Assembly (NCBI GenBank): GCA_018241505.1
Contig: JAFEDS010000024.1
Location: 122,252-186,251, forward strand
Reading direction: 5' to 3'
DNA length: 64,000 bases
Source: Pseudomonadota bacterium
GTDB lineage: Bacteria; Pseudomonadota; Gammaproteobacteria; Steroidobacterales; Steroidobacteraceae
Below are positions 1-64,000 of the stretch, in pieces. The translations under genes and the position numbers were made by a program. Numbering within the stretch: the stretch's first letter is position 1; the number at the start of each line of letters is the position of its first letter. The notes under the pieces are model-generated. The model made no database searches. It had not been told where the DNA came from and saw only the letters and a list, made by a program, of their open reading frames with translations.

Positions 1-806
1 CCCGCAGCCCGACCTTGCTCGAGACCTTCCTCGAAATACGGTTGAGTTATCCAACCCATGATTTGCTCCTCGCGGTCGGGCACCCGACGGCGTAACACCT
101 GATGCATCATTTCCCGGCTGACGGCGACCGGCCCCTTGTCCAGATAAGTCAGGAGCAAAAGCAGGTCTCGTCGCTCCAGCAATCCGGCCTCCGCCAGGAT
201 GATATCGAGGCGCTCAGGCGACTCAGGCCGCCTGGCGTACTTTAAGGCCTTCAGCAAGGCCCGCAAACGGGCCATAGTCGACAGGTTTTCATCCGCTATC
301 GCGGGCAAATCCACCAGCGAATGCCGGAAACTGGGGAGATACGGACGCAACGTTGGGGACACGTCTCCGAACAGGTCCGCAAATTCGCACGAAGCAGTCC
401 ATTCCCCTGGCCCTTGATGTGCCACTACGGAGACCACCGGGGGTAGCGGCAGTGTTCCCCCGTTTTGTTCATATAAGGTCGTCAGAAGGCGCACCACGTA
501 ACGCAGCAGTTGCAAGCGCGTGCCATCGTCGCACGAGCTTTTGTGTTCCAAGAGCAAGTACGCGAAGGCGTCGCCACCCGCTTTGAGTCGAAGGCGGAAG
601 AGCAGATCGGAGTGATGCTGGCGCAGTTCCTCGTCCACGAAAGAAGCCGGGAGTGGCTCGGGCATCTCGGGGCCGAGTTGCTCCACGACTGCCGCAGGCA
701 GGTGCTCGCGCAGGAACCTTCCGGCAAGCTCCGGGTCGCCCAGCACCTGCTTGAAGAAGGCATCGTGCAAGTTGGTGATCTGTGTCGACAAGGTCGCGTG
801 TTTCAT
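1..806 (-). CDS. Rpn family recombination-promoting nuclease/putative transposase (partial)
   Basis: An open reading frame of 268 codons starts at an ATG at 804-806 and runs off the left edge without a stop. The N-terminus (NLHDAFFKQVLGDPELAGRF, then FLREHLP) is the hallmark of the Rpn/YhgA-like PD-(D/E)XK family. The likely catalytic set is visible: the Asp of SDLLF around residue 71 and the Glu and Lys of LLLEHKSS around residue 90. The last visible residues (EEGLEQGRAA) match the charged C-terminal stretch common in this family, so only a short tail is probably missing. Family members are DNA endonucleases that promote RecA-independent recombination; their cellular role is often unclear. 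The gene stands alone, divergent from the FlhC-like regulator. No inverted repeats or direct repeats of an insertion sequence are visible on the right side. Confidence 0.85.
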   Translation of the reverse strand, partial: MKHATLSTQITNLHDAFFKQVLGDPELAGRFLREHLPAAVVEQLGPEMPEPLPASFVDEELRQHHSDLLFRLRLKAGGDAFAYLLLEHKSSCDDGTRLQLLRYVVRLLTTLYEQNGGTLPLPPVVSVVAHQGPGEWTASCEFADLFGDVSPTLRPYLPSFRHSLVDLPAIADENLSTMARLRALLKALKYARRPESPERLDIILAEAGLLERRDLLLLLTYLDKGPVAVSREMMHQVLRRRVPDREEQIMGWITQPYFEEGLEQGRAA

Positions 807-1007
807 GCACAGGCAACAGCGAAGAACCCGCCACACAGGCCGGCCTCTTCTGTCGCCGATTGCGATCATTGCAGCAGGGTATTTGCATGGATGTAAGCAC
901 CCAAATCTGTACCAATCAGCCAATAACTCGGTTGATGTTGCGTTCCGGGGCGCTCGAGCGGGAGCAAGTGGCGATTCTTCCCGAATAACGACCATTATCA
1001 CCATTGC

Positions 1008-1031
1008 GTTTTGGGAAAATTTTCCCAAAAC
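1008..1031. promoter_or_regulatory. 24-bp perfect palindrome, candidate operator
   Basis: The half-site GTTTTGGGAAAA is followed directly by its exact reverse complement, with no spacer. It lies 36 bp upstream of the FlhC-like start codon, in the divergent region shared with the Rpn-type nuclease gene. The AT-rich centre and lack of a loop favour a dimeric protein-binding site over a terminator. Which protein binds is unknown; the adjacent regulator is one candidate. Confidence 0.55.
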
Positions 1032-1067
1032 TAGCAAGCAACAAAAATCAGCACACAGGGACGTGCC

Positions 1068-1616
1068 ATGCGAATTTCGGACGATCGTTACAATCGCGAG
1101 CGGCTGTCACTCGACCTTGCTCTCAAATTCCTGCGCTACGAAGCTCGCACACAAACCATCCGGGCATGGACCGGATTGAGCGATGACCGGATCCGGAATC
1201 TCTATCGCTCCTACATGAGCCGCGGCGGCAACTTCGTCCCACGCCATCGCGGGAAGTCGCCGCACCAGGTGGCTTACTTCATGCGGTCACATCGATTGCA
1301 GTGGGAGAGCGCGCAATTGGCGAGCCTGTTGAGTTTGTTTGGTGTGGTCCCCCTGCAATCGAGCCCGGAAGTGGCTGCCGCGCTCCCGTCGGTCGGCCGC
1401 GGGGAACGACTCTGCAGCGCCTTCGAGCTGTATCGCACAACGATTCCCACTGCGCAGATTTCTTTCGAACACTCGGTATTTCTTGCCAAGGCATTGGCCC
1501 GTGGCGATCAGATCAAACTCGATGGCTGCCGGGAGTGCGGAGGTCTGCTCGTCATGGAGCGGCTGCCCCTGCGCGAGCGGCGGTGTCAGTACTGCCTGGT
1601 CACGCAGTCCGGCTGA
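1068..1616 (+). CDS. FlhC family transcriptional regulator (orphan)
   Basis: The 182-aa protein resembles FlhC, the subunit that with FlhD activates class II flagellar promoters. The N-terminal helical part (RERLSLDLALKFLRYEARTQ, then WTGLSDDRIRNLYRSY) matches the FlhC DNA-binding region. The C-terminus carries two Cys pairs, CRECGG near residue 159 and CQYC near residue 174, at the place where FlhC binds zinc. The length is close to that of enteric FlhC (about 190 aa). No flhD-like gene and no flagellar genes are present here, so the target is unknown. The start ATG is preceded by only a weak purine stretch (AGGGACG). A 24-bp palindrome upstream may be its own operator. The family call is fairly firm; a flagellar role is not established. 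Confidence 0.7.
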   Translation: MRISDDRYNRERLSLDLALKFLRYEARTQTIRAWTGLSDDRIRNLYRSYMSRGGNFVPRHRGKSPHQVAYFMRSHRLQWESAQLASLLSLFGVVPLQSSPEVAAALPSVGRGERLCSAFELYRTTIPTAQISFEHSVFLAKALARGDQIKLDGCRECGGLLVMERLPLRERRCQYCLVTQSG

Positions 1617-1684
1617 CCTACGCGCCTCGGCTGCTCGCTGGAACCTCCGGCGGTGAACGTGGCCGACCTACGAGTCATCGGGCC

Positions 1685-2695
1685 TCATCGAGGCGGGTGG
1701 CAGGCACTCGGCAGCATCTTGTCGGGAATGTTGGTGTAACGCTGATAGTCGTTAACTGACACCGTCACATCCGGTGGTGCAGCCGCATGCCCGCAGACCC
1801 AGTGCAGCTCGGTTCCACGCGAACCCGGAACCAACACCAGGTGGCCTCCTGTGATCTTTTTGTTGGCCGCCCGCCCATACTGAATATCAACGGCGCCCTG
1901 GGCCACTCGAATGGCGCCCACATATTTCGCCGTGTCGGGCAGCGTCACATCCAGCTTGGATGAGTCGATGGAATTGAGTGGCGTGCCGCCGGCAACAGCC
2001 GCTGCGACCGCCGTTTTGAAGGGCTCGGCCATGACCAACCCTTCCGTGATCTGCGCCCGGATCGTGTAGTCCTGGTACGCGGGAATCGCGATGGCGGCCA
2101 CGAGGCCGATGCCCGTAGGTCCGAACAACATGACGCCGATGACGGCCACAATCGCCAGCCCGATCGACACCGGCGGTGCCGGGCCCGCCTGGGCGATGTC
2201 TTCGGGCGACTCGGCGCGGCGCACCACGAGCGTGCCGGCTATCTTGTCATGCAGAGTCTGCCGTCGCTCAGTGAACACGGCCATGGCAAACCCGATCCCC
2301 AGAATCAGGTAGCTCAGAATATGGCCGAACAATCGGCCCAGCGCGCGCCCCAAGCCGATCCGTTCGCCATTCAGGTCGGTTACTTTGAGATCCAGCGCCT
2401 TTTTGCCCAGCGTTGCCTGCAGGCTGGAGCTCTCCATGAGCGCGTAATAGAGGCAACCCACAACAGGCAGGACCAGTGCCATCAAGCCGCCCTTGGGGCC
2501 GAGCGCCAATCTCGGGACCTGCATTACAATCATGACAATGATGTAGTCGATTACGAAGGCACCGGATCTTTTCCAGAAACCGGCATACGGCATCGAACCG
2601 CCGGAGCGGTATTCGGACTGGGAGGCCGTGGCGGGACTGACCGCGTAGCGGTTGTCGGTCGAACGGGGGGACGAAGTCGAGCTCTCACCGTGCAT
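1685..2695 (-). CDS. RDD domain protein fused to a pilin-like C-terminal domain
   Basis: The 336-aa protein has two parts. Residues about 35-165 form an RDD membrane domain: YAGFWKRSGAFVIDYIIVMI with further hydrophobic segments and a TLGKKALDLKV stretch. From about residue 185 it looks like a type IV major pilin: a hydrophobic helix ending AAIAIPAYQDYTIRAQITEG, a pilin-like globular region, and two C-terminal Cys (WVCGH and SACHPP) placed like the pilin disulfide loop. The prepilin peptidase site (GFTLIE type) is absent, so the pilin part should stay anchored to the membrane rather than be assembled. I chose the ATG at 2695 because GGGAG lies 7 nt upstream; an in-frame TTG sits two codons earlier. 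It follows tamB on the same strand. Function unknown. Confidence 0.7.
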   Translation of the reverse strand: MHGESSTSSPRSTDNRYAVSPATASQSEYRSGGSMPYAGFWKRSGAFVIDYIIVMIVMQVPRLALGPKGGLMALVLPVVGCLYYALMESSSLQATLGKKALDLKVTDLNGERIGLGRALGRLFGHILSYLILGIGFAMAVFTERRQTLHDKIAGTLVVRRAESPEDIAQAGPAPPVSIGLAIVAVIGVMLFGPTGIGLVAAIAIPAYQDYTIRAQITEGLVMAEPFKTAVAAAVAGGTPLNSIDSSKLDVTLPDTAKYVGAIRVAQGAVDIQYGRAANKKITGGHLVLVPGSRGTELHWVCGHAAAPPDVTVSVNDYQRYTNIPDKMLPSACHPPR

Positions 2696-2722
2696 AGTCA
2701 ACTCCCTGTGGACGCGATGGTT

Positions 2723-2746
2723 ATAGCGGGCCCCGGGGCCCGCTAT
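2723..2746 (+). terminator. GC-rich 24-bp perfect palindrome with a T-run on the + strand
   Basis: TATAGCGGGCCC is followed by its exact reverse complement and then TTTT reading on the + strand, which is the form of an intrinsic terminator. The adjacent genes (tamB and the RDD-pilin gene) are both on the - strand, and the tamB stop codon lies inside one arm. It could block antisense transcription into tamB, or simply act as a hairpin at the 3' end of the tamAB mRNA. On the - strand no T-run follows. Confidence 0.4.
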
Positions 2747-5700
2747 TTTTGAATGGTGTAGACCAGGTCGGCCCCTCTGGCCTGCCCGACTTCAGTCTTG
2801 ATCGTCCAGCGATCGCCGAGACTGTAACGCAACTTGAGCACATTCAACTGTTCGGTCAGGGCTATGCCGTAACTGACATACAACCGCGGCGAAAGATAAC
2901 GCCCCAACACCAACGAGGTCTCGTTGGTCAGGTCGGATTCGAGACTCACGTCCTCGATCCCCACCTTCGAGCCCAGTTGTTGCGCCAGGATGGCACCGCC
3001 CTGCGCCAGCATTTCATTGCTGCCGGATTGACGGCCCTGCGCGGATTCAAACGACCCGCCGGACAGGATCAAGGAGGCGATCTGGGACTGGGTCAGCGAA
3101 GGATCCGAGAAGAAGCTCATGCGCGGTTGGAGCAAGGTGCCGCGCACGTTCACGCCCGCAATGACATCCGGAAACTCCTTGACCGCCCGGATATCCAGTC
3201 CCGGGTTGGTAACCGGGCCGCCGGTAAATATCAGCCGGCCGCGCTGGATATCGAGCTTGCGTGCATATGCCGAGTACTTCCCCTGTTCAATAGAGAGCTC
3301 GCCCTGGGCGGTAGAGGCCTCGTCGTAGCCGCTGCGGACGGTCACGTTGCCGGTCAGCCGGCCGGTCAAACCCGAGGTGTCGATGCTGACTTTATCTTCG
3401 AGGCCGAGGGAGATGGTGCTGGTCACCTCGAAGCGTTTGGTTGGATCGGTCTGCTCCTGGCCCACGACCACTTCGTCCGAGGATGACCGGACCGCACCGG
3501 TCAGGTCCGCCGGGACTATCTTGGCGTAGGGAACCTTGACGGACCCCGTGACATCGATCTTGCGGCCGCTGATGTTGAATTGCAGGTTGGGTGAGGCATC
3601 GATCTGGGCCTCGGGTACATCGGTCACCCGCAGGTTCGAGCCATCGACATTGACCGTGCCGTACGGCAGGGAATTGCGCCATTCGAGCCGGCCGGTTGCA
3701 TGGGCAATGCCGGAGCCGATCCGCGCGGAACCCTTGAAGTCCACGCCGTTGTCGGTCAGGCGCGCATCGAATGCGAGTTGCCGCAATCCCATGTTCACCT
3801 GGTAGTAGTCGATTTCACCCTCGGAGATTTTGAGCGTGCCATCCACGAGCGGCGTGCCCAGGGTACCGGCGATCTTCATGTCGCCATCCAGGTGGCCCGC
3901 CGCCCGGTCGATGTCCGGCACATACAGGGTGACCAGGCCGAGTTGGTCGGTATGGGCGTGAAGCTCACCCTGGACCGGCATCGCCTGCCAGTTATCGCCG
4001 CTCCTCTGCGCCACCAATGTCCCCTGGATGGTGCCCACATCACCCGACTCGAGCCCGACCTCACCGGCGACGATGTTGCGATTGGCATTCAGGGTGATGA
4101 AACCGGAGCCGATTTTCGCGTGGTCGATGCGCCCGCTCGACAGCTTGTGTGACAACACCGCATCGGTGAGATCCGCCCTGATGTTGCCTTCCGGCAGCTC
4201 GCCCGCGACACCCGCGGCATGTGCCACGAAGTTGATCTGACCGCTGTAGTCCACCGCACGTGTCATGCCCGCGGTAAAAGTAGAAAGCGGCATCTGGTTG
4301 GCGTTGAAGGTTGCGTTCCACTGCCGCGGATTCCACGCCCCATCGGCACAAATACTGCCCGGCGTACCCACCATACACATTCGTTCGCCCCGAACCTCGT
4401 CCGCTGAAACCACGAGGCCCACCGGATGCTCGAGCTTCAATCGCAGCGACTCCGTGCCAATGATCTGCATGGACTGCATTTGTCCCTGCCACACGCCATT
4501 GTTGAGCGGTCCATTGGCCGCCGCCGCCAGCGACATGCCGAGCGCCTTCGCATCCAAACGCACGTCATAGTTGCTGGAGCGGCCGTTCAGCTTGAAATTC
4601 AGCTCATCGAGCGTGCGATCCCGATAGACGAGGGTGCGGACGCGCGCGGTCACCTTCGATTCGTACTGTGGGCTCGGATTGAAATCGATGTCCGCCAGCA
4701 GATCGCTGATGTTGATCCCTTCGTGTTGGATTCCGCTGGCGTGCACCGTGGCGGCCACTATCGGCTCGCGGGTGGTGCCGCGGATCGTGCCGTTGCCTTC
4801 CAGGGTGCCGCGGCTGTCGGGCGACAACAGGCTCAGGTCCTTGGCGCTCACGGCAAAGCGCAGGTCGAATGTATCGTTCAGATGGCCATCCACGGCGAGG
4901 TTGGTTCCGCCCAGTGCCATGCGCAGCTTGTCGAATTGCCAGGTGCTGCCGGTGCGCACGAATTTGCCGCTGCCGCTGGCGGGCACAGCGCGCAGGCGGC
5001 CGCTAATGTCATGGATGTCGACCGAGAAATCGCCGTTGCCGTCGAACCGCTCTCCCTGGGTGGCGAAGTTGAAACTCAGCCGGCCCGGCAAGTCGCTGCG
5101 CAGGAGCGCCGGATTGACATCCACAATGTGTCCGGAAAACGCCCAACGGTCGGCCGGGGTCCAAACAGTTTCGCCGCTGACCGTGGCATGTCCTCCATAC
5201 AGGTCGACATCGCCCTGGGTGAAGGTGAACCGATCCTTCGCCAGCTCACCCACAATAGTCGTCTGCATGGGGGGAAGCTCTTTCGCCTGGGCCATTCCGG
5301 TGGCATGCACGGAATAGGGCCAGGTTCCCTCCAAAGTATATTCACCCGTGGAGCTGTGAAACGGGGCTACCTTGCCGACCAGCGGCCACCGGAAATTCTG
5401 CCACGTGCCGCGAAGGTTGAGACGCGGACCATTCTTCACAACCTCGATGGTCCCGCCTGCCGAGGCGTGCGCACCGGATTCCCGATGAGTCACCCCGATG
5501 TGTTTGGCCCACAGGACATGGTTGCTGTAGGCACCTTCAAACTCCGAATCGAACAGGCCGGCATTCAGGCCCGCGGAATTCAACGGGCCGTGGATGCGAA
5601 AGCCATTGCCGTTGCCCTGCATGTTCACGTGGCCGGAAATCAGGCCGAGGATGCGGTTGCCGCCCCAGGCGGTGACATCCAGATCGTGGATCATGGCGCG

Positions 5701-6459
5701 GCCCTGCCAGTGCCATTGATTGGTGAGGGTCAGGAACTGGCCCGTGTAGTCGGCACGGAAGGGCGCGAGCGTGTGGGCCGTCACTTCGAGCCGGTTCAGA
5801 TCGCCCTGGCTCACGGTATTCACCGACCAGGCGGGTTGGTCCTCCGGCGTCCAGGTGAGCTTGTTCTGGAAATGGATGCGCAGCGGATCGTAGGCCGACA
5901 GCTCGCCGGTACCCTCGATGTTCAGGTGTCCCGACTGTCCCGTTAGCTGATAGAAGCGAAGCTGGCGGTAGCGCGCAATACCGGAGGCCTCGAGATGGCT
6001 GTATTCGAGATGAAAGCCGTTGTAGACCGCGAGCGTGGCCGAGCCGACCCGCAGATGCTCCGCGCTGACAATGAGCCAGCGCGGCAGAAAAAAGGGAGTC
6101 GACGGCTTGGGGGGAATCCGGCGGCGTTTGATCTCAACCGCCGCGCTTTCAATGGAGGCCCCCTTGGTCCGGACGGTCTGAAACAGAAGCGGAGTGAGCT
6201 CGATCCGGGCGTTGATGTTCTTGAAGGTCAGGTGGACCAGGTGATGATCAATCTCGACCTGGTCAATGTGAATGCCCCGCGCCAGCGTGCCGCGGACCCC
6301 GAGGAACTCGAGCCCCGTGTTGCCCGCCTTGTGCGGAATCTTCCCAAACAGGAATTGCAGGCCCGGTTCGGTGAAGGCGAAGTAGTAGAACGCCGCGCTC
6401 GGCACCGCGACCGCGGTGAGTATCAGGATACCGGCAATGAGCAGCAGCAGGCGGCGCAT
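2743..6459 (-). CDS. tamB: Translocation and assembly module subunit TamB
   Basis: This 1238-aa protein is the inner-membrane-anchored partner of TamA. It has one N-terminal membrane helix (residues about 3-25), a very long repetitive beta-rich region of the AsmA-like/bridge type, and a C-terminal DUF490 domain (about 860-1238) with the typical ending LSPRLYVSYGIAL and RYSLGDRWTIKTE. Proteins of this family span the periplasm and are linked to outer-membrane protein insertion and to phospholipid transport between membranes. The length is usual for TamB (about 1250). It starts 4 bp after the tamA stop, so the two are surely one operon. Its stop codon lies within a GC-rich palindrome. Confidence 0.93.
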   Translation of the reverse strand: MRRLLLLIAGILILTAVAVPSAAFYYFAFTEPGLQFLFGKIPHKAGNTGLEFLGVRGTLARGIHIDQVEIDHHLVHLTFKNINARIELTPLLFQTVRTKGASIESAAVEIKRRRIPPKPSTPFFLPRWLIVSAEHLRVGSATLAVYNGFHLEYSHLEASGIARYRQLRFYQLTGQSGHLNIEGTGELSAYDPLRIHFQNKLTWTPEDQPAWSVNTVSQGDLNRLEVTAHTLAPFRADYTGQFLTLTNQWHWQGRAMIHDLDVTAWGGNRILGLISGHVNMQGNGNGFRIHGPLNSAGLNAGLFDSEFEGAYSNHVLWAKHIGVTHRESGAHASAGGTIEVVKNGPRLNLRGTWQNFRWPLVGKVAPFHSSTGEYTLEGTWPYSVHATGMAQAKELPPMQTTIVGELAKDRFTFTQGDVDLYGGHATVSGETVWTPADRWAFSGHIVDVNPALLRSDLPGRLSFNFATQGERFDGNGDFSVDIHDISGRLRAVPASGSGKFVRTGSTWQFDKLRMALGGTNLAVDGHLNDTFDLRFAVSAKDLSLLSPDSRGTLEGNGTIRGTTREPIVAATVHASGIQHEGINISDLLADIDFNPSPQYESKVTARVRTLVYRDRTLDELNFKLNGRSSNYDVRLDAKALGMSLAAAANGPLNNGVWQGQMQSMQIIGTESLRLKLEHPVGLVVSADEVRGERMCMVGTPGSICADGAWNPRQWNATFNANQMPLSTFTAGMTRAVDYSGQINFVAHAAGVAGELPEGNIRADLTDAVLSHKLSSGRIDHAKIGSGFITLNANRNIVAGEVGLESGDVGTIQGTLVAQRSGDNWQAMPVQGELHAHTDQLGLVTLYVPDIDRAAGHLDGDMKIAGTLGTPLVDGTLKISEGEIDYYQVNMGLRQLAFDARLTDNGVDFKGSARIGSGIAHATGRLEWRNSLPYGTVNVDGSNLRVTDVPEAQIDASPNLQFNISGRKIDVTGSVKVPYAKIVPADLTGAVRSSSDEVVVGQEQTDPTKRFEVTSTISLGLEDKVSIDTSGLTGRLTGNVTVRSGYDEASTAQGELSIEQGKYSAYARKLDIQRGRLIFTGGPVTNPGLDIRAVKEFPDVIAGVNVRGTLLQPRMSFFSDPSLTQSQIASLILSGGSFESAQGRQSGSNEMLAQGGAILAQQLGSKVGIEDVSLESDLTNETSLVLGRYLSPRLYVSYGIALTEQLNVLKLRYSLGDRWTIKTEVGQARGADLVYTIQK

Positions 6460-6463
6460 GGCG

Positions 6464-8287
6464 CTAGAGCTTGGGTGAGAAGTTGATATGCAGGCGTGGG
6501 CTCGCCCCCGATCGCGATATAGGCTCCGCTATGTCGACTCCCAATGTCACGACCGGCAAGCGGACCCTGAATCCCACGCCGACTGAATACTCCAACGGCG
6601 TGCCGCCAAAACGGTTGAACGAGTTGCCATAGTCAAAAAAGGCGGCCACGCCAAAGTTGCGGGGCAGGTCGCGAATGACTTCCACCGTTCCGGTGATCAC
6701 ATCCTTACCGCCGACCTTGACCGTTCCGAGCTTCGTCGCACACGAGCCGTCGGCCCGGAGAATGGGCTGATGGGTCGTCGCATCCCTCTGGCAGACATCC
6801 TGGGTGGGCGAAAGGGCGTTGTATGCAAAGCCGCGCACGCTGTTGTCGCCGCCGGCGAAAAACCTCTCTACCACGGGAAGGTTACTGAATCGCGAAACCA
6901 GTGTGGCCCCGATCTCGTCGCGCAACAGCAGGTGCCATTTCGGATAAAAGTTGAACACCCGGACACCGGTCAAGTGTGCCTGCAGGAAGCGGGTATTGGC
7001 CCCCACGAGCCCGTCCGACCCTTTGACTTCCAGGAACAGCCCATGTTGGAAGATCGGTTCACCCAGGTAACCCTTGGGCACGGAGGCAACGTCGATGCCC
7101 GGAATGAGGAGCTTGTCGCTGCGGGTTTCGGCCGCCGATTCACCGGTCGTTTTCATGGCCTGAATGAAATAGACGTACTGCCAGTTACCGGCCACCTTGG
7201 TGATGCCAGGCTGCAGATATTCGTTCCGGGTCGTGACATCCGCCAGGTCCCGCTGTTCCACCACGCCCTGCAGGGTCAATTTTTCCACGGCCGGATCGCC
7301 GATGGGAATGATGTAGTTGCTCTGGACCTGGTATTTCGTGACCTGAGCCGCCTGGACGAGGACGTTAAAACGGTGGCCGCGGGAGTTGATTCGACGGTTC
7401 TCCCAGGTCAGGGTTCCCCGGGGGCCGGTGTCGGTGGCATAACCACCACCGACGGAATACCAATTCCGGCGGATGGGGTCGGCCTTGATGTTGACCGGGA
7501 CAACGTGAGCGGCGCGGTCGGGCTCGCCGGGTAACACTTCCAGGTTGGCGAAGTATTGCGCATCGTCGAGCGCGAATTGCGTGCGCAGAATCTCTGTCAG
7601 GTCAAACGGTTGATCCTGTTTGTACCGCAGGTAACGGCGGACCAGGCTGTCGTTGATTACGTGTTGTTCAATATGCGTGACTCCGAAGCGATAACGCTCG
7701 CCCGTCTGCAGCTCCAGGCCGATGGCAGCCTTGTGACTGGCGGGGTCGACGATGAGGTCGCTGCGTGTCAGCTTTGCATCGAAGTAACCGTAGGTCGCGG
7801 CGGTGCGCTGCAGCTCACCTTTCAGGCTGTCGTACGCCGGATGATTCAAGCGGTCGCCGTGATGAATAGGCAGATTGTCGGTGATTCGGGTGAACAGCGC
7901 ATCGGCCGCGCCGGCGCCATGCACCTGGACATCGATTTTGTCCACAATCACCGGCGGACCCGGATCGATGTTGACGGTGACCTTCCAGTCACCGCGGCCT
8001 GTATTGTTAACTTCGGCGTGGACCGTCGGGTCGTAGTAGCCGTAGGGCCGGAGCGCCGACTGCACCTCCCGCTCAACGCGATCATGCAGGCGCTCGATGG
8101 TATCGGCGCTCAGGTCAGTGCTCTTTTTGTAGCGCTCAAAGCTCAGGTAGGCGAGGACATTCGCGCGCAACTGATCGTCAACGCCGTGGATCTCCACGCT
8201 GACGTTGGCCCGAACGAGTGAGCTGGCGAACAGGCACAACCAAACCAATGCGGCCCGGGCCTGCGGGAAGGAGGTGCGCTGCGCCAT
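6464..8287 (-). CDS. tamA: Translocation and assembly module subunit TamA (Omp85/BamA family)
   Basis: The 607-aa outer-membrane protein has a signal peptide (cut probably after the Ala of SSLVRA, residue about 28), POTRA-like domains to about residue 265 and an Omp85 beta-barrel after that. The barrel shows the family pattern ERFFAGGDNSVRGFAYNALS, and the chain ends in a short beta signal with a hydrophobic terminus (HINFSPKL). With TamB it forms the TAM complex. I start at the ATG at 8287; a TTG codon directly before it is less likely. The 67-bp gap to the next upstream gene, which is on the same strand, probably holds the tamAB promoter. Confidence 0.93.
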   Translation of the reverse strand: MAQRTSFPQARAALVWLCLFASSLVRANVSVEIHGVDDQLRANVLAYLSFERYKKSTDLSADTIERLHDRVEREVQSALRPYGYYDPTVHAEVNNTGRGDWKVTVNIDPGPPVIVDKIDVQVHGAGAADALFTRITDNLPIHHGDRLNHPAYDSLKGELQRTAATYGYFDAKLTRSDLIVDPASHKAAIGLELQTGERYRFGVTHIEQHVINDSLVRRYLRYKQDQPFDLTEILRTQFALDDAQYFANLEVLPGEPDRAAHVVPVNIKADPIRRNWYSVGGGYATDTGPRGTLTWENRRINSRGHRFNVLVQAAQVTKYQVQSNYIIPIGDPAVEKLTLQGVVEQRDLADVTTRNEYLQPGITKVAGNWQYVYFIQAMKTTGESAAETRSDKLLIPGIDVASVPKGYLGEPIFQHGLFLEVKGSDGLVGANTRFLQAHLTGVRVFNFYPKWHLLLRDEIGATLVSRFSNLPVVERFFAGGDNSVRGFAYNALSPTQDVCQRDATTHQPILRADGSCATKLGTVKVGGKDVITGTVEVIRDLPRNFGVAAFFDYGNSFNRFGGTPLEYSVGVGFRVRLPVVTLGVDIAEPISRSGASPRLHINFSPKL

Positions 8288-8357
8288 CAAAACGGTGCGA
8301 TATAACGTGTGCGGTCACAAAAGATGACATAGATTCTAGCTGGGCCGGCGCGCAGCC

Positions 8358-9140
8358 TCACGGCCATTCGCTGGCGGCGAGGTCGAAACGGGTATCGCTG
8401 AGGGGGATGCCCTCGGGGCCAAAGCGACGCTCCGTGAGCGAAACGGCCCCCGACGTTTCCAGCAGGAGGACGGTGGAACAGCGGGTTCCATAGTCTTTAT
8501 TGCTGACGAAGGGAGAAGACAGGAGCTGCTCCCACTCCCGCGACAAGCCGGTATCCGGCAGCACGTCATCGACTCCGGCCTGAGTCGGGTCGGCCAGGAT
8601 CGCGAACAATGCGTCGCTGGAAATGTTGTCAGGCTGTTTCACCAGCGGGTCGAAGCGGCGCCGGACACGTTGGAGTTTTGGCCACGGCGTATCCAGCAGC
8701 TCGTTGGAAAGCCCATAAATACCGGGCGGCAGTGAGCGTGCGAGCTCGGGAGCCCGGTTGGATACGTACCACAGCGACTCGCGGTCGGCCAACAGCAGGT
8801 TGAAACCGGAGTACGTATCCGCGAGCGGCTCGAGCTTCTGAATGGACTGCGTGACTGTCCCCGGATTGCGTAAATAGCCCGGAATCAGGTTGCCTCGCGA
8901 GGGCGAGCCGGGGGCAGGCCGCTGCAGCTCGCGGAAGTTCGTAACAATCCCGAACCGCCGCCGCCGGTCGAGACCCAACCAGGTTCCGCCGGCCCGCAGA
9001 TCGCGGCCCGCAATGATTTCATCGGGCGCCGGCCACTTCCCCATGGGCTCGGTCGGGCGTTCATGAAACTCGTCGCGGTTGGCGGCGACCACGAGCTCGT
9101 AGCGCGGATGCACCCGCCAGGCAATGACCAGCAGGCACAT
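8358..9140 (-). CDS. NRDE family protein (TANGO2-like)
   Basis: The 260-aa protein begins MCLLVIAW and has the signature AANRDEFHERP near residue 19, followed by WPAPDEIIAGRDLRAGGTWL; both define the NRDE/TANGO2 family. The Cys at position 2 is conserved and has been suggested to act as an N-terminal nucleophile, but the biochemical role is not settled; the eukaryotic relative is linked to haem or lipid handling. Length is normal for bacterial members. It starts 3 bp after the nudC stop, so the two are co-transcribed, which may hint at a housekeeping or metabolite-repair role. Confidence 0.88.
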   Translation of the reverse strand: MCLLVIAWRVHPRYELVVAANRDEFHERPTEPMGKWPAPDEIIAGRDLRAGGTWLGLDRRRRFGIVTNFRELQRPAPGSPSRGNLIPGYLRNPGTVTQSIQKLEPLADTYSGFNLLLADRESLWYVSNRAPELARSLPPGIYGLSNELLDTPWPKLQRVRRRFDPLVKQPDNISSDALFAILADPTQAGVDDVLPDTGLSREWEQLLSSPFVSNKDYGTRCSTVLLLETSGAVSLTERRFGPEGIPLSDTRFDLAASEWP

Positions 9141-9143
9141 CGG

Positions 9144-10055
9144 TCAGGGCTGCCTCTCGGCTTCCAGCCACGTGGAAATGAGCCGGTAGGAAATCGAGTG
9201 AGAAGGCGGCACGAACGGCAATCCGTCCGAGCGAATCTGGGCGCGCGTAAACCAGCGGGCATCCTCCAACTCATCCCCGATCCGGATGGCGCTCCCCTTT
9301 TCCGCGTCCGCCTGGAATCCGACCATCAGAGATGACGGAAACGGCCACGGCTGCGACGAATCGTAGCGGGGATTTGTGACAACGACCCCTGTTTCCTCCA
9401 GTACCTCGCGCAGCACCGCATCTTCGAGGCTCTCACCCGGCTCGACAAATCCCGCCAACGTCGAGTAACGCCCGGCAGGCCAACCGGCCTGGCGGCCCAG
9501 CAGCGCGTGTTCACCGTCGGTCACCAGCACAATGATTGCTGGGTCAATGCGAGGAAAGAACTCATGTGGCTCCGCCTGGTTGGTGCAGCGGATTACATGC
9601 CCTGCACGCTCGGGCAGCGCTTTGAAGCCGCAGACGCCACAGAAGCGTTGGCGCTTGCGCCAGACGGTGAGCGCTCGCGCATATGCGAGCAGGCCCGCCT
9701 GCTCGGCCGACAATAGTGGAGTGAGTGGGCGCAGTTCTTCGAAGCTCGTGCCCGGTGGCGCTTCGAACGCTTGGCTGTCGCTTATCTCAGCGAGCACGCA
9801 CCGGGCGCCGTTGTACCAGCCCAGCAGGATCAGCGAGTGTGGATCAGGGTCGTGCAGAACGGGGTGCTGGTCGCGCGTAAGGAACGCGATGCGCGGCTGG
9901 GAACTGGTGTGCACCAACTGCGCGGTGTCCCGCGCCATGATGTAAAGGGTTTCGGGGTCGGACAGCGCGGCGGCGGGCCAACCGGCTTCTTCGCGCACAT
10001 CGGCGCGGCGGTCAATGTACGGTCCCGCGAAGAAATTCGGGCGAATAGGGTCCAT
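9144..10055 (-). CDS. nudC: NAD(+) diphosphatase NudC
   Basis: The 303-aa Nudix hydrolase is expected to cleave NADH to NMNH and AMP and to remove NAD caps from RNA. The Nudix box is intact (GFVEPGESLEDAVLREVLEE, then TG), followed by the NudC-specific SQPWPFPSSLMVGF stretch. A zinc-ribbon region precedes it (FCGVCG, later RCTNQ), but the expected fourth Cys is missing, so the zinc site looks degenerate. I chose the ATG at 10055 (MDPIRPNFF); an in-frame start 13 codons upstream adds residues not typical of the family. It forms an operon with the downstream NRDE gene. Confidence 0.9.
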   Translation of the reverse strand: MDPIRPNFFAGPYIDRRADVREEAGWPAAALSDPETLYIMARDTAQLVHTSSQPRIAFLTRDQHPVLHDPDPHSLILLGWYNGARCVLAEISDSQAFEAPPGTSFEELRPLTPLLSAEQAGLLAYARALTVWRKRQRFCGVCGFKALPERAGHVIRCTNQAEPHEFFPRIDPAIIVLVTDGEHALLGRQAGWPAGRYSTLAGFVEPGESLEDAVLREVLEETGVVVTNPRYDSSQPWPFPSSLMVGFQADAEKGSAIRIGDELEDARWFTRAQIRSDGLPFVPPSHSISYRLISTWLEAERQP

Positions 10056-10183
10056 GAGGCGGCTTTGCTGGGCTAAAGGGGCATTGTAGAGCACACGTGG
10101 GGCGCGCGTGGGTGGGCTGGTATGGCGCCGCGCTTTGTGCTTGAGGGCCCGTGCGCTGCGGGTGCGGTCGCCGCCCCAGCTTG

Positions 10184-11644
10184 CTAGTCGTTGTCCGGGC
10201 GCCGTGCGCGGACACGCGGGTCAATAGATGCGCGGTTCAATGCCCTGACAGCCGCAAAGTGCGCATCATGGTTGCCTCTATTGAACAGCGACCAAGGCTC
10301 TCCGGCATTCAGCGCCTCGGTCGCAGGCGCGAGCGAGTTCTTAAACGCAGCGAGCTGCATGGCCGCCTCGTCGAACTTCATATGCTCACTGGCCACGCTG
10401 ATCTGCCGGACAACCAACACCAGGCTTTTCAGCATCACCCTGGCCCGAGCGCGTGCCTCCAGTCCACCGCTGACATTCACATTTCGTGGCTCGGGGAAGC
10501 ATTCAGCGAGGTCGCGCAACTCACGATCGACGGTATTGGTGGCCAGCAAGCTCACTTGTGCGTCGTGATCGGCAATAGCTGAATCCAGGACTGCGACAAT
10601 GTCAGCAATCTCCCGCAGTCTGAGCTCCACGGAATCCGGCTCGGTCGGCTGCTCGCCATCGCCGATCGCCTGCAGGTACGCGACGAGATCACGCCGGTCT
10701 TGCGCGGTCAAACCAAGGTAGAACTCACGGTCGAAGTGCGCGACCACTTGTGCGTAGTTTACGTAGCGGCCGTCGTGAAAGTAGGGACCGTTGAAGTTGG
10801 CGTTGATCAATGTCGGCGTCTTGAATGTGCCGCCGGAAGCCACGTTGTGTTGCTGGTGGTCAACAAACAGGCCGTGCGGCGGATGGCAGGTTGCGCAACT
10901 CGAGCTCGGGTCGTGTGTGAACGGTCGGTTGAACAACGCCTCGCCCCGAGCCTCCGACTCCGAAGTGGGTTGCGCCAACTTGCCATCGGCCAACAGACGA
11001 GGATTCGGCAGGAAATCGATGTCCTCAATATAAAGAACCAGCGCATCGAGAAGCTTCTGCGACGGCTCCGGGCCGGCAAACTCGTTTGAGATGACATTCC
11101 GCACAAAATCGCGGAGCGACAGCATGCGGCCGTCGTGGCCATAGGGCGCCAGGGAATGGGCGCCGCGCAGGCTGGGTGTTGTAAGCGGATCCAGCACGCC
11201 GTCATCGGCGTGCGGGTTGAAGATTGCGCCCGTCGTGTCGAAGGTCCCCGACACTGTCGACAAGCCTGGAATGTACAACCGGGGATTGGTTGTTCCATTG
11301 ATATGACAGGTGTTGCAACTGACACCGGCGCGGCGCGCAGCAGCCCCGAGAATGGCCGGGGAGTTGAATGCAACTTCGCCCAGCACAACCAGTTGCGAGC
11401 GGTGGCCGCCGCGGCTCTCCGACCTGAATACTTCGCGCGGGCGGTCGAAGATTTCATCACCGAGCTCCGAGCCTGGAGGCAACACAGTCGTGGTAACAGG
11501 CGGGGCAACAGGCGCGCCTGCGATCGACGCAGCTGGGGCGAGCGGCCCCGGGGGCGCCGCCGCCACGCTCGACGCGATCAGCACCAGGCCCAACACTTTT
11601 ATTCCCAGCGCCACAGACTGCGACCCTGGCGTCTTTATTCCCAT
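10184..11644 (-). CDS. Di-haem cytochrome c peroxidase family protein
   Basis: The 486-aa protein is predicted to be exported (signal peptide to about residue 30) and has two CXXCH haem c sites, CNTCH at 110-114 and CATCH at 250-254. Around them are family motifs such as TPSLRGAHSLAPYGHDGR and TPTLINANFNGPYFHDGRYV. This fits the CcpA/MauG superfamily of periplasmic di-haem enzymes, which reduce peroxide or oxidise protein or small substrates. It is longer than classical peroxidases (about 320-350 aa); the extra C-terminal part from about residue 350 is helical, without recognised motifs. It is divergent from the phospholipase C-like gene across 158 bp. The substrate cannot be told from sequence. 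Confidence 0.8.
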   Translation of the reverse strand: MGIKTPGSQSVALGIKVLGLVLIASSVAAAPPGPLAPAASIAGAPVAPPVTTTVLPPGSELGDEIFDRPREVFRSESRGGHRSQLVVLGEVAFNSPAILGAAARRAGVSCNTCHINGTTNPRLYIPGLSTVSGTFDTTGAIFNPHADDGVLDPLTTPSLRGAHSLAPYGHDGRMLSLRDFVRNVISNEFAGPEPSQKLLDALVLYIEDIDFLPNPRLLADGKLAQPTSESEARGEALFNRPFTHDPSSSCATCHPPHGLFVDHQQHNVASGGTFKTPTLINANFNGPYFHDGRYVNYAQVVAHFDREFYLGLTAQDRRDLVAYLQAIGDGEQPTEPDSVELRLREIADIVAVLDSAIADHDAQVSLLATNTVDRELRDLAECFPEPRNVNVSGGLEARARARVMLKSLVLVVRQISVASEHMKFDEAAMQLAAFKNSLAPATEALNAGEPWSLFNRGNHDAHFAAVRALNRASIDPRVRARRPDND

Positions 11645-11802
11645 TGGAGCGTTCCCGAGCCCGAGCAGAATTCAGGCGATCGATACCAGACATCGTGACT
11701 GACGTGGTTATTCCTGACACGCACTATATTTTTTCCGACAACAAATTTGTAACGCGGCCTTCCTAGCATGCGGCGGCTCATAAACTTCATCAGGGGAATT
11801 CC

Positions 11803-13797
11803 GTGGTCAATCACCGAACCAAGCTGTCAGCTTTCGTGACGGCAACCTTAACCACGTGCGCGCTGCTGTCGGCGGCCGTGTCGACGGCGCACGAACGCGA
11901 CAGTGGCCGAAAAAGACAGATCAAGCATGTGGTCATCATTTTTCAGGAGAACGCCTCGTTCGACCACTACTTCGCAACTTACCCCGATGCGAAGAACACC
12001 GACGGCGTGCATTTCAGGACCCGCCCCGAGACACCGACCGTCAACGGTCTCACGGACGGCAACAGCCAGTTCCCCGAGCGTGTCAATGTGGGCCTGCACG
12101 ATTTCAACCCCAATCAGACTGTTGGGACGCCCACCGGCATGAACCCGAACGGTGGTGCCAATCCATTTCGCATGACCCGCGACCAGATCGTCACCTGCTC
12201 AAACAATCACGATTACCAGGGTGAGCAGTTGGCCACCAACTCGGGCTTCATGGACAAGTTCCCGCAGCAGAACGTGTCAACGCCGCCCCAGCCGGGCTGC
12301 GCCACCGACGGCTCAACCGTGATGGGATACTTCGACGGCAACACTGTGACGGCCATGTGGGGCTGGGCGCAGCGCTTCTCCATGAGTGACAACTCGTGGG
12401 GTACCACGTATGGCCCGTCCACCCCCGGCGCCTTGAACCTGGTCTCCGGCCAGACCGCCGGTGCAGTGGTGCATCAATTTACGGGAGCCAGGGACAGCCA
12501 TGGCCGATTGACCGACACCATCGTTGCGACCACCATCCCTGATACGTTTTTCGTAGGCAAAGCCAACCCGGTTGTGATGGCGGACCAACTCGGCGCCGGC
12601 GGCAAAGTTGCCCTGCAAACAGGCACGTTGGTCACCGATCTGGATCCGTATCTGGATGACTGCGGTAACGACAAAGGTGGCACGGCCACTGCCAATCCCG
12701 GCACAGTCGAAATGACCGGCAAGAATGTCGGCGATCTGCTCAATGCGAAAGGCGTGAGCTGGGGATGGTTCGCCGGCGGCTTCCGGACCGCCGCCAAGCC
12801 GAATCCGGTCACCACGGACCCGGCGAACCCAATGGGGGGCGTCAATAACGACCCGTTTGGGGTTCCTTCATTCGGTGGCGATGTCAATGGCGGCGACGGT
12901 CAGGCGACTCACACGAACGATGGCGGTGTCTTTACACCCGCGGTGTGCAACGCCAAGCACGTCCTGCACCCGGATGCGACTCGTACATTCGATGGGAATA
13001 CGCAGATCCTTCACCCGGTTCGCGGTGACTACAACCCGCACCACTCACCGTTCCAGTATTACGCGTCGACGCGCAATCCGCATCACTTGCCGCCGAAGAA
13101 CGTTGCTGAGATCGGTCACAACGGACAGGCCAACCATCAGTACGACCTGCTGGACTTCTATGCCGCGCTGCAAGCCGGCAACCTGCCGGCCGTGTCCTTC
13201 ATCAAGGCCATCAACCGGGATGACGGTCATCCGGGCGGTGAATCGGACCCGCTCGCTGAGCAACGGTTCCTCGTTCAGACAATCAATCAACTGGAGAAGT
13301 CCCCCGAGTGGGAGTCAACTGCGGTATTCATCGCATGGGACGATTCGGACGGCTGGTACGATCATGCCGCTCCGCCGCTCGTGAATCCGTCGGCTGCTCC
13401 CGGCTTTGACGGGGTCAGTTCCGCCAACGGCGGCAACTGCGGCACGCCGAAGTCGGACGCTCTTCAGGGTCGCTGCGGATTTGGTCCGCGGTTGGTTCTG
13501 AACATGGTGTCACCGTGGTCCAAGGTGAACTATGTTGACCACACGTTGACCGACCAATCCTCGTTGTTGCGTTTCATTGAGGACAACTGGGGCTTGGACT
13601 ATATCGACGGGCCCGCCAGGCGCGACGCAACCAACGGGCGGCGTCAACCCAGCTTCGCGCTGGCGCCGCAGAAGCAGTCGTTTGATGTGGTCACGGGATC
13701 CTTTGACAACATGTTTGATGACGAGCCGCACATGCAGCGGTTCATTCTCGATCCTGTGACGGGATTGCCGCTCAGGGATGAGCGCGGAGGCTACTAG
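11803..13797 (+). CDS. Phospholipase C/acid phosphatase family phosphoesterase
   Basis: The 664-aa exported protein (signal peptide to about residue 29, STAHER) belongs to the PF04185 phosphoesterase family. The metal/nucleophile region HVVIIFQENASFDHYFATYP lies at residues 42-61 and a second conserved stretch (VFIAWDDSDGWYDH) lies near residue 510. Relatives hydrolyse phosphatidylcholine or phosphomonoesters outside the cytoplasm. No Tat twin-arginine motif is visible, so Sec export is likely. The start is a GTG with AGGGGA 6 nt upstream. A strong hairpin follows the stop. Substrate is unassigned. Confidence 0.83.
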   Translation: MVNHRTKLSAFVTATLTTCALLSAAVSTAHERDSGRKRQIKHVVIIFQENASFDHYFATYPDAKNTDGVHFRTRPETPTVNGLTDGNSQFPERVNVGLHDFNPNQTVGTPTGMNPNGGANPFRMTRDQIVTCSNNHDYQGEQLATNSGFMDKFPQQNVSTPPQPGCATDGSTVMGYFDGNTVTAMWGWAQRFSMSDNSWGTTYGPSTPGALNLVSGQTAGAVVHQFTGARDSHGRLTDTIVATTIPDTFFVGKANPVVMADQLGAGGKVALQTGTLVTDLDPYLDDCGNDKGGTATANPGTVEMTGKNVGDLLNAKGVSWGWFAGGFRTAAKPNPVTTDPANPMGGVNNDPFGVPSFGGDVNGGDGQATHTNDGGVFTPAVCNAKHVLHPDATRTFDGNTQILHPVRGDYNPHHSPFQYYASTRNPHHLPPKNVAEIGHNGQANHQYDLLDFYAALQAGNLPAVSFIKAINRDDGHPGGESDPLAEQRFLVQTINQLEKSPEWESTAVFIAWDDSDGWYDHAAPPLVNPSAAPGFDGVSSANGGNCGTPKSDALQGRCGFGPRLVLNMVSPWSKVNYVDHTLTDQSSLLRFIEDNWGLDYIDGPARRDATNGRRQPSFALAPQKQSFDVVTGSFDNMFDDEPHMQRFILDPVTGLPLRDERGGY

Positions 13798-13816
13798 AAC
13801 CGGAGTGTTCGAACGA

Positions 13817-13836
13817 GGCGGGGCTTCGGCCCCGCC
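13817..13836. terminator. Hairpin terminator between convergent genes
   Basis: GGCGGGGC, loop TTCG, GCCCCGCC: an 8-bp perfect stem with a UUCG tetraloop, followed on the + strand by GCTGTTTATT. It sits between the phospholipase C stop (13797) and the stop of the convergent lipoprotein gene (13842). Confidence 0.75.
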
Positions 13837-13841
13837 GCTGT

Positions 13842-15362
13842 TTATTCAAACAAGGTGGTCAGGATGGTGGAAATGCTGTTCGCGAATTCCCGCCAGGCCG
13901 AAATGGCGGTGCCGTTCGGAGCAACCGCAAGCGCTGCGCCATCATCAACCACCGATCCATCGTCCACAGCTACCGGCGCACTCCATCCTGCTCCAGGCGT
14001 ATAGACCGCAGAGCGGCCCACGCTTATTTGGCCCTCATGGGTACGTGTCCAGATCGCAACAGCGTCGCCTTGCGCATCGAACGCTATCTGAGGCGATTCT
14101 GTGTATTCGGAGGTAGCCGAATCCGCTTCCGATATTACGGCGGATGCAGACCAGTTGCCGCCCACGGGCAGTACCGTATAGCGCAAATGCGCCAATTGCG
14201 GCACGGTGGGGTCCGACCTCATCCAAACTGCCATCGCGTTGCCCGTCTGATCGATTGCTACTTCCGGCAAGCCGTTGTTGTTTCCGCCCGCTTCCACCAA
14301 CAGGGGTGCCCCCCAGCCTGAGGCCGGCGTGTAGTGATTCGACCAGATCGAGTTGTCATCCTGGACCCAGATCACCTCGGCAGCGCCCGCGGCATTGACC
14401 GCGAGTTTCGGAAGGAAGGCACTGAGCGTCGCGTCGTTGGCGATCATCGCAGCGGGGACACTCCAGTGTCCCGTGCTCGACTGGTAGTTGCTGGACCAGA
14501 TGTGAGATACGCTTCCGGCCTGCGGGGAATCGGTTTGCATCCAGACGGCCACGAGGTTGCCGTGGGCGTCCGCTACGACATAGGGTCTTACGGCGTTACC
14601 CGTCGCTGTATCCATCTGCACCGGAGCGCTCCAGGTCGTAGTCCCGACCGGCAGCCGGCTGTAGTAGACGTGATTGCGCGTCCCATCGAGTTGTTGCCAG
14701 AGCACGAAGGCGTTACCGGCAGAGTCGTAGACAACCTGAGAGTACGCTTGAGAAACGACGGCCGTGTCGATTCGGGCAGCAACACTCCAACTGCCCGCAT
14801 CGGTGTATCTGCTCTCCCAGACTTCATTGGTTCCATTCACCTGTTGTGGCCAGACGGCCAGTGTGTCCCCGCTATCGGCAATTGCAACATGAGGGACTGC
14901 GTCGGCGCTGAGATCATCGCCGCCGCCAAGCAATGCCAGCGACGTCGGCGTGCTCCATTGTTTCGAGTCCGGTGCAAAACGGCTGGCCCAAAGCCGCACG
15001 CCATCCATGCCGCTTCGTTCCCGCCAGATCAGCGCCGCGGTGCCATGGGCATTCACCGCAAGTTGGACACCGGCCTCTGCGAGTTGGTCGTACTGGTGAA
15101 CCTGCACCGCAGCCCGCCAGCTTCGACTTGCTTCCGGTGTGGGTGGCGGCGGGTTGGCAGGTGGCGGACCGCTGGGTGGCGGGCCAGCCGGCGGATTCGT
15201 TGGTGGGTTGCTGGGTGGCGGATTGGCAGGCGGGGCGCTCGGTGGCGGACTGGCGGCCGGTGGGGTGCTTGCCGGGGGGCTGGCCGCAGGGCTACTTCCA
15301 CCTCCACACCCGATGCAAAGCACAGGAACGATAGGCGCAATCAGCGCAGCTCGAAATCTCAT
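13842..15362 (-). CDS. Lipoprotein with eight beta-propeller-like repeats (paralogue A)
   Basis: The 506-aa product has a lipoprotein signal (PVLCIGCGGGSS; likely lipidated Cys near residue 19), a proline-rich spacer of about 50 residues, and then eight repeats of about 50-60 residues. Each repeat has the pattern x-A-x-D-x-x-G-N-A-x-A-V-W, then a strand ending WSAP; examples are NLVAVWMQT and NAMAVWMRS. Eight such four-strand units suggest a beta-propeller on the cell surface or in the periplasm. A paralogue of the same design lies on the other side of yceI in the opposite orientation. I chose the ATG at 15362 because the signal peptide begins there; an upstream in-frame start adds 25 unlikely residues. 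No family name is recognised. Confidence 0.7.
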   Translation of the reverse strand: MRFRAALIAPIVPVLCIGCGGGSSPAASPPASTPPAASPPPSAPPANPPPSNPPTNPPAGPPPSGPPPANPPPPTPEASRSWRAAVQVHQYDQLAEAGVQLAVNAHGTAALIWRERSGMDGVRLWASRFAPDSKQWSTPTSLALLGGGDDLSADAVPHVAIADSGDTLAVWPQQVNGTNEVWESRYTDAGSWSVAARIDTAVVSQAYSQVVYDSAGNAFVLWQQLDGTRNHVYYSRLPVGTTTWSAPVQMDTATGNAVRPYVVADAHGNLVAVWMQTDSPQAGSVSHIWSSNYQSSTGHWSVPAAMIANDATLSAFLPKLAVNAAGAAEVIWVQDDNSIWSNHYTPASGWGAPLLVEAGGNNNGLPEVAIDQTGNAMAVWMRSDPTVPQLAHLRYTVLPVGGNWSASAVISEADSATSEYTESPQIAFDAQGDAVAIWTRTHEGQISVGRSAVYTPGAGWSAPVAVDDGSVVDDGAALAVAPNGTAISAWREFANSISTILTTLFE

Positions 15363-15592
15363 CTTGCAACATCCCTGGTACAGCTCCACAGGGTTGATCG
15401 CAAGTGTCGCCTTGTTCACGACACGTCGGAACGTCACGAGGAGACATCGCTCAGTTCCCCAGTGCGGTGCGCCGGTGCTCAGGCGATTTATTCAGAAGTT
15501 TTCAGCTCGTTTCAGCCGCATTTCAGGACTCTTCGGACCCGAAGCGGGCATGGTCCCGGACGCCCGACCTGCCGGGTTCACGGAAGTCACAC

Positions 15593-16246
15593 ATGATTCA
15601 TCTCACTGCCGTCCTGGGCCGCCGCGCTCTGCTGGCCACGCTGGCGCTCATGACAGCTCCGCTCCAAGCGACCACTTACACACTCGAGCCGGACTACACC
15701 CAGGGGGTTTTTCGGTGGAACCACCTGGGCTTTTCGAGCCCCGCGGCGCAGTTTGCTCAGGGTCAGGGAACCCTGGAATTCGACGCTGCCGAGCCGACGC
15801 GCTCGTCTGTAACGGTCACCATTCCCTTGAGCACTCTTTATACCGGCGTTCCGGGGCTGGATGAGGACTTCCGCTCCAGCGATTTCTTCGATACCGCGAA
15901 ATTCCCGACCGCCCGTTTCAAAAGTACCCAGGTCGAGCAGGGGGCGATGAAGAATCAACTCAGGGTCAAGGGTGAGTTGACTCTACATGGCACGACCAAG
16001 CCGGTGACTCTCGAAGTCACCATCGTCCGCATCGGCACGAACCCCAGATCGAGTCTGCCGACTGTCGGTTTTGACGGGATGACGACCCTGAAGCGCTCTG
16101 ACTTCGGGTTGGGTAAGTACGTGCCCCAGGTCGGTGATGAGATCGAGCTGCATGTGATCAGCCAGGCGGTGGAGGCGAAGGCGTATGCCGCGTACCTGAA
16201 AAAGCAGGAGGCGGAGGCCGCAGCCAACGCGGCGGCGAAGAAATAG
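15593..16246 (+). CDS. YceI family periplasmic protein
   Basis: The 217-aa protein has a signal peptide (residues 1-23, ending PLQA) and the full YceI lipocalin-like domain: YTLEPDYTQGVFRWNHLGFS at the start, DFFDTAKFPTARFKS in the middle and VKGELTLHGTTKPVTLEV after it. YceI proteins bind polyisoprenoid or other amphiphilic molecules in the periplasm. The lysine/alanine-rich end (KKQEAEAAANAAAKK) is an extension. An imperfect copy of the last 20 or so bases, including a second TAG, follows the stop. The start ATG is set by the signal peptide; a longer frame extends upstream but has no coding character. It lies between two paralogous lipoprotein genes. Confidence 0.85.
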   Translation: MIHLTAVLGRRALLATLALMTAPLQATTYTLEPDYTQGVFRWNHLGFSSPAAQFAQGQGTLEFDAAEPTRSSVTVTIPLSTLYTGVPGLDEDFRSSDFFDTAKFPTARFKSTQVEQGAMKNQLRVKGELTLHGTTKPVTLEVTIVRIGTNPRSSLPTVGFDGMTTLKRSDFGLGKYVPQVGDEIELHVISQAVEAKAYAAYLKKQEAEAAANAAAKK

Positions 16247-16468
16247 GGGGCGGCGGCGCAGAAATAGGCAGCCGCGGGTCGGCATCCGGGGTGTTGGTTC
16301 CGGGCTCGTGTATCGGCGCGTGGCCGGCTCGTAGCGGTGTGTCCGACATTTGTAGCTTTTCGCGGCCACTCGTCATTGTAATGTTGGATTCGCGCGGATC
16401 GTGTCAGATTGCCACGGACGTTCACGATCTAATGGAGGATCGTGCTTCCCGGCTCGAGAGACTTCAAT

Positions 16469-18127
16469 ATGCTCCCGCGAAATGCCTGTGTCGCAAGCGC
16501 CGCCCTCCTGATATGCACCGCCTGTGGCGGCGGCAATAGTCCAAGCTCCGGATATCAGAATCCACCGCCCCCCAATCAGAGCCCACCGCCGCCTACCTAC
16601 ACCGTGGGAGGCACCGTCAGCGGATTGCGCGGATCGGGTTTGAAGCTGCAGAACGGCACGGGCCACCTGTCCGTCGCCGCAGCGGGCGCATTTACGTTCC
16701 CCGACCCATTGGCTGGCGGCAGCGCCTATGCAGTGTCTATTGAGACTCAGCCGACGAATCCCGCTCAGACCTGCACCGTGGCAAATGGAAGTGGCACGAT
16801 CGGCCAGGCCAACATCACCAATATTGCAGTTACCTGCGCGACTCTCGAGACCGGCCGGCACTGGCAAACGGCTACTGCGCTCGAGCAGGTTGCCGGGGTA
16901 TTCGATGACAGCGCAGGCGTCGCGGTGAATGCGCACGGAAAAGCTGTAGCGGCATGGCGCCGGCAGCTTGCAAACGGGCTGTTCCAAATCTGGGCCAGTC
17001 GCTACTCGCCGGGCCCGGGGACCTGGAGCGCACCGGTGCGGATTGGTCCTGAGAGCGGGACAGGCAATTTCGGTGCGTCGGGACCGCCGACTCTGGCGAT
17101 CGCCGATGATGGCAACACGGTGGTCGCGTGGCCTCAGCTAGAGAACGGCATCGTTGAGGTGTTTGCGAGTCAGTATACGGATGCGGGAGGATGGGGAGCC
17201 GCTACGCGCGTAAGCAGCGCAGGGTCGCCGTTTGCTGTCAATCCTTCGGTCGTATTCGATTCCAATGGCAACTCGCTGCTCACCTGGGAACAGGCCGAAG
17301 GCACGAGTGATCACATCCAGTTCAGCCGCCTTGCCTCGGGGGCGACGACGTGGTCCACGCCTGTACAGCTTGATACTGCCGTGACCGAAGCCGGTAGTGC
17401 GCGATTGGCCGCAGACACTAATGGCAATGCCGTGGCGATCTGGGTGCAAGACGAGTTGGTGCAGGGGGCCTTCGTCAGTCGTATCTGGTCGAGCACCTAC
17501 ACGAGTGCGGGAACTTGGAGCGCTCCTGTGTTGGCGGGTGGTGACCCCAACTCACAAGTGAGCAATGATAGGGTTGCCAGCAATGGTGCCGGAATCGCCC
17601 AAGCTCTCTGGCAGCAGGCGGACGGTTCGCTCTGGTCGAGCCGCTACACACCCGGAACCGGTTGGGACACCGCGAAGCAGGTTGAGGCAGCCGCCAGTGG
17701 CGCGGGCACGGCAGAGCTGACGATGGATCAGAATGGGAACGTGCTGGCAGTGTGGCAGAGGGCCAGCGCGCAGATGGGCCACATCTTCTATTCGCGTCTG
17801 TCCGCGAATGACGGCTGGACCGCCCCGGCCCCTGTTTCACCGGGCGATGCGGGCGCGGCCGAGAGCTCCGAATTTCCAAAAATCGCCTTTGATAGTCAGG
17901 GAGAGGCGATTGCCGTATGGACACGCCTCGTCGGAGCTGACATGTCGGCACGCTCAGCTCTTTACACACCGGCGACCGGCTGGGGCGACGCTGTGGATAT
18001 CGCGAACTCCACCAATGTTGTGGCCGCCACAGTCGCGGTTGCGCCGGATGGCACGGGAATCGCTGTATGGGACCAGGCTGTCGGCCCGCCAAACGGAACG
18101 GCGCTCTGGTCGAGCCGGTTCGAGTGA
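16469..18127 (+). CDS. Lipoprotein with eight beta-propeller-like repeats (paralogue B)
   Basis: The 552-aa product has a lipobox (ICTACGGGNS), a short proline-rich linker, and an extra domain of about 90 residues not seen in paralogue A (YTVGGTVSGLRGSGLKLQNG, ending TVTC-like), which resembles a carboxypeptidase-regulatory or Big-like beta-sandwich. It then carries eight repeats of the same type as paralogue A (for example NAVAIWVQD, EAIAVWTRL; strands ending WSAP or WTAP). Repeats align one to one with those of paralogue A, so an inverted duplication is likely. GAGAG lies 8 nt before the chosen ATG. Exported, surface-associated role likely; ligand unknown. Confidence 0.7.
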   Translation: MLPRNACVASAALLICTACGGGNSPSSGYQNPPPPNQSPPPPTYTVGGTVSGLRGSGLKLQNGTGHLSVAAAGAFTFPDPLAGGSAYAVSIETQPTNPAQTCTVANGSGTIGQANITNIAVTCATLETGRHWQTATALEQVAGVFDDSAGVAVNAHGKAVAAWRRQLANGLFQIWASRYSPGPGTWSAPVRIGPESGTGNFGASGPPTLAIADDGNTVVAWPQLENGIVEVFASQYTDAGGWGAATRVSSAGSPFAVNPSVVFDSNGNSLLTWEQAEGTSDHIQFSRLASGATTWSTPVQLDTAVTEAGSARLAADTNGNAVAIWVQDELVQGAFVSRIWSSTYTSAGTWSAPVLAGGDPNSQVSNDRVASNGAGIAQALWQQADGSLWSSRYTPGTGWDTAKQVEAAASGAGTAELTMDQNGNVLAVWQRASAQMGHIFYSRLSANDGWTAPAPVSPGDAGAAESSEFPKIAFDSQGEAIAVWTRLVGADMSARSALYTPATGWGDAVDIANSTNVVAATVAVAPDGTGIAVWDQAVGPPNGTALWSSRFE

Positions 18128-18128
18128 G

Positions 18129-18150
18129 CGGCGGTGATCCAACACCGCCG
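18129..18150. terminator. Stem-loop between convergent genes
   Basis: CGGCGGTG, six-base loop, CACCGCCG starts one base after the stop of lipoprotein paralogue B and lies 16 bp from the pyruvate carboxylase stop. No clear T-run follows on either strand, so termination strength is uncertain. Confidence 0.5.
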
Positions 18151-18165
18151 GCTCGAGCGCCACGG

Positions 18166-21100
18166 CTAAACCAGCACCACCAACAAGTCCTTGGCGTCCA
18201 CCTGCTGCCCCGGCCGTGCCAGCACCTCGGCCACTTCCCCGTCGGCCTCCGCGCGAACGGCTGTCTCCATCTTCATGGCCTCCAGCGTCGCGAGCACATC
18301 GCCGCGTGCGACCTTGCGACCAACAGTGACAGCAACAGTGGCAATAGTCCCCGGCATGGGCGCGCCCACCTGCTTCGCATTCCCAACCTCAGCCTTTCTC
18401 TGCGGCGCTCGCTTGGCGACCTGGCTTCGGTCCTGCACACGAACTGACCGCGGCAGTCCGTTGAGCTCGAAGAACACAGTTCTCGTGCCGTCCTCGTGCA
18501 CTTCGCTGGTGGCCACATAGCGGACAATCAGTGTCTTGCCACGCTCAATATCGACAGTGATTTCCTGTCCAGCCTCCATGCCGTAGAAGAACACCGGCGT
18601 CGGCAGAATACTGACATCGCCGAACTGCAGCCGGTCGCTGATGTAATCCATCCACACCCGGGGATACATCAGGTAGGACGCGAGATCGTCATCGGTCACT
18701 GCCCGCGGCAGTTTCTGTTGGATCTTCTGGCGCTCGGCGTCGAGATCCGCCGGCGGCAAGTGCGCGCCCGGCCGCTCGGTCAGGGGCTTCTGGCCCTCGA
18801 GGATCTTATGCTGCAGGGCTTCAGGGAAGCCGCCATACGGTTGCCCAATGTCACCGCGGAACAATTGGATGACCGATTCCGGGAAGGCCACATCATTCGC
18901 CGGGTCCAGCACCTGTTCTTTGGTCAGTCCACTCGTGACCATCAGCAGGGCCATGTCACCAACGACTTTCGATGTCGGTGTCACTTTGATGATGTCGCCA
19001 AACATTTCGTTGACGTCGGCGTACGTCTGCGCAACTTCAGGCCACCGCGCATCATCGATTCCCAGTGACCGGGCCTGCTCGCGCAGGTTCGTGTACTGAC
19101 CGCCCGGCATTCCGTGCACGTACACCTCGGAGGCGCCGGAGCGAATGTCACTTTCGAACGCGCTGTACAGCTTTCGAGTCTGCTCCCAGTAGGAGGACAG
19201 CAGCCGGATCTTCGCGGGGTCGATGCCCGTATCACGCGGGCCGTACCGCAACGCCTCCACAATCGAGCCCATGTTGGGCTGAGAGGTCAGGCCGCTCATG
19301 GAATCGATTGCGCAGTCCACGGCGTTCGCGCCGGCTTCGATTGCGGCCAGCACGCTGGCGGCGGCGATGCCGCTGGTGTCATGGGTATGGAAATGAATCG
19401 GCAGGCCGATTTCTTCCTTCAAAGCCTTGACCAACACGCGCGCCGCTTCGGGCCGGCATTGGCCACCCATGTCCTTGATGCCGAGCACATGCGTGCCCGC
19501 GTTGCGTAATTCACGCGCCAGCTTCAGGTAATAATCCAGCGTGTATTTCTTTTCGCGCGGATCGCTCAGGTTGCCGGTGTAGCAGATCGCGGCTTCACAC
19601 AGCTTGCCCGACTCGAGGACCGCATCAATGGAGACGCGCATGTTTTCGACCCAGTTCAGGGAATCGAAAATGCGGAATACGTCGATGCCGTTCTGCGCGG
19701 CGCGTTTGACGAAGAAGCGCACGACGTTGTCTGGATAGTTGGTATAGCCAACCGCATTCGCCGATCGCAGCAGCATCTGCAGCAGCAGATTGGGCATGCG
19801 CTGGCGAAATTGAGCCAGCCGCTGCCAGGGATCCTCACTCAAGAATCGCATGGCGACATCGAACGTCGCGCCGCCCCAGCACTCCATCGAGAAAAGCTCA
19901 GGAAGCAGAGTCGCGTAGTAGGGGGCGATTGCCGTCATGTCCTGGGTCCGCACCCGCGTCGCGAGCAGCGACTGATGTGCGTCGCGCATTGTTGTATCGG
20001 TCAGGAGGACCCGTTTCTCACCCAGCATCCACTTCGCAAACCGCTCCGCTCCGAGCTCTTCGAGCTTCTGTCTCGTGCCAGGGGCAGGAGGTGTCTGCAA
20101 CGGCACCGCGGGCAGGCGTGGCGAGCTGAATTGCGCAGGCCGTGCGCGGCTCTTGGTTTCCACGTTGCCATTGACGATCGTCTCGCCAATGAACTTGAGA
20201 ATGCGCGTGGCGCGATCCCGCTTGCGCGGCCAGTGAAACAGCTCAGGCGTGGTATCAATGAACTTGGTGGTGTATTCACCTTCGGCAAACGCCGGATGCG
20301 TGATGAGCTGGTCGAGAAAGCGCAGGTTCGTTACAACACCGCGGATCCGGAACTCCCACAGCGCGCGGTGCATGCGGGCAATGGTCTCTTCGGCAGTTGG
20401 GGACCAGGCTGTGACCTTTACTAACAGGGAATCGTATGAGCGGGTGATGATCGCGCCCGTATACGCCGTGCCCGCATCCAACCGGACACCAAACCCGGCC
20501 GGGCTGCGATACGCCGTGACCCGGCCGTAGTCCGGTATAAAATTGTTTTCCGGGTCTTCGGACGTAATCCGACACTGCAGCGCGTGTGCGCTGATGCGGA
20601 TTTCATTCTGTGGTGGAACACCGCTCTCGGGTGTCCCGATCCGCGCACCGCTTGCGATCCGGATCTGTGCCTTGACCAGGTCGATGCCCGTGGCGCACTC
20701 GGTGACCGTATGCTCCACCTGGATACGCGGATTCACCTCAATGAAATAGAAGCTGCCCGTGTCCGCATCCTGCAGAAACTCCACGGTGCCTGCATTGACA
20801 TACTTCGAAGCGCGTCCAATTGCGAGCGCGGCTTCGCAAAACGCCTGCCGTTGCGCATCCGAGAGAAAGACGGCCGGGGCGCGCTCAACGACCTTCTGAT
20901 TGCGGCGTTGCACTGAGCAGTCGCGCTCGAACAGATGAACGAGCCCGCCGTGAGTGTCGCCCAGAATCTGAACCTCGACGTGCCGTGCACGACGCACCAG
21001 CTTTTCGAGATAGATCTCGTCATTGCCGAACGCAGCCTTCGCTTCGCGGCGGGCAACAGGGACCAGCTCAACGAGCTGTGCATCATTTTCGATCACGCGC

Positions 21101-21624
21101 ATGCCGCGGCCGCCGCCGCCCCAGCTCGCCTTCAGCATCACCGGGTAACCGATGCCGTGGGCAAGACGTTTGCACTCTTCTATGTCGGCGGGCAGTGGCG
21201 ACGTGGCCGGCATGACCGGGACGCCCGCACGCGTCGCGAGATTGCGAGCCGCCACCTTGTTGCCCAGCGAGCGCATCGTGTCCGGCGTTGGACCAATAAA
21301 CACAATGCCTGCCGCTGCACAGGCTTGCGCGAACTGCGGGTTCTCTGAAAGAAACCCGTAGCCTGGATGAATCGCGTCTACTTTGGCATCGCGCGCAATG
21401 CGCAGGATGTCCTGTATATCGAGATAAGCCTCAATGGGACCTTTGTTACGGCCGACGAGATAGGCCTCGTCCGACTTGGTCCTGTGGAGAGAAAAGCGAT
21501 CCTCTTGCGAATAAATGGCGACGGTGCGGATGCCGAGCTCATTCGCGGCGCGCATCACCCGGATGGCGATTTCGCCGCGGTTGGCAACGAGAAGACTGCG
21601 GATTCGAGGCAGGGTGGCGATCAT
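18166..21624 (-). CDS. pyc: Pyruvate carboxylase
   Basis: The 1152-aa single-chain enzyme converts pyruvate and bicarbonate to oxaloacetate using ATP and biotin. Domains in order: biotin carboxylase with ATP-grasp (residues about 8-460; VANRGEIAIRVMRAANELG at the start), carboxyltransferase (about 540-810; LLTDTTMRDAHQSLLATR), the PYC/OADA linker domain, and a C-terminal biotinyl domain with EAMKMET, the Lys near 1118 being the biotin site. All are in the usual order and the length is normal. I chose the ATG at 21624, directly before the conserved N-terminus; a longer frame adds 23 residues without family support. It is alone on its strand between two stop-facing neighbours. Confidence 0.95.
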   Translation of the reverse strand: MIATLPRIRSLLVANRGEIAIRVMRAANELGIRTVAIYSQEDRFSLHRTKSDEAYLVGRNKGPIEAYLDIQDILRIARDAKVDAIHPGYGFLSENPQFAQACAAAGIVFIGPTPDTMRSLGNKVAARNLATRAGVPVMPATSPLPADIEECKRLAHGIGYPVMLKASWGGGGRGMRVIENDAQLVELVPVARREAKAAFGNDEIYLEKLVRRARHVEVQILGDTHGGLVHLFERDCSVQRRNQKVVERAPAVFLSDAQRQAFCEAALAIGRASKYVNAGTVEFLQDADTGSFYFIEVNPRIQVEHTVTECATGIDLVKAQIRIASGARIGTPESGVPPQNEIRISAHALQCRITSEDPENNFIPDYGRVTAYRSPAGFGVRLDAGTAYTGAIITRSYDSLLVKVTAWSPTAEETIARMHRALWEFRIRGVVTNLRFLDQLITHPAFAEGEYTTKFIDTTPELFHWPRKRDRATRILKFIGETIVNGNVETKSRARPAQFSSPRLPAVPLQTPPAPGTRQKLEELGAERFAKWMLGEKRVLLTDTTMRDAHQSLLATRVRTQDMTAIAPYYATLLPELFSMECWGGATFDVAMRFLSEDPWQRLAQFRQRMPNLLLQMLLRSANAVGYTNYPDNVVRFFVKRAAQNGIDVFRIFDSLNWVENMRVSIDAVLESGKLCEAAICYTGNLSDPREKKYTLDYYLKLARELRNAGTHVLGIKDMGGQCRPEAARVLVKALKEEIGLPIHFHTHDTSGIAAASVLAAIEAGANAVDCAIDSMSGLTSQPNMGSIVEALRYGPRDTGIDPAKIRLLSSYWEQTRKLYSAFESDIRSGASEVYVHGMPGGQYTNLREQARSLGIDDARWPEVAQTYADVNEMFGDIIKVTPTSKVVGDMALLMVTSGLTKEQVLDPANDVAFPESVIQLFRGDIGQPYGGFPEALQHKILEGQKPLTERPGAHLPPADLDAERQKIQQKLPRAVTDDDLASYLMYPRVWMDYISDRLQFGDVSILPTPVFFYGMEAGQEITVDIERGKTLIVRYVATSEVHEDGTRTVFFELNGLPRSVRVQDRSQVAKRAPQRKAEVGNAKQVGAPMPGTIATVAVTVGRKVARGDVLATLEAMKMETAVRAEADGEVAEVLARPGQQVDAKDLLVVLV

Positions 21625-21664
21625 TGGCGGTGTGTCGTGGGAACATGGGGAAAAATCCGCCAGA

Positions 21665-22621
21665 CTATAGCGAACCCGCTGCCCGGAATGCACTAGGCGT
21701 GCGAGGTTCCCAGCGTGCCCACACCCGTCGCAACTGCTGCGCCGACCGGAAGCCCGCGCGCGCCGCGATCCGCTCCAAGTCGAGCTTGCTCTGGGTCACC
21801 AACTCCTTCGCGAAGGCAAAGCGAATCAACTGCACATAGTCGAGCGGCGAGCAGTGCGCGTGCTCGGCAAACAACCGCGCCAGATTGCGCGGGCTCGTAC
21901 ATGCAACAGCCGACAACTCACTCGAGGTCCACACGGCCGAGGGCTTGCGGGACACGGCATCCTGCACGCGGTGCACGGCCGGGTGAACATGATTGCGATG
22001 TTGCACCCAGGGTGACAGCGCCGGATCGGTCCCCGACCGGCGCAGATACACAACGAGGTCTCGGGCTACTTCGGCGGCGGCTCGCGGTCCAAGCTGACTG
22101 CCGATCACATACAGAGCCAGATCCAAGCCCGCCGTCACGCCCGCGCTGCTCAGCACGGAGCCATCTTCGACAAATATCCTGTTGTCGTGAACCTGGGCAT
22201 CCGGCGCGATCCGGCGCAGCTCTTCAATATGTGAATGGTGCGTGGTGCACTCGCGGCCGGCGAGCAAACCCGACTTCCCAACAATCACGCTCCCGGCACA
22301 GACGCACAGCAGCATTGCGTTGCCGATGACACCCGAGGACAGCCACGCAACCACGCGTTGAGTCGCCGGTTCGTTAAAATCGACCGGCTCACCACTGACA
22401 CCGTTGACAACCACAATCGCATCATCGGCCAACTTCGCCGGCAGGGACTCGAGAGCCGCCAACTGCAGGCCGACCGCCGCCTCAATCGAGCGGGAAGGGG
22501 CCGCGAAGTGCAGCCGATAGCTGTCCGCCACCTTCTTGTTGGCCATCCTGAACGCCTCGGCCGGCCCTGCCAGGTCGAGCAGGACCAACTGCGGCAACAA
22601 CAGGAAGTAGACGTCTCTCAC
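21665..22621 (-). CDS. GlxA family transcriptional regulator (DJ-1/PfpI + AraC HTH)
   Basis: The 318-aa protein has an N-terminal DJ-1/PfpI-like domain (residues about 3-170; VYFLLLPQLVLLDLAGPAEA, and LLCVCAGSVIVGKSGLLAGR at the nucleophile elbow) and a C-terminal AraC-type helix-turn-helix pair (about 215-318; TSSELSAVACTSPRNLARLF). GlxA-type regulators sense small metabolites or amides. The start is a GTG five bases after the stop of the isochorismatase gene, so both are co-transcribed; control of that hydrolase is a reasonable inference. Confidence 0.87.
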   Translation of the reverse strand: MRDVYFLLLPQLVLLDLAGPAEAFRMANKKVADSYRLHFAAPSRSIEAAVGLQLAALESLPAKLADDAIVVVNGVSGEPVDFNEPATQRVVAWLSSGVIGNAMLLCVCAGSVIVGKSGLLAGRECTTHHSHIEELRRIAPDAQVHDNRIFVEDGSVLSSAGVTAGLDLALYVIGSQLGPRAAAEVARDLVVYLRRSGTDPALSPWVQHRNHVHPAVHRVQDAVSRKPSAVWTSSELSAVACTSPRNLARLFAEHAHCSPLDYVQLIRFAFAKELVTQSKLDLERIAARAGFRSAQQLRRVWARWEPRTPSAFRAAGSL

Positions 22622-22626
22622 GCTCG

Positions 22627-23199
22627 TTACCCGAATGCCTCGGAAGTCGCTACGACCCGTGCGAACCGGCCATCGAGCACGAGCTCCGTGCGTTCGCGGA
22701 TGTCAGCGGACGAAAAATGGCGGCCGGTGCGCGATCGCATGGGAAAGGTCAGTGTTGCGTCACTCACGAACCGCACTTTAAACCCGGCATCCGATGCGTG
22801 TCGCGTAGTGGTCTCGCAGCATTGCTCCGTGCGGATCCCGGTCACGAGGACTTCCTCGATGCCGTTGCTGCGCAGCCAACTTTCCAGGGTGACACCGCCT
22901 GAGTTTTTACCGAACAGCGCTGAATGCACTTCCTTGTAGAACACGGCGTCGGCCTCGAGGCGCAGCTCCGGCATCGCGCGAACAAAGCCGGATTGCGGGT
23001 GGAAGGGATCATTCGGGTCCACCTGGGGCTCCTGGTGGAACACCTGCACCACCGGCACTCCTCGGTTGCGGCAGTGATCAATCAGCGCCTGCGTATTCGC
23101 GATGAATGCGGACGCCTCCTGCGGCTGCCAGTACGGTCGCTGGCGAAACGACTCCTGGACGTCGATGACCAGCAGTGCAGTCTGGTTGGCGGTTTTCAT
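22627..23199 (-). CDS. Isochorismatase family cysteine hydrolase
   Basis: The 190-aa protein has the fold and catalytic triad of the isochorismatase superfamily: Asp in ALLVIDVQESF, Lys in FYKEVHSALFG and Cys in VTGIRTEQCCETTTRHASD. Such enzymes hydrolyse amides (nicotinamide, carbamoyl compounds) or isochorismate. The ATG at 23199 follows AGGAAGG at a good distance and gives the usual family start. The neighbour downstream is a GlxA-type regulator, a common partner of amidase-like hydrolases. No isochorismate or siderophore genes are near, so an amidase role is more likely than isochorismate cleavage. Confidence 0.85.
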   Translation of the reverse strand: MKTANQTALLVIDVQESFRQRPYWQPQEASAFIANTQALIDHCRNRGVPVVQVFHQEPQVDPNDPFHPQSGFVRAMPELRLEADAVFYKEVHSALFGKNSGGVTLESWLRSNGIEEVLVTGIRTEQCCETTTRHASDAGFKVRFVSDATLTFPMRSRTGRHFSSADIRERTELVLDGRFARVVATSEAFG

Positions 23200-23396
23200 G
23201 GACCCTTCCTGTATTGGTGGATAGGACACATGATGAGGCTGCTCCGGCGCTACGACTATAGGCCTTCCAGCCACCTACCGGTCAAAAACGGACAGTGGAT
23301 CGGCCGGCGCGGTTCCCATGGATGGGAGGTTGGGCTTAAACTGCACCGCTCAACAGTCTGTCAACAAAAGCAGCTTGATCCGGGAGGGTCTCGAGA

Positions 23397-24326
23397 GTGT
23401 TGCACCAAAAGGCAAAGAGCGCTGCCATACCGGCCGCGGTCACACTGGTATTGCTGGCCGCCAACGGCACCGCGCGTGCTGATGCGCCGCAGCCGGAAAT
23501 CCCCACCTGCGACAAGAAGATCGGCACGCTGGCCGTGACCGAACCGCAGACGCAGTGGTGGACTCAATACAACTTGGAATCTCCGGAAGCCCTGATCAAG
23601 GTGTACGTGTCGAAGTCCAAGTGCTTCACACTGCTCGATCGCAACAAGGGCCTGGCGGCAGCCCAGACGGAGCGCGCCCTGGCCGGCAGCGGCGAGATGC
23701 GCGGCGGGTCCAACATCGGCAAGGGCCAGATGAAAGCCGCCGACTACGTGCTCGTTCCCGACGTCGCCATGAAAAACAACGACTCGGGTGGCAAGAAGAT
23801 CGGTGGCATGTTGGGTGGCTTGTTGCCCGGCATCGCCGGCGTTGTGGCGGGCGGCGTCAGCATGAAGAGCAAGACCGCCGATGTGGTACTCACTTTGACG
23901 GACGTTCGTTCGACGGAGCAGGTGGCTCTCGAGCAGGGTCACTACAAGAAGACCGACCTGGGTTGGGCCGGAGGCGGCGCCGGGTTCTTCGGAGCCTTTG
24001 CAGCCGCGGGCGCCAGCAGCTACGCCAACACCGAAATCGGCCAGGTCATTGCGATTGCCTACCTCGATGCGTTCTCCAAGCTGGTGAACGACGTCAAGAG
24101 CATGGATCACGATGCCAAGACGGACAATGTCCAGCAGTCGGTGACCATGGCGAAGCCCGGCAAGCTGTTTGAAAAGCCGGACAACAAGTCCACGGTGGTC
24201 CGTGATCTCGAGGTCGGTACGACCTTGTATCCCACCGGCGAGAAAGACAAGATCTGGTGGAAGGTCAGTGACGAGCTCGGCAACGAAGGCTGGGTGCCGT
24301 CACCGCTGTTCCAGTTGGCGAAATGA
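23397..24326 (+). CDS. CsgG/HfaB-like exported protein with C-terminal SH3 domain
   Basis: The 309-aa protein has a signal peptide (to about residue 28) and a middle region like CsgG/curli-secretion or LpoB folds: KCFTLLDRNKGLAAAQTER, then MKAADYVLVPDV and a glycine-rich hydrophobic stretch (IGGMLGGLLPGIAGVVAGG). The last 65 residues look like a bacterial SH3 domain (PGKLFEKPDNKSTVVRDLE, then WWKVSDELGNEGWVPSPLF). No lipobox Cys is seen, so it is probably soluble periplasmic or outer-membrane associated. The start is GTG with GGGAGGG 8 nt upstream. It faces the SPFH gene tail to tail. Its role is unknown. Confidence 0.68.
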   Translation: MLHQKAKSAAIPAAVTLVLLAANGTARADAPQPEIPTCDKKIGTLAVTEPQTQWWTQYNLESPEALIKVYVSKSKCFTLLDRNKGLAAAQTERALAGSGEMRGGSNIGKGQMKAADYVLVPDVAMKNNDSGGKKIGGMLGGLLPGIAGVVAGGVSMKSKTADVVLTLTDVRSTEQVALEQGHYKKTDLGWAGGGAGFFGAFAAAGASSYANTEIGQVIAIAYLDAFSKLVNDVKSMDHDAKTDNVQQSVTMAKPGKLFEKPDNKSTVVRDLEVGTTLYPTGEKDKIWWKVSDELGNEGWVPSPLFQLAK

Positions 24327-24334
24327 GTTAATGG

Positions 24335-24367
24335 GCGCGGCGTCGGCCAATCGGGCTGGCGCCGCGC
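24335..24367 (+). terminator. Stem-loop after the CsgG-like gene
   Basis: GCGCGGCG at 24335-24342 pairs with CGCCGCGC at 24360-24367, with further pairing (GCCA/TGGC) within the loop. It starts 9 bases after the stop codon. There is no strong T-run directly after it. Confidence 0.45.
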
Positions 24368-24405
24368 AACGCGCCGCGGGCGCCAACTCCGGCGTAAAAA
24401 GGGGT

Positions 24406-24436
24406 CGGGCTCGGCGCGGCCAGTGCCGCGCCAATT
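24406..24436. repeat. 31-bp palindromic intergenic repeat, copy 1
   Basis: These 31 bases are identical to 39632-39662. The core is GGCGCGGC, loop CAGT, GCCGCGCC, flanked by GGGCTC on the left and AATT on the right. It lies between a + strand and a - strand gene, 3 bp from the stop of the SPFH gene. This is the behaviour of a REP-like element or a reused bidirectional terminator. Confidence 0.8.
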
Positions 24437-24439
24437 GAC

Positions 24440-25339
24440 TCAGTGCCCGGCTGGCGTGAAAAACGGAATCGGCGCGCCCGCATACACATTCTGCGGCAAC
24501 TGCCCATTCCAGCGCTCCGCCTTCACCCGCTCCACTTCAATCCGCCGTAGCTCCAGCACATCCTTGTTCTGCGCCAGCGCGCTGTTCTGAACCTTCAGCG
24601 CCTCCGCCTGCGCGGTGGCCACTTTCAGGTTGGCATACGCATCGCCGTCGGCGCGAGCGCGGACAGCGGCGGCTTCCGCCTCGGCAACCGCGACTTTCTG
24701 CTTCTGTTCCGCCTCGACCGTCTTCAGGCGGTTCTCGGCCGCCAGGCGCAGTTGCTCCTGGGTGACTTTGTCATTGATGGCATGCATGTACGATTCCGAA
24801 AACTCGAAATTGCGCATGTCGATGTTGATGACCTGCGCGCCGTACAGCGACAGTTTGGCCTGCAGGGCGGAATTGATGTCGGCCGACACCTTGGCGCGTT
24901 CCGATATCAGGTCCGGAGCGCTGTAGCGCGCGGTCACGGCCTTGAAGACTTCCTGCGTTGCCGTCTGGACGTACGAAGACAGATCGCCGTTGTGACTGTA
25001 CTTCTCGTACACCTCGGCCACCTTGTCGGTCATGATGCTGTAGCGGACAGTCAGGCTGACACTGACGGGTTGAGTGTCGGAGGTCGATCCGCCCGCGTTG
25101 TCGATGTTGGCCTGTTCGGCCCGGATGCTGAATATCGCCAGCTTCTGCCAGGGTGGCAGGATCGCCAGTCCTTCGTTCTCAATTCCCACAATGCGGCCGA
25201 ACTGGGTCACCACGCCGCGGCTGCCGGTGGGCACCGAATAGAAGGGCCACAGCATTTTCAACAGCAGCAGGGCGACGATCGCGATGACGACGTAGACAAT
25301 GAGGCCTTTGTTCACATTAGGCGCAGTCGCAGGGTTCAT
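24440..25339 (-). CDS. SPFH/prohibitin-family membrane protein
   Basis: The 299-aa protein has one N-terminal membrane helix (residues about 12-32), an SPFH/band 7 domain (about 33-200; FYSVPTGSRGVVTQFGRIV, then SVSLTVRYSIMTDKVAEVY) and a C-terminal alanine/glutamate-rich coiled coil (about 200-260). Such proteins build large ring or cage assemblies at membranes and often modulate membrane proteases. Its start codon overlaps the stop of the metalloprotease gene by ATGA, so the two are translated from one mRNA. A link to HflK/HflC is only at superfamily level. Confidence 0.83.
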   Translation of the reverse strand: MNPATAPNVNKGLIVYVVIAIVALLLLKMLWPFYSVPTGSRGVVTQFGRIVGIENEGLAILPPWQKLAIFSIRAEQANIDNAGGSTSDTQPVSVSLTVRYSIMTDKVAEVYEKYSHNGDLSSYVQTATQEVFKAVTARYSAPDLISERAKVSADINSALQAKLSLYGAQVINIDMRNFEFSESYMHAINDKVTQEQLRLAAENRLKTVEAEQKQKVAVAEAEAAAVRARADGDAYANLKVATAQAEALKVQNSALAQNKDVLELRRIEVERVKAERWNGQLPQNVYAGAPIPFFTPAGH

Positions 25340-27015
25340 CTGTGACGTCTCCAGGCAGCGAAGCCGGCTGACCCGGCCAGCATTGCCAAAATACTCAAAT
25401 CAATAGCACCCCCGCCGCCACCGCCCGAAGAGGCGCCCGTCGCATTGGCCGTGCCGCCCGTGGAGGCCGAAGTGGACGGCGCAGCCGCCGAAATCTGGAT
25501 GGACACCTGGGCGGAGTTGTTGCTCGACACATAATCGTTCGGTGACGCAACAGACACGTTAGCAGTGCTGGTGCCGACGGTGCTACCGACCAGTGTCAGG
25601 TCAATCTGCCGCGTATCCTGCGCGGCCATATTCCCGAGCGTGCATGACACCGTGCTGTTACCGACGTCGGTAGTGCACGATCCGCCGGCAGCGGTCGCGG
25701 CCTGAACGGTGATCCCCGCAGGAATCGTAGCGCTTGCGGTGACCGAGTTGGATGCGTCGTCACCGATGGCATGTGCCACAAAAGAAACGGTAAACGCCGT
25801 GTTGGCAGTGGCCCCAATCGCCGTGGCGGGCAATTCAACACGGACATCGGGCGCTTCGTACGGCATCAGACAGGAAGCCGTCTGAATACGGGCCGTGATC
25901 TGAGTGATGCTGCAGCTCGAAAACTGATCGCTGTAATTGATCTGCGGTGCCATCAGGTAGGACTGTGGCGTGGACTGGCAGGCGCCGGCCTCTCCGTCGT
26001 GAGGCGCGTTGAAGTTGTGGCCGAGCTCGTGAGCGGCAATGAGGGCGGATTCCAATGCCGAATGAGCCCCTTCGGACAGACTGTCGGCCGCATCGCCATT
26101 GCAGACCGATGAAATGTAGGCGATTCCGACGACACCGCCGTCCAGGTCGCGGCCCGTCATCAGGTGAGATAAGCCGGTTTCCATCTGTGCCGCGTTCGCC
26201 CCCCGGTAGGAGCGAAGCTGTTGCAACAGGGAGTTGGGATTGGTCGCTGTGAACGGCTCATGGGCGCTCGTCAGGATCGTCAAGGGCGCCAGTTTGATCT
26301 TGACACCCACCTGGCCGGACCAGATGCCATCGACAATGTCCCAGCGCGCAATAATGGCGCCTTCGGGGTCGGCAATTTCCTTTTGATAAAACTCGTAGTC
26401 GGCGACCACGCCGACTGTCAGCTCGAGGTCGGGGCCATTGGGGAAGCTGCCCGAACGGGTGGTCTCCTTGACCATGGCATCCACCATTGTCTTCGCGCTG
26501 ACAGGCAGGTTCTCGCCGGCAAACGGCGTGTTGTCTGCATTCAGGATCTGACAGTACGCGGCTCCGTCAGGCAACAGGGCGTCTTTCAAACGATAGATCA
26601 CCGAGGCGGTGGCATCAGCGAGCGGCTGGACGACCGAGTCGGTGACGTCAGCCGCGGGCTCCACTGCATACAACTCGCCCGCGCCGTCTGAGATCATGCC
26701 GTGCCAACCGGTACGAGTATGTGTCATCCGGACCCAGGAGCCCAGTAGCCCCTGCAGCACGCCGCGCAACGGCTCGATGTCAGCGCGATCGGCGGGAACG
26801 GCATTCAGCAACGCCGGGTTGGGTTGCAATTGAAAGTTGAACTGGCGGCCGTAGGCCTCGAAGGACATGCTTCGTGTATGGCCCGCGACCTGCTTCACCT
26901 GGGGGCGGATGCCCTCGTGGTACAGAATCTTCAGGCTCGGCGCGGCCTGCGCGTGGCTGACTACGCTAGCCATGAAAAGCGCGCTGAGCGCGTAGGGTGC
27001 TGCCTTATTTCCCAT
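25336..27015 (-). CDS. Secreted M12-type zinc metalloprotease with GlyGly-CTERM-like tail
   Basis: The 559-aa precursor has a signal peptide (to about residue 25), a long pro-region, and a metzincin-type zinc site HELGHNFNAPHD at 329-340 (HExxHxxxxxHD), as in reprolysin/M12 peptidases. After it comes a beta-sandwich of the DUF11 type (about 380-505; ends SSNNSAQVSIQI), then a Ser/Thr/Ala linker, a glycine run, a hydrophobic helix and a basic end (AAWRRHR). This tripartite tail matches GlyGly-CTERM, which is processed by rhombosortase on the way to the surface. It overlaps the downstream SPFH gene by 4 bp. Substrate unknown. Confidence 0.83.
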   Translation of the reverse strand: MGNKAAPYALSALFMASVVSHAQAAPSLKILYHEGIRPQVKQVAGHTRSMSFEAYGRQFNFQLQPNPALLNAVPADRADIEPLRGVLQGLLGSWVRMTHTRTGWHGMISDGAGELYAVEPAADVTDSVVQPLADATASVIYRLKDALLPDGAAYCQILNADNTPFAGENLPVSAKTMVDAMVKETTRSGSFPNGPDLELTVGVVADYEFYQKEIADPEGAIIARWDIVDGIWSGQVGVKIKLAPLTILTSAHEPFTATNPNSLLQQLRSYRGANAAQMETGLSHLMTGRDLDGGVVGIAYISSVCNGDAADSLSEGAHSALESALIAAHELGHNFNAPHDGEAGACQSTPQSYLMAPQINYSDQFSSCSITQITARIQTASCLMPYEAPDVRVELPATAIGATANTAFTVSFVAHAIGDDASNSVTASATIPAGITVQAATAAGGSCTTDVGNSTVSCTLGNMAAQDTRQIDLTLVGSTVGTSTANVSVASPNDYVSSNNSAQVSIQISAAAPSTSASTGGTANATGASSGGGGGGAIDLSILAMLAGSAGFAAWRRHR

Positions 27016-27113
27016 TGTCCCCTGATCCGCAGGCGCATCGACGACGGGCCTGAAGTCGCAGCGGCATCGTTATGGAAAAGGGCCGCGTGCGCAAACCAGC
27101 ATGTCACAGGTGC

Positions 27114-27134
27114 CCGACGCACAATGTGCGTCGG
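27114..27134. other. Inverted repeat with 10-bp arms
   Basis: CCGACGCACA, one central base, TGTGCGTCGG. It lies downstream of the flavoprotein reductase stop (27150) and about 100 bp upstream of the metalloprotease start, both on the - strand. The tiny loop and lack of a T-run make a protein operator or a weak hairpin equally possible. Confidence 0.35.
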
Positions 27135-27149
27135 ATCACGGGTGGGAAA

Positions 27150-28373
27150 TCAGACGGTGTCTTTTAACGAAATACCGGCGTTGGCAAGCTTTTCGGGGTT
27201 CGGATGTGCATGGGCAGCAATCAACTTGCGGGCCGCCATCTGGTCCTTCGGGCTGTTGATGCTGTCGACGGCAATCAACTCCCCGCCGCGCAGATAGCAG
27301 ACGCTGAAGCTGCGAGATGCCGGCGAGCCGCGGACCACCACCGAGTCGTGTCCCTGGCACAGCCCCACGATGATCATTTTCAGGTCGTACTGATCGGACC
27401 AGAACCACGGCACTTTGTCATGTACCGTGGGTGAGCCCATCAGGTTGTGTGCTGCGTTGGCAGCCTGCTCGAACGCGTTGTCGACCGACTCCAGCCGCAG
27501 GCGCCGATCGTAGTGAAGGTTGGGATGGTTGGCGCAATCGCCAGCCGCATAGATTGCCGGATCGGATGTCTGACAATACTCGTTGACCACAATCCCGTTG
27601 GCGCATTCGATTCCCGCCGCCACCGCGAGCTCGTCCGCGGCGATGACGCCGACACCCACAATCACAACATCCGCCGGATGCTCGGCGCCGTCATCAGTGA
27701 GCACCGCCTTGACGCGGCCCGATCTGGAGTCGGCAACGAGCGCCTGCACTCTCGAGTTGGTGACAATGCGGACGCCATGCCGTGCATGCTCGGTCTCGTA
27801 GAAGGACGAGATTTCCTTGCACGTCACCCGATTCATCACTCGATCCGCCATCTCGAGCACGATCACATCCAGTCCCAACTCGCGCGCGGTCGCCGCGACC
27901 TCGAGACCGATGTAGCCGCCCCCGATAATCACCATCCGCTTGCCGTTCGCGATATCTACGCGGATTCGTTCAACGTCAGCGATGGTACGAAGTGTGTGGA
28001 CGCCGGGAAGGTCGGCACCTGGCACCGTGAGCGGGCGTGGGCGACTGCCCGTCGCCAAAAGCAAAGCGTCGTAAGGCAGCACTGAGCCGTCGTCGAGACG
28101 GACCCGACGCGCCTCGCGTGAGATTTCCTGCACGCGGCGACCAAGGTAGGTATCTACGTTGTGCTCGGTGTAGAAATGCTGGGGTCGCAGGACGAGACGG
28201 TCTTTGTCCAGTGCACCCGCGAGGAATTTCTTCGACAGCGGCGGTCGCTGGTACGGCAACCACGGCTCGTCGCCGACGACAGCCAGCTTCCCCGTGAAGC
28301 CTTTGCGGCGTAGTGTATGAACGGCCTGGTCAGCAGCCTGGCCGGCCCCAACGATCACAATTTGTCCCAGCAT
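27150..28373 (-). CDS. NAD(P)/FAD-dependent ferredoxin or rubredoxin reductase
   Basis: The 407-aa flavoprotein has an N-terminal FAD motif (IVIVGAGQAADQAVHTLRR), the family stretch LPYQRPPLSKKFLAG, a second NAD-binding motif (MVIIGGGYIGLEVAATAREL) and the C-terminal FAD site (IYAAGDCANHPN). This is the class that passes electrons from NAD(P)H to small ferredoxins or rubredoxins serving P450s and ring-hydroxylating oxygenases. No ferredoxin, P450 or oxygenase gene lies beside it, so the partner must be elsewhere. A 246-bp gap separates it from the divergent glnK gene. Confidence 0.87.
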   Translation of the reverse strand: MLGQIVIVGAGQAADQAVHTLRRKGFTGKLAVVGDEPWLPYQRPPLSKKFLAGALDKDRLVLRPQHFYTEHNVDTYLGRRVQEISREARRVRLDDGSVLPYDALLLATGSRPRPLTVPGADLPGVHTLRTIADVERIRVDIANGKRMVIIGGGYIGLEVAATARELGLDVIVLEMADRVMNRVTCKEISSFYETEHARHGVRIVTNSRVQALVADSRSGRVKAVLTDDGAEHPADVVIVGVGVIAADELAVAAGIECANGIVVNEYCQTSDPAIYAAGDCANHPNLHYDRRLRLESVDNAFEQAANAAHNLMGSPTVHDKVPWFWSDQYDLKMIIVGLCQGHDSVVVRGSPASRSFSVCYLRGGELIAVDSINSPKDQMAARKLIAAHAHPNPEKLANAGISLKDTV

Positions 28374-28532
28374 CGTACGGAAGCATAGCCGATCCTTCCG
28401 TCGCTATGCTGCACCAGTGGTGGGCGAGTGGTGCGGTCCGCCGCTCCACAACGGTGCACAATACAGTCGTGCGGCGCGTGAGGCCGCGCAATTGCCGCGC
28501 CAATACATGGATTTGTATCGTGCGGTACGGCG

Positions 28533-28548
28533 TGGCATGAAAGCTGCA
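28533..28548 (+). promoter_or_regulatory. Sigma54-type promoter (-24/-12) for glnK
   Basis: TGGCATGAAAGCTGCA keeps the invariant GG and GC dinucleotides with exactly ten bases between them, as in the sigma54 consensus TGGCAC-N5-TTGC. It would start transcription near 28560, about 60 bases before the GlnK start codon. I found no convincing NtrC pair upstream; TGCACCAGTGGTG at 28410-28422 has similar half-sites but the wrong spacing. Confidence 0.6.
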
Positions 28549-28586
28549 AAAAATACCGCGCTGCTGGGAAACCTGCGTATAACTAG

Positions 28587-30557
<1,971 letters not shown>

Positions 30558-30563
30558 TCGGCG

Positions 30564-31064
30564 CTACCGGACAACTCGCAGCGGCCGGGCATTGCGGCCA
30601 ATTCCCAACGCCCCACTGCGTACGACCTCGAGCAGATCCGCTTGCTGGGCAAGGTCGGACACAAACGCATTGACCTCCATTTCACTGGCCGTCAGCTCAA
30701 CAATGAATCCCTCGGTCGCGGGATCCAGAACACGGCCGCCCGTGCGTACCACGTAGCCGCGGACCGCGTCAGTATGCTCAGGACGCACTTTCAGCTTCAG
30801 CAGCACGAGCTCCCGTTCCAGATGCTCTCCGCCTGTCATGTCCTCGGTACTGACGACGTCGACCAGCTTGTTCAACTGATTTGTGATCTGCTGCATCACA
30901 GCTTCCGACCCAGTAGTCACCAGCGTCAGGCGCGATACTGTGGGATCGTCTGTCGGCGCGACCGACAGGGACTCGATGTTGTAACCACGGGTGGAGAACA
31001 GGCCCGCCACGCGGGTGAGCGCACCGGCTTCGTTTTGTAAAAGAATGGCGATGATATGACGCAT
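30564..31064 (-). CDS. ilvN: Acetolactate synthase small (regulatory) subunit
   Basis: The 166-aa subunit holds the valine-sensing ACT domain (residues 2-75; HIIAILLQNEAGALTRVAGL, then FSTRGYNIESLSV) and the C-terminal ALS_ss_C domain (to about 160). It activates the catalytic subunit and makes it sensitive to valine feedback. The ATG at 31064 gives the normal family start; the frame is open 29 codons further up but without similarity. Unusually, the large-subunit gene is divergent rather than co-linear. Downstream, six bases away, begins a hybrid histidine kinase gene. Confidence 0.93.
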   Translation of the reverse strand: MRHIIAILLQNEAGALTRVAGLFSTRGYNIESLSVAPTDDPTVSRLTLVTTGSEAVMQQITNQLNKLVDVVSTEDMTGGEHLERELVLLKLKVRPEHTDAVRGYVVRTGGRVLDPATEGFIVELTASEMEVNAFVSDLAQQADLLEVVRSGALGIGRNARPLRVVR

Positions 31065-31192
31065 GAAGGATCCAATAATGTCTCGCCGATGAGAATAATG
31101 GATTCCATTGCCGCCCGGCGATTCCCCGCGGGTTTCACGGACCGCACCCAAGCTGCTAGGCTCGGGGGCCGTTCCTTCGCAATTCGCCTCGA

Positions 31193-33052
31193 ATGAGCCT
31201 TCCCATGAGTGACACGGTCATCCAGCCCCGCCCCTTAGGGCACCCCTTAGCCGGCCAGACGATGTCGGGCGCCCGGATGATCATGCAGGTCCTTGCGGAT
31301 GAGGGCGTTACGGCCATTTTCGGCTACAGCGGCGGGGCCATCCTGCCGACCTACGATGCGGTATTTCTCTACAACGAGCAGCAGATCCGCGCCGGGGAGC
31401 CGCAGATTCCCCTGATCGTGCCCGCCAACGAGCAGGGCGCGGGTTTCATGGCTGCCGGCTATGCCCGTGCCACAGGCCGCGTGGGCGTGTGCATTGTGAC
31501 GTCCGGTCCCGGCGCTACGAACACTGTTACACCGGTGCGCGATTCCATGGCCGATTCGGTCCCAATGGTCGTGATTTGTGGCCAGGTCGCCCGTGCGTCC
31601 ATTGGAACCGACGCATTCCAGGAGGCCCCGGTGCCGTCGATCATGGGATCGGTGGCGAAACACATCTTCCTGGTGACTGACCCCACCCGCCTCGAGGCGA
31701 CGATCCGAACCGCGTTCGAGATTGCGCGCACCGGCCGGCCGGGCCCGGTGGTCGTGGATGTGCCGAAGGATGTGCAGAACTGGGAAGGCGTGTTCCAGGG
31801 CAGCGGCATCCTGCCCATCCCGGGCTATCGCCGCCGCATGACCGATCTCTTCCACCGCGCCCTGGATGATCTCGAAGCCGCGAAGTTCTTTGAGATGCTG
31901 GGGGAGGCGAAGCGCCCCCTGATCTACGCCGGCGGCGGCGTGATCAACTCGAATGCCGCCGTGCCTCTGGCCGATTTCGCGGAAAGCTTCGGCATCCCGG
32001 TCGTGACCACCCTGATGGGTATCGGTGCCATCGATACCCAACACAAGCTGGCCATGCACATGCTCGGCATGCATGGCACCGCGTACGCCAACTACACCGT
32101 CGATGATGCCGACTTCCTGATTGCCGTCGGCTCCCGTTTCGACGATCGGGTGGCCGGTGTGCCGGCTCGATTTGCGCGCAATGCCAAGCGGATTGCGCAT
32201 CTGGACATCGACCGCGCCGAAGTCAACAAGGTCAAGCGCGTGCAGTGGAGTTATGTCGGTCAGTTGCCGGAGGCGCTGCAGGCGTTGCTCGCTTACGGCC
32301 GGCGCAAGAAGTTCGCCCCCGACTATTCGGCATGGCACGCGGAGCTGGCCGAGCTGAAGCGCGTGTACGCAATGAACTACGACCGCAACAGCAACCTGAT
32401 CCAGCCGTACTATGTGATTGAGGAAATCAACCGGCTGACCGGCGGCGAAGCCATCATTGCCACCGGCGTGGGCCAGCATCAGATGTGGGCCGCGCAGTAT
32501 TGCGATTTCCGCCAGCCGCGCCTGTGGCTGACCTCCGGCAGCATGGGCACGATGGGTTTCGGCCTGCCCGCGGCCATCGGCGCCCAGATCGCCAACCCCA
32601 GGCGCCTGGTCATTGATATTGATGGTGACTCGAGCATCCGCATGAACATGGGCGAGCTCGAGACCGTCACCACCTACGACCTGCCGGTCAAAGTCGTGGT
32701 GTTGAACAACTTCGGCGACGGTATGGTGAAGCAGTGGCAGAAGCTGTTTCATCACGGCCGCTTTGCCTCGAGCGACCGGTCCCTGCACAAGAAGGACTTC
32801 ATCAAGGCGGCGCAGGCCGACGGCTTCCAGTACGCCGTGCGCCTCGATCGCAAGGAGGATGTGCCGCGGGTGATCCAGGAGTTCATCAACTTCCCGGGAC
32901 CGGCTTTCCTCGAAGTCATTATCGATCGGGATGCGGGTGTGTACCCCATGGTGGGACCGGGCAAGAGCTACGATGAGATGATCACCGGGGACCATATCCC
33001 GTCCCGTTACAAGGTCAATATCACGACACCCGGCGCCTCGGAGATGTTCTGA
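31193..33052 (+). CDS. ilvB: Acetolactate synthase large (catalytic) subunit
   Basis: The 619-aa thiamine diphosphate enzyme makes 2-acetolactate or 2-aceto-2-hydroxybutyrate, the first common step of branched-chain amino-acid synthesis. The N-terminal TPP domain has YSGGAILPTYDAVF and the catalytic Glu in PANEQGAGFMAAGYARATG; the central domain follows, and the C-terminal TPP site reads IDIDGDSSIRMNMGELETV with the NNFGDGMVKQWQ segment. It is about 40 residues longer than most, partly from an N-terminal extension. The start could also be the ATG at 31205. gloA follows with no gap. About 130 bp separate it from the divergent ilvN. Confidence 0.93.
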   Translation: MSLPMSDTVIQPRPLGHPLAGQTMSGARMIMQVLADEGVTAIFGYSGGAILPTYDAVFLYNEQQIRAGEPQIPLIVPANEQGAGFMAAGYARATGRVGVCIVTSGPGATNTVTPVRDSMADSVPMVVICGQVARASIGTDAFQEAPVPSIMGSVAKHIFLVTDPTRLEATIRTAFEIARTGRPGPVVVDVPKDVQNWEGVFQGSGILPIPGYRRRMTDLFHRALDDLEAAKFFEMLGEAKRPLIYAGGGVINSNAAVPLADFAESFGIPVVTTLMGIGAIDTQHKLAMHMLGMHGTAYANYTVDDADFLIAVGSRFDDRVAGVPARFARNAKRIAHLDIDRAEVNKVKRVQWSYVGQLPEALQALLAYGRRKKFAPDYSAWHAELAELKRVYAMNYDRNSNLIQPYYVIEEINRLTGGEAIIATGVGQHQMWAAQYCDFRQPRLWLTSGSMGTMGFGLPAAIGAQIANPRRLVIDIDGDSSIRMNMGELETVTTYDLPVKVVVLNNFGDGMVKQWQKLFHHGRFASSDRSLHKKDFIKAAQADGFQYAVRLDRKEDVPRVIQEFINFPGPAFLEVIIDRDAGVYPMVGPGKSYDEMITGDHIPSRYKVNITTPGASEMF

Positions 33053-33472
33053 GTGAAGTACCTCCACACCATGGTGCGGGTCACGGACCTGGATGCGTCG
33101 TTGAAGTTCTACACGGGGGCGCTCGGGTTGAAAGAGCTCTCCCGCAAGGACAACGCGCAGGGGCGCTTCACGTTGGTGTTTCTGGCGGCCCCGGGTGATG
33201 AGAGCGCGCAGGTCGAGCTGACCTACAACTGGGACCCGGAAGCCTACAGCGGCGGCCGTAATTTCGGTCACCTGGCCTACGAAGTCGACAACCTGTATGC
33301 CACCTGCCAACGCCTGATGGATCATGGCGTGACCATCAACCGCCCGCCGCGGGATGGTTGGATGGCGTTTGTTCGCTCGCCGGACAACATCTCCATTGAG
33401 CTGCTGCAGAAGGGCACGCGGTTGGAGCCCGCGGAGCCCTGGAAATCCATGCAGAACGTCGGAGTCTGGTAG
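33053..33472 (+). CDS. gloA: Lactoylglutathione lyase (glyoxalase I)
   Basis: The 139-aa enzyme isomerises the hemithioacetal of methylglyoxal and glutathione to S-lactoylglutathione. The metal ligands of the bacterial nickel type can be located: His5 (MKYLHTMVRV), Glu near 56 (AQVELTYNW), His in NFGHLAYEV and Glu in ISIELLQKG. The start is a GTG that touches the ilvB stop codon, so translation is likely coupled to ilvB. Both enzymes deal with pyruvate-related metabolites, but a functional link is only suggestive. The 60 bases after it lead into the glucan synthase-like gene. Confidence 0.93.
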   Translation: MKYLHTMVRVTDLDASLKFYTGALGLKELSRKDNAQGRFTLVFLAAPGDESAQVELTYNWDPEAYSGGRNFGHLAYEVDNLYATCQRLMDHGVTINRPPRDGWMAFVRSPDNISIELLQKGTRLEPAEPWKSMQNVGVW

Positions 33473-33534
33473 TCAGCGACCCGCCGCCGTGCAATCGAGT
33501 ATGATGCGCCGGCTCCCTGTTGGTCTCGCACCCC

Positions 33535-36177
33535 ATGAAGTCTCTACCTGGCCTGGTTGTTGCGGCAGCCTTCGCTGCCTTGACGTGTGCCGTCTGGGCG
33601 TTTCTCAACCGCCCGGCCGCCGAGCCGCCCTGGCCCGCCCGTATTCAGGGGTTCTCGTTCTCTCCCATCCGCGGGGGTGAGGATCCAACGATCCACGTCT
33701 TACCGACCGATGCGGAAATCGACGCCGATCTGAACCTCGTGGCCGGCAAGGTCGGCACCGTCCGTACCTATAGTGTGGCCGGATCACTGGCGGACGTCCC
33801 GCAACTCGCCGCACGCCACGGGCTCAATGTTGCTGTTGGCGCCTGGATCGATGACCACCGCGATTCCAACGAAGCCCAACTGACAACGGCCATCGAGCTC
33901 GCGCGGACCCACCTCAATGTGATGCGGGTGTTCGTTGGCAACGAGGTGGCGCTGCAGGGCTATGTGCCGCTGAAGGAGCTGGAGGGCTATCTGGATCGGG
34001 CCCGGGACGCGATCGGACAGCCGGTCGGGACCGCGGAACCCTGGCACGTGTGGCTGGAGCACCCCGAGTTGGCTCAACACGTCGACTTCATTGGTGTGCA
34101 CCTGTTGCCCTACTGGGAAGGCCTGCCGGTCGATATGGCCGTCGACTATTCCATCAGCCAGTTCCATCGCATCCAGAAGGCTTTTCCCAACAAGGAAGTC
34201 ATCATTGCCGAAGTGGGCTGGCCGAGCCGCGGCCGCACGCATGAATCGGCTGTGGCCTCGGAAGCGAACGAAGCCCTGTTTCTGCGGCGCTTCCTGGCCC
34301 GCGCCAAGCACGAACACTTTGTCTACTACGTGATGGAAGCCTTCGACCAGCCGTGGAAGGCCACCCAGGAGGGCGATGTCGGCTCGTACTGGGGTGTCTA
34401 CAACGTTAACCGCGTGCCGAAGTTCGAGTTTACCGCCGGGATCGTGCGGGTTCCCGGCTGGCACATGCTGGCGGCGATCTCGGTGACCATGGCGTTCGTG
34501 GTGCTGTTTATTTTCTACGTCAACAACGTGACACCGTTGCGCAACCGCGGCCGCAGCTTTCTGGCGCTCGTGGTGTATGGCGCCGCCACCATCACCGTCT
34601 GGGTGTTTTACGACTTCACCCAACAGTACATGACCGTGGCCAATGTCGTGTCCGGGGTGATGCTGTTGATGGGCATGCTGGGTGTGTTGCTCGTGTTGCT
34701 GCTGGAGGCCTACGAGTGGGCGGAAGCCCATTGGGTGACTTCGCGCCTGCGGCTGGGTCCGCCGCCGGCGCGGCTGGAGGGCCAGCCGCAGCCGAAGGTT
34801 TCAATCCACGTGCCGGCCTACAACGAGCCGCCGCGGATGGTGATCGAGACGCTGGAGGCCCTGGCCCGGCTCGACTACGGCAACTTTGAAGTACTGGTCA
34901 TCGACAACAACACGCGGGACGAGGCTGTGTGGCGCCCCGTGGAAGCGCATTGCGCGCAGTTGGGTGAGCGTTTCCGTTTCTTCCATGTTGCTCCGTTGGC
35001 CGGCTTCAAGGCCGGCGCGTTGAATTTCGCGTTGCTGCAGACTGCCGCGGATGCCGAGATTGTGGCGGTGATTGACAGCGATTATGTGGTGGAGCCGGGC
35101 TGGTTGCGCGAGCTGGTGCCCGGCTTCCAGGATCAGCGCATCGCGATTGTCCAGGCGCCGCAGGACTATCGTGATGAAAATCAGAGCGCCTTCAAGGCAA
35201 TGTGCTACGCCGAGTATCGCGGCTTCTTCCACATCGGAATGATCACGCGCAACGAACGCAACGCGATTATCCAGCACGGAACGATGACCCTCGTTCGCCG
35301 GAACCTTCTCGAGTCCACCGGCGCCTGGGCCGAGTGGTGTATTACCGAGGATGCCGAGCTCGGCTTGCGGATCTTCGAGGCGGGGTATGAAGCCTCGTAC
35401 GTACCGACATCGTATGGTCGCGGCCTGATGCCCGACACCTTCGTTGACTTCAAGAAGCAGCGGTTCCGCTGGGCCTACGGCGCGATGCAGATCCTGAAGA
35501 GTCACGCCCGTGCGCTGTTTGCCGAAAACGGCACACTCTCGCCGGGACAGCGGTATCATTTCATTGCCGGCTGGCTCCCCTGGGTGGCCGACGGCTTCAA
35601 CCTGATATTCAACATTGCGGCGCTGGCCTGGAGCGTTGCAATCATTTGTTGGCCACGCCAGATCGATCCTCCCCTGATGATGTACTCGGTCCTGCCGCTG
35701 TCGCTCTTCACGTTCAAGCTCGGGAAGCTGGCGCACCTGTATCGAGTCAGGGTGGGAGCGAACATTCGCCAGACGTTCGCGGCGGCGGTTGCGGGCCTTG
35801 CGCTGACTCACACGATCGGCACGGCCGTGCTCAAAGGTTTGTTCACACGTGGCGAGCCCTTCTTCCGCACACCGAAGAACTCCGGGACGCAGCGTGTGCT
35901 TCAGGCGCTGGGCGCCGCCCGCGATGAAACTCTGATCATGGTGGGCCTGTGGCTTTGTGCCTGGGGCGTTTCGAGCTCAACGACGTATCAGACGCGAGGC
36001 CCGGACCGCATCGCCTGGGTCGTGGTGCTGCTGATCCAGTCTGTTCCGTATCTGTCCTCGCTCCTGGTGTCCCTGGCGAGCGCGTTCCCGCTGCCATCGA
36101 AACTCCTGGGGCGCGGCTACCGCTCGGCGGTGTTCCACCCGCCGCAACGGGCTCCCGAGCCCGACTCTCTAGCCTGA
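33535..36177 (+). CDS. GH17-GT2 fusion, membrane beta-glucan synthase-like protein
   Basis: The 880-aa protein combines an exported glycoside hydrolase family 17-like domain with a processive family 2 glycosyltransferase. After an N-terminal membrane helix, residues about 30-305 carry GH17 marks: VFVGNEVALQG with the acid/base Glu and VIIAEVGWPSRGR with the nucleophile Glu. Three to four membrane helices follow (about 315-410). The GT2 domain (about 425-660) has VSIHVPAYNEPP, DSDYVVEPGW, TEDAELGLR and KKQRFRWAYG (QxxRW). Several helices close the chain. Proteins of this layout (NdvB-like) make beta-1,3 or cyclic glucans, with the GH17 part probably rearranging the chain. The ATG at 33535 is preferred over a TTG five codons earlier. 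Confidence 0.85.
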   Translation: MKSLPGLVVAAAFAALTCAVWAFLNRPAAEPPWPARIQGFSFSPIRGGEDPTIHVLPTDAEIDADLNLVAGKVGTVRTYSVAGSLADVPQLAARHGLNVAVGAWIDDHRDSNEAQLTTAIELARTHLNVMRVFVGNEVALQGYVPLKELEGYLDRARDAIGQPVGTAEPWHVWLEHPELAQHVDFIGVHLLPYWEGLPVDMAVDYSISQFHRIQKAFPNKEVIIAEVGWPSRGRTHESAVASEANEALFLRRFLARAKHEHFVYYVMEAFDQPWKATQEGDVGSYWGVYNVNRVPKFEFTAGIVRVPGWHMLAAISVTMAFVVLFIFYVNNVTPLRNRGRSFLALVVYGAATITVWVFYDFTQQYMTVANVVSGVMLLMGMLGVLLVLLLEAYEWAEAHWVTSRLRLGPPPARLEGQPQPKVSIHVPAYNEPPRMVIETLEALARLDYGNFEVLVIDNNTRDEAVWRPVEAHCAQLGERFRFFHVAPLAGFKAGALNFALLQTAADAEIVAVIDSDYVVEPGWLRELVPGFQDQRIAIVQAPQDYRDENQSAFKAMCYAEYRGFFHIGMITRNERNAIIQHGTMTLVRRNLLESTGAWAEWCITEDAELGLRIFEAGYEASYVPTSYGRGLMPDTFVDFKKQRFRWAYGAMQILKSHARALFAENGTLSPGQRYHFIAGWLPWVADGFNLIFNIAALAWSVAIICWPRQIDPPLMMYSVLPLSLFTFKLGKLAHLYRVRVGANIRQTFAAAVAGLALTHTIGTAVLKGLFTRGEPFFRTPKNSGTQRVLQALGAARDETLIMVGLWLCAWGVSSSTTYQTRGPDRIAWVVVLLIQSVPYLSSLLVSLASAFPLPSKLLGRGYRSAVFHPPQRAPEPDSLA

Positions 36178-36187
36178 GGCCTGGGGA

Positions 36188-37105
36188 ATGGATCGCCCCG
36201 AGGCCGGGCGGTCTCTAAAAGCAATCGCCTTCATGCTGATCGCCGTAGCCGCCTTCAGCGGCATGGACGCGCTCCTCAAGCTCTTATCCGCGCACTACCC
36301 GCCCATGGAAGTGGTCGCGCTCCGTGGCGCGGCGGCTGTTCCGTTCATGGTGGTCCCGCTGCTTGTGATGGGGCGTCTGCGTCAGTTGAAGCCCGTTCGC
36401 ATGGGTATGCATTTCGTCCGCGCCTTGCTTCAGCTTTTTGTGCTCGTGACCTTCGTGTACGGCGTCCGGGCGTTGTCGCTGGCCGATTGTTACGCGATCT
36501 TCCTGAGTGCGCCGCTCATCGTCACAGCGCTCTCAGTGCCACTGCTCGGCGAACACGTCGGCTGGCGACGCTGGGTCGCCATCAGCGTCGGACTGGTTGG
36601 GGTACTCACGATGCTGAAGCCCTCAGCGTCGAGCCTCGTCTCATTAGGTGCTGTTGCAGCACTCCTGTCGGCCACCGGCTATGCGTTTAACGCGATTGCG
36701 CTGCGCATCGTCACGCGTACCGATTCGACCGTCAGCGTCACCTTTTGGATGATCAGCCTGATGACCCTGATGTCAACGAGTCTCGCGGTGCCCAACTGGG
36801 TGGCGATCCGGGCGGACGATTGGGTGTTGCTCGCGGCCATTGGCTTTTTTTCCGCGATTGCACAGCACCTGATCACCGAAGCATTCCGAAACGCGCCGCC
36901 GTCGGTCGTTGCGCCCTTCGAATACACGGCCCTGTTGTGGGGAATCGGCATTGATCGCGTCGTCTGGGCGGTGTTCCCGACCAGCCGTGTTTATATTGGC
37001 GGTGGAATCGTGATCGGTAGCGGCCTGTATCTGATCTGGAGAGAGCACGTGCGGCGTGCTGCCCCGATTGCGGCAGAAACTGTGGTCAATTCAACTCAGC
37101 CTTGA
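36188..37105 (+). CDS. DMT family (EamA) transporter
   Basis: The 305-aa inner-membrane protein has about ten hydrophobic helices arranged as two EamA repeats (residues about 10-140 and 150-285). The N-terminus (AIAFMLIAVAAFSGMDALLK) and the stretch ALSLADCYAIFLSAPLIVTA are typical of S-adenosylmethionine/riboflavin-like DMT exporters, but the substrate cannot be assigned. It starts 10 bp after the glucan synthase-like stop and probably shares its transcript. A second, distantly related EamA gene lies 0.5 kb downstream. Confidence 0.85.
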   Translation: MDRPEAGRSLKAIAFMLIAVAAFSGMDALLKLLSAHYPPMEVVALRGAAAVPFMVVPLLVMGRLRQLKPVRMGMHFVRALLQLFVLVTFVYGVRALSLADCYAIFLSAPLIVTALSVPLLGEHVGWRRWVAISVGLVGVLTMLKPSASSLVSLGAVAALLSATGYAFNAIALRIVTRTDSTVSVTFWMISLMTLMSTSLAVPNWVAIRADDWVLLAAIGFFSAIAQHLITEAFRNAPPSVVAPFEYTALLWGIGIDRVVWAVFPTSRVYIGGGIVIGSGLYLIWREHVRRAAPIAAETVVNSTQP

Positions 37106-37142
37106 GCGGAGCCATGTGCGAGGGACGGGTTTGACGAGCGAA

Positions 37143-37577
37143 ATGGAAGCGTATCTGCATTCAAATATCCCCCTCTCGGCAGCCATGGGGGTCCGGGTCA
37201 AAATCGCGACGCCGGAGCAAGTGCTGCTCTTTGCCCCGTTGGGACCCAACATCAACCATCATCAGACGGTGTTCGGTGGTAGCGGCGCCGTGCTCGCCAC
37301 GCTGTCAGCCTGGACGCTGTTGCACCTGCGGCTGGTCCGTGAGCAGTTCGATGCGCAACTTGTCATACAGCGCAGCTCCATGGAATACGAGCGGCCGATA
37401 CCGGGCGACTTCGAGGCGAGGTGCGATTTCGATGATGTGGATGCCTGGCAGAAATTCCGGGTAACCCTCGAGCGTCGGGGGCGCGCGCGGATGACTCTCA
37501 ATGCCCGGTTGCTGCACGCCTCGCACGAGATGGGCTCGTTTGTGGGAGACTTTGTAGCGATTCGCTCCGCCCCCTGA
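37143..37577 (+). CDS. Hotdog-fold thioesterase (YiiD C-terminal domain family)
   Basis: The 144-aa protein matches the YiiD C-terminal (PF09500) hotdog thioesterase family: IPLSAAMGVRVKIATPEQVL, then NINHHQTVFGGSGAVLATLS with the conserved NxxxxxxxFGGS motif, and MEYERPIPGDFEARCDF. Related proteins are putative acyl-CoA or acyl-protein thioesterases. The start is uncertain: ATG at 37143 fits the family, a TTG four codons before it is possible. It lies between two EamA transporter genes, all on the + strand; the next frame opens right after its stop. Confidence 0.8.
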   Translation: MEAYLHSNIPLSAAMGVRVKIATPEQVLLFAPLGPNINHHQTVFGGSGAVLATLSAWTLLHLRLVREQFDAQLVIQRSSMEYERPIPGDFEARCDFDDVDAWQKFRVTLERRGRARMTLNARLLHASHEMGSFVGDFVAIRSAP

Positions 37578-37610
37578 GGGTCATTTATCCCCACCATCGC
37601 ACTCGTCGCG

Positions 37611-38447
37611 GTGCTGCTCGCCGCTGCTGCGCATGCCACGTGGAATATCGCCGCGAAGAGGGCCGCCGGCTCGCGCCACTTCGTGTGGCTCTACTCGGTC
37701 GGCTCGGCGCTGCTGTACCTGCCGATCATTCTGTGGATTTGTATCCAGCAGCGTCCCCAATTCGACACGCGGCAATACGTCGCCCTCGCTGCCACCAGCA
37801 TCCTGCATCTGGGCTATTCTTTGTCCCTGCAGGCGGGTTATCGAAGCTCGGACCTGACCCTCGTCTACCCGATCGCCCGAGGCTTTGGTCCCTTGTTGTC
37901 CTTCATCGGAGCCGTTCTCCTGCTCGGCGAACGGGCCACGGCTCTGTCTGCACTGGGAATGATGCTCATTGTCGCCGGCATCCTCCTGGTCGCGGGTCTT
38001 ACTCGTGAGCCACATCGCGCGCCGCGCAAGGGAATCTTCTTTGGGCTTTTGACCGGTGTGTTTATTGCGTCATACACACTGAACGATGGCTACGCCGTCA
38101 AGGCTCTCGCGATCTCCCCGTTCATTGTGGACTTCACCGGCAACCTGGTCCGCATCGTTGTGCTCGCCCCGCTTGCTTGGCGAGACCGAGCTGAAGTCAA
38201 ACGTGAGGCTCGTGAGTACGCGGGACCGGCAGTGGTTGTGAGTGTTCTGGGTCCAATCGGCTACATACTGGTCCTGTTCGCCATGCGGATTGCTCCCATC
38301 AGTCACATTGCGCCCGCGCGCGAGCTTGCCACCCTGGCCGGTGCCTACATGGGTTCGAAGTTATTGAGTGAACGAACCACACCGGAGCGGATTATTGGCG
38401 CTGTTTGCATTGTTGTCGGCGTCGTGAGTCTGTCGTTCGCGCGTTAG
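37611..38447 (+). CDS. EamA family transporter
   Basis: The 278-aa membrane protein has nine or ten helices in two EamA repeats; HATWNIAAKRA near the start and a final VGVVSLSFAR are typical. The only usual start codon is the GTG at 37611, but it cuts the first helix short. The frame is open back to the thioesterase stop and encodes a fitting hydrophobic stretch (IPTIALVAV), so a rare start such as ATC at 37587 is possible. Substrate unknown. Confidence 0.8.
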   Translation: MLLAAAAHATWNIAAKRAAGSRHFVWLYSVGSALLYLPIILWICIQQRPQFDTRQYVALAATSILHLGYSLSLQAGYRSSDLTLVYPIARGFGPLLSFIGAVLLLGERATALSALGMMLIVAGILLVAGLTREPHRAPRKGIFFGLLTGVFIASYTLNDGYAVKALAISPFIVDFTGNLVRIVVLAPLAWRDRAEVKREAREYAGPAVVVSVLGPIGYILVLFAMRIAPISHIAPARELATLAGAYMGSKLLSERTTPERIIGAVCIVVGVVSLSFAR

Positions 38448-38496
38448 ACAGTGCAGAATGTCGCGCGGATCGCTCCAAACAAGGGGAAAACTCGCC

Positions 38497-39567
38497 ATGA
38501 GCAACGCGGAGATTCGGGGACGGTTTGTCTGGCACGAGTTGATGACTACGGATACCGACGCTGCCGGCGATTTCTACTCGCGCGTCGTCCCGTGGAAGAC
38601 GGAAGACTCGGGAATGCCCTCCTATACACTCTGGATGTCAGGCAAGACCCGGGCGGGAGGGCTGATGGCCCTGCCGGAAGCCGATGGTACGCCGCCACAT
38701 TGGATCATTTACGTAGGCACGCCTGACGTTGACGCGACGGTCGCGGCGGCCGAGAAACTCGGCGGCAGGGTGCTGAAGGCCGCCTCGGATATTCCCAATG
38801 TCGGCCGGTTTGCGGTCCTGTCGGATCCGCAGGGCGCGGCATTCGCAGTGTTCACTCCGTCCGGCACGCCCGAGGAAGGCACCATGCCGAGCGGCGGCGT
38901 GGGTGACTTCACCTGGCACGAGCTGGCGACAACGGACCCGGACGCGGCTTTGAATTTCTACACAGAGCTGTTCGGCTGGGGCCGGGGCGCCGCTCACGAC
39001 ATGGGTGAGTTCGTCTACCACCTCGTTTCCCATGAGGGTAAAGATGTCGGCGGCGTGTACAAGGCCAATGACAACTCCACGCCGCCCAACTGGCTGAGTT
39101 ATGTGCGGGTCGCGGATGCCGCCAAGGCAGCCAATGCCGTGAAAGCCGCCGGTGGGCGGGTCCTCAATGGGCCGATGGAGGTTCCGGGCGGCTCGTGGAT
39201 CGTTCAGGTTCTCGACCCGCAGGGCGGTGCGATTGCGCTGGTCGAAGCGGCCGCGGCGGCTTCCGGCGCGGGCGAGTCCGCCAGCGAGCCGGCGGCGCGC
39301 AAGAAAGCGGCCAAGAAGGCACCCGCGAAGGCCGCTCCAGCCAAAGCGGCGCCCGCCAAGGCACCTGCCAAGGCTGCTGCCAAAGCGGCGAAGAAGGCGG
39401 CCAAAAAGGCGGGCAAACCCGCCAAAAAGGCTGCGAAGAAAGTCGCTAAAAAGGCTGCAAGGAAGGCCGTCGCCAAGCCGGCAGCCAAGAAAGCCGCCAA
39501 GAAGGTGGCCAAGAAGGCGAGCAAGCCGAAGGCAAAAGCCAAAGGCAAGGCAGCCCGTAAGAAGTAA
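38497..39567 (+). CDS. Double VOC (glyoxalase-like) protein with histone H1-like Lys/Ala tail
   Basis: The 356-aa protein has two tandem VOC domains: residues about 4-125 (GRFVWHELMTTDTDAAGDFY) and about 130-255 (GDFTWHELATTDPDAALNFY). Such domain pairs occur in hydroxylase, lyase and resistance proteins of the glyoxalase fold. From about residue 270 to the end it carries roughly 85 residues of almost only Lys, Ala and Pro (KKAAKKAPAKAAPAK and similar), like the tails of bacterial H1-like proteins. The tail is in the same frame, so this is a true fusion and should bind nucleic acid or other polyanions. AGGGGA lies 8 nt before the chosen ATG. Function unknown. Confidence 0.82.
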   Translation: MSNAEIRGRFVWHELMTTDTDAAGDFYSRVVPWKTEDSGMPSYTLWMSGKTRAGGLMALPEADGTPPHWIIYVGTPDVDATVAAAEKLGGRVLKAASDIPNVGRFAVLSDPQGAAFAVFTPSGTPEEGTMPSGGVGDFTWHELATTDPDAALNFYTELFGWGRGAAHDMGEFVYHLVSHEGKDVGGVYKANDNSTPPNWLSYVRVADAAKAANAVKAAGGRVLNGPMEVPGGSWIVQVLDPQGGAIALVEAAAAASGAGESASEPAARKKAAKKAPAKAAPAKAAPAKAPAKAAAKAAKKAAKKAGKPAKKAAKKVAKKAARKAVAKPAAKKAAKKVAKKASKPKAKAKGKAARKK

Positions 39568-39581
39568 GGTGATGTGCACCG

Positions 39582-39605
39582 GGTCGGTTGCGCTTGCAGC
39601 CGACC
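39582..39605 (+). terminator. Stem-loop after the VOC-tail gene
   Basis: GGTCGGTTGC pairs with GCAGCCGACC (one G-T pair) around a GCTT loop, 14 bases after the stop. No T-run follows, so it is a probable but not certain terminator. Confidence 0.5.
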
Positions 39606-39631
39606 TTGGCCGCGCTGTGGCCGAAAGAACC

Positions 39632-39662
39632 CGGGCTCGGCGCGGCCAGTGCCGCGCCAATT
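39632..39662. repeat. 31-bp palindromic intergenic repeat, copy 2
   Basis: Identical to 24406-24436, with the same GGCGCGGC / GCCGCGCC stem around CAGT. As with copy 1, it lies between convergent genes, 3 bp from the stop of the - strand gene (here the small lipoprotein). Confidence 0.8.
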
Positions 39663-39665
39663 AAA

Positions 39666-39878
39666 CTATCTCGATTCGTCGTCCGCTGTCTTACGTTGGT
39701 CGGCCGCCTGTTTCATGGCCGCGTCGAGTTGCTCCTTCACCCGCGCCTCGGTTTTGAGTCCCTCGCGGGCCTCCTGGGCCTGCGAGGCCGCCGCCGCCGC
39801 CGCTGCTGAACCAGTTTCGGCAACCCCGCAGCCCGTCAGTGCGAGCGCCAGGGTCAGAAGAACCAATGACCTTGCCAT
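39666..39878 (-). CDS. Small alanine-rich lipoprotein
   Basis: The 70-aa product has a clear lipoprotein signal (LLTLALALTGCGVAE, Cys at about residue 17), a run of alanines and a charged helical end (KEQLDAAMKQAADQRK). GGAGG lies 7 nt before the ATG at 39878, which sets the start; a much longer frame upstream lacks coding character. It may form a short coiled coil in the manner of Lpp-like proteins, but no family is recognised. It is divergent from the hydrolase-like gene across 132 bp. Confidence 0.7.
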   Translation of the reverse strand: MARSLVLLTLALALTGCGVAETGSAAAAAAASQAQEAREGLKTEARVKEQLDAAMKQAADQRKTADDESR

Positions 39879-40010
39879 GGGGAACCTCCAGTGAGCTCGA
39901 AGCTTTGTCCGTCCGAGGCGGCCGGGCAAGCTCGCGCACTCACTTTCGTGACCGGGTGCAGATGGCGGGTCCCGGTTCGTGGCAGTATTGATTAATGGCG
40001 GAGCAGGTAC

Positions 40011-40844
40011 ATGGCTAAGGGAACTGTCACCAACCGAAGCGCGGCCGAACCTCGCGTGCGTCGCGGCTACTTCGAATGCCGCTTTGGACAGTTGCATGTT
40101 CATAACGCCATACCTCCCGGGGGCGGCTTCGAGGAGGGTACGCCGCTGCTGTGCCTGCATCAGGCGACCGGTTCAGGCAGGGTTTTTGAACGCTTCCTCA
40201 GTCTCGCGGGCCGCGACCGCTCGGTCTACGCGCCCGATCTGTCGGGGTTCGGGGAATCGGATCCACCGTCCTCACGGCCGTCGATTGCGGACTATGCCGC
40301 GGTGGTCGGTGACTTCCTCGACACGATGCGCTTCCGGCAGATTGATGTTCTGGGCTACCAGACCGGGACGTTGGTTGCTGCCGAGATGGCGATCGCGCGA
40401 CCCAAACAGATACGCCGTGTTGTCATGGTGTCTGTCCCCGTTTTGAATGATGCGGAGCGCGACGCGTTCAGGCGAGGGTCATGGTTGCCTTCTGAAGATG
40501 GAAGTCATTTGATGACGGAGTGGAAGCGAACGTTGGAGTCATACGGCCCCGGCGTGTCACTGGAGGTACGTGCGCGTGCTTTCGCGGAGAAGTTGAAAAG
40601 CGGTGTCCACACATCGTGGGCGTTGGCTGCAGCGCAACAGTACGCATCCCGCGAACGGCTTGCGCTCGTAACACAATCTGCGTTGGTATTGCGTCCTAAG
40701 GATGATTTTTGGGAAGCCAGCCTGCGTGCCCGCGAGTTGTTACCGAAAGCGCGCTTCGTCGACCTTGCCGAGCAGGGCAACGGCCTTTTTGAGGTTGCTC
40801 CCGAGGTTGTGGCCGAGGTCAGCCGGGAGTTTCTGCGCGGCTGA
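40011..40844 (+). CDS. Alpha/beta hydrolase-fold protein lacking the catalytic Ser and His
   Basis: The 277-aa protein follows the alpha/beta hydrolase pattern: LLCLHQATGSGRVFERFL at the oxyanion region, APDLSGFGESDPP, then the nucleophile elbow. At the elbow the expected G-x-S-x-G reads GYQTG, so the Ser is a Gln. Near the end the usual GH of the catalytic His reads GNGLFE. With both residues changed it is probably not a serine hydrolase and may bind a ligand or use other chemistry. GGAG lies 7 nt upstream of the ATG. Neighbours give no functional hint. Confidence 0.75.
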   Translation: MAKGTVTNRSAAEPRVRRGYFECRFGQLHVHNAIPPGGGFEEGTPLLCLHQATGSGRVFERFLSLAGRDRSVYAPDLSGFGESDPPSSRPSIADYAAVVGDFLDTMRFRQIDVLGYQTGTLVAAEMAIARPKQIRRVVMVSVPVLNDAERDAFRRGSWLPSEDGSHLMTEWKRTLESYGPGVSLEVRARAFAEKLKSGVHTSWALAAAQQYASRERLALVTQSALVLRPKDDFWEASLRARELLPKARFVDLAEQGNGLFEVAPEVVAEVSREFLRG

Positions 40845-41039
40845 GACGCTCCCGAGGCCTTTTCGCCGCCGGCGGAACGGCTTTATGTCATATCTGCGCG
40901 ACAGCACTCACACTTTGGTCTTGAATAGCGGCCAGCGACCCCCTACAGCGGTAGACTGCCACCCAGAACTATACGAATCAGGGGATTGGGCACGGATGGC
41001 CGGGACTGTCCGGGAAATGCCCGCGCGAGGAGAAATGCG

Positions 41040-43229
41040 ATGACCCTACAACAACGCCAATCATCGTCGCCGCCCACTCAGGATGATCTTGAAATCACGG
41101 CCGAGCTGCCCGTCCTCGACGTGGCTGCCTACGAGGCCAGCGCTGCTTCGACGGCGGCGACCGGATCGCATCCCGCGGCTGTGGCCGAGCGCGATCCACT
41201 CAACAATACTGACACGTGGCACATTCCGGCGCCGTCCCTGCGCGTCTCCAAGACGCCCGGCAGCGAAGTCGCCAACACTGTCATTGATGAAAATCGCGCC
41301 AAGCTCGAAGCAAACCTGCACGCACTGTCGACCACGCTCCGCGATGTCGAAGACCGGCTGTCGCGCAAGGGCGAGCGCCTGGCCGAAATGGAGAAGCAGC
41401 TCGAGCTCTCCATTGCCGAACGCAACACCACCGAACAACGGGCCCGTTCGCTCAGCGAAGAGCTGACACGGGCGGAAGCGGCCGCGACCGCCGCCCAGGC
41501 CCGTATTGCCGAGCTGCAGAAGGCGTTGCAGGAAACCCAGGCCGCCGATGAAGCGCGCCGCGCCCGCGACAGCGAAATCCAGGCGCAGCTCACTGAGCGC
41601 AACAAACAGGTCCAGGCGGAGCTGGTGGCCGCCGGCCGCGAGTTTGAAGCGAAGCTGGCCGCGAGCAGCCGCGATTTCGACCGCCGCTTTGCCAGCCACG
41701 CCCAGTCCCTGGCCCGCTTCGAGCGGGAGTTGAACGAAGCGCGCGACCGCAACACCGAGTACCTGGAGGCCCTGCAATCCAACGAAGGGCGCCGCTCCGT
41801 GTTCGACGACATGATCAACACGCTGGAGGCGGATGTCGCCGAGCGTAACGCGCGGGTTGCCGAGCTCGAGAGCAATCTTGCCCGGCACACCGGGCACGAA
41901 AACGAGTTGGCGGCGGAGCTGCGCGAGCGGATTGCGCGGATTGCCGCGCTCGACAAACAGGTGAGTGCCCTGACTGCCGCCCTGGCTCAGCGCTCCGAGC
42001 AGCATACCGACGGCGAGCGCACACGCGCCACCTTGCAGCAGAGCATCAGCGCGCTGAATGGTACTTTGGCTGAGCGCAACGATCGCGTGAAGGTGTTGGA
42101 AGGAACAGTCGAGCAGCACGCGATTGCTGCCGCCCAGTTGCGCGGTGAGCTGGAGCGTGCCGCCGCCGAACGATCGCAACTCGTGGCGGGCGCCGCCTCG
42201 TTGGAAGCGGCCCTGAAAGCCGCCACGGCCCGGGGCGACCAACAGGAGACCGTCGCCAGGGCCGCCAAGACCCGCATTGATGAATTTGAGTCCACCATTG
42301 CGGCCCAGCGGCGCCGCGTGGAGCAACTGGAAAGCGAAGTCGCCGCCGTGCGCGCCGAGCTGCAGTCATCGAGCTCCTCACTGCAGACAGCCGCTGTGGA
42401 GCGCAACGAGCACATGGCGCGGATTGCCGCGGGCGAGGCCCGGCTTCAGGAGTTGGAGTCGCGGCTGGCGGAGCAGCAGGCAACGGTGCGGCAGCTTCAA
42501 GCCGAATCCAACGCGCATCTGGCTCGTGCCCAGGAGCTCGAAACCTCCCATGCCGCTCGCGTCAGGGATATGGAGAGCGCGCACGCCACGCAGGTCAAGG
42601 ATCTGGAGACCAATCACGCCGTGCGTGTCAGGGAGTTGGAAAACCACCTGCACGCCGCCGAAGACTCCATCAACCGGCTCGAGACCGATGCGCGTGGCAA
42701 GGGCGCCCGCGTGGATGAGCTCGAGAAGATCAACAATGACTGGCGTGCGACCGTCGAGGAAGCCCGGCATGCCATTGCCGATCGCGATACGCTGATCGAG
42801 CGCCTGGAACAGGAGACGGCTGCGAGCGCCATGCTCGTCGGTCACATCCAGAAAAGTGTCAATCGCCTGGACAGCGACGCCCCGCCGCGGGTGAGCGAGC
42901 CTTCAGCCGATGGTGCGACCCGGTTGCTCATCCGGACCGATGGCGAAACCGAAGTGGTGCATGTCCTCGGCCGCAAGACAACGGTGGGGCGGACGCCGGA
43001 CAACGATCTGCAGATCGATGCGAAGTTCATCAGCCGCCATCATGCTGTGATTCTGGCGGGACCGGCCCATGCGATCATCGAGGATCTCAACAGCACGAAC
43101 GGTGTCATGGTCAACAACCGGCGCATCACCCGTCAGCCGCTGAAAGACGGCGACAATGTGGTCATTGGCAAGACCGCCTTCCGGTTTGCGATCCGCCCGG
43201 CACGCACGCCACCGCAGTCCAACAACTAA
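41040..43229 (+). CDS. Long coiled-coil protein with C-terminal FHA domain
   Basis: The 729-aa protein has a disordered N-terminus (about 1-75), a very long Ala/Glu/Arg-rich coiled coil (about 85-610, with many RIAELE-type heptads) and a C-terminal FHA domain (about 635-715). The phosphothreonine-binding residues are intact: GRTPDNDLQ, SRHHA and NSTNG. FHA domains read Ser/Thr kinase output. There is no signal peptide or membrane helix, so it is a cytoplasmic scaffold or filament-like protein. AGGAGA lies before the ATG at 41040. A Ser/Thr kinase gene with TxxL repeats lies 17 kb downstream. Its stop overlaps that of the convergent nucleotidyltransferase gene. Confidence 0.85.
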   Translation: MTLQQRQSSSPPTQDDLEITAELPVLDVAAYEASAASTAATGSHPAAVAERDPLNNTDTWHIPAPSLRVSKTPGSEVANTVIDENRAKLEANLHALSTTLRDVEDRLSRKGERLAEMEKQLELSIAERNTTEQRARSLSEELTRAEAAATAAQARIAELQKALQETQAADEARRARDSEIQAQLTERNKQVQAELVAAGREFEAKLAASSRDFDRRFASHAQSLARFERELNEARDRNTEYLEALQSNEGRRSVFDDMINTLEADVAERNARVAELESNLARHTGHENELAAELRERIARIAALDKQVSALTAALAQRSEQHTDGERTRATLQQSISALNGTLAERNDRVKVLEGTVEQHAIAAAQLRGELERAAAERSQLVAGAASLEAALKAATARGDQQETVARAAKTRIDEFESTIAAQRRRVEQLESEVAAVRAELQSSSSSLQTAAVERNEHMARIAAGEARLQELESRLAEQQATVRQLQAESNAHLARAQELETSHAARVRDMESAHATQVKDLETNHAVRVRELENHLHAAEDSINRLETDARGKGARVDELEKINNDWRATVEEARHAIADRDTLIERLEQETAASAMLVGHIQKSVNRLDSDAPPRVSEPSADGATRLLIRTDGETEVVHVLGRKTTVGRTPDNDLQIDAKFISRHHAVILAGPAHAIIEDLNSTNGVMVNNRRITRQPLKDGDNVVIGKTAFRFAIRPARTPPQSNN

Positions 43230-44032
43230 GACTTGTTTTTGTCCTCGATGGCCTTGGTCCACAGGACCACGTCATCGGGCGTCATGGAGCTGGCGTTGGT
43301 GTGCCGCACGTCTGTGAGGCCCCAACGTTGCACGTCCGGCAAATATTGCTCGCGCGACAACAGCGTTCCCTGACAGGTTTTCCCGGCGGGTGGCTCACTC
43401 ATCATTTCCACATTGAGCCGGTCGAGGAATCCGCTCATCACCCAGTCGGGAATCCTGTTGCGCTCCGACGGGTAGATGAAGCCGAACAGGATCAGGTGTG
43501 AGAGCAATACCCGCCAGTGCGGACCGAAGCGGGCCACCAGACGCGTCCAGTCGATGTTTTCCGCGCGTGCGAGGATCAGGTGCATGATGTCGGCCGCGTC
43601 ATAGCGTTCGCGTTCCATGATGAACGCTTTTGACCAGATGGTTTCCTCCACCGGACACAGCAGGGCGTCGAGTCCAAACACCTTGCCGCGGGCCGCATGC
43701 CGGAACCAATCATCATCGACATACACAACGCCGTTACCCGAGTTGAAGATCACATCCACATAGGCGTGTTGGCAGGAGGCTTTCCCCAGCCAATGAGGGA
43801 ACGTCAGCTCGGTGTCGAAGCCGGCCCGCGCCAAAACCTTCATAATCGCGTCGTATTCTTCGCGGCGAACGAAGATGTCGAAGTCCTTGGTGTCGCGCAG
43901 GATGCGGGTGTAGTGACCGAGCGCGAAACCGCCTCCCACCAGGAAGGGCAGGCCGGCGTCCTGTAACGACTCCATGACACGACGATAGAAATCGTGCGCT
44001 GCTGCATTCTGGGGCGACTCACCGGTGGGCAT
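43226..44032 (-). CDS. Nucleotidyltransferase family protein
   Basis: The 268-aa protein has a nucleotidyltransferase core near the N-terminus: FLVGGGFALGHYTRILRDTK, then DFDIFVR with the D-x-D metal pair, and a later third acidic position (YVDVIF). The rest is helical and ends in a Lys/Asn-rich tail. This layout recalls the minimal or AbiEii-like nucleotidyltransferase group, but no antitoxin partner is seen. GGAGAG lies 9 nt before the ATG at 44032, which I prefer to in-frame starts at 44068 or 44116. The gene is divergent from a metallophosphoesterase gene with only about 36 bp between starts. Confidence 0.72.
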   Translation of the reverse strand: MPTGESPQNAAAHDFYRRVMESLQDAGLPFLVGGGFALGHYTRILRDTKDFDIFVRREEYDAIMKVLARAGFDTELTFPHWLGKASCQHAYVDVIFNSGNGVVYVDDDWFRHAARGKVFGLDALLCPVEETIWSKAFIMERERYDAADIMHLILARAENIDWTRLVARFGPHWRVLLSHLILFGFIYPSERNRIPDWVMSGFLDRLNVEMMSEPPAGKTCQGTLLSREQYLPDVQRWGLTDVRHTNASSMTPDDVVLWTKAIEDKNKS

Positions 44033-44068
44033 GCAGATTGCTCTCCAGTGCCGTAAGAGGGCTACCAT

Positions 44069-44830
44069 CTGAGCAGTAAGCAAACAACGCGCCTGGCCGC
44101 TGTAGGCGACCTCCACGTCAAAAAGACGTCACAGGGTGCATTGCGTCCGTTGCTCGCACCGGTCAATGAGCAGGCGGACTTTCTTCTGCTGTGCGGCGAC
44201 CTTACGGACTACGGTTTGCCTGAGGAGGCACATATCCTCGCGGACGAGTTGAGCGCCGCGGTGAAAATTCCGGTGATTGCCGTCCTTGGCAACCACGATT
44301 TCGAGTCGGGGCAACAGGTGGAGGTTTGCAAGATCCTGACAGAGGCCGGGATCAAGGTCTTGGATGGCGAGGCCCACGAGGTCAACGGCACCGGAATCGC
44401 CGGCGCCAAGGGATTCTCCGGCGGCTTTGGCCGCGGCACGCTCGGAGCCTGGGGCGAGCCCGCGACCAAGCGATTTGTGCAGGAAGCCATTGATGAGGCC
44501 CTCAAATTCGAGGGGGCGCTGGCCCGGCTGCGGACCCCCGAGCGCATTGCCATGCTTCACTATTCGCCCATCCGGGCGACGGTCGAGGGGGAGCCCCTGG
44601 AAATCTATTCCTACCTGGGCACGAGTCGCCTGGAGGAGCCCCTGAATCGCCATCCGGTCAACATGGTGTTCCACGGCCATGCGCATCACGGCTGCCTCGA
44701 AGGCCGCACCAGCACCGGCATTCCCGTCTTCAATGTGGCCATGCCGCTCTTGATGCGCAGCTTCCCCAACCAGCCCCCGTTCAGGGTGTTCGAGATTCCG
44801 GCTCCCCCCGTTGGGCGCGAAAATGGTTAA
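44069..44830 (+). CDS. Calcineurin-like metallophosphoesterase
   Basis: The protein of about 253 aa has all motifs of the calcineurin-type phosphoesterase family in order: VGDLHV, CGDLTD, GNHDFES, the His of LHYSPI and FHGHAHHG. These bind a two-metal centre. No ATG, GTG or TTG lies upstream of the first motif within the open frame, which begins after a stop at 44054. A CTG at 44069 with AGAGGG 8 nt before it is the best start; the TTG at 44141 would delete the first metal-binding motif. It is divergent from the nucleotidyltransferase gene and followed by ilvA 33 bp later. The substrate is unknown. Confidence 0.82.
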   Translation: MSSKQTTRLAAVGDLHVKKTSQGALRPLLAPVNEQADFLLLCGDLTDYGLPEEAHILADELSAAVKIPVIAVLGNHDFESGQQVEVCKILTEAGIKVLDGEAHEVNGTGIAGAKGFSGGFGRGTLGAWGEPATKRFVQEAIDEALKFEGALARLRTPERIAMLHYSPIRATVEGEPLEIYSYLGTSRLEEPLNRHPVNMVFHGHAHHGCLEGRTSTGIPVFNVAMPLLMRSFPNQPPFRVFEIPAPPVGRENG

Positions 44831-44863
44831 GCTCCCCAGTCCCGTTTTCGCAAGAGATCCGCC

Positions 44864-46381
44864 GTGGCCAGTCCGTACATTGAACGAATCCTCAAAGCAC
44901 GTGTGTACGAGGTGGCTGTCGAATCACCGCTCGAGGAAGCCGGCCGCCTGTCACGGAGGCTCAACAACCAGGTCCTGCTGAAGCGCGAGGATCTGCAGTC
45001 GGTTTTCTCCTTCAAGCTCAGGGGCGCCTACAACCGCATTGCGAACCTTTCGGCAGAAAACGCCGGCCGGGGCGCTGTCTGTGCATCAGCGGGCAATCAC
45101 GCTCAGGGCGTAGCGCTTGCGGCCAGGCGCCGCGGAATTCCGGCCGTCATTGTGATGCCCCAGACCACACCGCAAATCAAAGTGCAGGCGGTGCAGGATC
45201 TGGGCGCGGAAGTGGTTCTGCACGGCGACGACTATGACAGCGCGTACGATCGCGCGCTGACACTCGCGCGCGAGCGCGATCTGACATTCGTACATCCATT
45301 CGACGATCCGGATGTCATTGCCGGGCAGGGCACCGTCGGCGTTGAAATCCTGCGGCAGACCGGCGGTCATGTTGATGCGATATTCGTGCCGATCGGTGGC
45401 GGTGGGCTCATCGCCGGCATCGCCGTGTATGTGAAGTATCTATACCCCAACGTCCGGGTCATTGGTGTTGAGCCGGAGGACGCCGCCAGCATGTATGAGT
45501 CGCTGCGCGCCGGTAAGCGAGTGACCCTCGATCGTGTGGGTATCTTCGCGGATGGCGTTGCTGTCAAGCGGGTGGGCGAAGAGACGTTTGCCCTGTGTCG
45601 CAGCTATGTCGATGAGATCCTGCTGGTCGACACCGACGAGATCTGCGCTGCGATCCAGGATGTGTTCGAAGACACGCGCTCCATTGTCGAGCCCGCCGGT
45701 GCGCTCGCGGTCGCCGGAGTGAAAAAGTATGTCGCGCGCGAGAATTGCGGCGGCAAGCGCTTTGTGGCGGTCAACAGCGGCGCCAACATGAACTTCGACC
45801 GGCTGCGCCACGTGGCGGAGCGCGCCGACCTGGGGGCCGGGCGCGAGGCGCTGCTGTCAGTTGTGATTCCGGAAGTGCCGGGCAGCTTCCTGCGCTTCTG
45901 CGAAACGTTCGGGCAACGCAATGTGACTGAATTCAACTACCGGTATGAGGCCGCGCAGGCCGCCCAGATCTTTGTGGGCTTCAATCTGTCCCGGGGCGGC
46001 ACTGAGCGGCGCGAAGTAGTACAGGCCCTGCGCGCGGCGGACTACACCGTGACCGATGTCAGCGACAACGAAGTCGCCAAGCTCCACGTGCGCTACATGA
46101 TCGGCGGTCATGCGCGCGGCCTGCAGAACGAGCTGCTGTATCGCTTTGAGTTTCCGGAGCGGCCGGGCGCCATGTTGAAATTCCTGCGCGCCATCGGCTC
46201 ACGCTGGAACATCAGCCTGTTTCACTACCGCAACCACGGGTCAGACTATGGTCGCGTACTGGCCGGCATCCAGGTCCCGGAAGCCGAGCGCGCCGACTTC
46301 ATGTTGCATCTGAACGAGCTGCACTACGCGTACGTGGAAGAGACCGACAATCCGGCCTACAAGCTGTTCCTCGGCGCGTAA
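44864..46381 (+). CDS. ilvA: Threonine ammonia-lyase, biosynthetic (threonine deaminase)
   Basis: The 505-aa PLP enzyme converts threonine to 2-oxobutyrate, the entry step to isoleucine. The PLP-binding Lys is in SVFSFKLRGAYN near residue 50, the Gly-rich loop is IFVPIGGGGLIAGIA and the Ser/Gly region is VNSGANMNFDRL. The C-terminal third has two ACT-like regulatory domains (about 325-405 and 420-495), as in the isoleucine-inhibited enzyme, and the full length matches. The start is GTG with AAGAGA upstream. It lies far from ilvB and ilvN in the same window. Confidence 0.94.
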   Translation: MASPYIERILKARVYEVAVESPLEEAGRLSRRLNNQVLLKREDLQSVFSFKLRGAYNRIANLSAENAGRGAVCASAGNHAQGVALAARRRGIPAVIVMPQTTPQIKVQAVQDLGAEVVLHGDDYDSAYDRALTLARERDLTFVHPFDDPDVIAGQGTVGVEILRQTGGHVDAIFVPIGGGGLIAGIAVYVKYLYPNVRVIGVEPEDAASMYESLRAGKRVTLDRVGIFADGVAVKRVGEETFALCRSYVDEILLVDTDEICAAIQDVFEDTRSIVEPAGALAVAGVKKYVARENCGGKRFVAVNSGANMNFDRLRHVAERADLGAGREALLSVVIPEVPGSFLRFCETFGQRNVTEFNYRYEAAQAAQIFVGFNLSRGGTERREVVQALRAADYTVTDVSDNEVAKLHVRYMIGGHARGLQNELLYRFEFPERPGAMLKFLRAIGSRWNISLFHYRNHGSDYGRVLAGIQVPEAERADFMLHLNELHYAYVEETDNPAYKLFLGA

Positions 46382-46384
46382 CGC

Positions 46385-46753
46385 CTACTTGATCAGCCGC
46401 AGCGTGAACGGATAGCGGTAGCGGACCCCTTCGGAGGCCTTGATGCCGGCGATGATGGTCATGGCCAGCCAGTATATGAACAGGGCGACGCCGAGCAGTA
46501 TGCCGATGAACACAAACACCAGCACGCCGCAGACGCAGCCGGCCAACAACACTGAAATGTTGAAGTTCAGGCCCTCCTTGCCCTGGTCGGCCACGAAGGG
46601 CGACTCGTCGCGCTTCACGAGCCAGACAATCAGCGGTCCGAGCACGGAGCCCAGCGGAATGAGGAAGCCGGAGAAGGCGGTGAGATGCGCGAGCATTCCC
46701 CAGGTTTTCTCATCCTGGGTGGGCACGCCGGCAACCGGGTTCGGCTCGTTCAT
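46385..46753 (-). CDS. DUF4870 domain membrane protein
   Basis: The 122-aa protein has the DUF4870 pattern: WGMLAHLTAFSGFLIPLGSV, FVADQGKEGLNFNISV, then two further hydrophobic segments and a YRYPFTLRLIK end. It should have three or four membrane helices. Its function is unknown. GGAG lies 8 nt before the ATG at 46753; a GTG three codons earlier is a possible start. It faces ilvA tail to tail with a 3-bp gap, and is divergent from the hydrolase gene. Confidence 0.85.
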   Translation of the reverse strand: MNEPNPVAGVPTQDEKTWGMLAHLTAFSGFLIPLGSVLGPLIVWLVKRDESPFVADQGKEGLNFNISVLLAGCVCGVLVFVFIGILLGVALFIYWLAMTIIAGIKASEGVRYRYPFTLRLIK

Positions 46754-46780
46754 GGACGTCACTCCGAAAGGGAGGTGCCG

Positions 46781-47671
46781 GTGACGTATACACTATTGCG
46801 AACTCCACGGCACGCCGAAGTCAGTGTCCGGGGTCTCAAACACCGCCTGACATGGTGGGGCCCGCCCTCGGCTGAGCCGATTGTGATGCTCCACGGGTTC
46901 CAGGATTGCGGTGACACCTGGCAGTTCCTGGTGGACTGTCTGCCCGAAGACTGGTCGTTGGTGGCCCCGGATTGGCGCGGCTTCGGCGGCACCGACCGGG
47001 CCCCGGGCGGTTATTGGTTTCCCAACTATCTGGCCGACCTCGAGGCACTGCTCGAGCAACTCGTGCCTGAGTCGCCGGCAAGGATCATCTCGCACAGCAT
47101 GGGAGCCAATGTCGCCGGCTTGTATGCCGGAATTCGCCCGCAACGGCTGCAGTGGTTGGTCAACCTGGAGGGCATCGGCCTGCGCAGGACTTCACCTGAG
47201 ACCGCGCCTGATCGTTATGCCGAGTGGCTGGATGAGATCCGTGAGCCGTTGGTGGAGGGACGATATGAGTCGGTGCAGCAACTTGCTGAGGTGTTGATGA
47301 GGCGCAATCCGCGACTGACAGCGGATCGGGCACATTTCGTTGCGCGTGCGTGGACTCGTCAGGCGCAGGACCCGGAAGGTGGCGTGCGCCTGGCGTTTGA
47401 TCCGCGGCATCGGTATGTCAACCCGGTTTTATATCGCCGCGAAGAGGCGGAGGCGTGTTGGGCACGGGTGCAGGTCCCGATGTTGCTCGTGGCCGGTGAA
47501 AGCTCCGGCCACCAGGAGCGCCGCCTGGCGGATTTCAATGATGAGTACGTCAAGCGGATGTTCCGTGACGTGAAGATTGTGACGCTACCGGGACTAGGAC
47601 ACATGATGCACCACGAAGACCCGTGCGCTGTCGCCGCGGCTATCCTGGAGTTCACGAGGACCCGGCCATGA
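46781..47671 (+). CDS. Alpha/beta hydrolase
   Basis: The 296-aa protein is a complete alpha/beta hydrolase: oxyanion region VMLHGFQDCGDTW, then VAPDWRGFGGTDRAP, nucleophile Ser in ISHSMGANVAGLYA, an acidic residue in the later core and catalytic His in PGLGHMMHHEDP. The first Gly of the elbow is Ser (SHSMG). The GTG at 46781 has GGGAGG 5 nt upstream. Its stop codon overlaps the cobU start by ATGA, so it is coupled to a cobalamin-loop gene. It may act on an ester or lactone; a role in corrinoid handling is only suggested by position. Confidence 0.83.
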   Translation: MTYTLLRTPRHAEVSVRGLKHRLTWWGPPSAEPIVMLHGFQDCGDTWQFLVDCLPEDWSLVAPDWRGFGGTDRAPGGYWFPNYLADLEALLEQLVPESPARIISHSMGANVAGLYAGIRPQRLQWLVNLEGIGLRRTSPETAPDRYAEWLDEIREPLVEGRYESVQQLAEVLMRRNPRLTADRAHFVARAWTRQAQDPEGGVRLAFDPRHRYVNPVLYRREEAEACWARVQVPMLLVAGESSGHQERRLADFNDEYVKRMFRDVKIVTLPGLGHMMHHEDPCAVAAAILEFTRTRP

Positions 47672-48216
47672 GAGTCTTGTTCATCGGGGGCGCCCGATCG
47701 GGCAAGAGCTCGTTGGCGCAGCGTTTGTCCGGGCAGCGATCAGCGGACGTGTGCGTGCTCGTCACCGGCACAGAATCGGATCCCGAGATGGCGGCGCGCA
47801 TTGCTGCGCACCGGCGCGAGCGGCCATCGCATTGGCGCGTTCGCGAAGAGACGGTGCGCCTCGGCCGCGCCTTGCGAGATGAGAAGCCACGGTTGGTGCT
47901 CGTTGATTGTCTGACCTTGTGGATTTCAAACTGCCTGTGGGCCACCGGGCCCGAGGCCGATCTGGCCCGTTGGCGCTATGAGCGGGATGATTTCGTGGCC
48001 GCGCTCCGGGAGGCCACGAACGATGTCATCATAGTGACCAACGAGGTGGGTACCGGCATAGTGCCGGGCAATGCCGCGTCACGAATTTTCCGCGACGAGC
48101 AAGGTTGGCTGAATCAAGCCGTTGCGGCGGTCTGCGATGAAGTGTACCTGGTTACGGCCGGTCTACCGATGTGTCTCAAGCGAGGACCAGTGCGTACAAC
48201 AACACCAGCTCGGTAA
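47668..48216 (+). CDS. cobU: Bifunctional adenosylcobinamide kinase/guanylyltransferase
   Basis: The 182-aa enzyme phosphorylates adenosylcobinamide and then attaches GMP, giving AdoCbi-GDP for CobS. It has a P-loop at the very start (FIGGARSGKSSLAQ), the VLVTGTESDPEMAARIAAHR region with the guanylyl-accepting His, VLVDCLTLWISN, and TNEVGTGIVPGNAASRIFRD. The length is usual. The ATG at 47668 overlaps the stop of the upstream hydrolase gene. Its 3' end overlaps the convergent cobS gene by 41 bp. Confidence 0.93.
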   Translation: MRVLFIGGARSGKSSLAQRLSGQRSADVCVLVTGTESDPEMAARIAAHRRERPSHWRVREETVRLGRALRDEKPRLVLVDCLTLWISNCLWATGPEADLARWRYERDDFVAALREATNDVIIVTNEVGTGIVPGNAASRIFRDEQGWLNQAVAAVCDEVYLVTAGLPMCLKRGPVRTTTPAR

Positions 48217-48892
48217 CCTCGACGCCGGCTCCCAAACAATCCCCGGTCGTTCCCCCGAGCCGCCATTCGAGCCAGAGGCCCCAGGCGGCGATTACCACGG
48301 GCGCGACGCAGAGTATGGGGGCAAACACTGCGCTGGCGGCCAGAAGCGCGACCGTCCAGAACACGATCCACCCCACATTCAATTGCCAAGAAAAGCGCTC
48401 GCCGGACCCGGGTTTGAGCGGCTTCAACCAACGGCTCCAAGCCAGGGGGCCGAGGCGCGCCCAGGCCGGAACGAGCGGCAGGGCGAACAGCGCGGGCAGG
48501 GAGATCTGGGCGAGGCCGGTCGCTTTCAGTAGCAACATCATCACAATGCTCACGACGCCGAAGGCGCCCAGGTGAGGGTCGGCCAGGACGGCGAAGAACC
48601 GTTGTTTGTCGCGGTGCGCGGCGGCCAGGGCATCGCTCAGGTCCGCAAGTCCGTCGAGATGCAGGGCGCCTGTGATCCAGACCCATGTCAGGAGGCCGAT
48701 TGCAGTAGCCAACGTGGAATTGCGGTGAGCGCAAACGTAGATGACCGCGCTGACGATGGCGCCTATCACCAACCCAACAAAGGGGAACCAGGCGGACGAA
48801 CGCGAAAACTCTTCCGCAGAAAGGTCCCCGACGGCGGGCACGGGCACGCGCGTCAGGAATTGAGTCGCAAGCCGCAGCCCGCGCAGCTTCAC
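48176..48892 (-). CDS. cobS: Adenosylcobinamide-GDP ribazoletransferase (cobalamin synthase)
   Basis: The 238-aa inner-membrane enzyme joins AdoCbi-GDP with alpha-ribazole (or its phosphate) to make adenosylcobalamin. It has several hydrophobic helices and the family signature LATQFLTRVPVP near the N-terminus and GALHLDGLADLSDALAAA in the middle. The length is normal. Its ATG overlaps the cobT stop by 4 bp. The final codons overlap the end of cobU on the other strand. Confidence 0.92.
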   Translation of the reverse strand: MKLRGLRLATQFLTRVPVPAVGDLSAEEFSRSSAWFPFVGLVIGAIVSAVIYVCAHRNSTLATAIGLLTWVWITGALHLDGLADLSDALAAAHRDKQRFFAVLADPHLGAFGVVSIVMMLLLKATGLAQISLPALFALPLVPAWARLGPLAWSRWLKPLKPGSGERFSWQLNVGWIVFWTVALLAASAVFAPILCVAPVVIAAWGLWLEWRLGGTTGDCLGAGVEVTELVLLYALVLA

Positions 48893-49953
48893 GGCGATTT
48901 GCCGTCGACTCCGGCGGAGGCGAAGGTCGCCATGTTCCGGTGCAGCGCCAAGGCGGCTTTGATGATCGGCAGGGTGAGTGCGGCGCCGCTGCCCTCGCCG
49001 AGACGCATCCCGAGCTCCACCAACGGGCTCAAGCCGAGCGCCTGCAACGCGTAACCGTGGCCGCCTTCCGCCGATCGATGTGACGCCAACATCCAGCGCA
49101 CCGCGCCCGGCTCAAGCCTGACAGCCGCCAGTGCAGCCGCTCCGGAGATATACCCATCGAGCAACACCGGCACCCGATTCCGGGCCGCCTCAATATAGAA
49201 GCCGGCCATGGCCGCAATCTCGAGGCCACCCACCTGGGCAAACATCCTGCGCGCATCGGACGCCGGGGCTTGCGGCTTGCCGATTGCCTCGCGGGCTCGG
49301 GCCAGCGCCGCTGTCACTACCGCGCGCTTGCGCGCGAGTCCGGCATCATCCACTCCCGTGCCGCGCCCCACGACCTGTTCCGGCATGGTGTCGGTGAATG
49401 CACAAATCAAACACCCCGCCGCGGTGGTATTGGCGATCCCCATGTCCCCGGCGATCAGCAGTTGCGCACCGCGTTGGACGGCTTCGCGAGCACAGCGCGC
49501 ACCGACATTCAGCGCCGCGGTCAACTCGTCATCGGTCATGGCGGCTTCGGCCAGGAGATCCCGCGTGCCGGCCCGCACTTTTTCCCGGCGCACCGACGGC
49601 GGTGGCTCGGCGCCGCTGGCAACACCGACATCAACCACCTCCATGCGGCAGTCTTCCAGCCGTGCCAGTACATTGATGGCCGCGCCGCCGCCGGCGAAAT
49701 TGGCGACCATCTGGCCGGTCACCGATGGCGGGAAGGCGGACACGCCCTGTGCCGCGACACCGTGGTCGGCCGCAAATACAAAGACTTCGGTGTGCGAAAT
49801 CTCGGGAATGGGATTGCCGGTGCGGGCGGCGAACCAACACGCCAGCTCTTCGAGGCGGCCCAGCGATCCGGGGGGCTTTGTCAGTTGCAGTTGGCGGGCG
49901 CGGGCCGCGGTTTCGGCGCGCGTATCCGGCACCGGCAGGTCATTGGAATTCAT
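48889..49953 (-). CDS. cobT: Nicotinate-nucleotide-dimethylbenzimidazole phosphoribosyltransferase
   Basis: The 354-aa enzyme activates the lower-ligand base for cobalamin. Family motifs are clear: LTKPPGSLGRLEELACWFA, VFVFAADHGVAAQGVSAFPP, NFAGGGAAINVLA, LIAGDMGIANTTAA and the catalytic Glu near the end in LVELGMRLGEGSGAALTLP. The length is normal. It starts 6 bp after the GFA-family gene stop and overlaps cobS. No cobalamin riboswitch was seen upstream, and cobD/cbiB and cobC are not in the window. Confidence 0.93.
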   Translation of the reverse strand: MNSNDLPVPDTRAETAARARQLQLTKPPGSLGRLEELACWFAARTGNPIPEISHTEVFVFAADHGVAAQGVSAFPPSVTGQMVANFAGGGAAINVLARLEDCRMEVVDVGVASGAEPPPSVRREKVRAGTRDLLAEAAMTDDELTAALNVGARCAREAVQRGAQLLIAGDMGIANTTAAGCLICAFTDTMPEQVVGRGTGVDDAGLARKRAVVTAALARAREAIGKPQAPASDARRMFAQVGGLEIAAMAGFYIEAARNRVPVLLDGYISGAAALAAVRLEPGAVRWMLASHRSAEGGHGYALQALGLSPLVELGMRLGEGSGAALTLPIIKAALALHRNMATFASAGVDGKSP

Positions 49954-49959
49954 AAAGGA

Positions 49960-50358
49960 CTACCGTCCGCGAGGAAACTGGGGCAGACCGTCAGCCGGCC
50001 GGTCCCAGCTCAACGCATCCTCCATCCAGATGTGTTCAAGAGGTTTCAGGGCGTCGGGCTGGTCGAGTGTCGCGATTGTGATGTCGATGGTGTCCGGCCA
50101 GCTCTCATTACTATAAGTCAGGGGCGTTCCGCATTGCTGGCAGAACTGCCGCACGACCGGTGGCGATGACTTGAAGGGCCGCACCGATCCGCGCAGGACT
50201 GTGAATGAGTCGCGGGCAACCGTAGCCCAGGCAACCGCGTGTGCACCCGAGGCGCGGCGGCAGGACTCGCAATGACAGAGGCTGGGCGCCAGGACAGGCG
50301 GCCCGCACCGGTAAGTCACCGCGCCGCACAGACAACGGCCTGTAAAAACAGCGCTCAT
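49960..50358 (-). CDS. GFA family (glutathione-dependent formaldehyde-activating) protein
   Basis: The 132-aa zinc protein carries the GFA signature: GRCLCGAVTY near the N-terminus, then CHCESCRRASGA and later FCQQCGTPLTY. These are the Cys pairs for two zinc ions. The family name comes from an enzyme that adds formaldehyde to glutathione, but most members are uncharacterised and no formaldehyde dehydrogenase gene is near. Its ATG overlaps the stop of the DUF885 gene by 4 bp and it runs into cobT. Confidence 0.87.
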   Translation of the reverse strand: MSAVFTGRCLCGAVTYRCGPPVLAPSLCHCESCRRASGAHAVAWATVARDSFTVLRGSVRPFKSSPPVVRQFCQQCGTPLTYSNESWPDTIDITIATLDQPDALKPLEHIWMEDALSWDRPADGLPQFPRGR

Positions 50359-52169
50359 TGGATCGGCAGCTCCAACATCAATTCGCGCACATAGCGTACC
50401 GGAGGCGAGCCGTATGAAAGGACTGCATCATGATAGCGCTTCAGAGTGAATTCCTTGCCCCACGCGTCCTTCGCCTCGGCGCGCAGCGCCATGTGCTCCT
50501 GGGCGCCCACGAAGTAGGTTGGCAGTTGGGCGGCGGTGAGCTGGGCCCGCACCCACTTGCCCGCGGCTTCGCGCTCCTGTTGGAACGTGTCGTGCATCAT
50601 CAACTGCATCGCATCCTCCCGCGAGATGCCATCCACATGCACCGCTTGATCGAGGATCGCATTGCCGATCACACGCAGGTACCACTTCAACTGGATCAGA
50701 TGCATGAGCGGATCGCGATTCAGGAAGCCTTCTTCCACCATCATGCCTTCGGTGTAGACCGCCCAACCCTCAATGAACGAGCCTGATGCCAGTACCGCCC
50801 GCAACGGCGAATCGTAACGGTTGGCGTGCATGAGCTGCAGGTAATGACCCGGCATCGCTTCGTGGATGGTGAGATCGTAGAGGGAGCGCGTGTTGTATTC
50901 GCGCAGCCAGGAGTTGACCTGTTCCTGCGACCAGTCATTCGGGATGGGTGAAACCGCGAAAAAGGTCTTCTGGCCCTTGTCCAGCGGGCCCGGCGAGTCG
51001 CAGAACGCCACGGCCACGCCCCGTTGGAACTCCGGCATGGGGATGATCTGGATCGGATCGTCGTACACCGTCACCAGGTCGTGAGCCTCGACGAACTGTG
51101 TAGTTTGTTCAAATGCACGCTGTGCTGTTTCAAACACCCGGTTGCGTGCCGGGTGCTGCTCGTAGGCGAGCTCCAGGGCGGCCAGAATCGCTGCCTGCTG
51201 CTCAGTTGGGTTGGGCATCACCGGCAGTGGCGGCGCGTCCGAGCGTCCGGCCAGCACCGCCCGCGATACGTCGTACATCTCGCCGCGCACCCGTTTCAGC
51301 TCGGATTGCGCCCTGGCGCGAATTTCCTGCCGGCTGAGCGGCGAGTCCAGCGCAAATTGCAACTTGGTGTCGTAGCGGGCGGCCCCCAGGCGGAAATCGC
51401 CGGCCGCGAGCGGCAACAGCTTCTTTTCCAGCCAGATTTGATGCTGTGCAACCGCGGTTCGGGCCGTGGCAATCGTGGCTTTCAGCTCGGTCTGCTGGGC
51501 CTCGGGGAGTGCGCCGAGTTGCGGCACCACCAGCTCATCTATCAGGTTGATAACACCGGTGTTCTGTTTGATGGCGGTTTCCGCATGGATGCGCGGCACC
51601 CGTGCGGGATCGAGCGACTCGCGAACCTGCTGCAACAGCCGCGGCAGCTCTGACAATCGGCCGGCTACGCTGTGCAGTCTCGCCGGCAATGGCGCGAAGT
51701 CGCGCGCCAGCAGCAGGTAGATGCTGTTGCCTGCCAGGTCCGTATAAACCAGCGGGTTCCAGCGCCATTCCTGCAGCTCCTCGGCGGACCAGATCACGTA
51801 TTTGAGCTGGCTCTCGAGGAGCTTGGCATCCACCTGGTGCGGGCGCGACATTTGCGAAACATTCAAAGTGGCCATTTGCGCGAGCAACTGCCGCGCAAGG
51901 CCGACCCGACGCGCCTGGCCGTCGGCACTGACGTCATCCAGTTGCGAGTCGTAGCGGTGCTCCCCCAGGGACGTTGCCTGCACGGGGGTGAGTGGCAGCA
52001 TCTCGGCCAGGTACCGCCGGGAAATTTCCTCGAACGTCTTATCCGACGCGCTCGGGGGGTTGCTGAAATCCGGGGGCGGCTGGATCACCGTGCAGGCCGC
52101 AAAGCCCACGATGACAACGGATAACACGGCCAGTGCAAAGGCACGCCAATTGCTTATGACTACTCGCAT
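50355..52169 (-). CDS. DUF885 family lipoprotein, probable zinc peptidase
   Basis: The 604-aa protein has a lipoprotein signal (VIVGFAACTVI; Cys near residue 26) and a full DUF885 domain. A thermolysin-type zinc motif is present as IHEAMPGHYLQL near residue 445, with downstream support residues (GSFIEGWAVYTEGM). DUF885 members are predicted metallo-carboxypeptidases or peptidases, here probably held at the outer membrane. I use the ATG at 52169; a TTG lies two codons earlier. It leads a run of overlapping genes (DUF885, GFA, cobT, cobS) and is divergent from a kinase gene. Confidence 0.85.
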   Translation of the reverse strand: MRVVISNWRAFALAVLSVVIVGFAACTVIQPPPDFSNPPSASDKTFEEISRRYLAEMLPLTPVQATSLGEHRYDSQLDDVSADGQARRVGLARQLLAQMATLNVSQMSRPHQVDAKLLESQLKYVIWSAEELQEWRWNPLVYTDLAGNSIYLLLARDFAPLPARLHSVAGRLSELPRLLQQVRESLDPARVPRIHAETAIKQNTGVINLIDELVVPQLGALPEAQQTELKATIATARTAVAQHQIWLEKKLLPLAAGDFRLGAARYDTKLQFALDSPLSRQEIRARAQSELKRVRGEMYDVSRAVLAGRSDAPPLPVMPNPTEQQAAILAALELAYEQHPARNRVFETAQRAFEQTTQFVEAHDLVTVYDDPIQIIPMPEFQRGVAVAFCDSPGPLDKGQKTFFAVSPIPNDWSQEQVNSWLREYNTRSLYDLTIHEAMPGHYLQLMHANRYDSPLRAVLASGSFIEGWAVYTEGMMVEEGFLNRDPLMHLIQLKWYLRVIGNAILDQAVHVDGISREDAMQLMMHDTFQQEREAAGKWVRAQLTAAQLPTYFVGAQEHMALRAEAKDAWGKEFTLKRYHDAVLSYGSPPVRYVRELMLELPIQ

Positions 52170-52217
52170 TTTCAAGGGCCCCCGACGAGGGGCGCATGAT
52201 GACGAAGACGGGGTGCC

Positions 52218-54642
52218 ATGGGAAGTGAAGGAGCGGGGGCACAGGAGGCGGGAAACGGGTTTCTACAGAACCCGACGGCTGCATTTGTTCCGTCGGACTT
52301 CCGCCGCCTGGCGGAGCACCTTCCCCATATGGTGTGGATCTGTAAGCCGGACGGCACGCTCGACTACTTGAATTCCCACGGGGTGAATTATTTCGGTGTG
52401 AGACTGCGTGACTCACTGGCGCTGTTTCCCTCCGGGGGCATTGCGCATCCCGACGATCGCGAGGGCGCGGGCGCGGCCTGGAGACGAGCACTCCAGGCGC
52501 GGAAGGCGCTCAGCCTGGAGACACGGCTTCTGCGTGCGGACGGCGTGTTTCGCTGGCACTCGATAGAAGCCGAGCCCGTATTGGACGAGCAGGGACAAAT
52601 TATCAAGTGGATGGGCACGTCGACGAACGTGCATAGCACCCACGAGGGTGATGAGCTCTCCGCCTTCCTGCTCGAGATGTCGACTGACTTTGCGCGCATC
52701 GACAATCCTCACGAGCTCGTCTCAACGGCGATGCTCCGGTTGCGCCAGTACCTCGGGGCGGCGCAAGTCACACTGGCCGAGTTCGATGACGAGCACGGCC
52801 AGGTTGTCATGCTCAGGCAGGATCGCTCCGACAGTCCCAACCTGCAGGTAGTCGCCCTTCCCCTCGGGCCGTTTAGCAGCCTCACTGTGGAGGCGCGTAA
52901 GGGACAGACAACGGTCCTGGACGATGTACCGAAGGACGAGCCGCACGCGAGCTTCTTCAACCGTTGGTACGGTCTCGGGCATGTCGGAGCTGTAGTATCG
53001 GCTCCGCTGCTGTATGGTGGGAAACTCGTTGCCTCATTGAGCGTGGCCGAAGAAACCCCGCACCACTGGAGCATGCCTGAAGTTGAAATAACACGCCGGG
53101 TGGCGGAGTTGGTCTGGCCGGCGCTGGAAAAGGCGAGGTCCGAGCATGCATTGGCGGTCAGTGAGGAGCGGCTGCGACTGGCGCAGGCCGTGGCCGAGGT
53201 CGGCGCCTGGGAGTTGGATCCGGACGCCCGCAGCGTGCACTTCTCGGCCGAGGCTCATGAGTTGTTCGGGCTCGCCGACAGCGGCCGGACCAACCTCTAC
53301 CAGGTTTGGGTCAGTCTGATCGATGCGCGCGACGCTCAGGCGTTGCAGGAGCTGATTGAGGCCTGCAACCGGTTGGGAACCGCCGAAGCGGAGTATCGCT
53401 ATCGCCATCCGACCCGCGGGTTGCGCTGGATACACACGCGCGCCGGACGTGTCGATGATGAGGCACCCAGGCTGATTGTCGGTATCAGCATGGATGTGAC
53501 GGAGCGACGCAAGGCCGAAGAGGCGCTGAAGGACGTCAATCATCAGAACCGAGTTTTTGGCGATGCTGGCTCACGAGCTGCGCAATCCACTGGCGCCGAT
53601 CCGCAATGCCGCCGAGGTGCTGCGCTCTCACGCAACTGGAATACCCGAGCTCGAGTGGGCCCGTACCGTCATTGAGCGTCAGACCCGGCACCTGGTGCGC
53701 CTGGTGGATGACCTGTTGGATGTGTCGCGGATGGTGCGCGGGAAGATTGTTCTCAAGAAGGCCCCTGTTGAGATTGCCGAGCTGGTGCAGCACGCAGTCG
53801 ATACGAGCCAACCGCTGATCCGCGCGCGCCGCCATCAGCTTCATGTCAGTTGCCCGCCCGGCAAGCTGGCGATCGAAGGGGACTTGACCCGCCTGGCACA
53901 GGTCTTGTCCAACCTGTTGAACAACGCAGCGAAGTACACGGACGAAGGCGGCCAGATCTGGCTGGACGTGCGGCTGGAAGGCAGCGAAGTGGTTTTCCGG
54001 GTCCGCGATAGCGGCCCCGGTATTTCATACAAACTGTTGCCTCACGTGTTTGATCTGTTCACCCAGGCCGAGCGCACGCTCGATCGCGCCCAGGGTGGTT
54101 TGGGGATCGGGCTCACACTCGTCAAGCTCCTGGTGGAGATGCACGGCGGCGCGGTGGAGGCGCGGAATTCCGAGTGCGGGTCCGGTGCCGAGTTCATGGT
54201 GCGGCTGCCGGCCAACCCGCAAAGGCTCGTGCCGCAAGCGACTGACCGGGCTGCAGCCGGCGCTGAAACGAGCGCTGAGCGGCCGTTGAAGGTGCTCGTC
54301 GTGGACGATAACGTTGACGCCGCCGACAGTGTTGCCTTGTTGCTGAACATTGATGGCTTCGACGCGCGAAGTGTGCATGGCGCGCTGGCCGCGCTCGACA
54401 CGGTCCACTCCTTCAAGCCCGATATCGTGCTGCTCGACATTGGTTTGCCCGTCATGGATGGCTATGAAGTGGCGCGGCGCCTGCGGACCGACAATACGAT
54501 TGAGCGCATGCGGATTGTCGCGCTGAGCGGCTACGGACAGCGGGCGGATCGTGAGCGCGCGACCCAGGCCGGGTTTGATGAATACCTGGTGAAGCCCGTG
54601 GAACCCACGGCACTGAGCGAGTTCCTGCGGGCTTTGCAATAG
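52218..54642 (+). pseudogene. PAS-GAF-PAS hybrid histidine kinase, interrupted by a frameshift
   Basis: Two adjoining reading frames encode one kinase. The first (52218-53675) holds a PAS domain (about residues 28-135), a GAF domain (about 150-310) and a second PAS domain (about 318-430). It leaves frame at about 53549-53550, where AACCGAG stands in place of AACGAG: dropping one C restores NEFLAMLAHELRNPLAPIR. The second frame (open from about 53551 to 54642) has the HisKA box, HATPase motifs (NLLNNAAKYTD, DSGPGI, GGLGIGLTL) and a C-terminal receiver with its Asp in IVLLDIGLPVMDGYE. Joined, the protein would be about 807 aa. Either the gene is broken, or the sequence has an error there, or ribosomes shift. 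Confidence 0.82.
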
Positions 54643-54651
54643 GCAGTGCGT

Positions 54652-57558
54652 CTATTGCCGCTTGTAGTTGACCCCCAGGAAATACCACCGCCCGCGGTTG
54701 TCATAGACTGATGTAGTCACCCCGGTTGCAGCGCCGACCTCGGGAATGATCGGCGGATGAGCGTTGGTGACATTGATCGCGCCAGCCCGGACGGATAGCG
54801 AATCATTGACCTTGTAGGTCGCGTGCAGGTCGTGCTCCCAATAGCTGCCGGTGTAGAACGGCGTGAGGGCAGTCTGCGCCAGGGTCTCGCTGACCGCCAT
54901 CGAGCTGTACCAGTGGGATTCCCAGCGAAAGACGAAATCCCGCAAATCCCAGCCGATCGAACCATTGAGCTTGTAGCGCGGCGTCGCGGAGTTGACTCCG
55001 GTCAGTACGCCTGCGTAGTGGGTAGTGGCGCCGCCGGGAACACCCTGCAGGTCCCAGCGGATGATTTTCGTTCCGTCCAGCCTGAATTGATACAGGCCGA
55101 GCGACTTGGCGTCGAAGTGATAGGACAAGGACGTGTCGATACCACTCGTTTTCAGCGCCTGCACGTTTTGATTGGTCAGCTCGACGTAGGTGGCAGCTCC
55201 CGTGGCATCCCGGTGGATGAGGCCGCAGAACTTGTTCGCGTTGTAGCTCTCCGCAGAGTCATAGCAGAGATTCTGTAACAGGGTGTTGATGGGAATCGTG
55301 GAAATGGCACCGTCGACGTTGATCAGCCAGTAGTCGGTGGAGAATTCCAGGCTCCTCAGCCAGCGTGGTTGGATCACAAATCCGGCGGTGTAGGTTCTGG
55401 CGACCTCGGCGGCGAGATTCGGGTTGCCGCCCTGCAGTAGCGCCAGGGATGGCCGGCCGACTCCGAAATTGGAAGAGAAGGTTGCCGGATTGTAGCCGGG
55501 GATCGCCGCGGTGCAATTAGCGATGCGCCTGGTACGCCGTGCGGTGTCGCTTGCGGGAATGCCGGCTATCTGAGCCGCATCACACGGGTCATCGGCCACG
55601 TTTGTAAAGTTCTGGCCCTGTGGCCCGTAAAGCTCCGCGATGTTGGGTGCACGCACAGCGGACGCGTCGCTCGCGCGAAACCGCACATCGTCGACGGGTG
55701 CCCACTCCAACGCGAGGCGCCATTGATTGGTGTGCCCCACTGTCGAGTAGCTACCCAACCTGCCGGCAGCCTCAAAGCTCAGTTGCTGAGCAAAGGGCAG
55801 GTTCTTGAGCAGGGGGATGGCGATTTCGGCGTAGCCTTCCGAGAGGTGGTATTTGCCCTGGGTGCGGCCGATGGCGTTGTAGAAGAGAGCGCCGCTGGCT
55901 GACAGCGGGTCCTGGATCTGATCGCTCGTTTCATTGCGGAATTCGCCGCCTATCGCCAGTCCCAACGGTCCGGCCGGCAGGTCAAACAGAGAAGTGCTCA
56001 AGTTCGCCGCGGCGATGGTTTGATTGGCCATGCCATTGGAACGCGCGTTGGCGTTGGCCCAGGAGACGGCCGCGGCCGAGGGGCCGTTGATCAGATCCCA
56101 GGGCTGGCAGCCCGCGGCCCGCGCTGCGGCGTCCCGACAGACAATCTGGCCGCCGACCTGGACCGCATCCAGCTCCTGCAGCGTCCTTTTGATGTTGGGC
56201 ACGTTGAAGCCGAGCGAGTAGCCATCGAGCTCACCGTACTGACCGTACACCTCGTAGTCGGCCTTGCGGCCCAGCCAGTTGAATTTGCCCTGGATTCCCG
56301 CCACCGCGCGATAGTTCTCGCGGACCGTGTCAGTGTCACGGTCGCCGAACTCCTGCCAGAATTTGCCGACGTTCACGGTACTGGCCTGTGTGAGCGGCAG
56401 ACCCGCGCCGGTCCAGAATCCACGCAACTGTGTGTCCAGTGCCGTGGAGCCGTTGAGATAGGCATTGTCACCATGAATGACGGCCGGCAGCGTGCCGCCG
56501 CCCAGCGCATTCGAAAAGGCCGGCTGGAAAATGCCGAAGCCATCCACGTGTGCGTAGGAAATGTCGGTGTAAAGAGTGACATTGTCGGTCAGGTCAAATC
56601 CCAGGTAGCTGCGGGCGGTCGCCCGCTTCACGCCGCCTTGCAGTGCGTTATAGGAATTGGCGTAGAACAGATCGGAGTCCTGGCACAGGGCGTTGACGGT
56701 CGCGGTACGACACAGGGCGCTGTTTTCAAACACACTGCCGCGATCGAGCGCAATGGAAGCGGAACGCGCGATCGCGGGATTGCCGCTGTTGATCAACTGG
56801 AACGTGGCGGTCGGCATGGTGTTGGATCGTGATTGCGGCACCACGGTCTGGCTGGCGAGCGAGGTATTGCGGCGCACACCCGGGAAGGCCCAATCCCGAT
56901 CCACCTGCATGATGGGATCCGCCTTGGTGTATTCCGCGCCGATGAGAAAGTGCGCGCGCTCGTTGGCAAAATTGAAGCCATACCCGGCGGAAGCCGTCCA
57001 CTCGCCGCCGTCGTTCTTGTCCGTCTGGCCGCCTTGCACATCCAGCACCAGGCCTTGCATTTTTTTGCGCAGGATGATGTTGACCACGCCGGCGATGGCC
57101 TCCGAGCCATAAACAGCCGAGGCGCCGCCTGAGATCGCTTCAATGCGCTCGACCATGCTGGAGGGAATCACGTTCAAGTCGACGGCGGATGTCTGAAAGT
57201 CGCCGGTTACGTGACGGCGGCCATCCACCAGGACGAGTGTTCGCTGGGTGCCGAGGCCGCGCAGGTTGGCCCGCGACTGCCCCGCGTTGAATAGAGTGCC
57301 GGAGGTGTTTTGAATGCCGGTTGTGGCGAGCGCTTGCGGCAGGTTGGCGAGCGCGTCGCCGATGGCGGTGTAACCGCTGTCACGTATGTCATCCCCGCCG
57401 ATGACGGCAACGGGAACGGGGTAGTCGAAGCCGCTGTCGCGTTTGATACGGCTTCCGGTAACCACGACCTCCTGGATGGATGTTGGTTCTTCGGCGGCGG
57501 CTGTCATTGCCTGTAGCAACACAACACCAACCACCAGCGCAGTCCTTTGACAGCCCAT
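54652..57558 (-). CDS. TonB-dependent outer-membrane receptor
   Basis: The 968-aa receptor has a signal peptide (to about residue 23, TAAAEE), a TonB box-like start (IQEVVVTGSRI), a plug domain (about 45-160; NLRGLGTQRTLVLVDGRR, and SGGASAVYGSEAIAGVVNII) and a 22-strand-type barrel ending in WYFLGVNYKRQ. The plug style is that of the large family of oligopeptide, sugar or lipid receptors common in Xanthomonadales-like bacteria; the ligand is unknown. GGAGG lies 7 nt before the ATG at 57558. No TonB, transporter or degradative genes adjoin it. Confidence 0.92.
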   Translation of the reverse strand: MGCQRTALVVGVVLLQAMTAAAEEPTSIQEVVVTGSRIKRDSGFDYPVPVAVIGGDDIRDSGYTAIGDALANLPQALATTGIQNTSGTLFNAGQSRANLRGLGTQRTLVLVDGRRHVTGDFQTSAVDLNVIPSSMVERIEAISGGASAVYGSEAIAGVVNIILRKKMQGLVLDVQGGQTDKNDGGEWTASAGYGFNFANERAHFLIGAEYTKADPIMQVDRDWAFPGVRRNTSLASQTVVPQSRSNTMPTATFQLINSGNPAIARSASIALDRGSVFENSALCRTATVNALCQDSDLFYANSYNALQGGVKRATARSYLGFDLTDNVTLYTDISYAHVDGFGIFQPAFSNALGGGTLPAVIHGDNAYLNGSTALDTQLRGFWTGAGLPLTQASTVNVGKFWQEFGDRDTDTVRENYRAVAGIQGKFNWLGRKADYEVYGQYGELDGYSLGFNVPNIKRTLQELDAVQVGGQIVCRDAAARAAGCQPWDLINGPSAAAVSWANANARSNGMANQTIAAANLSTSLFDLPAGPLGLAIGGEFRNETSDQIQDPLSASGALFYNAIGRTQGKYHLSEGYAEIAIPLLKNLPFAQQLSFEAAGRLGSYSTVGHTNQWRLALEWAPVDDVRFRASDASAVRAPNIAELYGPQGQNFTNVADDPCDAAQIAGIPASDTARRTRRIANCTAAIPGYNPATFSSNFGVGRPSLALLQGGNPNLAAEVARTYTAGFVIQPRWLRSLEFSTDYWLINVDGAISTIPINTLLQNLCYDSAESYNANKFCGLIHRDATGAATYVELTNQNVQALKTSGIDTSLSYHFDAKSLGLYQFRLDGTKIIRWDLQGVPGGATTHYAGVLTGVNSATPRYKLNGSIGWDLRDFVFRWESHWYSSMAVSETLAQTALTPFYTGSYWEHDLHATYKVNDSLSVRAGAINVTNAHPPIIPEVGAATGVTTSVYDNRGRWYFLGVNYKRQ

Positions 57559-57739
57559 GGCGCGTCCTCCCTGTGGTTGTGACTGTAACGAGTTGTTATC
57601 GGTTTGAGTGTCAAGGGAACGAGTAAAATCGTTCATGCCCGTGCTTGGGTGCGGGCGCCGGGGGGCGGTGGCATACTGGTGACAAGAGGGGCCCGGGGAG
57701 AGTAGGGCCTGTCGCGGTTGCTTCGAACCGGGAATAGCC

Positions 57740-58459
57740 ATGCATGGCCTAGGTTTCGGGTCTCACTGCTCCTGCGCCTTCGCGGTCGTCTTCCTGGTGT
57801 CAGGATGCATGCAAGCGCGCGTGGACGAGTCCCGGGAGCTTCATACCCGAATCCAGAAGGACGAGGCGGTTGTGATACTCGCGAAGCCCCAGGTAGAAGG
57901 GGCCAGTGCCGAGGATCCGTTCATGCATTGTGTCGCGGCGGGATTGGGCGGCCGCGACGGGGCTATTGCGACACGAACGGACGAGCAGTTCACCGACGCC
58001 TTATTTCCGTGGTTCGAACCTGGCACTGCACCTACGAAGCCTGAAGGTGTCGCCACTTTGTTAACGCGGCCGGGCGTAGCGGAACGAGTGGCGGCGTCCG
58101 GTGTCCGCTATGTCGTCTGGCTTGAAGGTGGTACCCAAAAGACAGATGGCGGCGGAAGCCTCGCCTGTGGAGCATCTCCAGGTGTGGCCGGCTGCATCGG
58201 ATTCGGATGGTGGGAGAAGGAGGCGAACTACGAGGCCACCATCTGGGACCTCAAGAAGGCGAAATCAGCGGGCAGCGTAGGAACAAGTGTGACTGGAACG
58301 TCGGCCGTGATCGGGGCCGTCGTACCGCTACCGTTTATTGCGCGTGTGCAGGGCACCGCGTGTAACCGGATGGCGAGCCAGCTTCGTACTTTCTTTACGG
58401 GTAGCGATGACGAAGTACCTGCGCGGGCCATCGCGCAGGTCAAGACGGGTAGGAAATGA
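57740..58459 (+). CDS. Lipoprotein of unknown function (kinase-locus gene 1)
   Basis: The 239-aa product has a lipoprotein signal (VVFLVSGCMQAR, Cys near residue 23). The mature part looks mixed alpha/beta, with EAVVILAKPQVEG, GVRYVVWLEGGTQ and a glycine-rich stretch near residue 180 (GTSAVIGAVVPLPFI), a pattern recalling CsgG or LpoB-like periplasmic folds. Two extra Cys pairs may form disulfides. It begins a run of overlapping genes that ends with a Ser/Thr kinase. Its stop overlaps the next start by ATGA. No family is recognised. Confidence 0.65.
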   Translation: MHGLGFGSHCSCAFAVVFLVSGCMQARVDESRELHTRIQKDEAVVILAKPQVEGASAEDPFMHCVAAGLGGRDGAIATRTDEQFTDALFPWFEPGTAPTKPEGVATLLTRPGVAERVAASGVRYVVWLEGGTQKTDGGGSLACGASPGVAGCIGFGWWEKEANYEATIWDLKKAKSAGSVGTSVTGTSAVIGAVVPLPFIARVQGTACNRMASQLRTFFTGSDDEVPARAIAQVKTGRK

Positions 58460-59235
58460 GGTTGGGTTATCGGGGCTACATTGCGTTTGGGATGCTCGCA
58501 ACCGCCATGGCGATGGTGGCGGCTGGTGGCTGCGTGACGCATCCGCCGGTTGCTGCGTCCGTCGCCAACTCACAGCCCATGAAATCGGCGTCTCGCGTGA
58601 CCGGCGACGGCCGTGTGCCGGATGGCGCGCCTTCGCCGGGCGGGACAGGCTCGGGGCCTGGGGCAACCACGGCGCCGCCGGCAACTGCGGCGTCTGCGGC
58701 GACCGGGGCGTCTGCGGCGACCGGGGCGTCTGCGGCGATCGGGGCGTCTGCGGCGACCGGGGCGTCTGCGGTGACCGGGGCGTCTGCGGCGACCGGGGCG
58801 TCTGCGGCACTACCGCCAGTGGCGACGCGACCAACGTCGGACGAGCGCCGCGCGGCCCTCGACAAACAACTCGATGCCTCGCTCGATGCGTTCGATGCGC
58901 GGCTGCGGCAAGAGCAGCAGAAGATCGCCGAGGATCGCGATGCCCGCCAGGCCACTGTTGCGGCCACGACCACTTCGGCTTCGGGGAATGGCACTGAGGC
59001 GGGAGTTCAGGCGCGGGCCGAACGTCCCGGGGACTTGAAATCAGACAAGAGCGTCGGCGCCATTGCGAACGTCGCCGGCAATGGCGCCCCCGCCACTGTC
59101 ATTCCGGACGGCAACGATGACGACATCGTTGCGCGTCGATTGCGAAAAGCCGCTGACCAGGAAACCGATCCAGAGCTGAAGGACAAGCTTTGGAAGGAAT
59201 ATGTCCAATACAAGAAAAATACCCAGGTGCGATGA
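58456..59235 (+). CDS. Lipoprotein with tandem Ala/Ser/Gly/Thr hexapeptides (kinase-locus gene 2)
   Basis: The 259-aa product has a lipobox (MVAAGGCVTHP, Cys near residue 26), a Gly/Pro-rich spacer, about 6.7 tandem copies of A-S-A-A-T-G (residues about 79-118), and a charged helical C-terminus (about 130-170 and 205-259). The repeat is exact at DNA level in most units (see separate entry). The helical end, RRLRKAADQETDPELKDKLW, could pack as a coiled coil. It overlaps gene 1 by 4 bp and ends 27 bp before gene 3. Function unknown. Confidence 0.65.
   Translation: MRLGYRGYIAFGMLATAMAMVAAGGCVTHPPVAASVANSQPMKSASRVTGDGRVPDGAPSPGGTGSGPGATTAPPATAASAATGASAATGASAAIGASAATGASAVTGASAATGASAALPPVATRPTSDERRAALDKQLDASLDAFDARLRQEQQKIAEDRDARQATVAATTTSASGNGTEAGVQARAERPGDLKSDKSVGAIANVAGNGAPATVIPDGNDDDIVARRLRKAADQETDPELKDKLWKEYVQYKKNTQVR
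58690..58809 (+). repeat. 18-bp tandem repeat array inside the lipoprotein gene
   Basis: Six full units of GCGTCTGCGGCGACCGGG plus a 12-base partial one, with single-base changes in the third (ATC for ACC) and fifth (GTG for GCG). Units are in frame and encode the hexapeptide A-S-A-A-T-G. Such identity suggests recent slippage, so copy number may vary between strains. Confidence 0.9.
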
Positions 59236-59262
59236 GGTCACTGAGGCTTACAGGTGACTACA

Positions 59263-60522
59263 ATGGGAACGGCGATCCGGGTGATGGCGTGCTGGGCAGC
59301 GCTGGCCACAATGGTGGCGGGCTGTGTCGTTCGCGAAAGCAGGCCGCTTACCAGGATCAACGCAACGCAGGCCAGCAGCGAAATTCCCGAAGATGAATTG
59401 CTGGATGTGGCCGTGCATGCATTTGATCCCGGCGTACCGGCCGAGATCGCGAAAAATGAACAAGCGCTGAACAAGAAGCGCATATACCCCGATATCCGCC
59501 AGGCGGAGTCACGTTATGTTGCAACGATGTTGCGCACGACGCTGGAGACCTCGGGCCAGTGGGGAGCGGTACGGGTATGCCCGGAGAACGTGCAGTTCGT
59601 TGATGTGTCAGTATCAGGCAAAATCATCGAGTCCACGGGAGCAAAGCTTGCTCTCCAGGTTACGGTCAAGGATTCGATGGGACACGTCTGGCTGAACAAC
59701 AAGCTGTACGCGAGCTCGGCGGACACAGGGTCTTATAAGACGGATGCGGCGTTGAAGGCACGCGATCCGTTCCAGAACGTTTATTCGGAGGTGGCGAACG
59801 ATATGCTGACCGCGCGCGAGGCACTCACTGCGCAGAACCGCCGCGATATTCGTCGAGTGACGCAACTCGAATTCGCGAAGGATCTGGCACCGCAGGCGAT
59901 GGACGGCTACCTCGGTCGCGATCAGAAGGGTTTTGTGCGAGTCACACGACTGCCGGCTACTGATGATCCAATCAGTAGTCGAATCGATCGCATCCGACAG
60001 CGCGACTCGGGCGTTGTAGATACTGTGAACGGGTATTATGCGAGCTTCGCTGACCAGATGACTGAGTCATACGGGCAGTGGCGGCGCGCCAGCTTCCAGG
60101 AGATTGAGAAGGAGCAGCGCACGCTCAACCAGGCGCGGACCCGCACATATCTGGGTGCGGCCGCGGTAGTTGCGAGTGTTTTCGTACCACAACAGTGCGG
60201 CTTGTATGACTACAACTGCCGCCGCCTCTCAACGGGTGTGCGAACGGCTGCTGCGATTGGTGGCGCTGCGTCCATTTTATCGGGATTGAAGAAATACTCC
60301 GACGCGAAGACGCACGCCCAGGCATTGAAGGAGCTTTCAGAGTCCTTTCAGAACGATGTGGCTCCACAAGTTGTGGATGTGGAGGGCCGGACGCTGAAGC
60401 TGACCGGCACGGCGGAAGAGCAATATCGCGAGTGGCGTGAGCTGCTGCATCAAATGTATTTGGAAGACCGTGGTCTACCGAGCGATGAGTTGAACAATCA
60501 GGGCTCGCGGGACCCTAACTGA
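59263..60522 (+). CDS. Lipoprotein of unknown function (kinase-locus gene 3)
   Basis: The 419-aa product has a lipobox (ATMVAGCVVRE, Cys near residue 21). The middle part (about 85-190) has VRVCPENVQFVDVSVSGKII and KDSMGHVWLNNKLYASSADT, a pattern of alternating strands like LpoB/CsgG-type periplasmic proteins. A helical region follows, with one hydrophobic stretch (residues about 300-315) and a charged C-terminus. The ATG at 59263 has AGGTG upstream; the GTG at 59254 with GAGG before it is equally possible. It ends 3 bp before the kinase start. No family is recognised. Confidence 0.65.
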   Translation: MGTAIRVMACWAALATMVAGCVVRESRPLTRINATQASSEIPEDELLDVAVHAFDPGVPAEIAKNEQALNKKRIYPDIRQAESRYVATMLRTTLETSGQWGAVRVCPENVQFVDVSVSGKIIESTGAKLALQVTVKDSMGHVWLNNKLYASSADTGSYKTDAALKARDPFQNVYSEVANDMLTAREALTAQNRRDIRRVTQLEFAKDLAPQAMDGYLGRDQKGFVRVTRLPATDDPISSRIDRIRQRDSGVVDTVNGYYASFADQMTESYGQWRRASFQEIEKEQRTLNQARTRTYLGAAAVVASVFVPQQCGLYDYNCRRLSTGVRTAAAIGGAASILSGLKKYSDAKTHAQALKELSESFQNDVAPQVVDVEGRTLKLTGTAEEQYREWRELLHQMYLEDRGLPSDELNNQGSRDPN

Positions 60523-60525
60523 TCT

Positions 60526-63500
60526 ATGACTGAGACGGTTGAGACAATTCTGGGCAAGATGCTCGATGCTCGTTACACGCTCCTGGACAAGCTGGGAGCG
60601 GGCGGGCAGGGCGAAGTTTGGCGCGCCCACGATGCCGAGCGTGGAGTTGACGTTGCACTCAAGGTGCTGACTCCCAAGACGCGCGAGAACGAAGCGTGGA
60701 GCGCGCTCGAGCACGAGTACGCGATTGCGAGCTTGTTGGATCATCCGTCCATTCTCAAGGTGTACCCGCCTGAACGCTCCGGCGAAGCGATGATTCTGCC
60801 GATGGAGCTTGCGCCCGGTGGCGATCTTCGCCGCCTGCGTGGCGCCGGGTTTCTCGAAATCATTCCGGTGTTGCTCGAAATCTCGCAGGCGCTCGAGCAC
60901 GCACACGAGCGTGGCGTTGTTCACCGTGATTTAAAGCCCGGCAATATCCTGTTTGACGCCCGCGGCCGCGCAAAGCTCGCTGATTTCGGCGTTGCTGAAA
61001 CGGCGATGACTGATGAGGGGGCGCCAAGCACGGCGTCTTCCGCGGTTCCGACACGGGATACAAACAAGCACGGGTATTCACCGTTTACTGCAAGTCCGGC
61101 GCAATTGCGCGGTGAGCCGCCAACTCCCGCGGACGATGTATATGGACTCGGAGCACTTGCGTACGAGTTGCTGTCCGGCTACCCGCCGTACTATCCGCAC
61201 TTCGACAAGAAGCGTGCGATGGAAGAGCGTGTTCCGACTCTTGCTCCAACACGGCAGATTCCGCCGTTGCTTGGCACCCTGGTCATGCATATGTTGGCGA
61301 AAGATCCAAAGCGACGACCGCGCACGATGCGCGCCGTCATCGATGAATTGGATGCTTCGCTCAACGATACGCTGACATACGATTTCGAGAATGTGTCGCC
61401 GGCTACGCCGACTGGATCTGCTGCCGTTGTGGCTGCGGCGGAAGCCGCTGCAGCGAGGTCAGCCGCTGCGCGAGCGAGCGACACCACCGCCATCGATACG
61501 TCCGCAAAGCCCTGGACGCCCGGCAGCGGTGATCGAAGATCGCGGGCTGACCGGCGCGGGCGGCGCAAGGAAGACTTCGCGCCCGAATCAGACACTGATT
61601 CAGGTGGCCGTCGATCCACCGACAATTCCGCTGATGACGGTTCGCGTTCATCGCGCCGGCCGGGTGCTGACGCTCTGGCGCGCATCGACGCGGCGCTCGA
61701 GCGATCGGCAAGTTCGACGTCTGACACTGGTTCGCATCGCAAGCCTTCACAGGACGCGACCCGTCCTTGGGAGTCGACTAGTAGCACGGGGACGCACCGG
61801 ACCGCGGACACGGGCTCGCATCGGGTGCCGCCAGGCAACTCGAACTCGGCAGCGGATACCGGTTCGCACCGGACTGTTGATACTGGTTCGCACCGGGTAC
61901 CGCCGGGCGTGTCGAGCTCGACAGCGGACACCGGTTCGCACCGGACTGCTGACACCGGTTCGCACCGGGTCCCCTCGGGCTCGGCTGGTGACACAGGTTC
62001 GCATCGAGCGCTAACGGGCAAGTCGAACTCGGTAGCGGACACTGGCTCGCACCGGACTGCTGATACTGGTTCGCATCGGGTGCCGCTAGGCGCGTCGGGC
62101 TCGGCAGGGGACACCGGCTCGCATCGGACATCCGACACTGGGTCGCATTTGAAGCCGACAGCGAACGGCGCGCCATCGACGAGCGATACCGGTTCGCGCC
62201 CTCGGCCTTCTGTCGGCGCACCAGCTTACGAGCCGACGATCAAAATCCGGTCTCCGTTCCTACAATCCAATGACGGAAGCAGATCGAGGTCTTCTCATTT
62301 CATGTCGGAGACCTCCGGATCGCTAGGTCGGCCGAAGTCCGGGCCGCCGCCGAGCCCAAAACCTCCACCGGTCGACGTCTTCCGATCGAAGGGGCAGTCT
62401 TCTCCGATGACGCCTGCGGAAGCGGCGGCAATTGTCGCTGCAGCTCGCGCGGCTGCGAAGGCTGAGGCGGCGAAGAGTGAGAGAGGAGCCAAGGCCGACC
62501 CCGACCGCACAGCGATATTGGACCGCGGCCTCAAAGCTGACACCGACACGTCACAAACAGTGGCGCTGCCGCCCCTTAGCTGGGACACATCCAAGACCGT
62601 AGCGCTACCGCCACTGGCGCCCGACTATGTGCCTCCGGAGTTCCGTGAGCCGCAGCCAGACCGCCAGCAGCCTGAACGTCAGCAGACCGAACGCCAGCGG
62701 ACGGAGCGTCAGCAGACTGAGCGTCAGCAACCGGAACAACGCGCGGCGCAAACCGCTGCGCGATCGCCATCGGCCGCTAGCGGGTCTGACACAGCTATAT
62801 TGCCGACTCCTGCGAACACGACGGACCTGTCCAAGACAATGGTGTTGCCGCCACTGTCTCCAGACTTCGTGCCGCCGGAATTTCGCGACGAGCAGCAACA
62901 GCGTCCGAGTCTGACAGCAGCACGCGCTGCATTGTGGAACCGTAACCCCGAGTCTGGCAACGCGCCCGCGTCCTCGCGTGTGGGTGACAGTTCCAAGACG
63001 GTGGCGCTGCCTCCGCTTCCCGCGGACTACGTACCGACAGAATTCCGCAACGATCCGGATTCCACCACGCCGCAGTCGACGGCATCGCGTGAATTGACAC
63101 CGCCGCCTTTGGCCCCCACGAGCCCAATGTGGCCCATTGAAGGCAAGGCGGCTGCTGCTGCGCGCACGTCGAGCTCAACTGCGTCCACTGTGAAGCAGCC
63201 GACGGAATCCGCGGCGCCGAAACAGCAGCCCAGGAAGACTGAGCCTGTCATCCACGGGCCGCAGCCAACCTTCAAGCACGATAACGTGACGATTGGCACG
63301 TACCCCGATCCAACATCGACCCTTACGCGCGACACTGTTGTTCAGTCTGCGCCGATGCCTGTGAAGTGGGATGACGTCCGGCTGGACGAGTTGCCAAAAG
63401 TGTCACGCCTCGAGCCCATCCAGCCGCGTCGATGGCCGTGGGTTGTGTTGGGATTGGCAGCGGGCGCGGCTGCTGCCGTGTATTTCTGGCTGCCGCGATT

Positions 63501-64000
63501 TGATACGCAAGACCTGCCGCCCGAAGTTGCTGCCGTGGTGGAGCCGTTGAAGACCGCGATCGCGGCTAACTCACCGGGTGCTGACACACACACGCCTGCT
63601 TCGCTGACCGTTGGCACGCCGACGGCTGGTTCGCCAGAGGATGGTGCGCAGCGCGCCGGTCAGGTGGACGCTTCTGCGCCGGTCGCGGGCGCCTCCTCCC
63701 CTGGCGTGCCGGCTGGTGGCGTGAGAGTGGCGAGCCCTGGGGCGTCTGATGACGCAGCGGCTGGGAATGCGGCGTCGCCTGCTGTGGCACCGGGCGGCGC
63801 GAGCGGCACGACGACCGCAGGTGCGGCGGGCGGTGTAGGCGCCACCGGCGGCGCAGCGGCTGGAGGTGCGGCGGCAAGCGGACGCACGGCATCAACAGGG
63901 CCCACGGCGGCAGGTGGGCGCACGGCGTCAACAGGGCCCACGGCGGCGGGCGGACGGTCGCCGTCAACAGGATCCGCGGCGTCGGGCGGCGCGGCGGCAG
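60526..64000 (+). CDS. Ser/Thr protein kinase with repeat-rich linker and one membrane helix (partial)
   Basis: The frame is open for 1158 codons and leaves the window. Residues about 17-285 form a complete Hanks-type kinase: LGAGGQGEVW, VALKVL with the ATP Lys46, HRDLKPGN at 133-140 and DFGV at 153. A long cytoplasmic linker holds ten DTGSHR repeats (residues 400-555) and repeated TVALPPL-type motifs (about 674-845). A membrane helix follows near 970-988 (WVVLGLAAGAAAAVYFWLP), then a Gly/Ala/Ser/Thr-rich outer segment. It starts 3 bp after a lipoprotein gene, so the kinase and the three lipoproteins before it form one transcription unit. No PASTA or other known sensor domain is visible in the part seen. 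Confidence 0.88.
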   Translation, partial: MTETVETILGKMLDARYTLLDKLGAGGQGEVWRAHDAERGVDVALKVLTPKTRENEAWSALEHEYAIASLLDHPSILKVYPPERSGEAMILPMELAPGGDLRRLRGAGFLEIIPVLLEISQALEHAHERGVVHRDLKPGNILFDARGRAKLADFGVAETAMTDEGAPSTASSAVPTRDTNKHGYSPFTASPAQLRGEPPTPADDVYGLGALAYELLSGYPPYYPHFDKKRAMEERVPTLAPTRQIPPLLGTLVMHMLAKDPKRRPRTMRAVIDELDASLNDTLTYDFENVSPATPTGSAAVVAAAEAAAARSAAARASDTTAIDTSAKPWTPGSGDRRSRADRRGRRKEDFAPESDTDSGGRRSTDNSADDGSRSSRRPGADALARIDAALERSASSTSDTGSHRKPSQDATRPWESTSSTGTHRTADTGSHRVPPGNSNSAADTGSHRTVDTGSHRVPPGVSSSTADTGSHRTADTGSHRVPSGSAGDTGSHRALTGKSNSVADTGSHRTADTGSHRVPLGASGSAGDTGSHRTSDTGSHLKPTANGAPSTSDTGSRPRPSVGAPAYEPTIKIRSPFLQSNDGSRSRSSHFMSETSGSLGRPKSGPPPSPKPPPVDVFRSKGQSSPMTPAEAAAIVAAARAAAKAEAAKSERGAKADPDRTAILDRGLKADTDTSQTVALPPLSWDTSKTVALPPLAPDYVPPEFREPQPDRQQPERQQTERQRTERQQTERQQPEQRAAQTAARSPSAASGSDTAILPTPANTTDLSKTMVLPPLSPDFVPPEFRDEQQQRPSLTAARAALWNRNPESGNAPASSRVGDSSKTVALPPLPADYVPTEFRNDPDSTTPQSTASRELTPPPLAPTSPMWPIEGKAAAAARTSSSTASTVKQPTESAAPKQQPRKTEPVIHGPQPTFKHDNVTIGTYPDPTSTLTRDTVVQSAPMPVKWDDVRLDELPKVSRLEPIQPRRWPWVVLGLAAGAAAAVYFWLPRFDTQDLPPEVAAVVEPLKTAIAANSPGADTHTPASLTVGTPTAGSPEDGAQRAGQVDASAPVAGASSPGVPAGGVRVASPGASDDAAAGNAASPAVAPGGASGTTTAGAAGGVGATGGAAAGGAAASGRTASTGPTAAGGRTASTGPTAAGGRSPSTGSAASGGAAA
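61723..62202 (+). repeat. DTGSHR coding repeats within the kinase linker
   Basis: Ten exact copies of the peptide Asp-Thr-Gly-Ser-His-Arg and three variants (TGTHR, DTGSHL, DTGSRP) are spread over residues 400-559, often as pairs joined by TA, TV or VPPG-type spacers. Codons differ between copies, so the peptide is conserved more than the DNA. Confidence 0.88.
62545..63060 (+). repeat. T-V-A-L-P-P-L coding repeats within the kinase linker
   Basis: Four copies of a (S/T)-(K/Q)-T-(V/M)-(A/V)-L-P-P-L motif, three of them followed by D-(Y/F)-V-P-x-E-F-R, with an additional TAIL motif before and between. Each has Thr with Leu three places later, the form favoured by FHA domains when the Thr is phosphorylated. 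Confidence 0.75.

Follow-up and report, generated by a model that had tools for sequence, protein, structure and literature searches.

Conserved lipoprotein genes beside a Ser/Thr kinase gene are probably part of a proton-driven trans-envelope gene set

What might three adjacent lipoprotein genes do beside the gene of a large Ser/Thr kinase? The question is raised by positions 57740..64000 (+ strand) of the window, the whole 64,000-nucleotide stretch of DNA that was analyzed, where four real ORFs lie in tandem. The first, lpp1 (57740..58459, + strand), encodes 239 amino acids with a lipobox at Cys23 (VSGC). It is overlapped through an ATGA by lpp2 (58456..59235, + strand; 259 amino acids), whose box at Cys26 (AGGC) is weak, and this gene is followed by lpp3 (59254..60522, + strand; 422 amino acids, Cys24, VAGC). 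The start of lpp3 is either 59254 or the ATG at 59263, which gives 422 or 419 amino acids and a gap of 18 or 27 bp after lpp2. The gene of a Hanks-type Ser/Thr kinase/TM/TPR protein (60526..64000, + strand) begins 3 bp after lpp3 and runs for 1158 amino acids with the frame still open. The initial annotation had described four + strand genes with gaps of at most 27 bp and one ATGA overlap, three of them with lipoboxes, and the ORF coordinates and sequence motifs agree with this description. No promoter emerged from a sigma-70 scan of positions 57500-60600, where chance alone would give 0.8.

The kinase ORF is incomplete, because contig C16 ends on the last base of the window, inside an Ala/Gly repeat of this gene. 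A stretch of 149 nt (63762..63910, + strand) is 96.6% identical to the end of contig C25 (locus L091), which holds the C-terminal part of the kinase gene and the next six genes of the cluster; the two contigs are not joined in the assembly. The nearest relative of the kinase protein (L043) is 1421 amino acids in length. The tight four-gene locus of the initial annotation is therefore real as to its adjoining genes, but the set is larger than four and the kinase is cut by the contig end.

The full set has the order lpp1-lpp2-lpp3-[kinase-TM-TPR]-[FHA-like/PEGA/FGE]-small-[X-FHA]-VWA1-VWA2-lpp4, with the addition of a TolQ/ExbB-like channel, whose gene is linked to the cluster in most relatives and unlinked in the lineage of the window. 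Among 87 loci examined, lpp2 precedes lpp3 in 81/81 loci with both found, lpp3 precedes the kinase/TPR gene in 83/83, and the TPR gene precedes the FGE gene in 81/81, an arrangement conserved far beyond chance. The four genes of the window thus keep together in other genomes, while lpp1 and lpp4 are at times missing from the cluster and vary in position. The marker gene of the set, lpp3, is present in 266 of the 396 genomes from the window's order; a sample spread over the class yielded it in 27 of 369, including 4 that belong to the order. The set is therefore not the curiosity of one genome.

From their sequences, lpp1-lpp3 are conserved lipoproteins. The lipobox of lpp1 was detected by pattern in 27 of 32 rows, the pattern being blind to forms such as LPGC. 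As initially noted, the three have no recognized domain: searches against Pfam and NCBIfam returned no family (best match FlxA on lpp2, E 0.041). The middle of lpp2 consists of a GASAATGASA tandem repeat, and its C-terminal ~45 amino acids are conserved (DDIVARRLRKAA..ETDPELKDKLWKEYVQYK). In lpp3, an alpha/beta domain is combined with a long helical hairpin at mature-protein residues 216-356, and the C-terminus carries the motif EGRTLKLTGTAEEQYREW. The structural model of lpp1 (pLDDT 66) has a long beta hairpin and is predicted to adopt a CsgG/LpoB-superfamily-like fold of the PelC/CsgG type, within the PelC/CsgG/LpoB/TolB-N fold class; CsgG forms rings, and PelC is a dodecamer according to the PDB titles of the Foldseek matches (PelC, E 3.6e-6; CsgG, E 2e-3). 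The same Foldseek list holds the non-pore proteins LptE, FlgT, and HpaA, and, unlike the fold, the sequence of lpp1 has no match in the PDB (best E 0.19). The model of lpp3 (pLDDT 78) has TolB as its best Foldseek match (E 5.6e-3, prob 1.00, TM 0.21) and none at E 0.001, and its N-terminal domain weakly resembles that of TolB. The suggestion that two of the lipoproteins are LpoB/CsgG-like therefore holds for the predicted fold of lpp1 and is weak for a second.

The fourth gene encodes, as initially described, a Hanks-type kinase with a membrane helix. The kinase domain (60574..61335, + strand; residues 17-270; Pfam Pkinase E 2.4e-37) has the Lys (ALK), HRD, and DFG motifs, in the forms GAGGQG, ALKVL, HRDLKPGN, and DFGVAE. 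Across loci, the Lys, the catalytic-loop Asp, and the DFx Asp are intact in the best kinase match of 44/45, a count in which the match of G039 and of G051 is a separate downstream kinase and two records each appear as two loci. Two linker segments follow, with ten DTGSHR units (61723..62127, + strand) and four [ST]xT(V/M)(A/V)LPP units (62551..63015, + strand), the latter being possible pThr sites. We considered these repeats as conserved FHA-docking sites and dropped the idea, since the units are not kept in relatives: the looser pattern DTG[SA][HR] occurs in 0/5 relatives, and a TVALP-like unit has a single match in one of the five (L044, itself cut by a contig end). A single hydrophobic, membrane-type helix (63439..63495, + strand) lies near residue 972; the protein past it is taken as periplasmic, and its TPR and PEGA-like part runs on in contig C25.

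Several of the remaining genes of the set resemble parts of a proton motor. The channel belongs to the TolQ/ExbB family by Pfam (E 3.4e-14; TolQ in the PDB, E 0.008), and its Thr187, Thr210, and Thr220 are invariant in 23 rows. It is linked to VWA1 in 65/66 loci with both found. Where unlinked, it still accompanies the cluster: the operon-type channel is present in 8/9 tested lpp3-positive genomes (the miss, G373, is 81% complete) and in 0/6 tested genus-mates without lpp3. In G250, this unlinked channel gene and lpp3 are 1.4 Mb apart; in the others of the eight, the two genes are on different contigs. VWA1 and VWA2 (366 and 327 amino acids on L091) are side by side in 67/72 loci, the other five being four cuts by contig ends and G047, which is without VWA2. 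The window genome's own VWA1 matches Pfam VWA (E 3.4e-7); its VWA2 has no such match and was assigned as a vWA protein through the family alignment. Both have an N-terminal MotB/ExbD-type helix whose Asp14 is invariant in 30/30 aligned rows, and the MIDAS motif DxSxS is likewise kept in 30/30. The coiled coil of VWA2 gives a sub-threshold match to TolA_bind_tri (E 0.0071). Pfam found no ExbD/TolR among 5 proteins of the window, 8 of L063/L043, and 10 of L086/L087/L091. The X protein carries an FHA domain with the phospho-Thr-reading signature SRxH and N; its N-terminal part is Hsp70/actin-like by eye, with Pfam HSP70 found in 1/11 (E 5.6e-4) and DnaK in the PDB at E 0.48. In L110, the ORF that seemed to match X lies upstream and is unrelated, and it was left out.

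The initial annotation had proposed that the lipoproteins and the kinase form a signaling module, and the distribution of the kinase domain does not support this. No Pkinase domain occurs in the TPR proteins of the 24 loci examined outside the order (0/24); the TPR ORF is short in three of them, L107, L109, and the broken copy L106. Of the 23 class matches that fall outside the order, 17 were used, together with 7 of 15 non-own matches of a further search (5 of the 13 of family f220), picked for their flanking sequence. Nor is there a kinase match anywhere in the 17 class loci, and the X proteins outside the order have no FHA domain (0/11). Inside the order, the kinase domain is absent from G048, L131, L118, and L120, while G039 has a 45-bit kinase remnant with no Pfam kinase match and G043 is degenerate. 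Relatives of the lipoproteins are thus commonly found without the kinase domain, in all 24 loci examined outside the order and in some inside it, which is the very pattern that the initial annotation had named as refuting its module. These kinase-free relatives retain the TPR half, the PEGA/FGE protein, the TolQ-like channel, and the paired vWA proteins, which places the lipoproteins with a proton-motor-type envelope set. A self-contained envelope-signaling unit of three lipoproteins and a kinase, with the downstream genes having other jobs, would fit the tight spacing of the four genes and their conservation within the window's order; but the lipoproteins occur without the kinase domain outside the order, and collinearity is kept from TPR to FGE just as strictly as among the first genes, and we regard this explanation as highly improbable.

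Kinase and FHA appear together. Among 61 loci, a kinase (fused or adjacent) and the FHA signature are both present in 45, the kinase alone in 0, FHA alone in 1, and neither in 15; with an absent X coded as no FHA, the counts are 45/0/1/26 of 72. A phylogeny-aware comparison of their co-loss yielded four independent pairs, of which three agree and one has no difference (sign test, p 0.25). For this table, G005 and G033 (duplicates of the L043 and L040 records), OWNc25, L106, and short lpp3 fragments were omitted; X proteins below 320 amino acids or cut by a region end were left uncoded (L069, L119), and the row of the window was coded by hand as having kinase and FHA. The 61 loci thus omit 24 of 85 tree rows, those without one of the two traits. 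The 32/32 FHA domains in the X alignment A8 are not evidence, because the set was chosen: L069, L118, and L119 were omitted from 34 candidates, L118 being truly without FHA, and the window genome's own X was added. L120 has FHA on X and no fused kinase, and L118 and G039 have a separate kinase and an X without FHA. The occurrence of the FHA-like domain on the FGE protein does not follow that of the kinase, as 3/16 FGE proteins of the class-level loci have it without any kinase. Since TPR (24/24) and X (11/11) proteins are without kinase and FHA outside the order, these two domains look like a layer of control added to a machine and not like the defining partner of the lipoproteins.

We consider it probable that these genes encode the outer-membrane lipoproteins and an inner-membrane regulatory subunit of a PMF-driven trans-envelope complex of the TolQ/ExbB-TolR/ExbD kind. 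VWA1 and VWA2 would each have their transmembrane helix inside a TolQ/ExbB-like pentamer, and the invariant Asp of the helix would take up protons. The periplasmic coiled coils and MIDAS-type heads of the VWA proteins might then move or grip the TPR half and the PEGA/FGE protein, and the motion would be handed on as force to lpp1-lpp4, presumably sorted to the outer membrane. In the window's order, the TPR protein carries an active-looking Hanks kinase at its cytoplasmic end, and the X protein carries an FHA domain; this FHA domain may read pThr made by the kinase, and the two would act as a phospho-switch on assembly or activity, with control presumably running from kinase to motor. More tentatively, the set may define a new class of trans-envelope machine, in which a vWA-headed proton motor pulls four outer-membrane lipoproteins through TPR/PEGA/FGE-fold adaptors and order-specific kinase and FHA gating puts a 5:2 motor under Ser/Thr-phosphorylation control.

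The closest described counterparts are TPH-vWA motors with a TolQ-like channel, found computationally and stated there to be of unknown function (PMC12204202, Mol Biol Evol 2025). In the portion of that paper available to us, the motors likewise combine a TolQ-like channel with two different vWA proteins that have a TolR/ExbD-like helix and a conserved Asp, occur in Proteobacteria, and have no tolR/exbD seen in the cluster. The words kinase, formylglycine, sulfatase, and PEGA do not occur in its main text, where "FHA" stands only within FhaC, and its passage on the TolQ/paired TPH-vWA family names no lipoproteins; relative to that main text, the present analysis adds the control layer together with the lipoprotein/TPR/PEGA-FGE set. 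A literature search for an operon with these parts, over the portions of the papers available, found the vWA/TolQ core in PMC12204202 alone: PMC7159879, on MoxR-vWA systems, mentions neither MotA nor TolQ, and vWA does not occur in PMC12505986 or PMC9389320. The present comparison gives the 2025 motor core likely partners (lipoproteins, TPR, and PEGA/FGE), which makes the outer-membrane end of the motor testable. The order also offers a natural experiment, as kinase and FHA reader accompany the envelope motor and some lineages lack them, so that Ser/Thr-phosphorylation control of a proton-driven envelope machine becomes directly testable.

Tol-Pal resembles the set in its channel family, its lipoproteins, and the weakly TolB-like N-domain of lpp3. 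Unlike in Tol-Pal, no TolA/TonB, TolB propeller, or OmpA/Pal family appeared in Pfam scans of the cluster proteins, and the TolB_N gene of the window's genome lies separately, on contig C42. A TolQ-like gene is located 1.6 kb from that TolB_N gene, and the cluster is therefore an additional machine.

The part kinds also recall threonine phosphorylation in the T6SS, whose TagR protein is FGE-like and whose PpkA kinase includes a vWA domain. Lipoproteins and the FGE domain could sense an event at the envelope and activate the kinase, with the vWA and TolQ-like proteins as sensor mechanics and phosphorylation of targets as the output. The H1-T6SS pathway comprises the outer-membrane lipoprotein TagQ, periplasmic TagR, the PpkA kinase, and Fha, as set out in the part of PMC6657622 available. 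TagQRST-PpkA-Fha-PppA thus shares a lipoprotein, an FGE-like periplasmic protein, a Hanks kinase, FHA, and vWA with the cluster, and the kinase active-site motifs intact in 44/45 best matches would suit such a sensor. Against it, the cluster has a proton channel instead of TagST, keeps that channel even where it is unlinked, and has a core without kinase in 24/24 loci examined outside the order. No VipB/TssC sheath family was found in the genome of the window (G000, 93.9% complete), the E. coli control being positive. A sensor of this kind is unlikely, and membership in the T6SS pathway itself was dropped given the missing VipB and the kinase-free relatives.

A GldKLMN-like system for secretion or surface motility, with the motor driving an FGE-fold assembly and the lipoproteins forming part of an outer-membrane exit or track, would likewise join a 5:2-type proton motor to an FGE-fold protein on the periplasmic/outer-membrane side. 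GldK/PorK are motor-linked ring proteins of the T9SS in the available text of PMC8986121 and PMC9389320. Among the PDB matches of the FGE domain are PorK/GldK chains (E 1.9e-15), and lpp1 resembles the ring-forming PelC and CsgG. However, FGE-fold proteins are diverse and true FGE matches better (E 1.8e-18), the lpp1 list includes the non-pore proteins named above, the motor proteins differ, and no translocon barrel or GldL/GldM family was found in Pfam scans of the cluster proteins; the FGE domain here, moreover, does not belong to a lipoprotein, and the protein that carries it has an FHA-like N-terminus and PEGA domains. We judge such a system improbable.

Formylglycine-generating enzyme has a catalytic cysteine pair near its C-terminus. 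When the window genome's own FGE domain is aligned to human FGE, its two-Cys stretch (cyrYRCAAR) faces a stretch without Cys, and the cysteine pair is not matched. In G258, the FGE domain is gone and the cluster lacks lpp1, lpp3, and lpp4, while the kinase, X-FHA, and the vWA pair are kept; the lipoproteins are therefore not indispensable to the inner part.

The window carries four + strand genes, lpp1 (57740–58459), lpp2 (58456–59235), lpp3 (59254, or alternatively 59263, to 60522), and a kinase gene that starts at 60526 and is still open at 64000. This layout, including the ATGA overlap between lpp1 and lpp2, agrees with that of the initial annotation. Neither Pfam nor NCBIfam gave a usable family assignment for the products of lpp1–lpp3. 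In the kinase, a complete Hanks domain (Pfam E 2.4e-37) with the usual catalytic motifs precedes a long repeat-rich linker, whose repeats are not conserved, and a single membrane-type helix around residue 972.

The window (G000:C16:122252-186251) ends exactly where contig C16 ends. The gene that comes next in a close relative has its match in this genome near the end of contig C25, and the corresponding C25 stretch (L091) opens inside the Ala/Gly repeat of the kinase gene, where 149 nt are 96.6% identical to window positions 63762–63910. Because a relative (locus L043, genome G005) carries the whole as a single gene of 1421 amino acids, we infer that C16 and C25 adjoin. L091 encodes, in order, the C-terminal part of the kinase with TPR and PEGA-like segments; an 821-amino acid PEGA/FGE protein, in which four PEGA stretches accompany an FGE-sulfatase domain; a small protein containing a single hydrophobic helix; a 509-amino acid protein, X, with a C-terminal FHA domain; VWA1 (366 amino acids); VWA2 (327 amino acids); and a fourth lipoprotein, lpp4 (221 amino acids).

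A scan of GTDB genomes with lpp3 yielded 32 loci, and gene order was counted over 87 loci in total, with pairs scored where both partners were found. Without exception, lpp3 comes after lpp2 (81 of 81 loci), the kinase/TPR gene after lpp3 (83 of 83; partner not found in four), and the FGE gene after the TPR gene (81 of 81; partner not found in two). A gene of the MotA/TolQ/ExbB channel family (Pfam E 3.4e-14) lies between the FGE and X genes in most relatives, following the FGE gene in 68/72 loci and followed in turn by VWA1 in 65/66. VWA2 comes directly after VWA1 in 67 of 72 loci; of the other five, four have VWA2 cut by a contig end and one (genome G047) is without it. The lpp1 gene is upstream of lpp2 in 30 of 44 loci, and lpp4 and lpp1 are paired elsewhere in 12. 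Within the order Steroidobacterales, lpp3 occurs in 266 of 396 genomes (152 of 232 among good ones), as compared with 27 of 369 drawn across the class, four of these 27 belonging to the order. Its distribution is patchy in the window's own genus (3 of 36 other genomes, several of them incomplete).

One locus (L106, G591:C1:1831200-1851000; 19.8 kb) has an internal stop in lpp3, with lpp3 and TPR recognised only as fragments, and appears to be a decaying copy of the cluster. Two metagenome-assembled records titled Klebsiella pneumoniae (L052 and L059) carry the cluster, with lpp3 at 55–57% identity to that of the window; these titles look wrong, since both copies group with loci of the order in the lpp3 tree. 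Upstream of the cluster, the window encodes a threonine dehydratase (44864–46381) and an alpha/beta hydrolase-like protein (46685–47671). Roughly a dozen relatives have similar genes upstream of the cluster, so the conserved gene order may reach further than the machine itself.

The channel profile matched TolQ in the PDB (E 0.008). In the window's lineage the channel gene is not in the cluster; the genome has one operon-type copy (C42:175895–176677, 47% identity), which lies ~20 kb from its TolQ-like and TolB_N genes (G000:C42:153379-176677). When 15 selected genomes were searched with a profile, operon-type channels were found in eight of the nine with lpp3 and in none of the six without; the miss, G373, is 81% complete. 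These eight copies are separated from lpp3, lying on a different contig or, in G250, at a distance of 1.4 Mb. At least one member of the vWA pair was found in all nine lpp3-positive genomes (in G353 by just one partial match, at the end of a contig), and in one of 11 genus-mates lacking lpp3, G258. VWA1 and VWA2 share an N-terminal helix with the pattern FSLSFLDxxxCGFGAxxLL. The Asp of this helix does not vary across the 30 aligned rows. A coiled coil comes next, then a vWA domain, and all 30 rows keep its MIDAS signature (DxSxS) intact. Pfam recognises the vWA domain in the genome's own VWA1 (E 3.4e-7) and not in its VWA2.

The structural model of lpp1 (27 sequences, mean pLDDT 66) best matched PelC (E 3.6e-6), then HpaA, FlgT, CsgG, and LptE. 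For lpp3 (31 sequences, pLDDT 78), the model shows an alpha/beta domain together with two helices, 72 and 60 residues in length; the best matches were TolB chains, at an E-value (5.6e-3) short of a safe threshold. The earlier suggestion that two of the lipoproteins resemble CsgG or LpoB is supported for lpp1 at the level of fold; for lpp3 it is weak. The FGE domain can be aligned to human FGE, PvdO, and PorK/GldK. It is probably a binding domain, since it lacks the Cys-containing stretch of true FGE, the cysteines of which are the catalytic ones. Lipoproteins without Asp directly after the lipidated Cys are sorted to the outer membrane; none of lpp1–lpp4 has Asp at this position, and all four are therefore predicted to reside there.

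Outside the order, 24 loci were compared (17 from the class and seven from a phylum-level channel search). The TPR protein is short in all 24 (259–560 amino acids) and has a Pfam Pkinase domain in none; X is absent or lacks FHA (Pfam FHA in 0 of 11 X proteins). Five loci fetched from a phylum-level family (f220) carry lpp2-lpp3-TPR-FGE-ExbB-VWA1-VWA2, and their clusters include neither X nor a kinase. In most of the order's loci, the TPR part is either fused to the kinase or encoded right next to it, and in these the FHA domain has an SRxH/N signature. These sequences suggest that the kinase is an addition and that the machine core does without it. The lipoproteins and kinase had been proposed to form a signaling module; the two do go together, yet as components of a bigger envelope machine to whose core the kinase appears dispensable. 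The initial annotation is confirmed as to observation and partly supported as to interpretation.

Among 61 loci coded for both traits, kinase and FHA occur together in 45, FHA alone in one (L120, with FHA on X and the kinase as a separate nearby gene), neither in 15, and kinase alone in none. With a missing X coded as lacking FHA, the 72 loci divide into 45 with both, none with kinase only, one with FHA only, and 26 with neither. A tree-aware comparison gave four independent contrasts, three agreeing and one neutral (p 0.25). Because the loci are related and the tree gives just these four comparisons, the co-occurrence is suggestive and falls short of proof. Three class-level loci (L096, L098, and L099) that a quickly built lpp3 tree places among those of the order have no kinase, and no X was found in them; they may be losses or transfers. 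Within the order, the TPR protein of G048 has no kinase domain and X is missing, and L131 has no kinase and an X without FHA. L118 and G039 have a separate kinase downstream and an X without FHA, with G039 showing a 45-bit kinase remnant and no Pfam kinase match, and G043 has a degenerate kinase and an X without a Pfam FHA match.

The FHA-like N-terminal domain of the FGE protein is not counted as a phospho-reader, because in the window's genome it has no Pfam FHA match and because it does not track the kinase, being present in 3 of 16 class-level loci without any kinase. About 15 kb upstream of the cluster, the window encodes a 747-amino acid coiled-coil protein with a C-terminal FHA domain (40986–43229; E 7.5e-19), a possible further phospho-reader.

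The genus-mate G258, in which lpp3 was not found, retains a short lpp2 (187 amino acids), the kinase/TPR gene (Pkinase E 1.9e-35), X with FHA (E 3.2e-14), and both VWA1 and VWA2 (G258:C196:25700-60000; L168–L169). In the 34 kb examined, lpp1, lpp3, and lpp4 are missing and no channel was found; the PEGA protein, 538 amino acids long, retains four PEGA stretches but has lost the FGE domain. The inner half of the machine can therefore be kept when the outer half is gone. That the FGE domain and three lipoproteins are lost together would be consistent with their being directly linked, though this is a single case.

Judged by family and residues, the channel and VWA1/VWA2 most likely would form a proton-driven motor, its 5:2-type stoichiometry being suggested by the family and by a 2025 computational paper on TolQ-like and paired TPH-vWA motors (PMC12204202). 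The targets of the vWA heads would be the TPR and PEGA/FGE proteins, through which lpp1–lpp4 would be reached. In the order, switching of the machine would fall to the kinase, at the cytoplasmic end of the TPR protein, and to the FHA reader on X. The motor core is already described in PMC12204202; kinase, FHA, FGE, and PEGA partners were not found in the main text of that paper, nor did we find another description in the literature combining these parts. What is new is the set of partners and the phospho-layer rather than the motor core. The genome also has separate TolB_N and TolQ-like genes, 1.6 kb apart, so this machine exists in addition to Tol-Pal. The machine is not tied to a type VI secretion system, VipB being absent from the genome.

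Elsewhere in the window, a PAS/GAF reading frame (52218–53675) and a HisKA/HATPase/REC reading frame (53557–54642) overlap by ~120 bp in different frames, and resemble a single hybrid histidine kinase interrupted by a frameshift, either real or an assembly error. Most genus-mates have genomes of 2–5 Mb; as the present assembly, at 7.88 Mb and with 5.67% contamination, exceeds these, it may hold foreign contigs.
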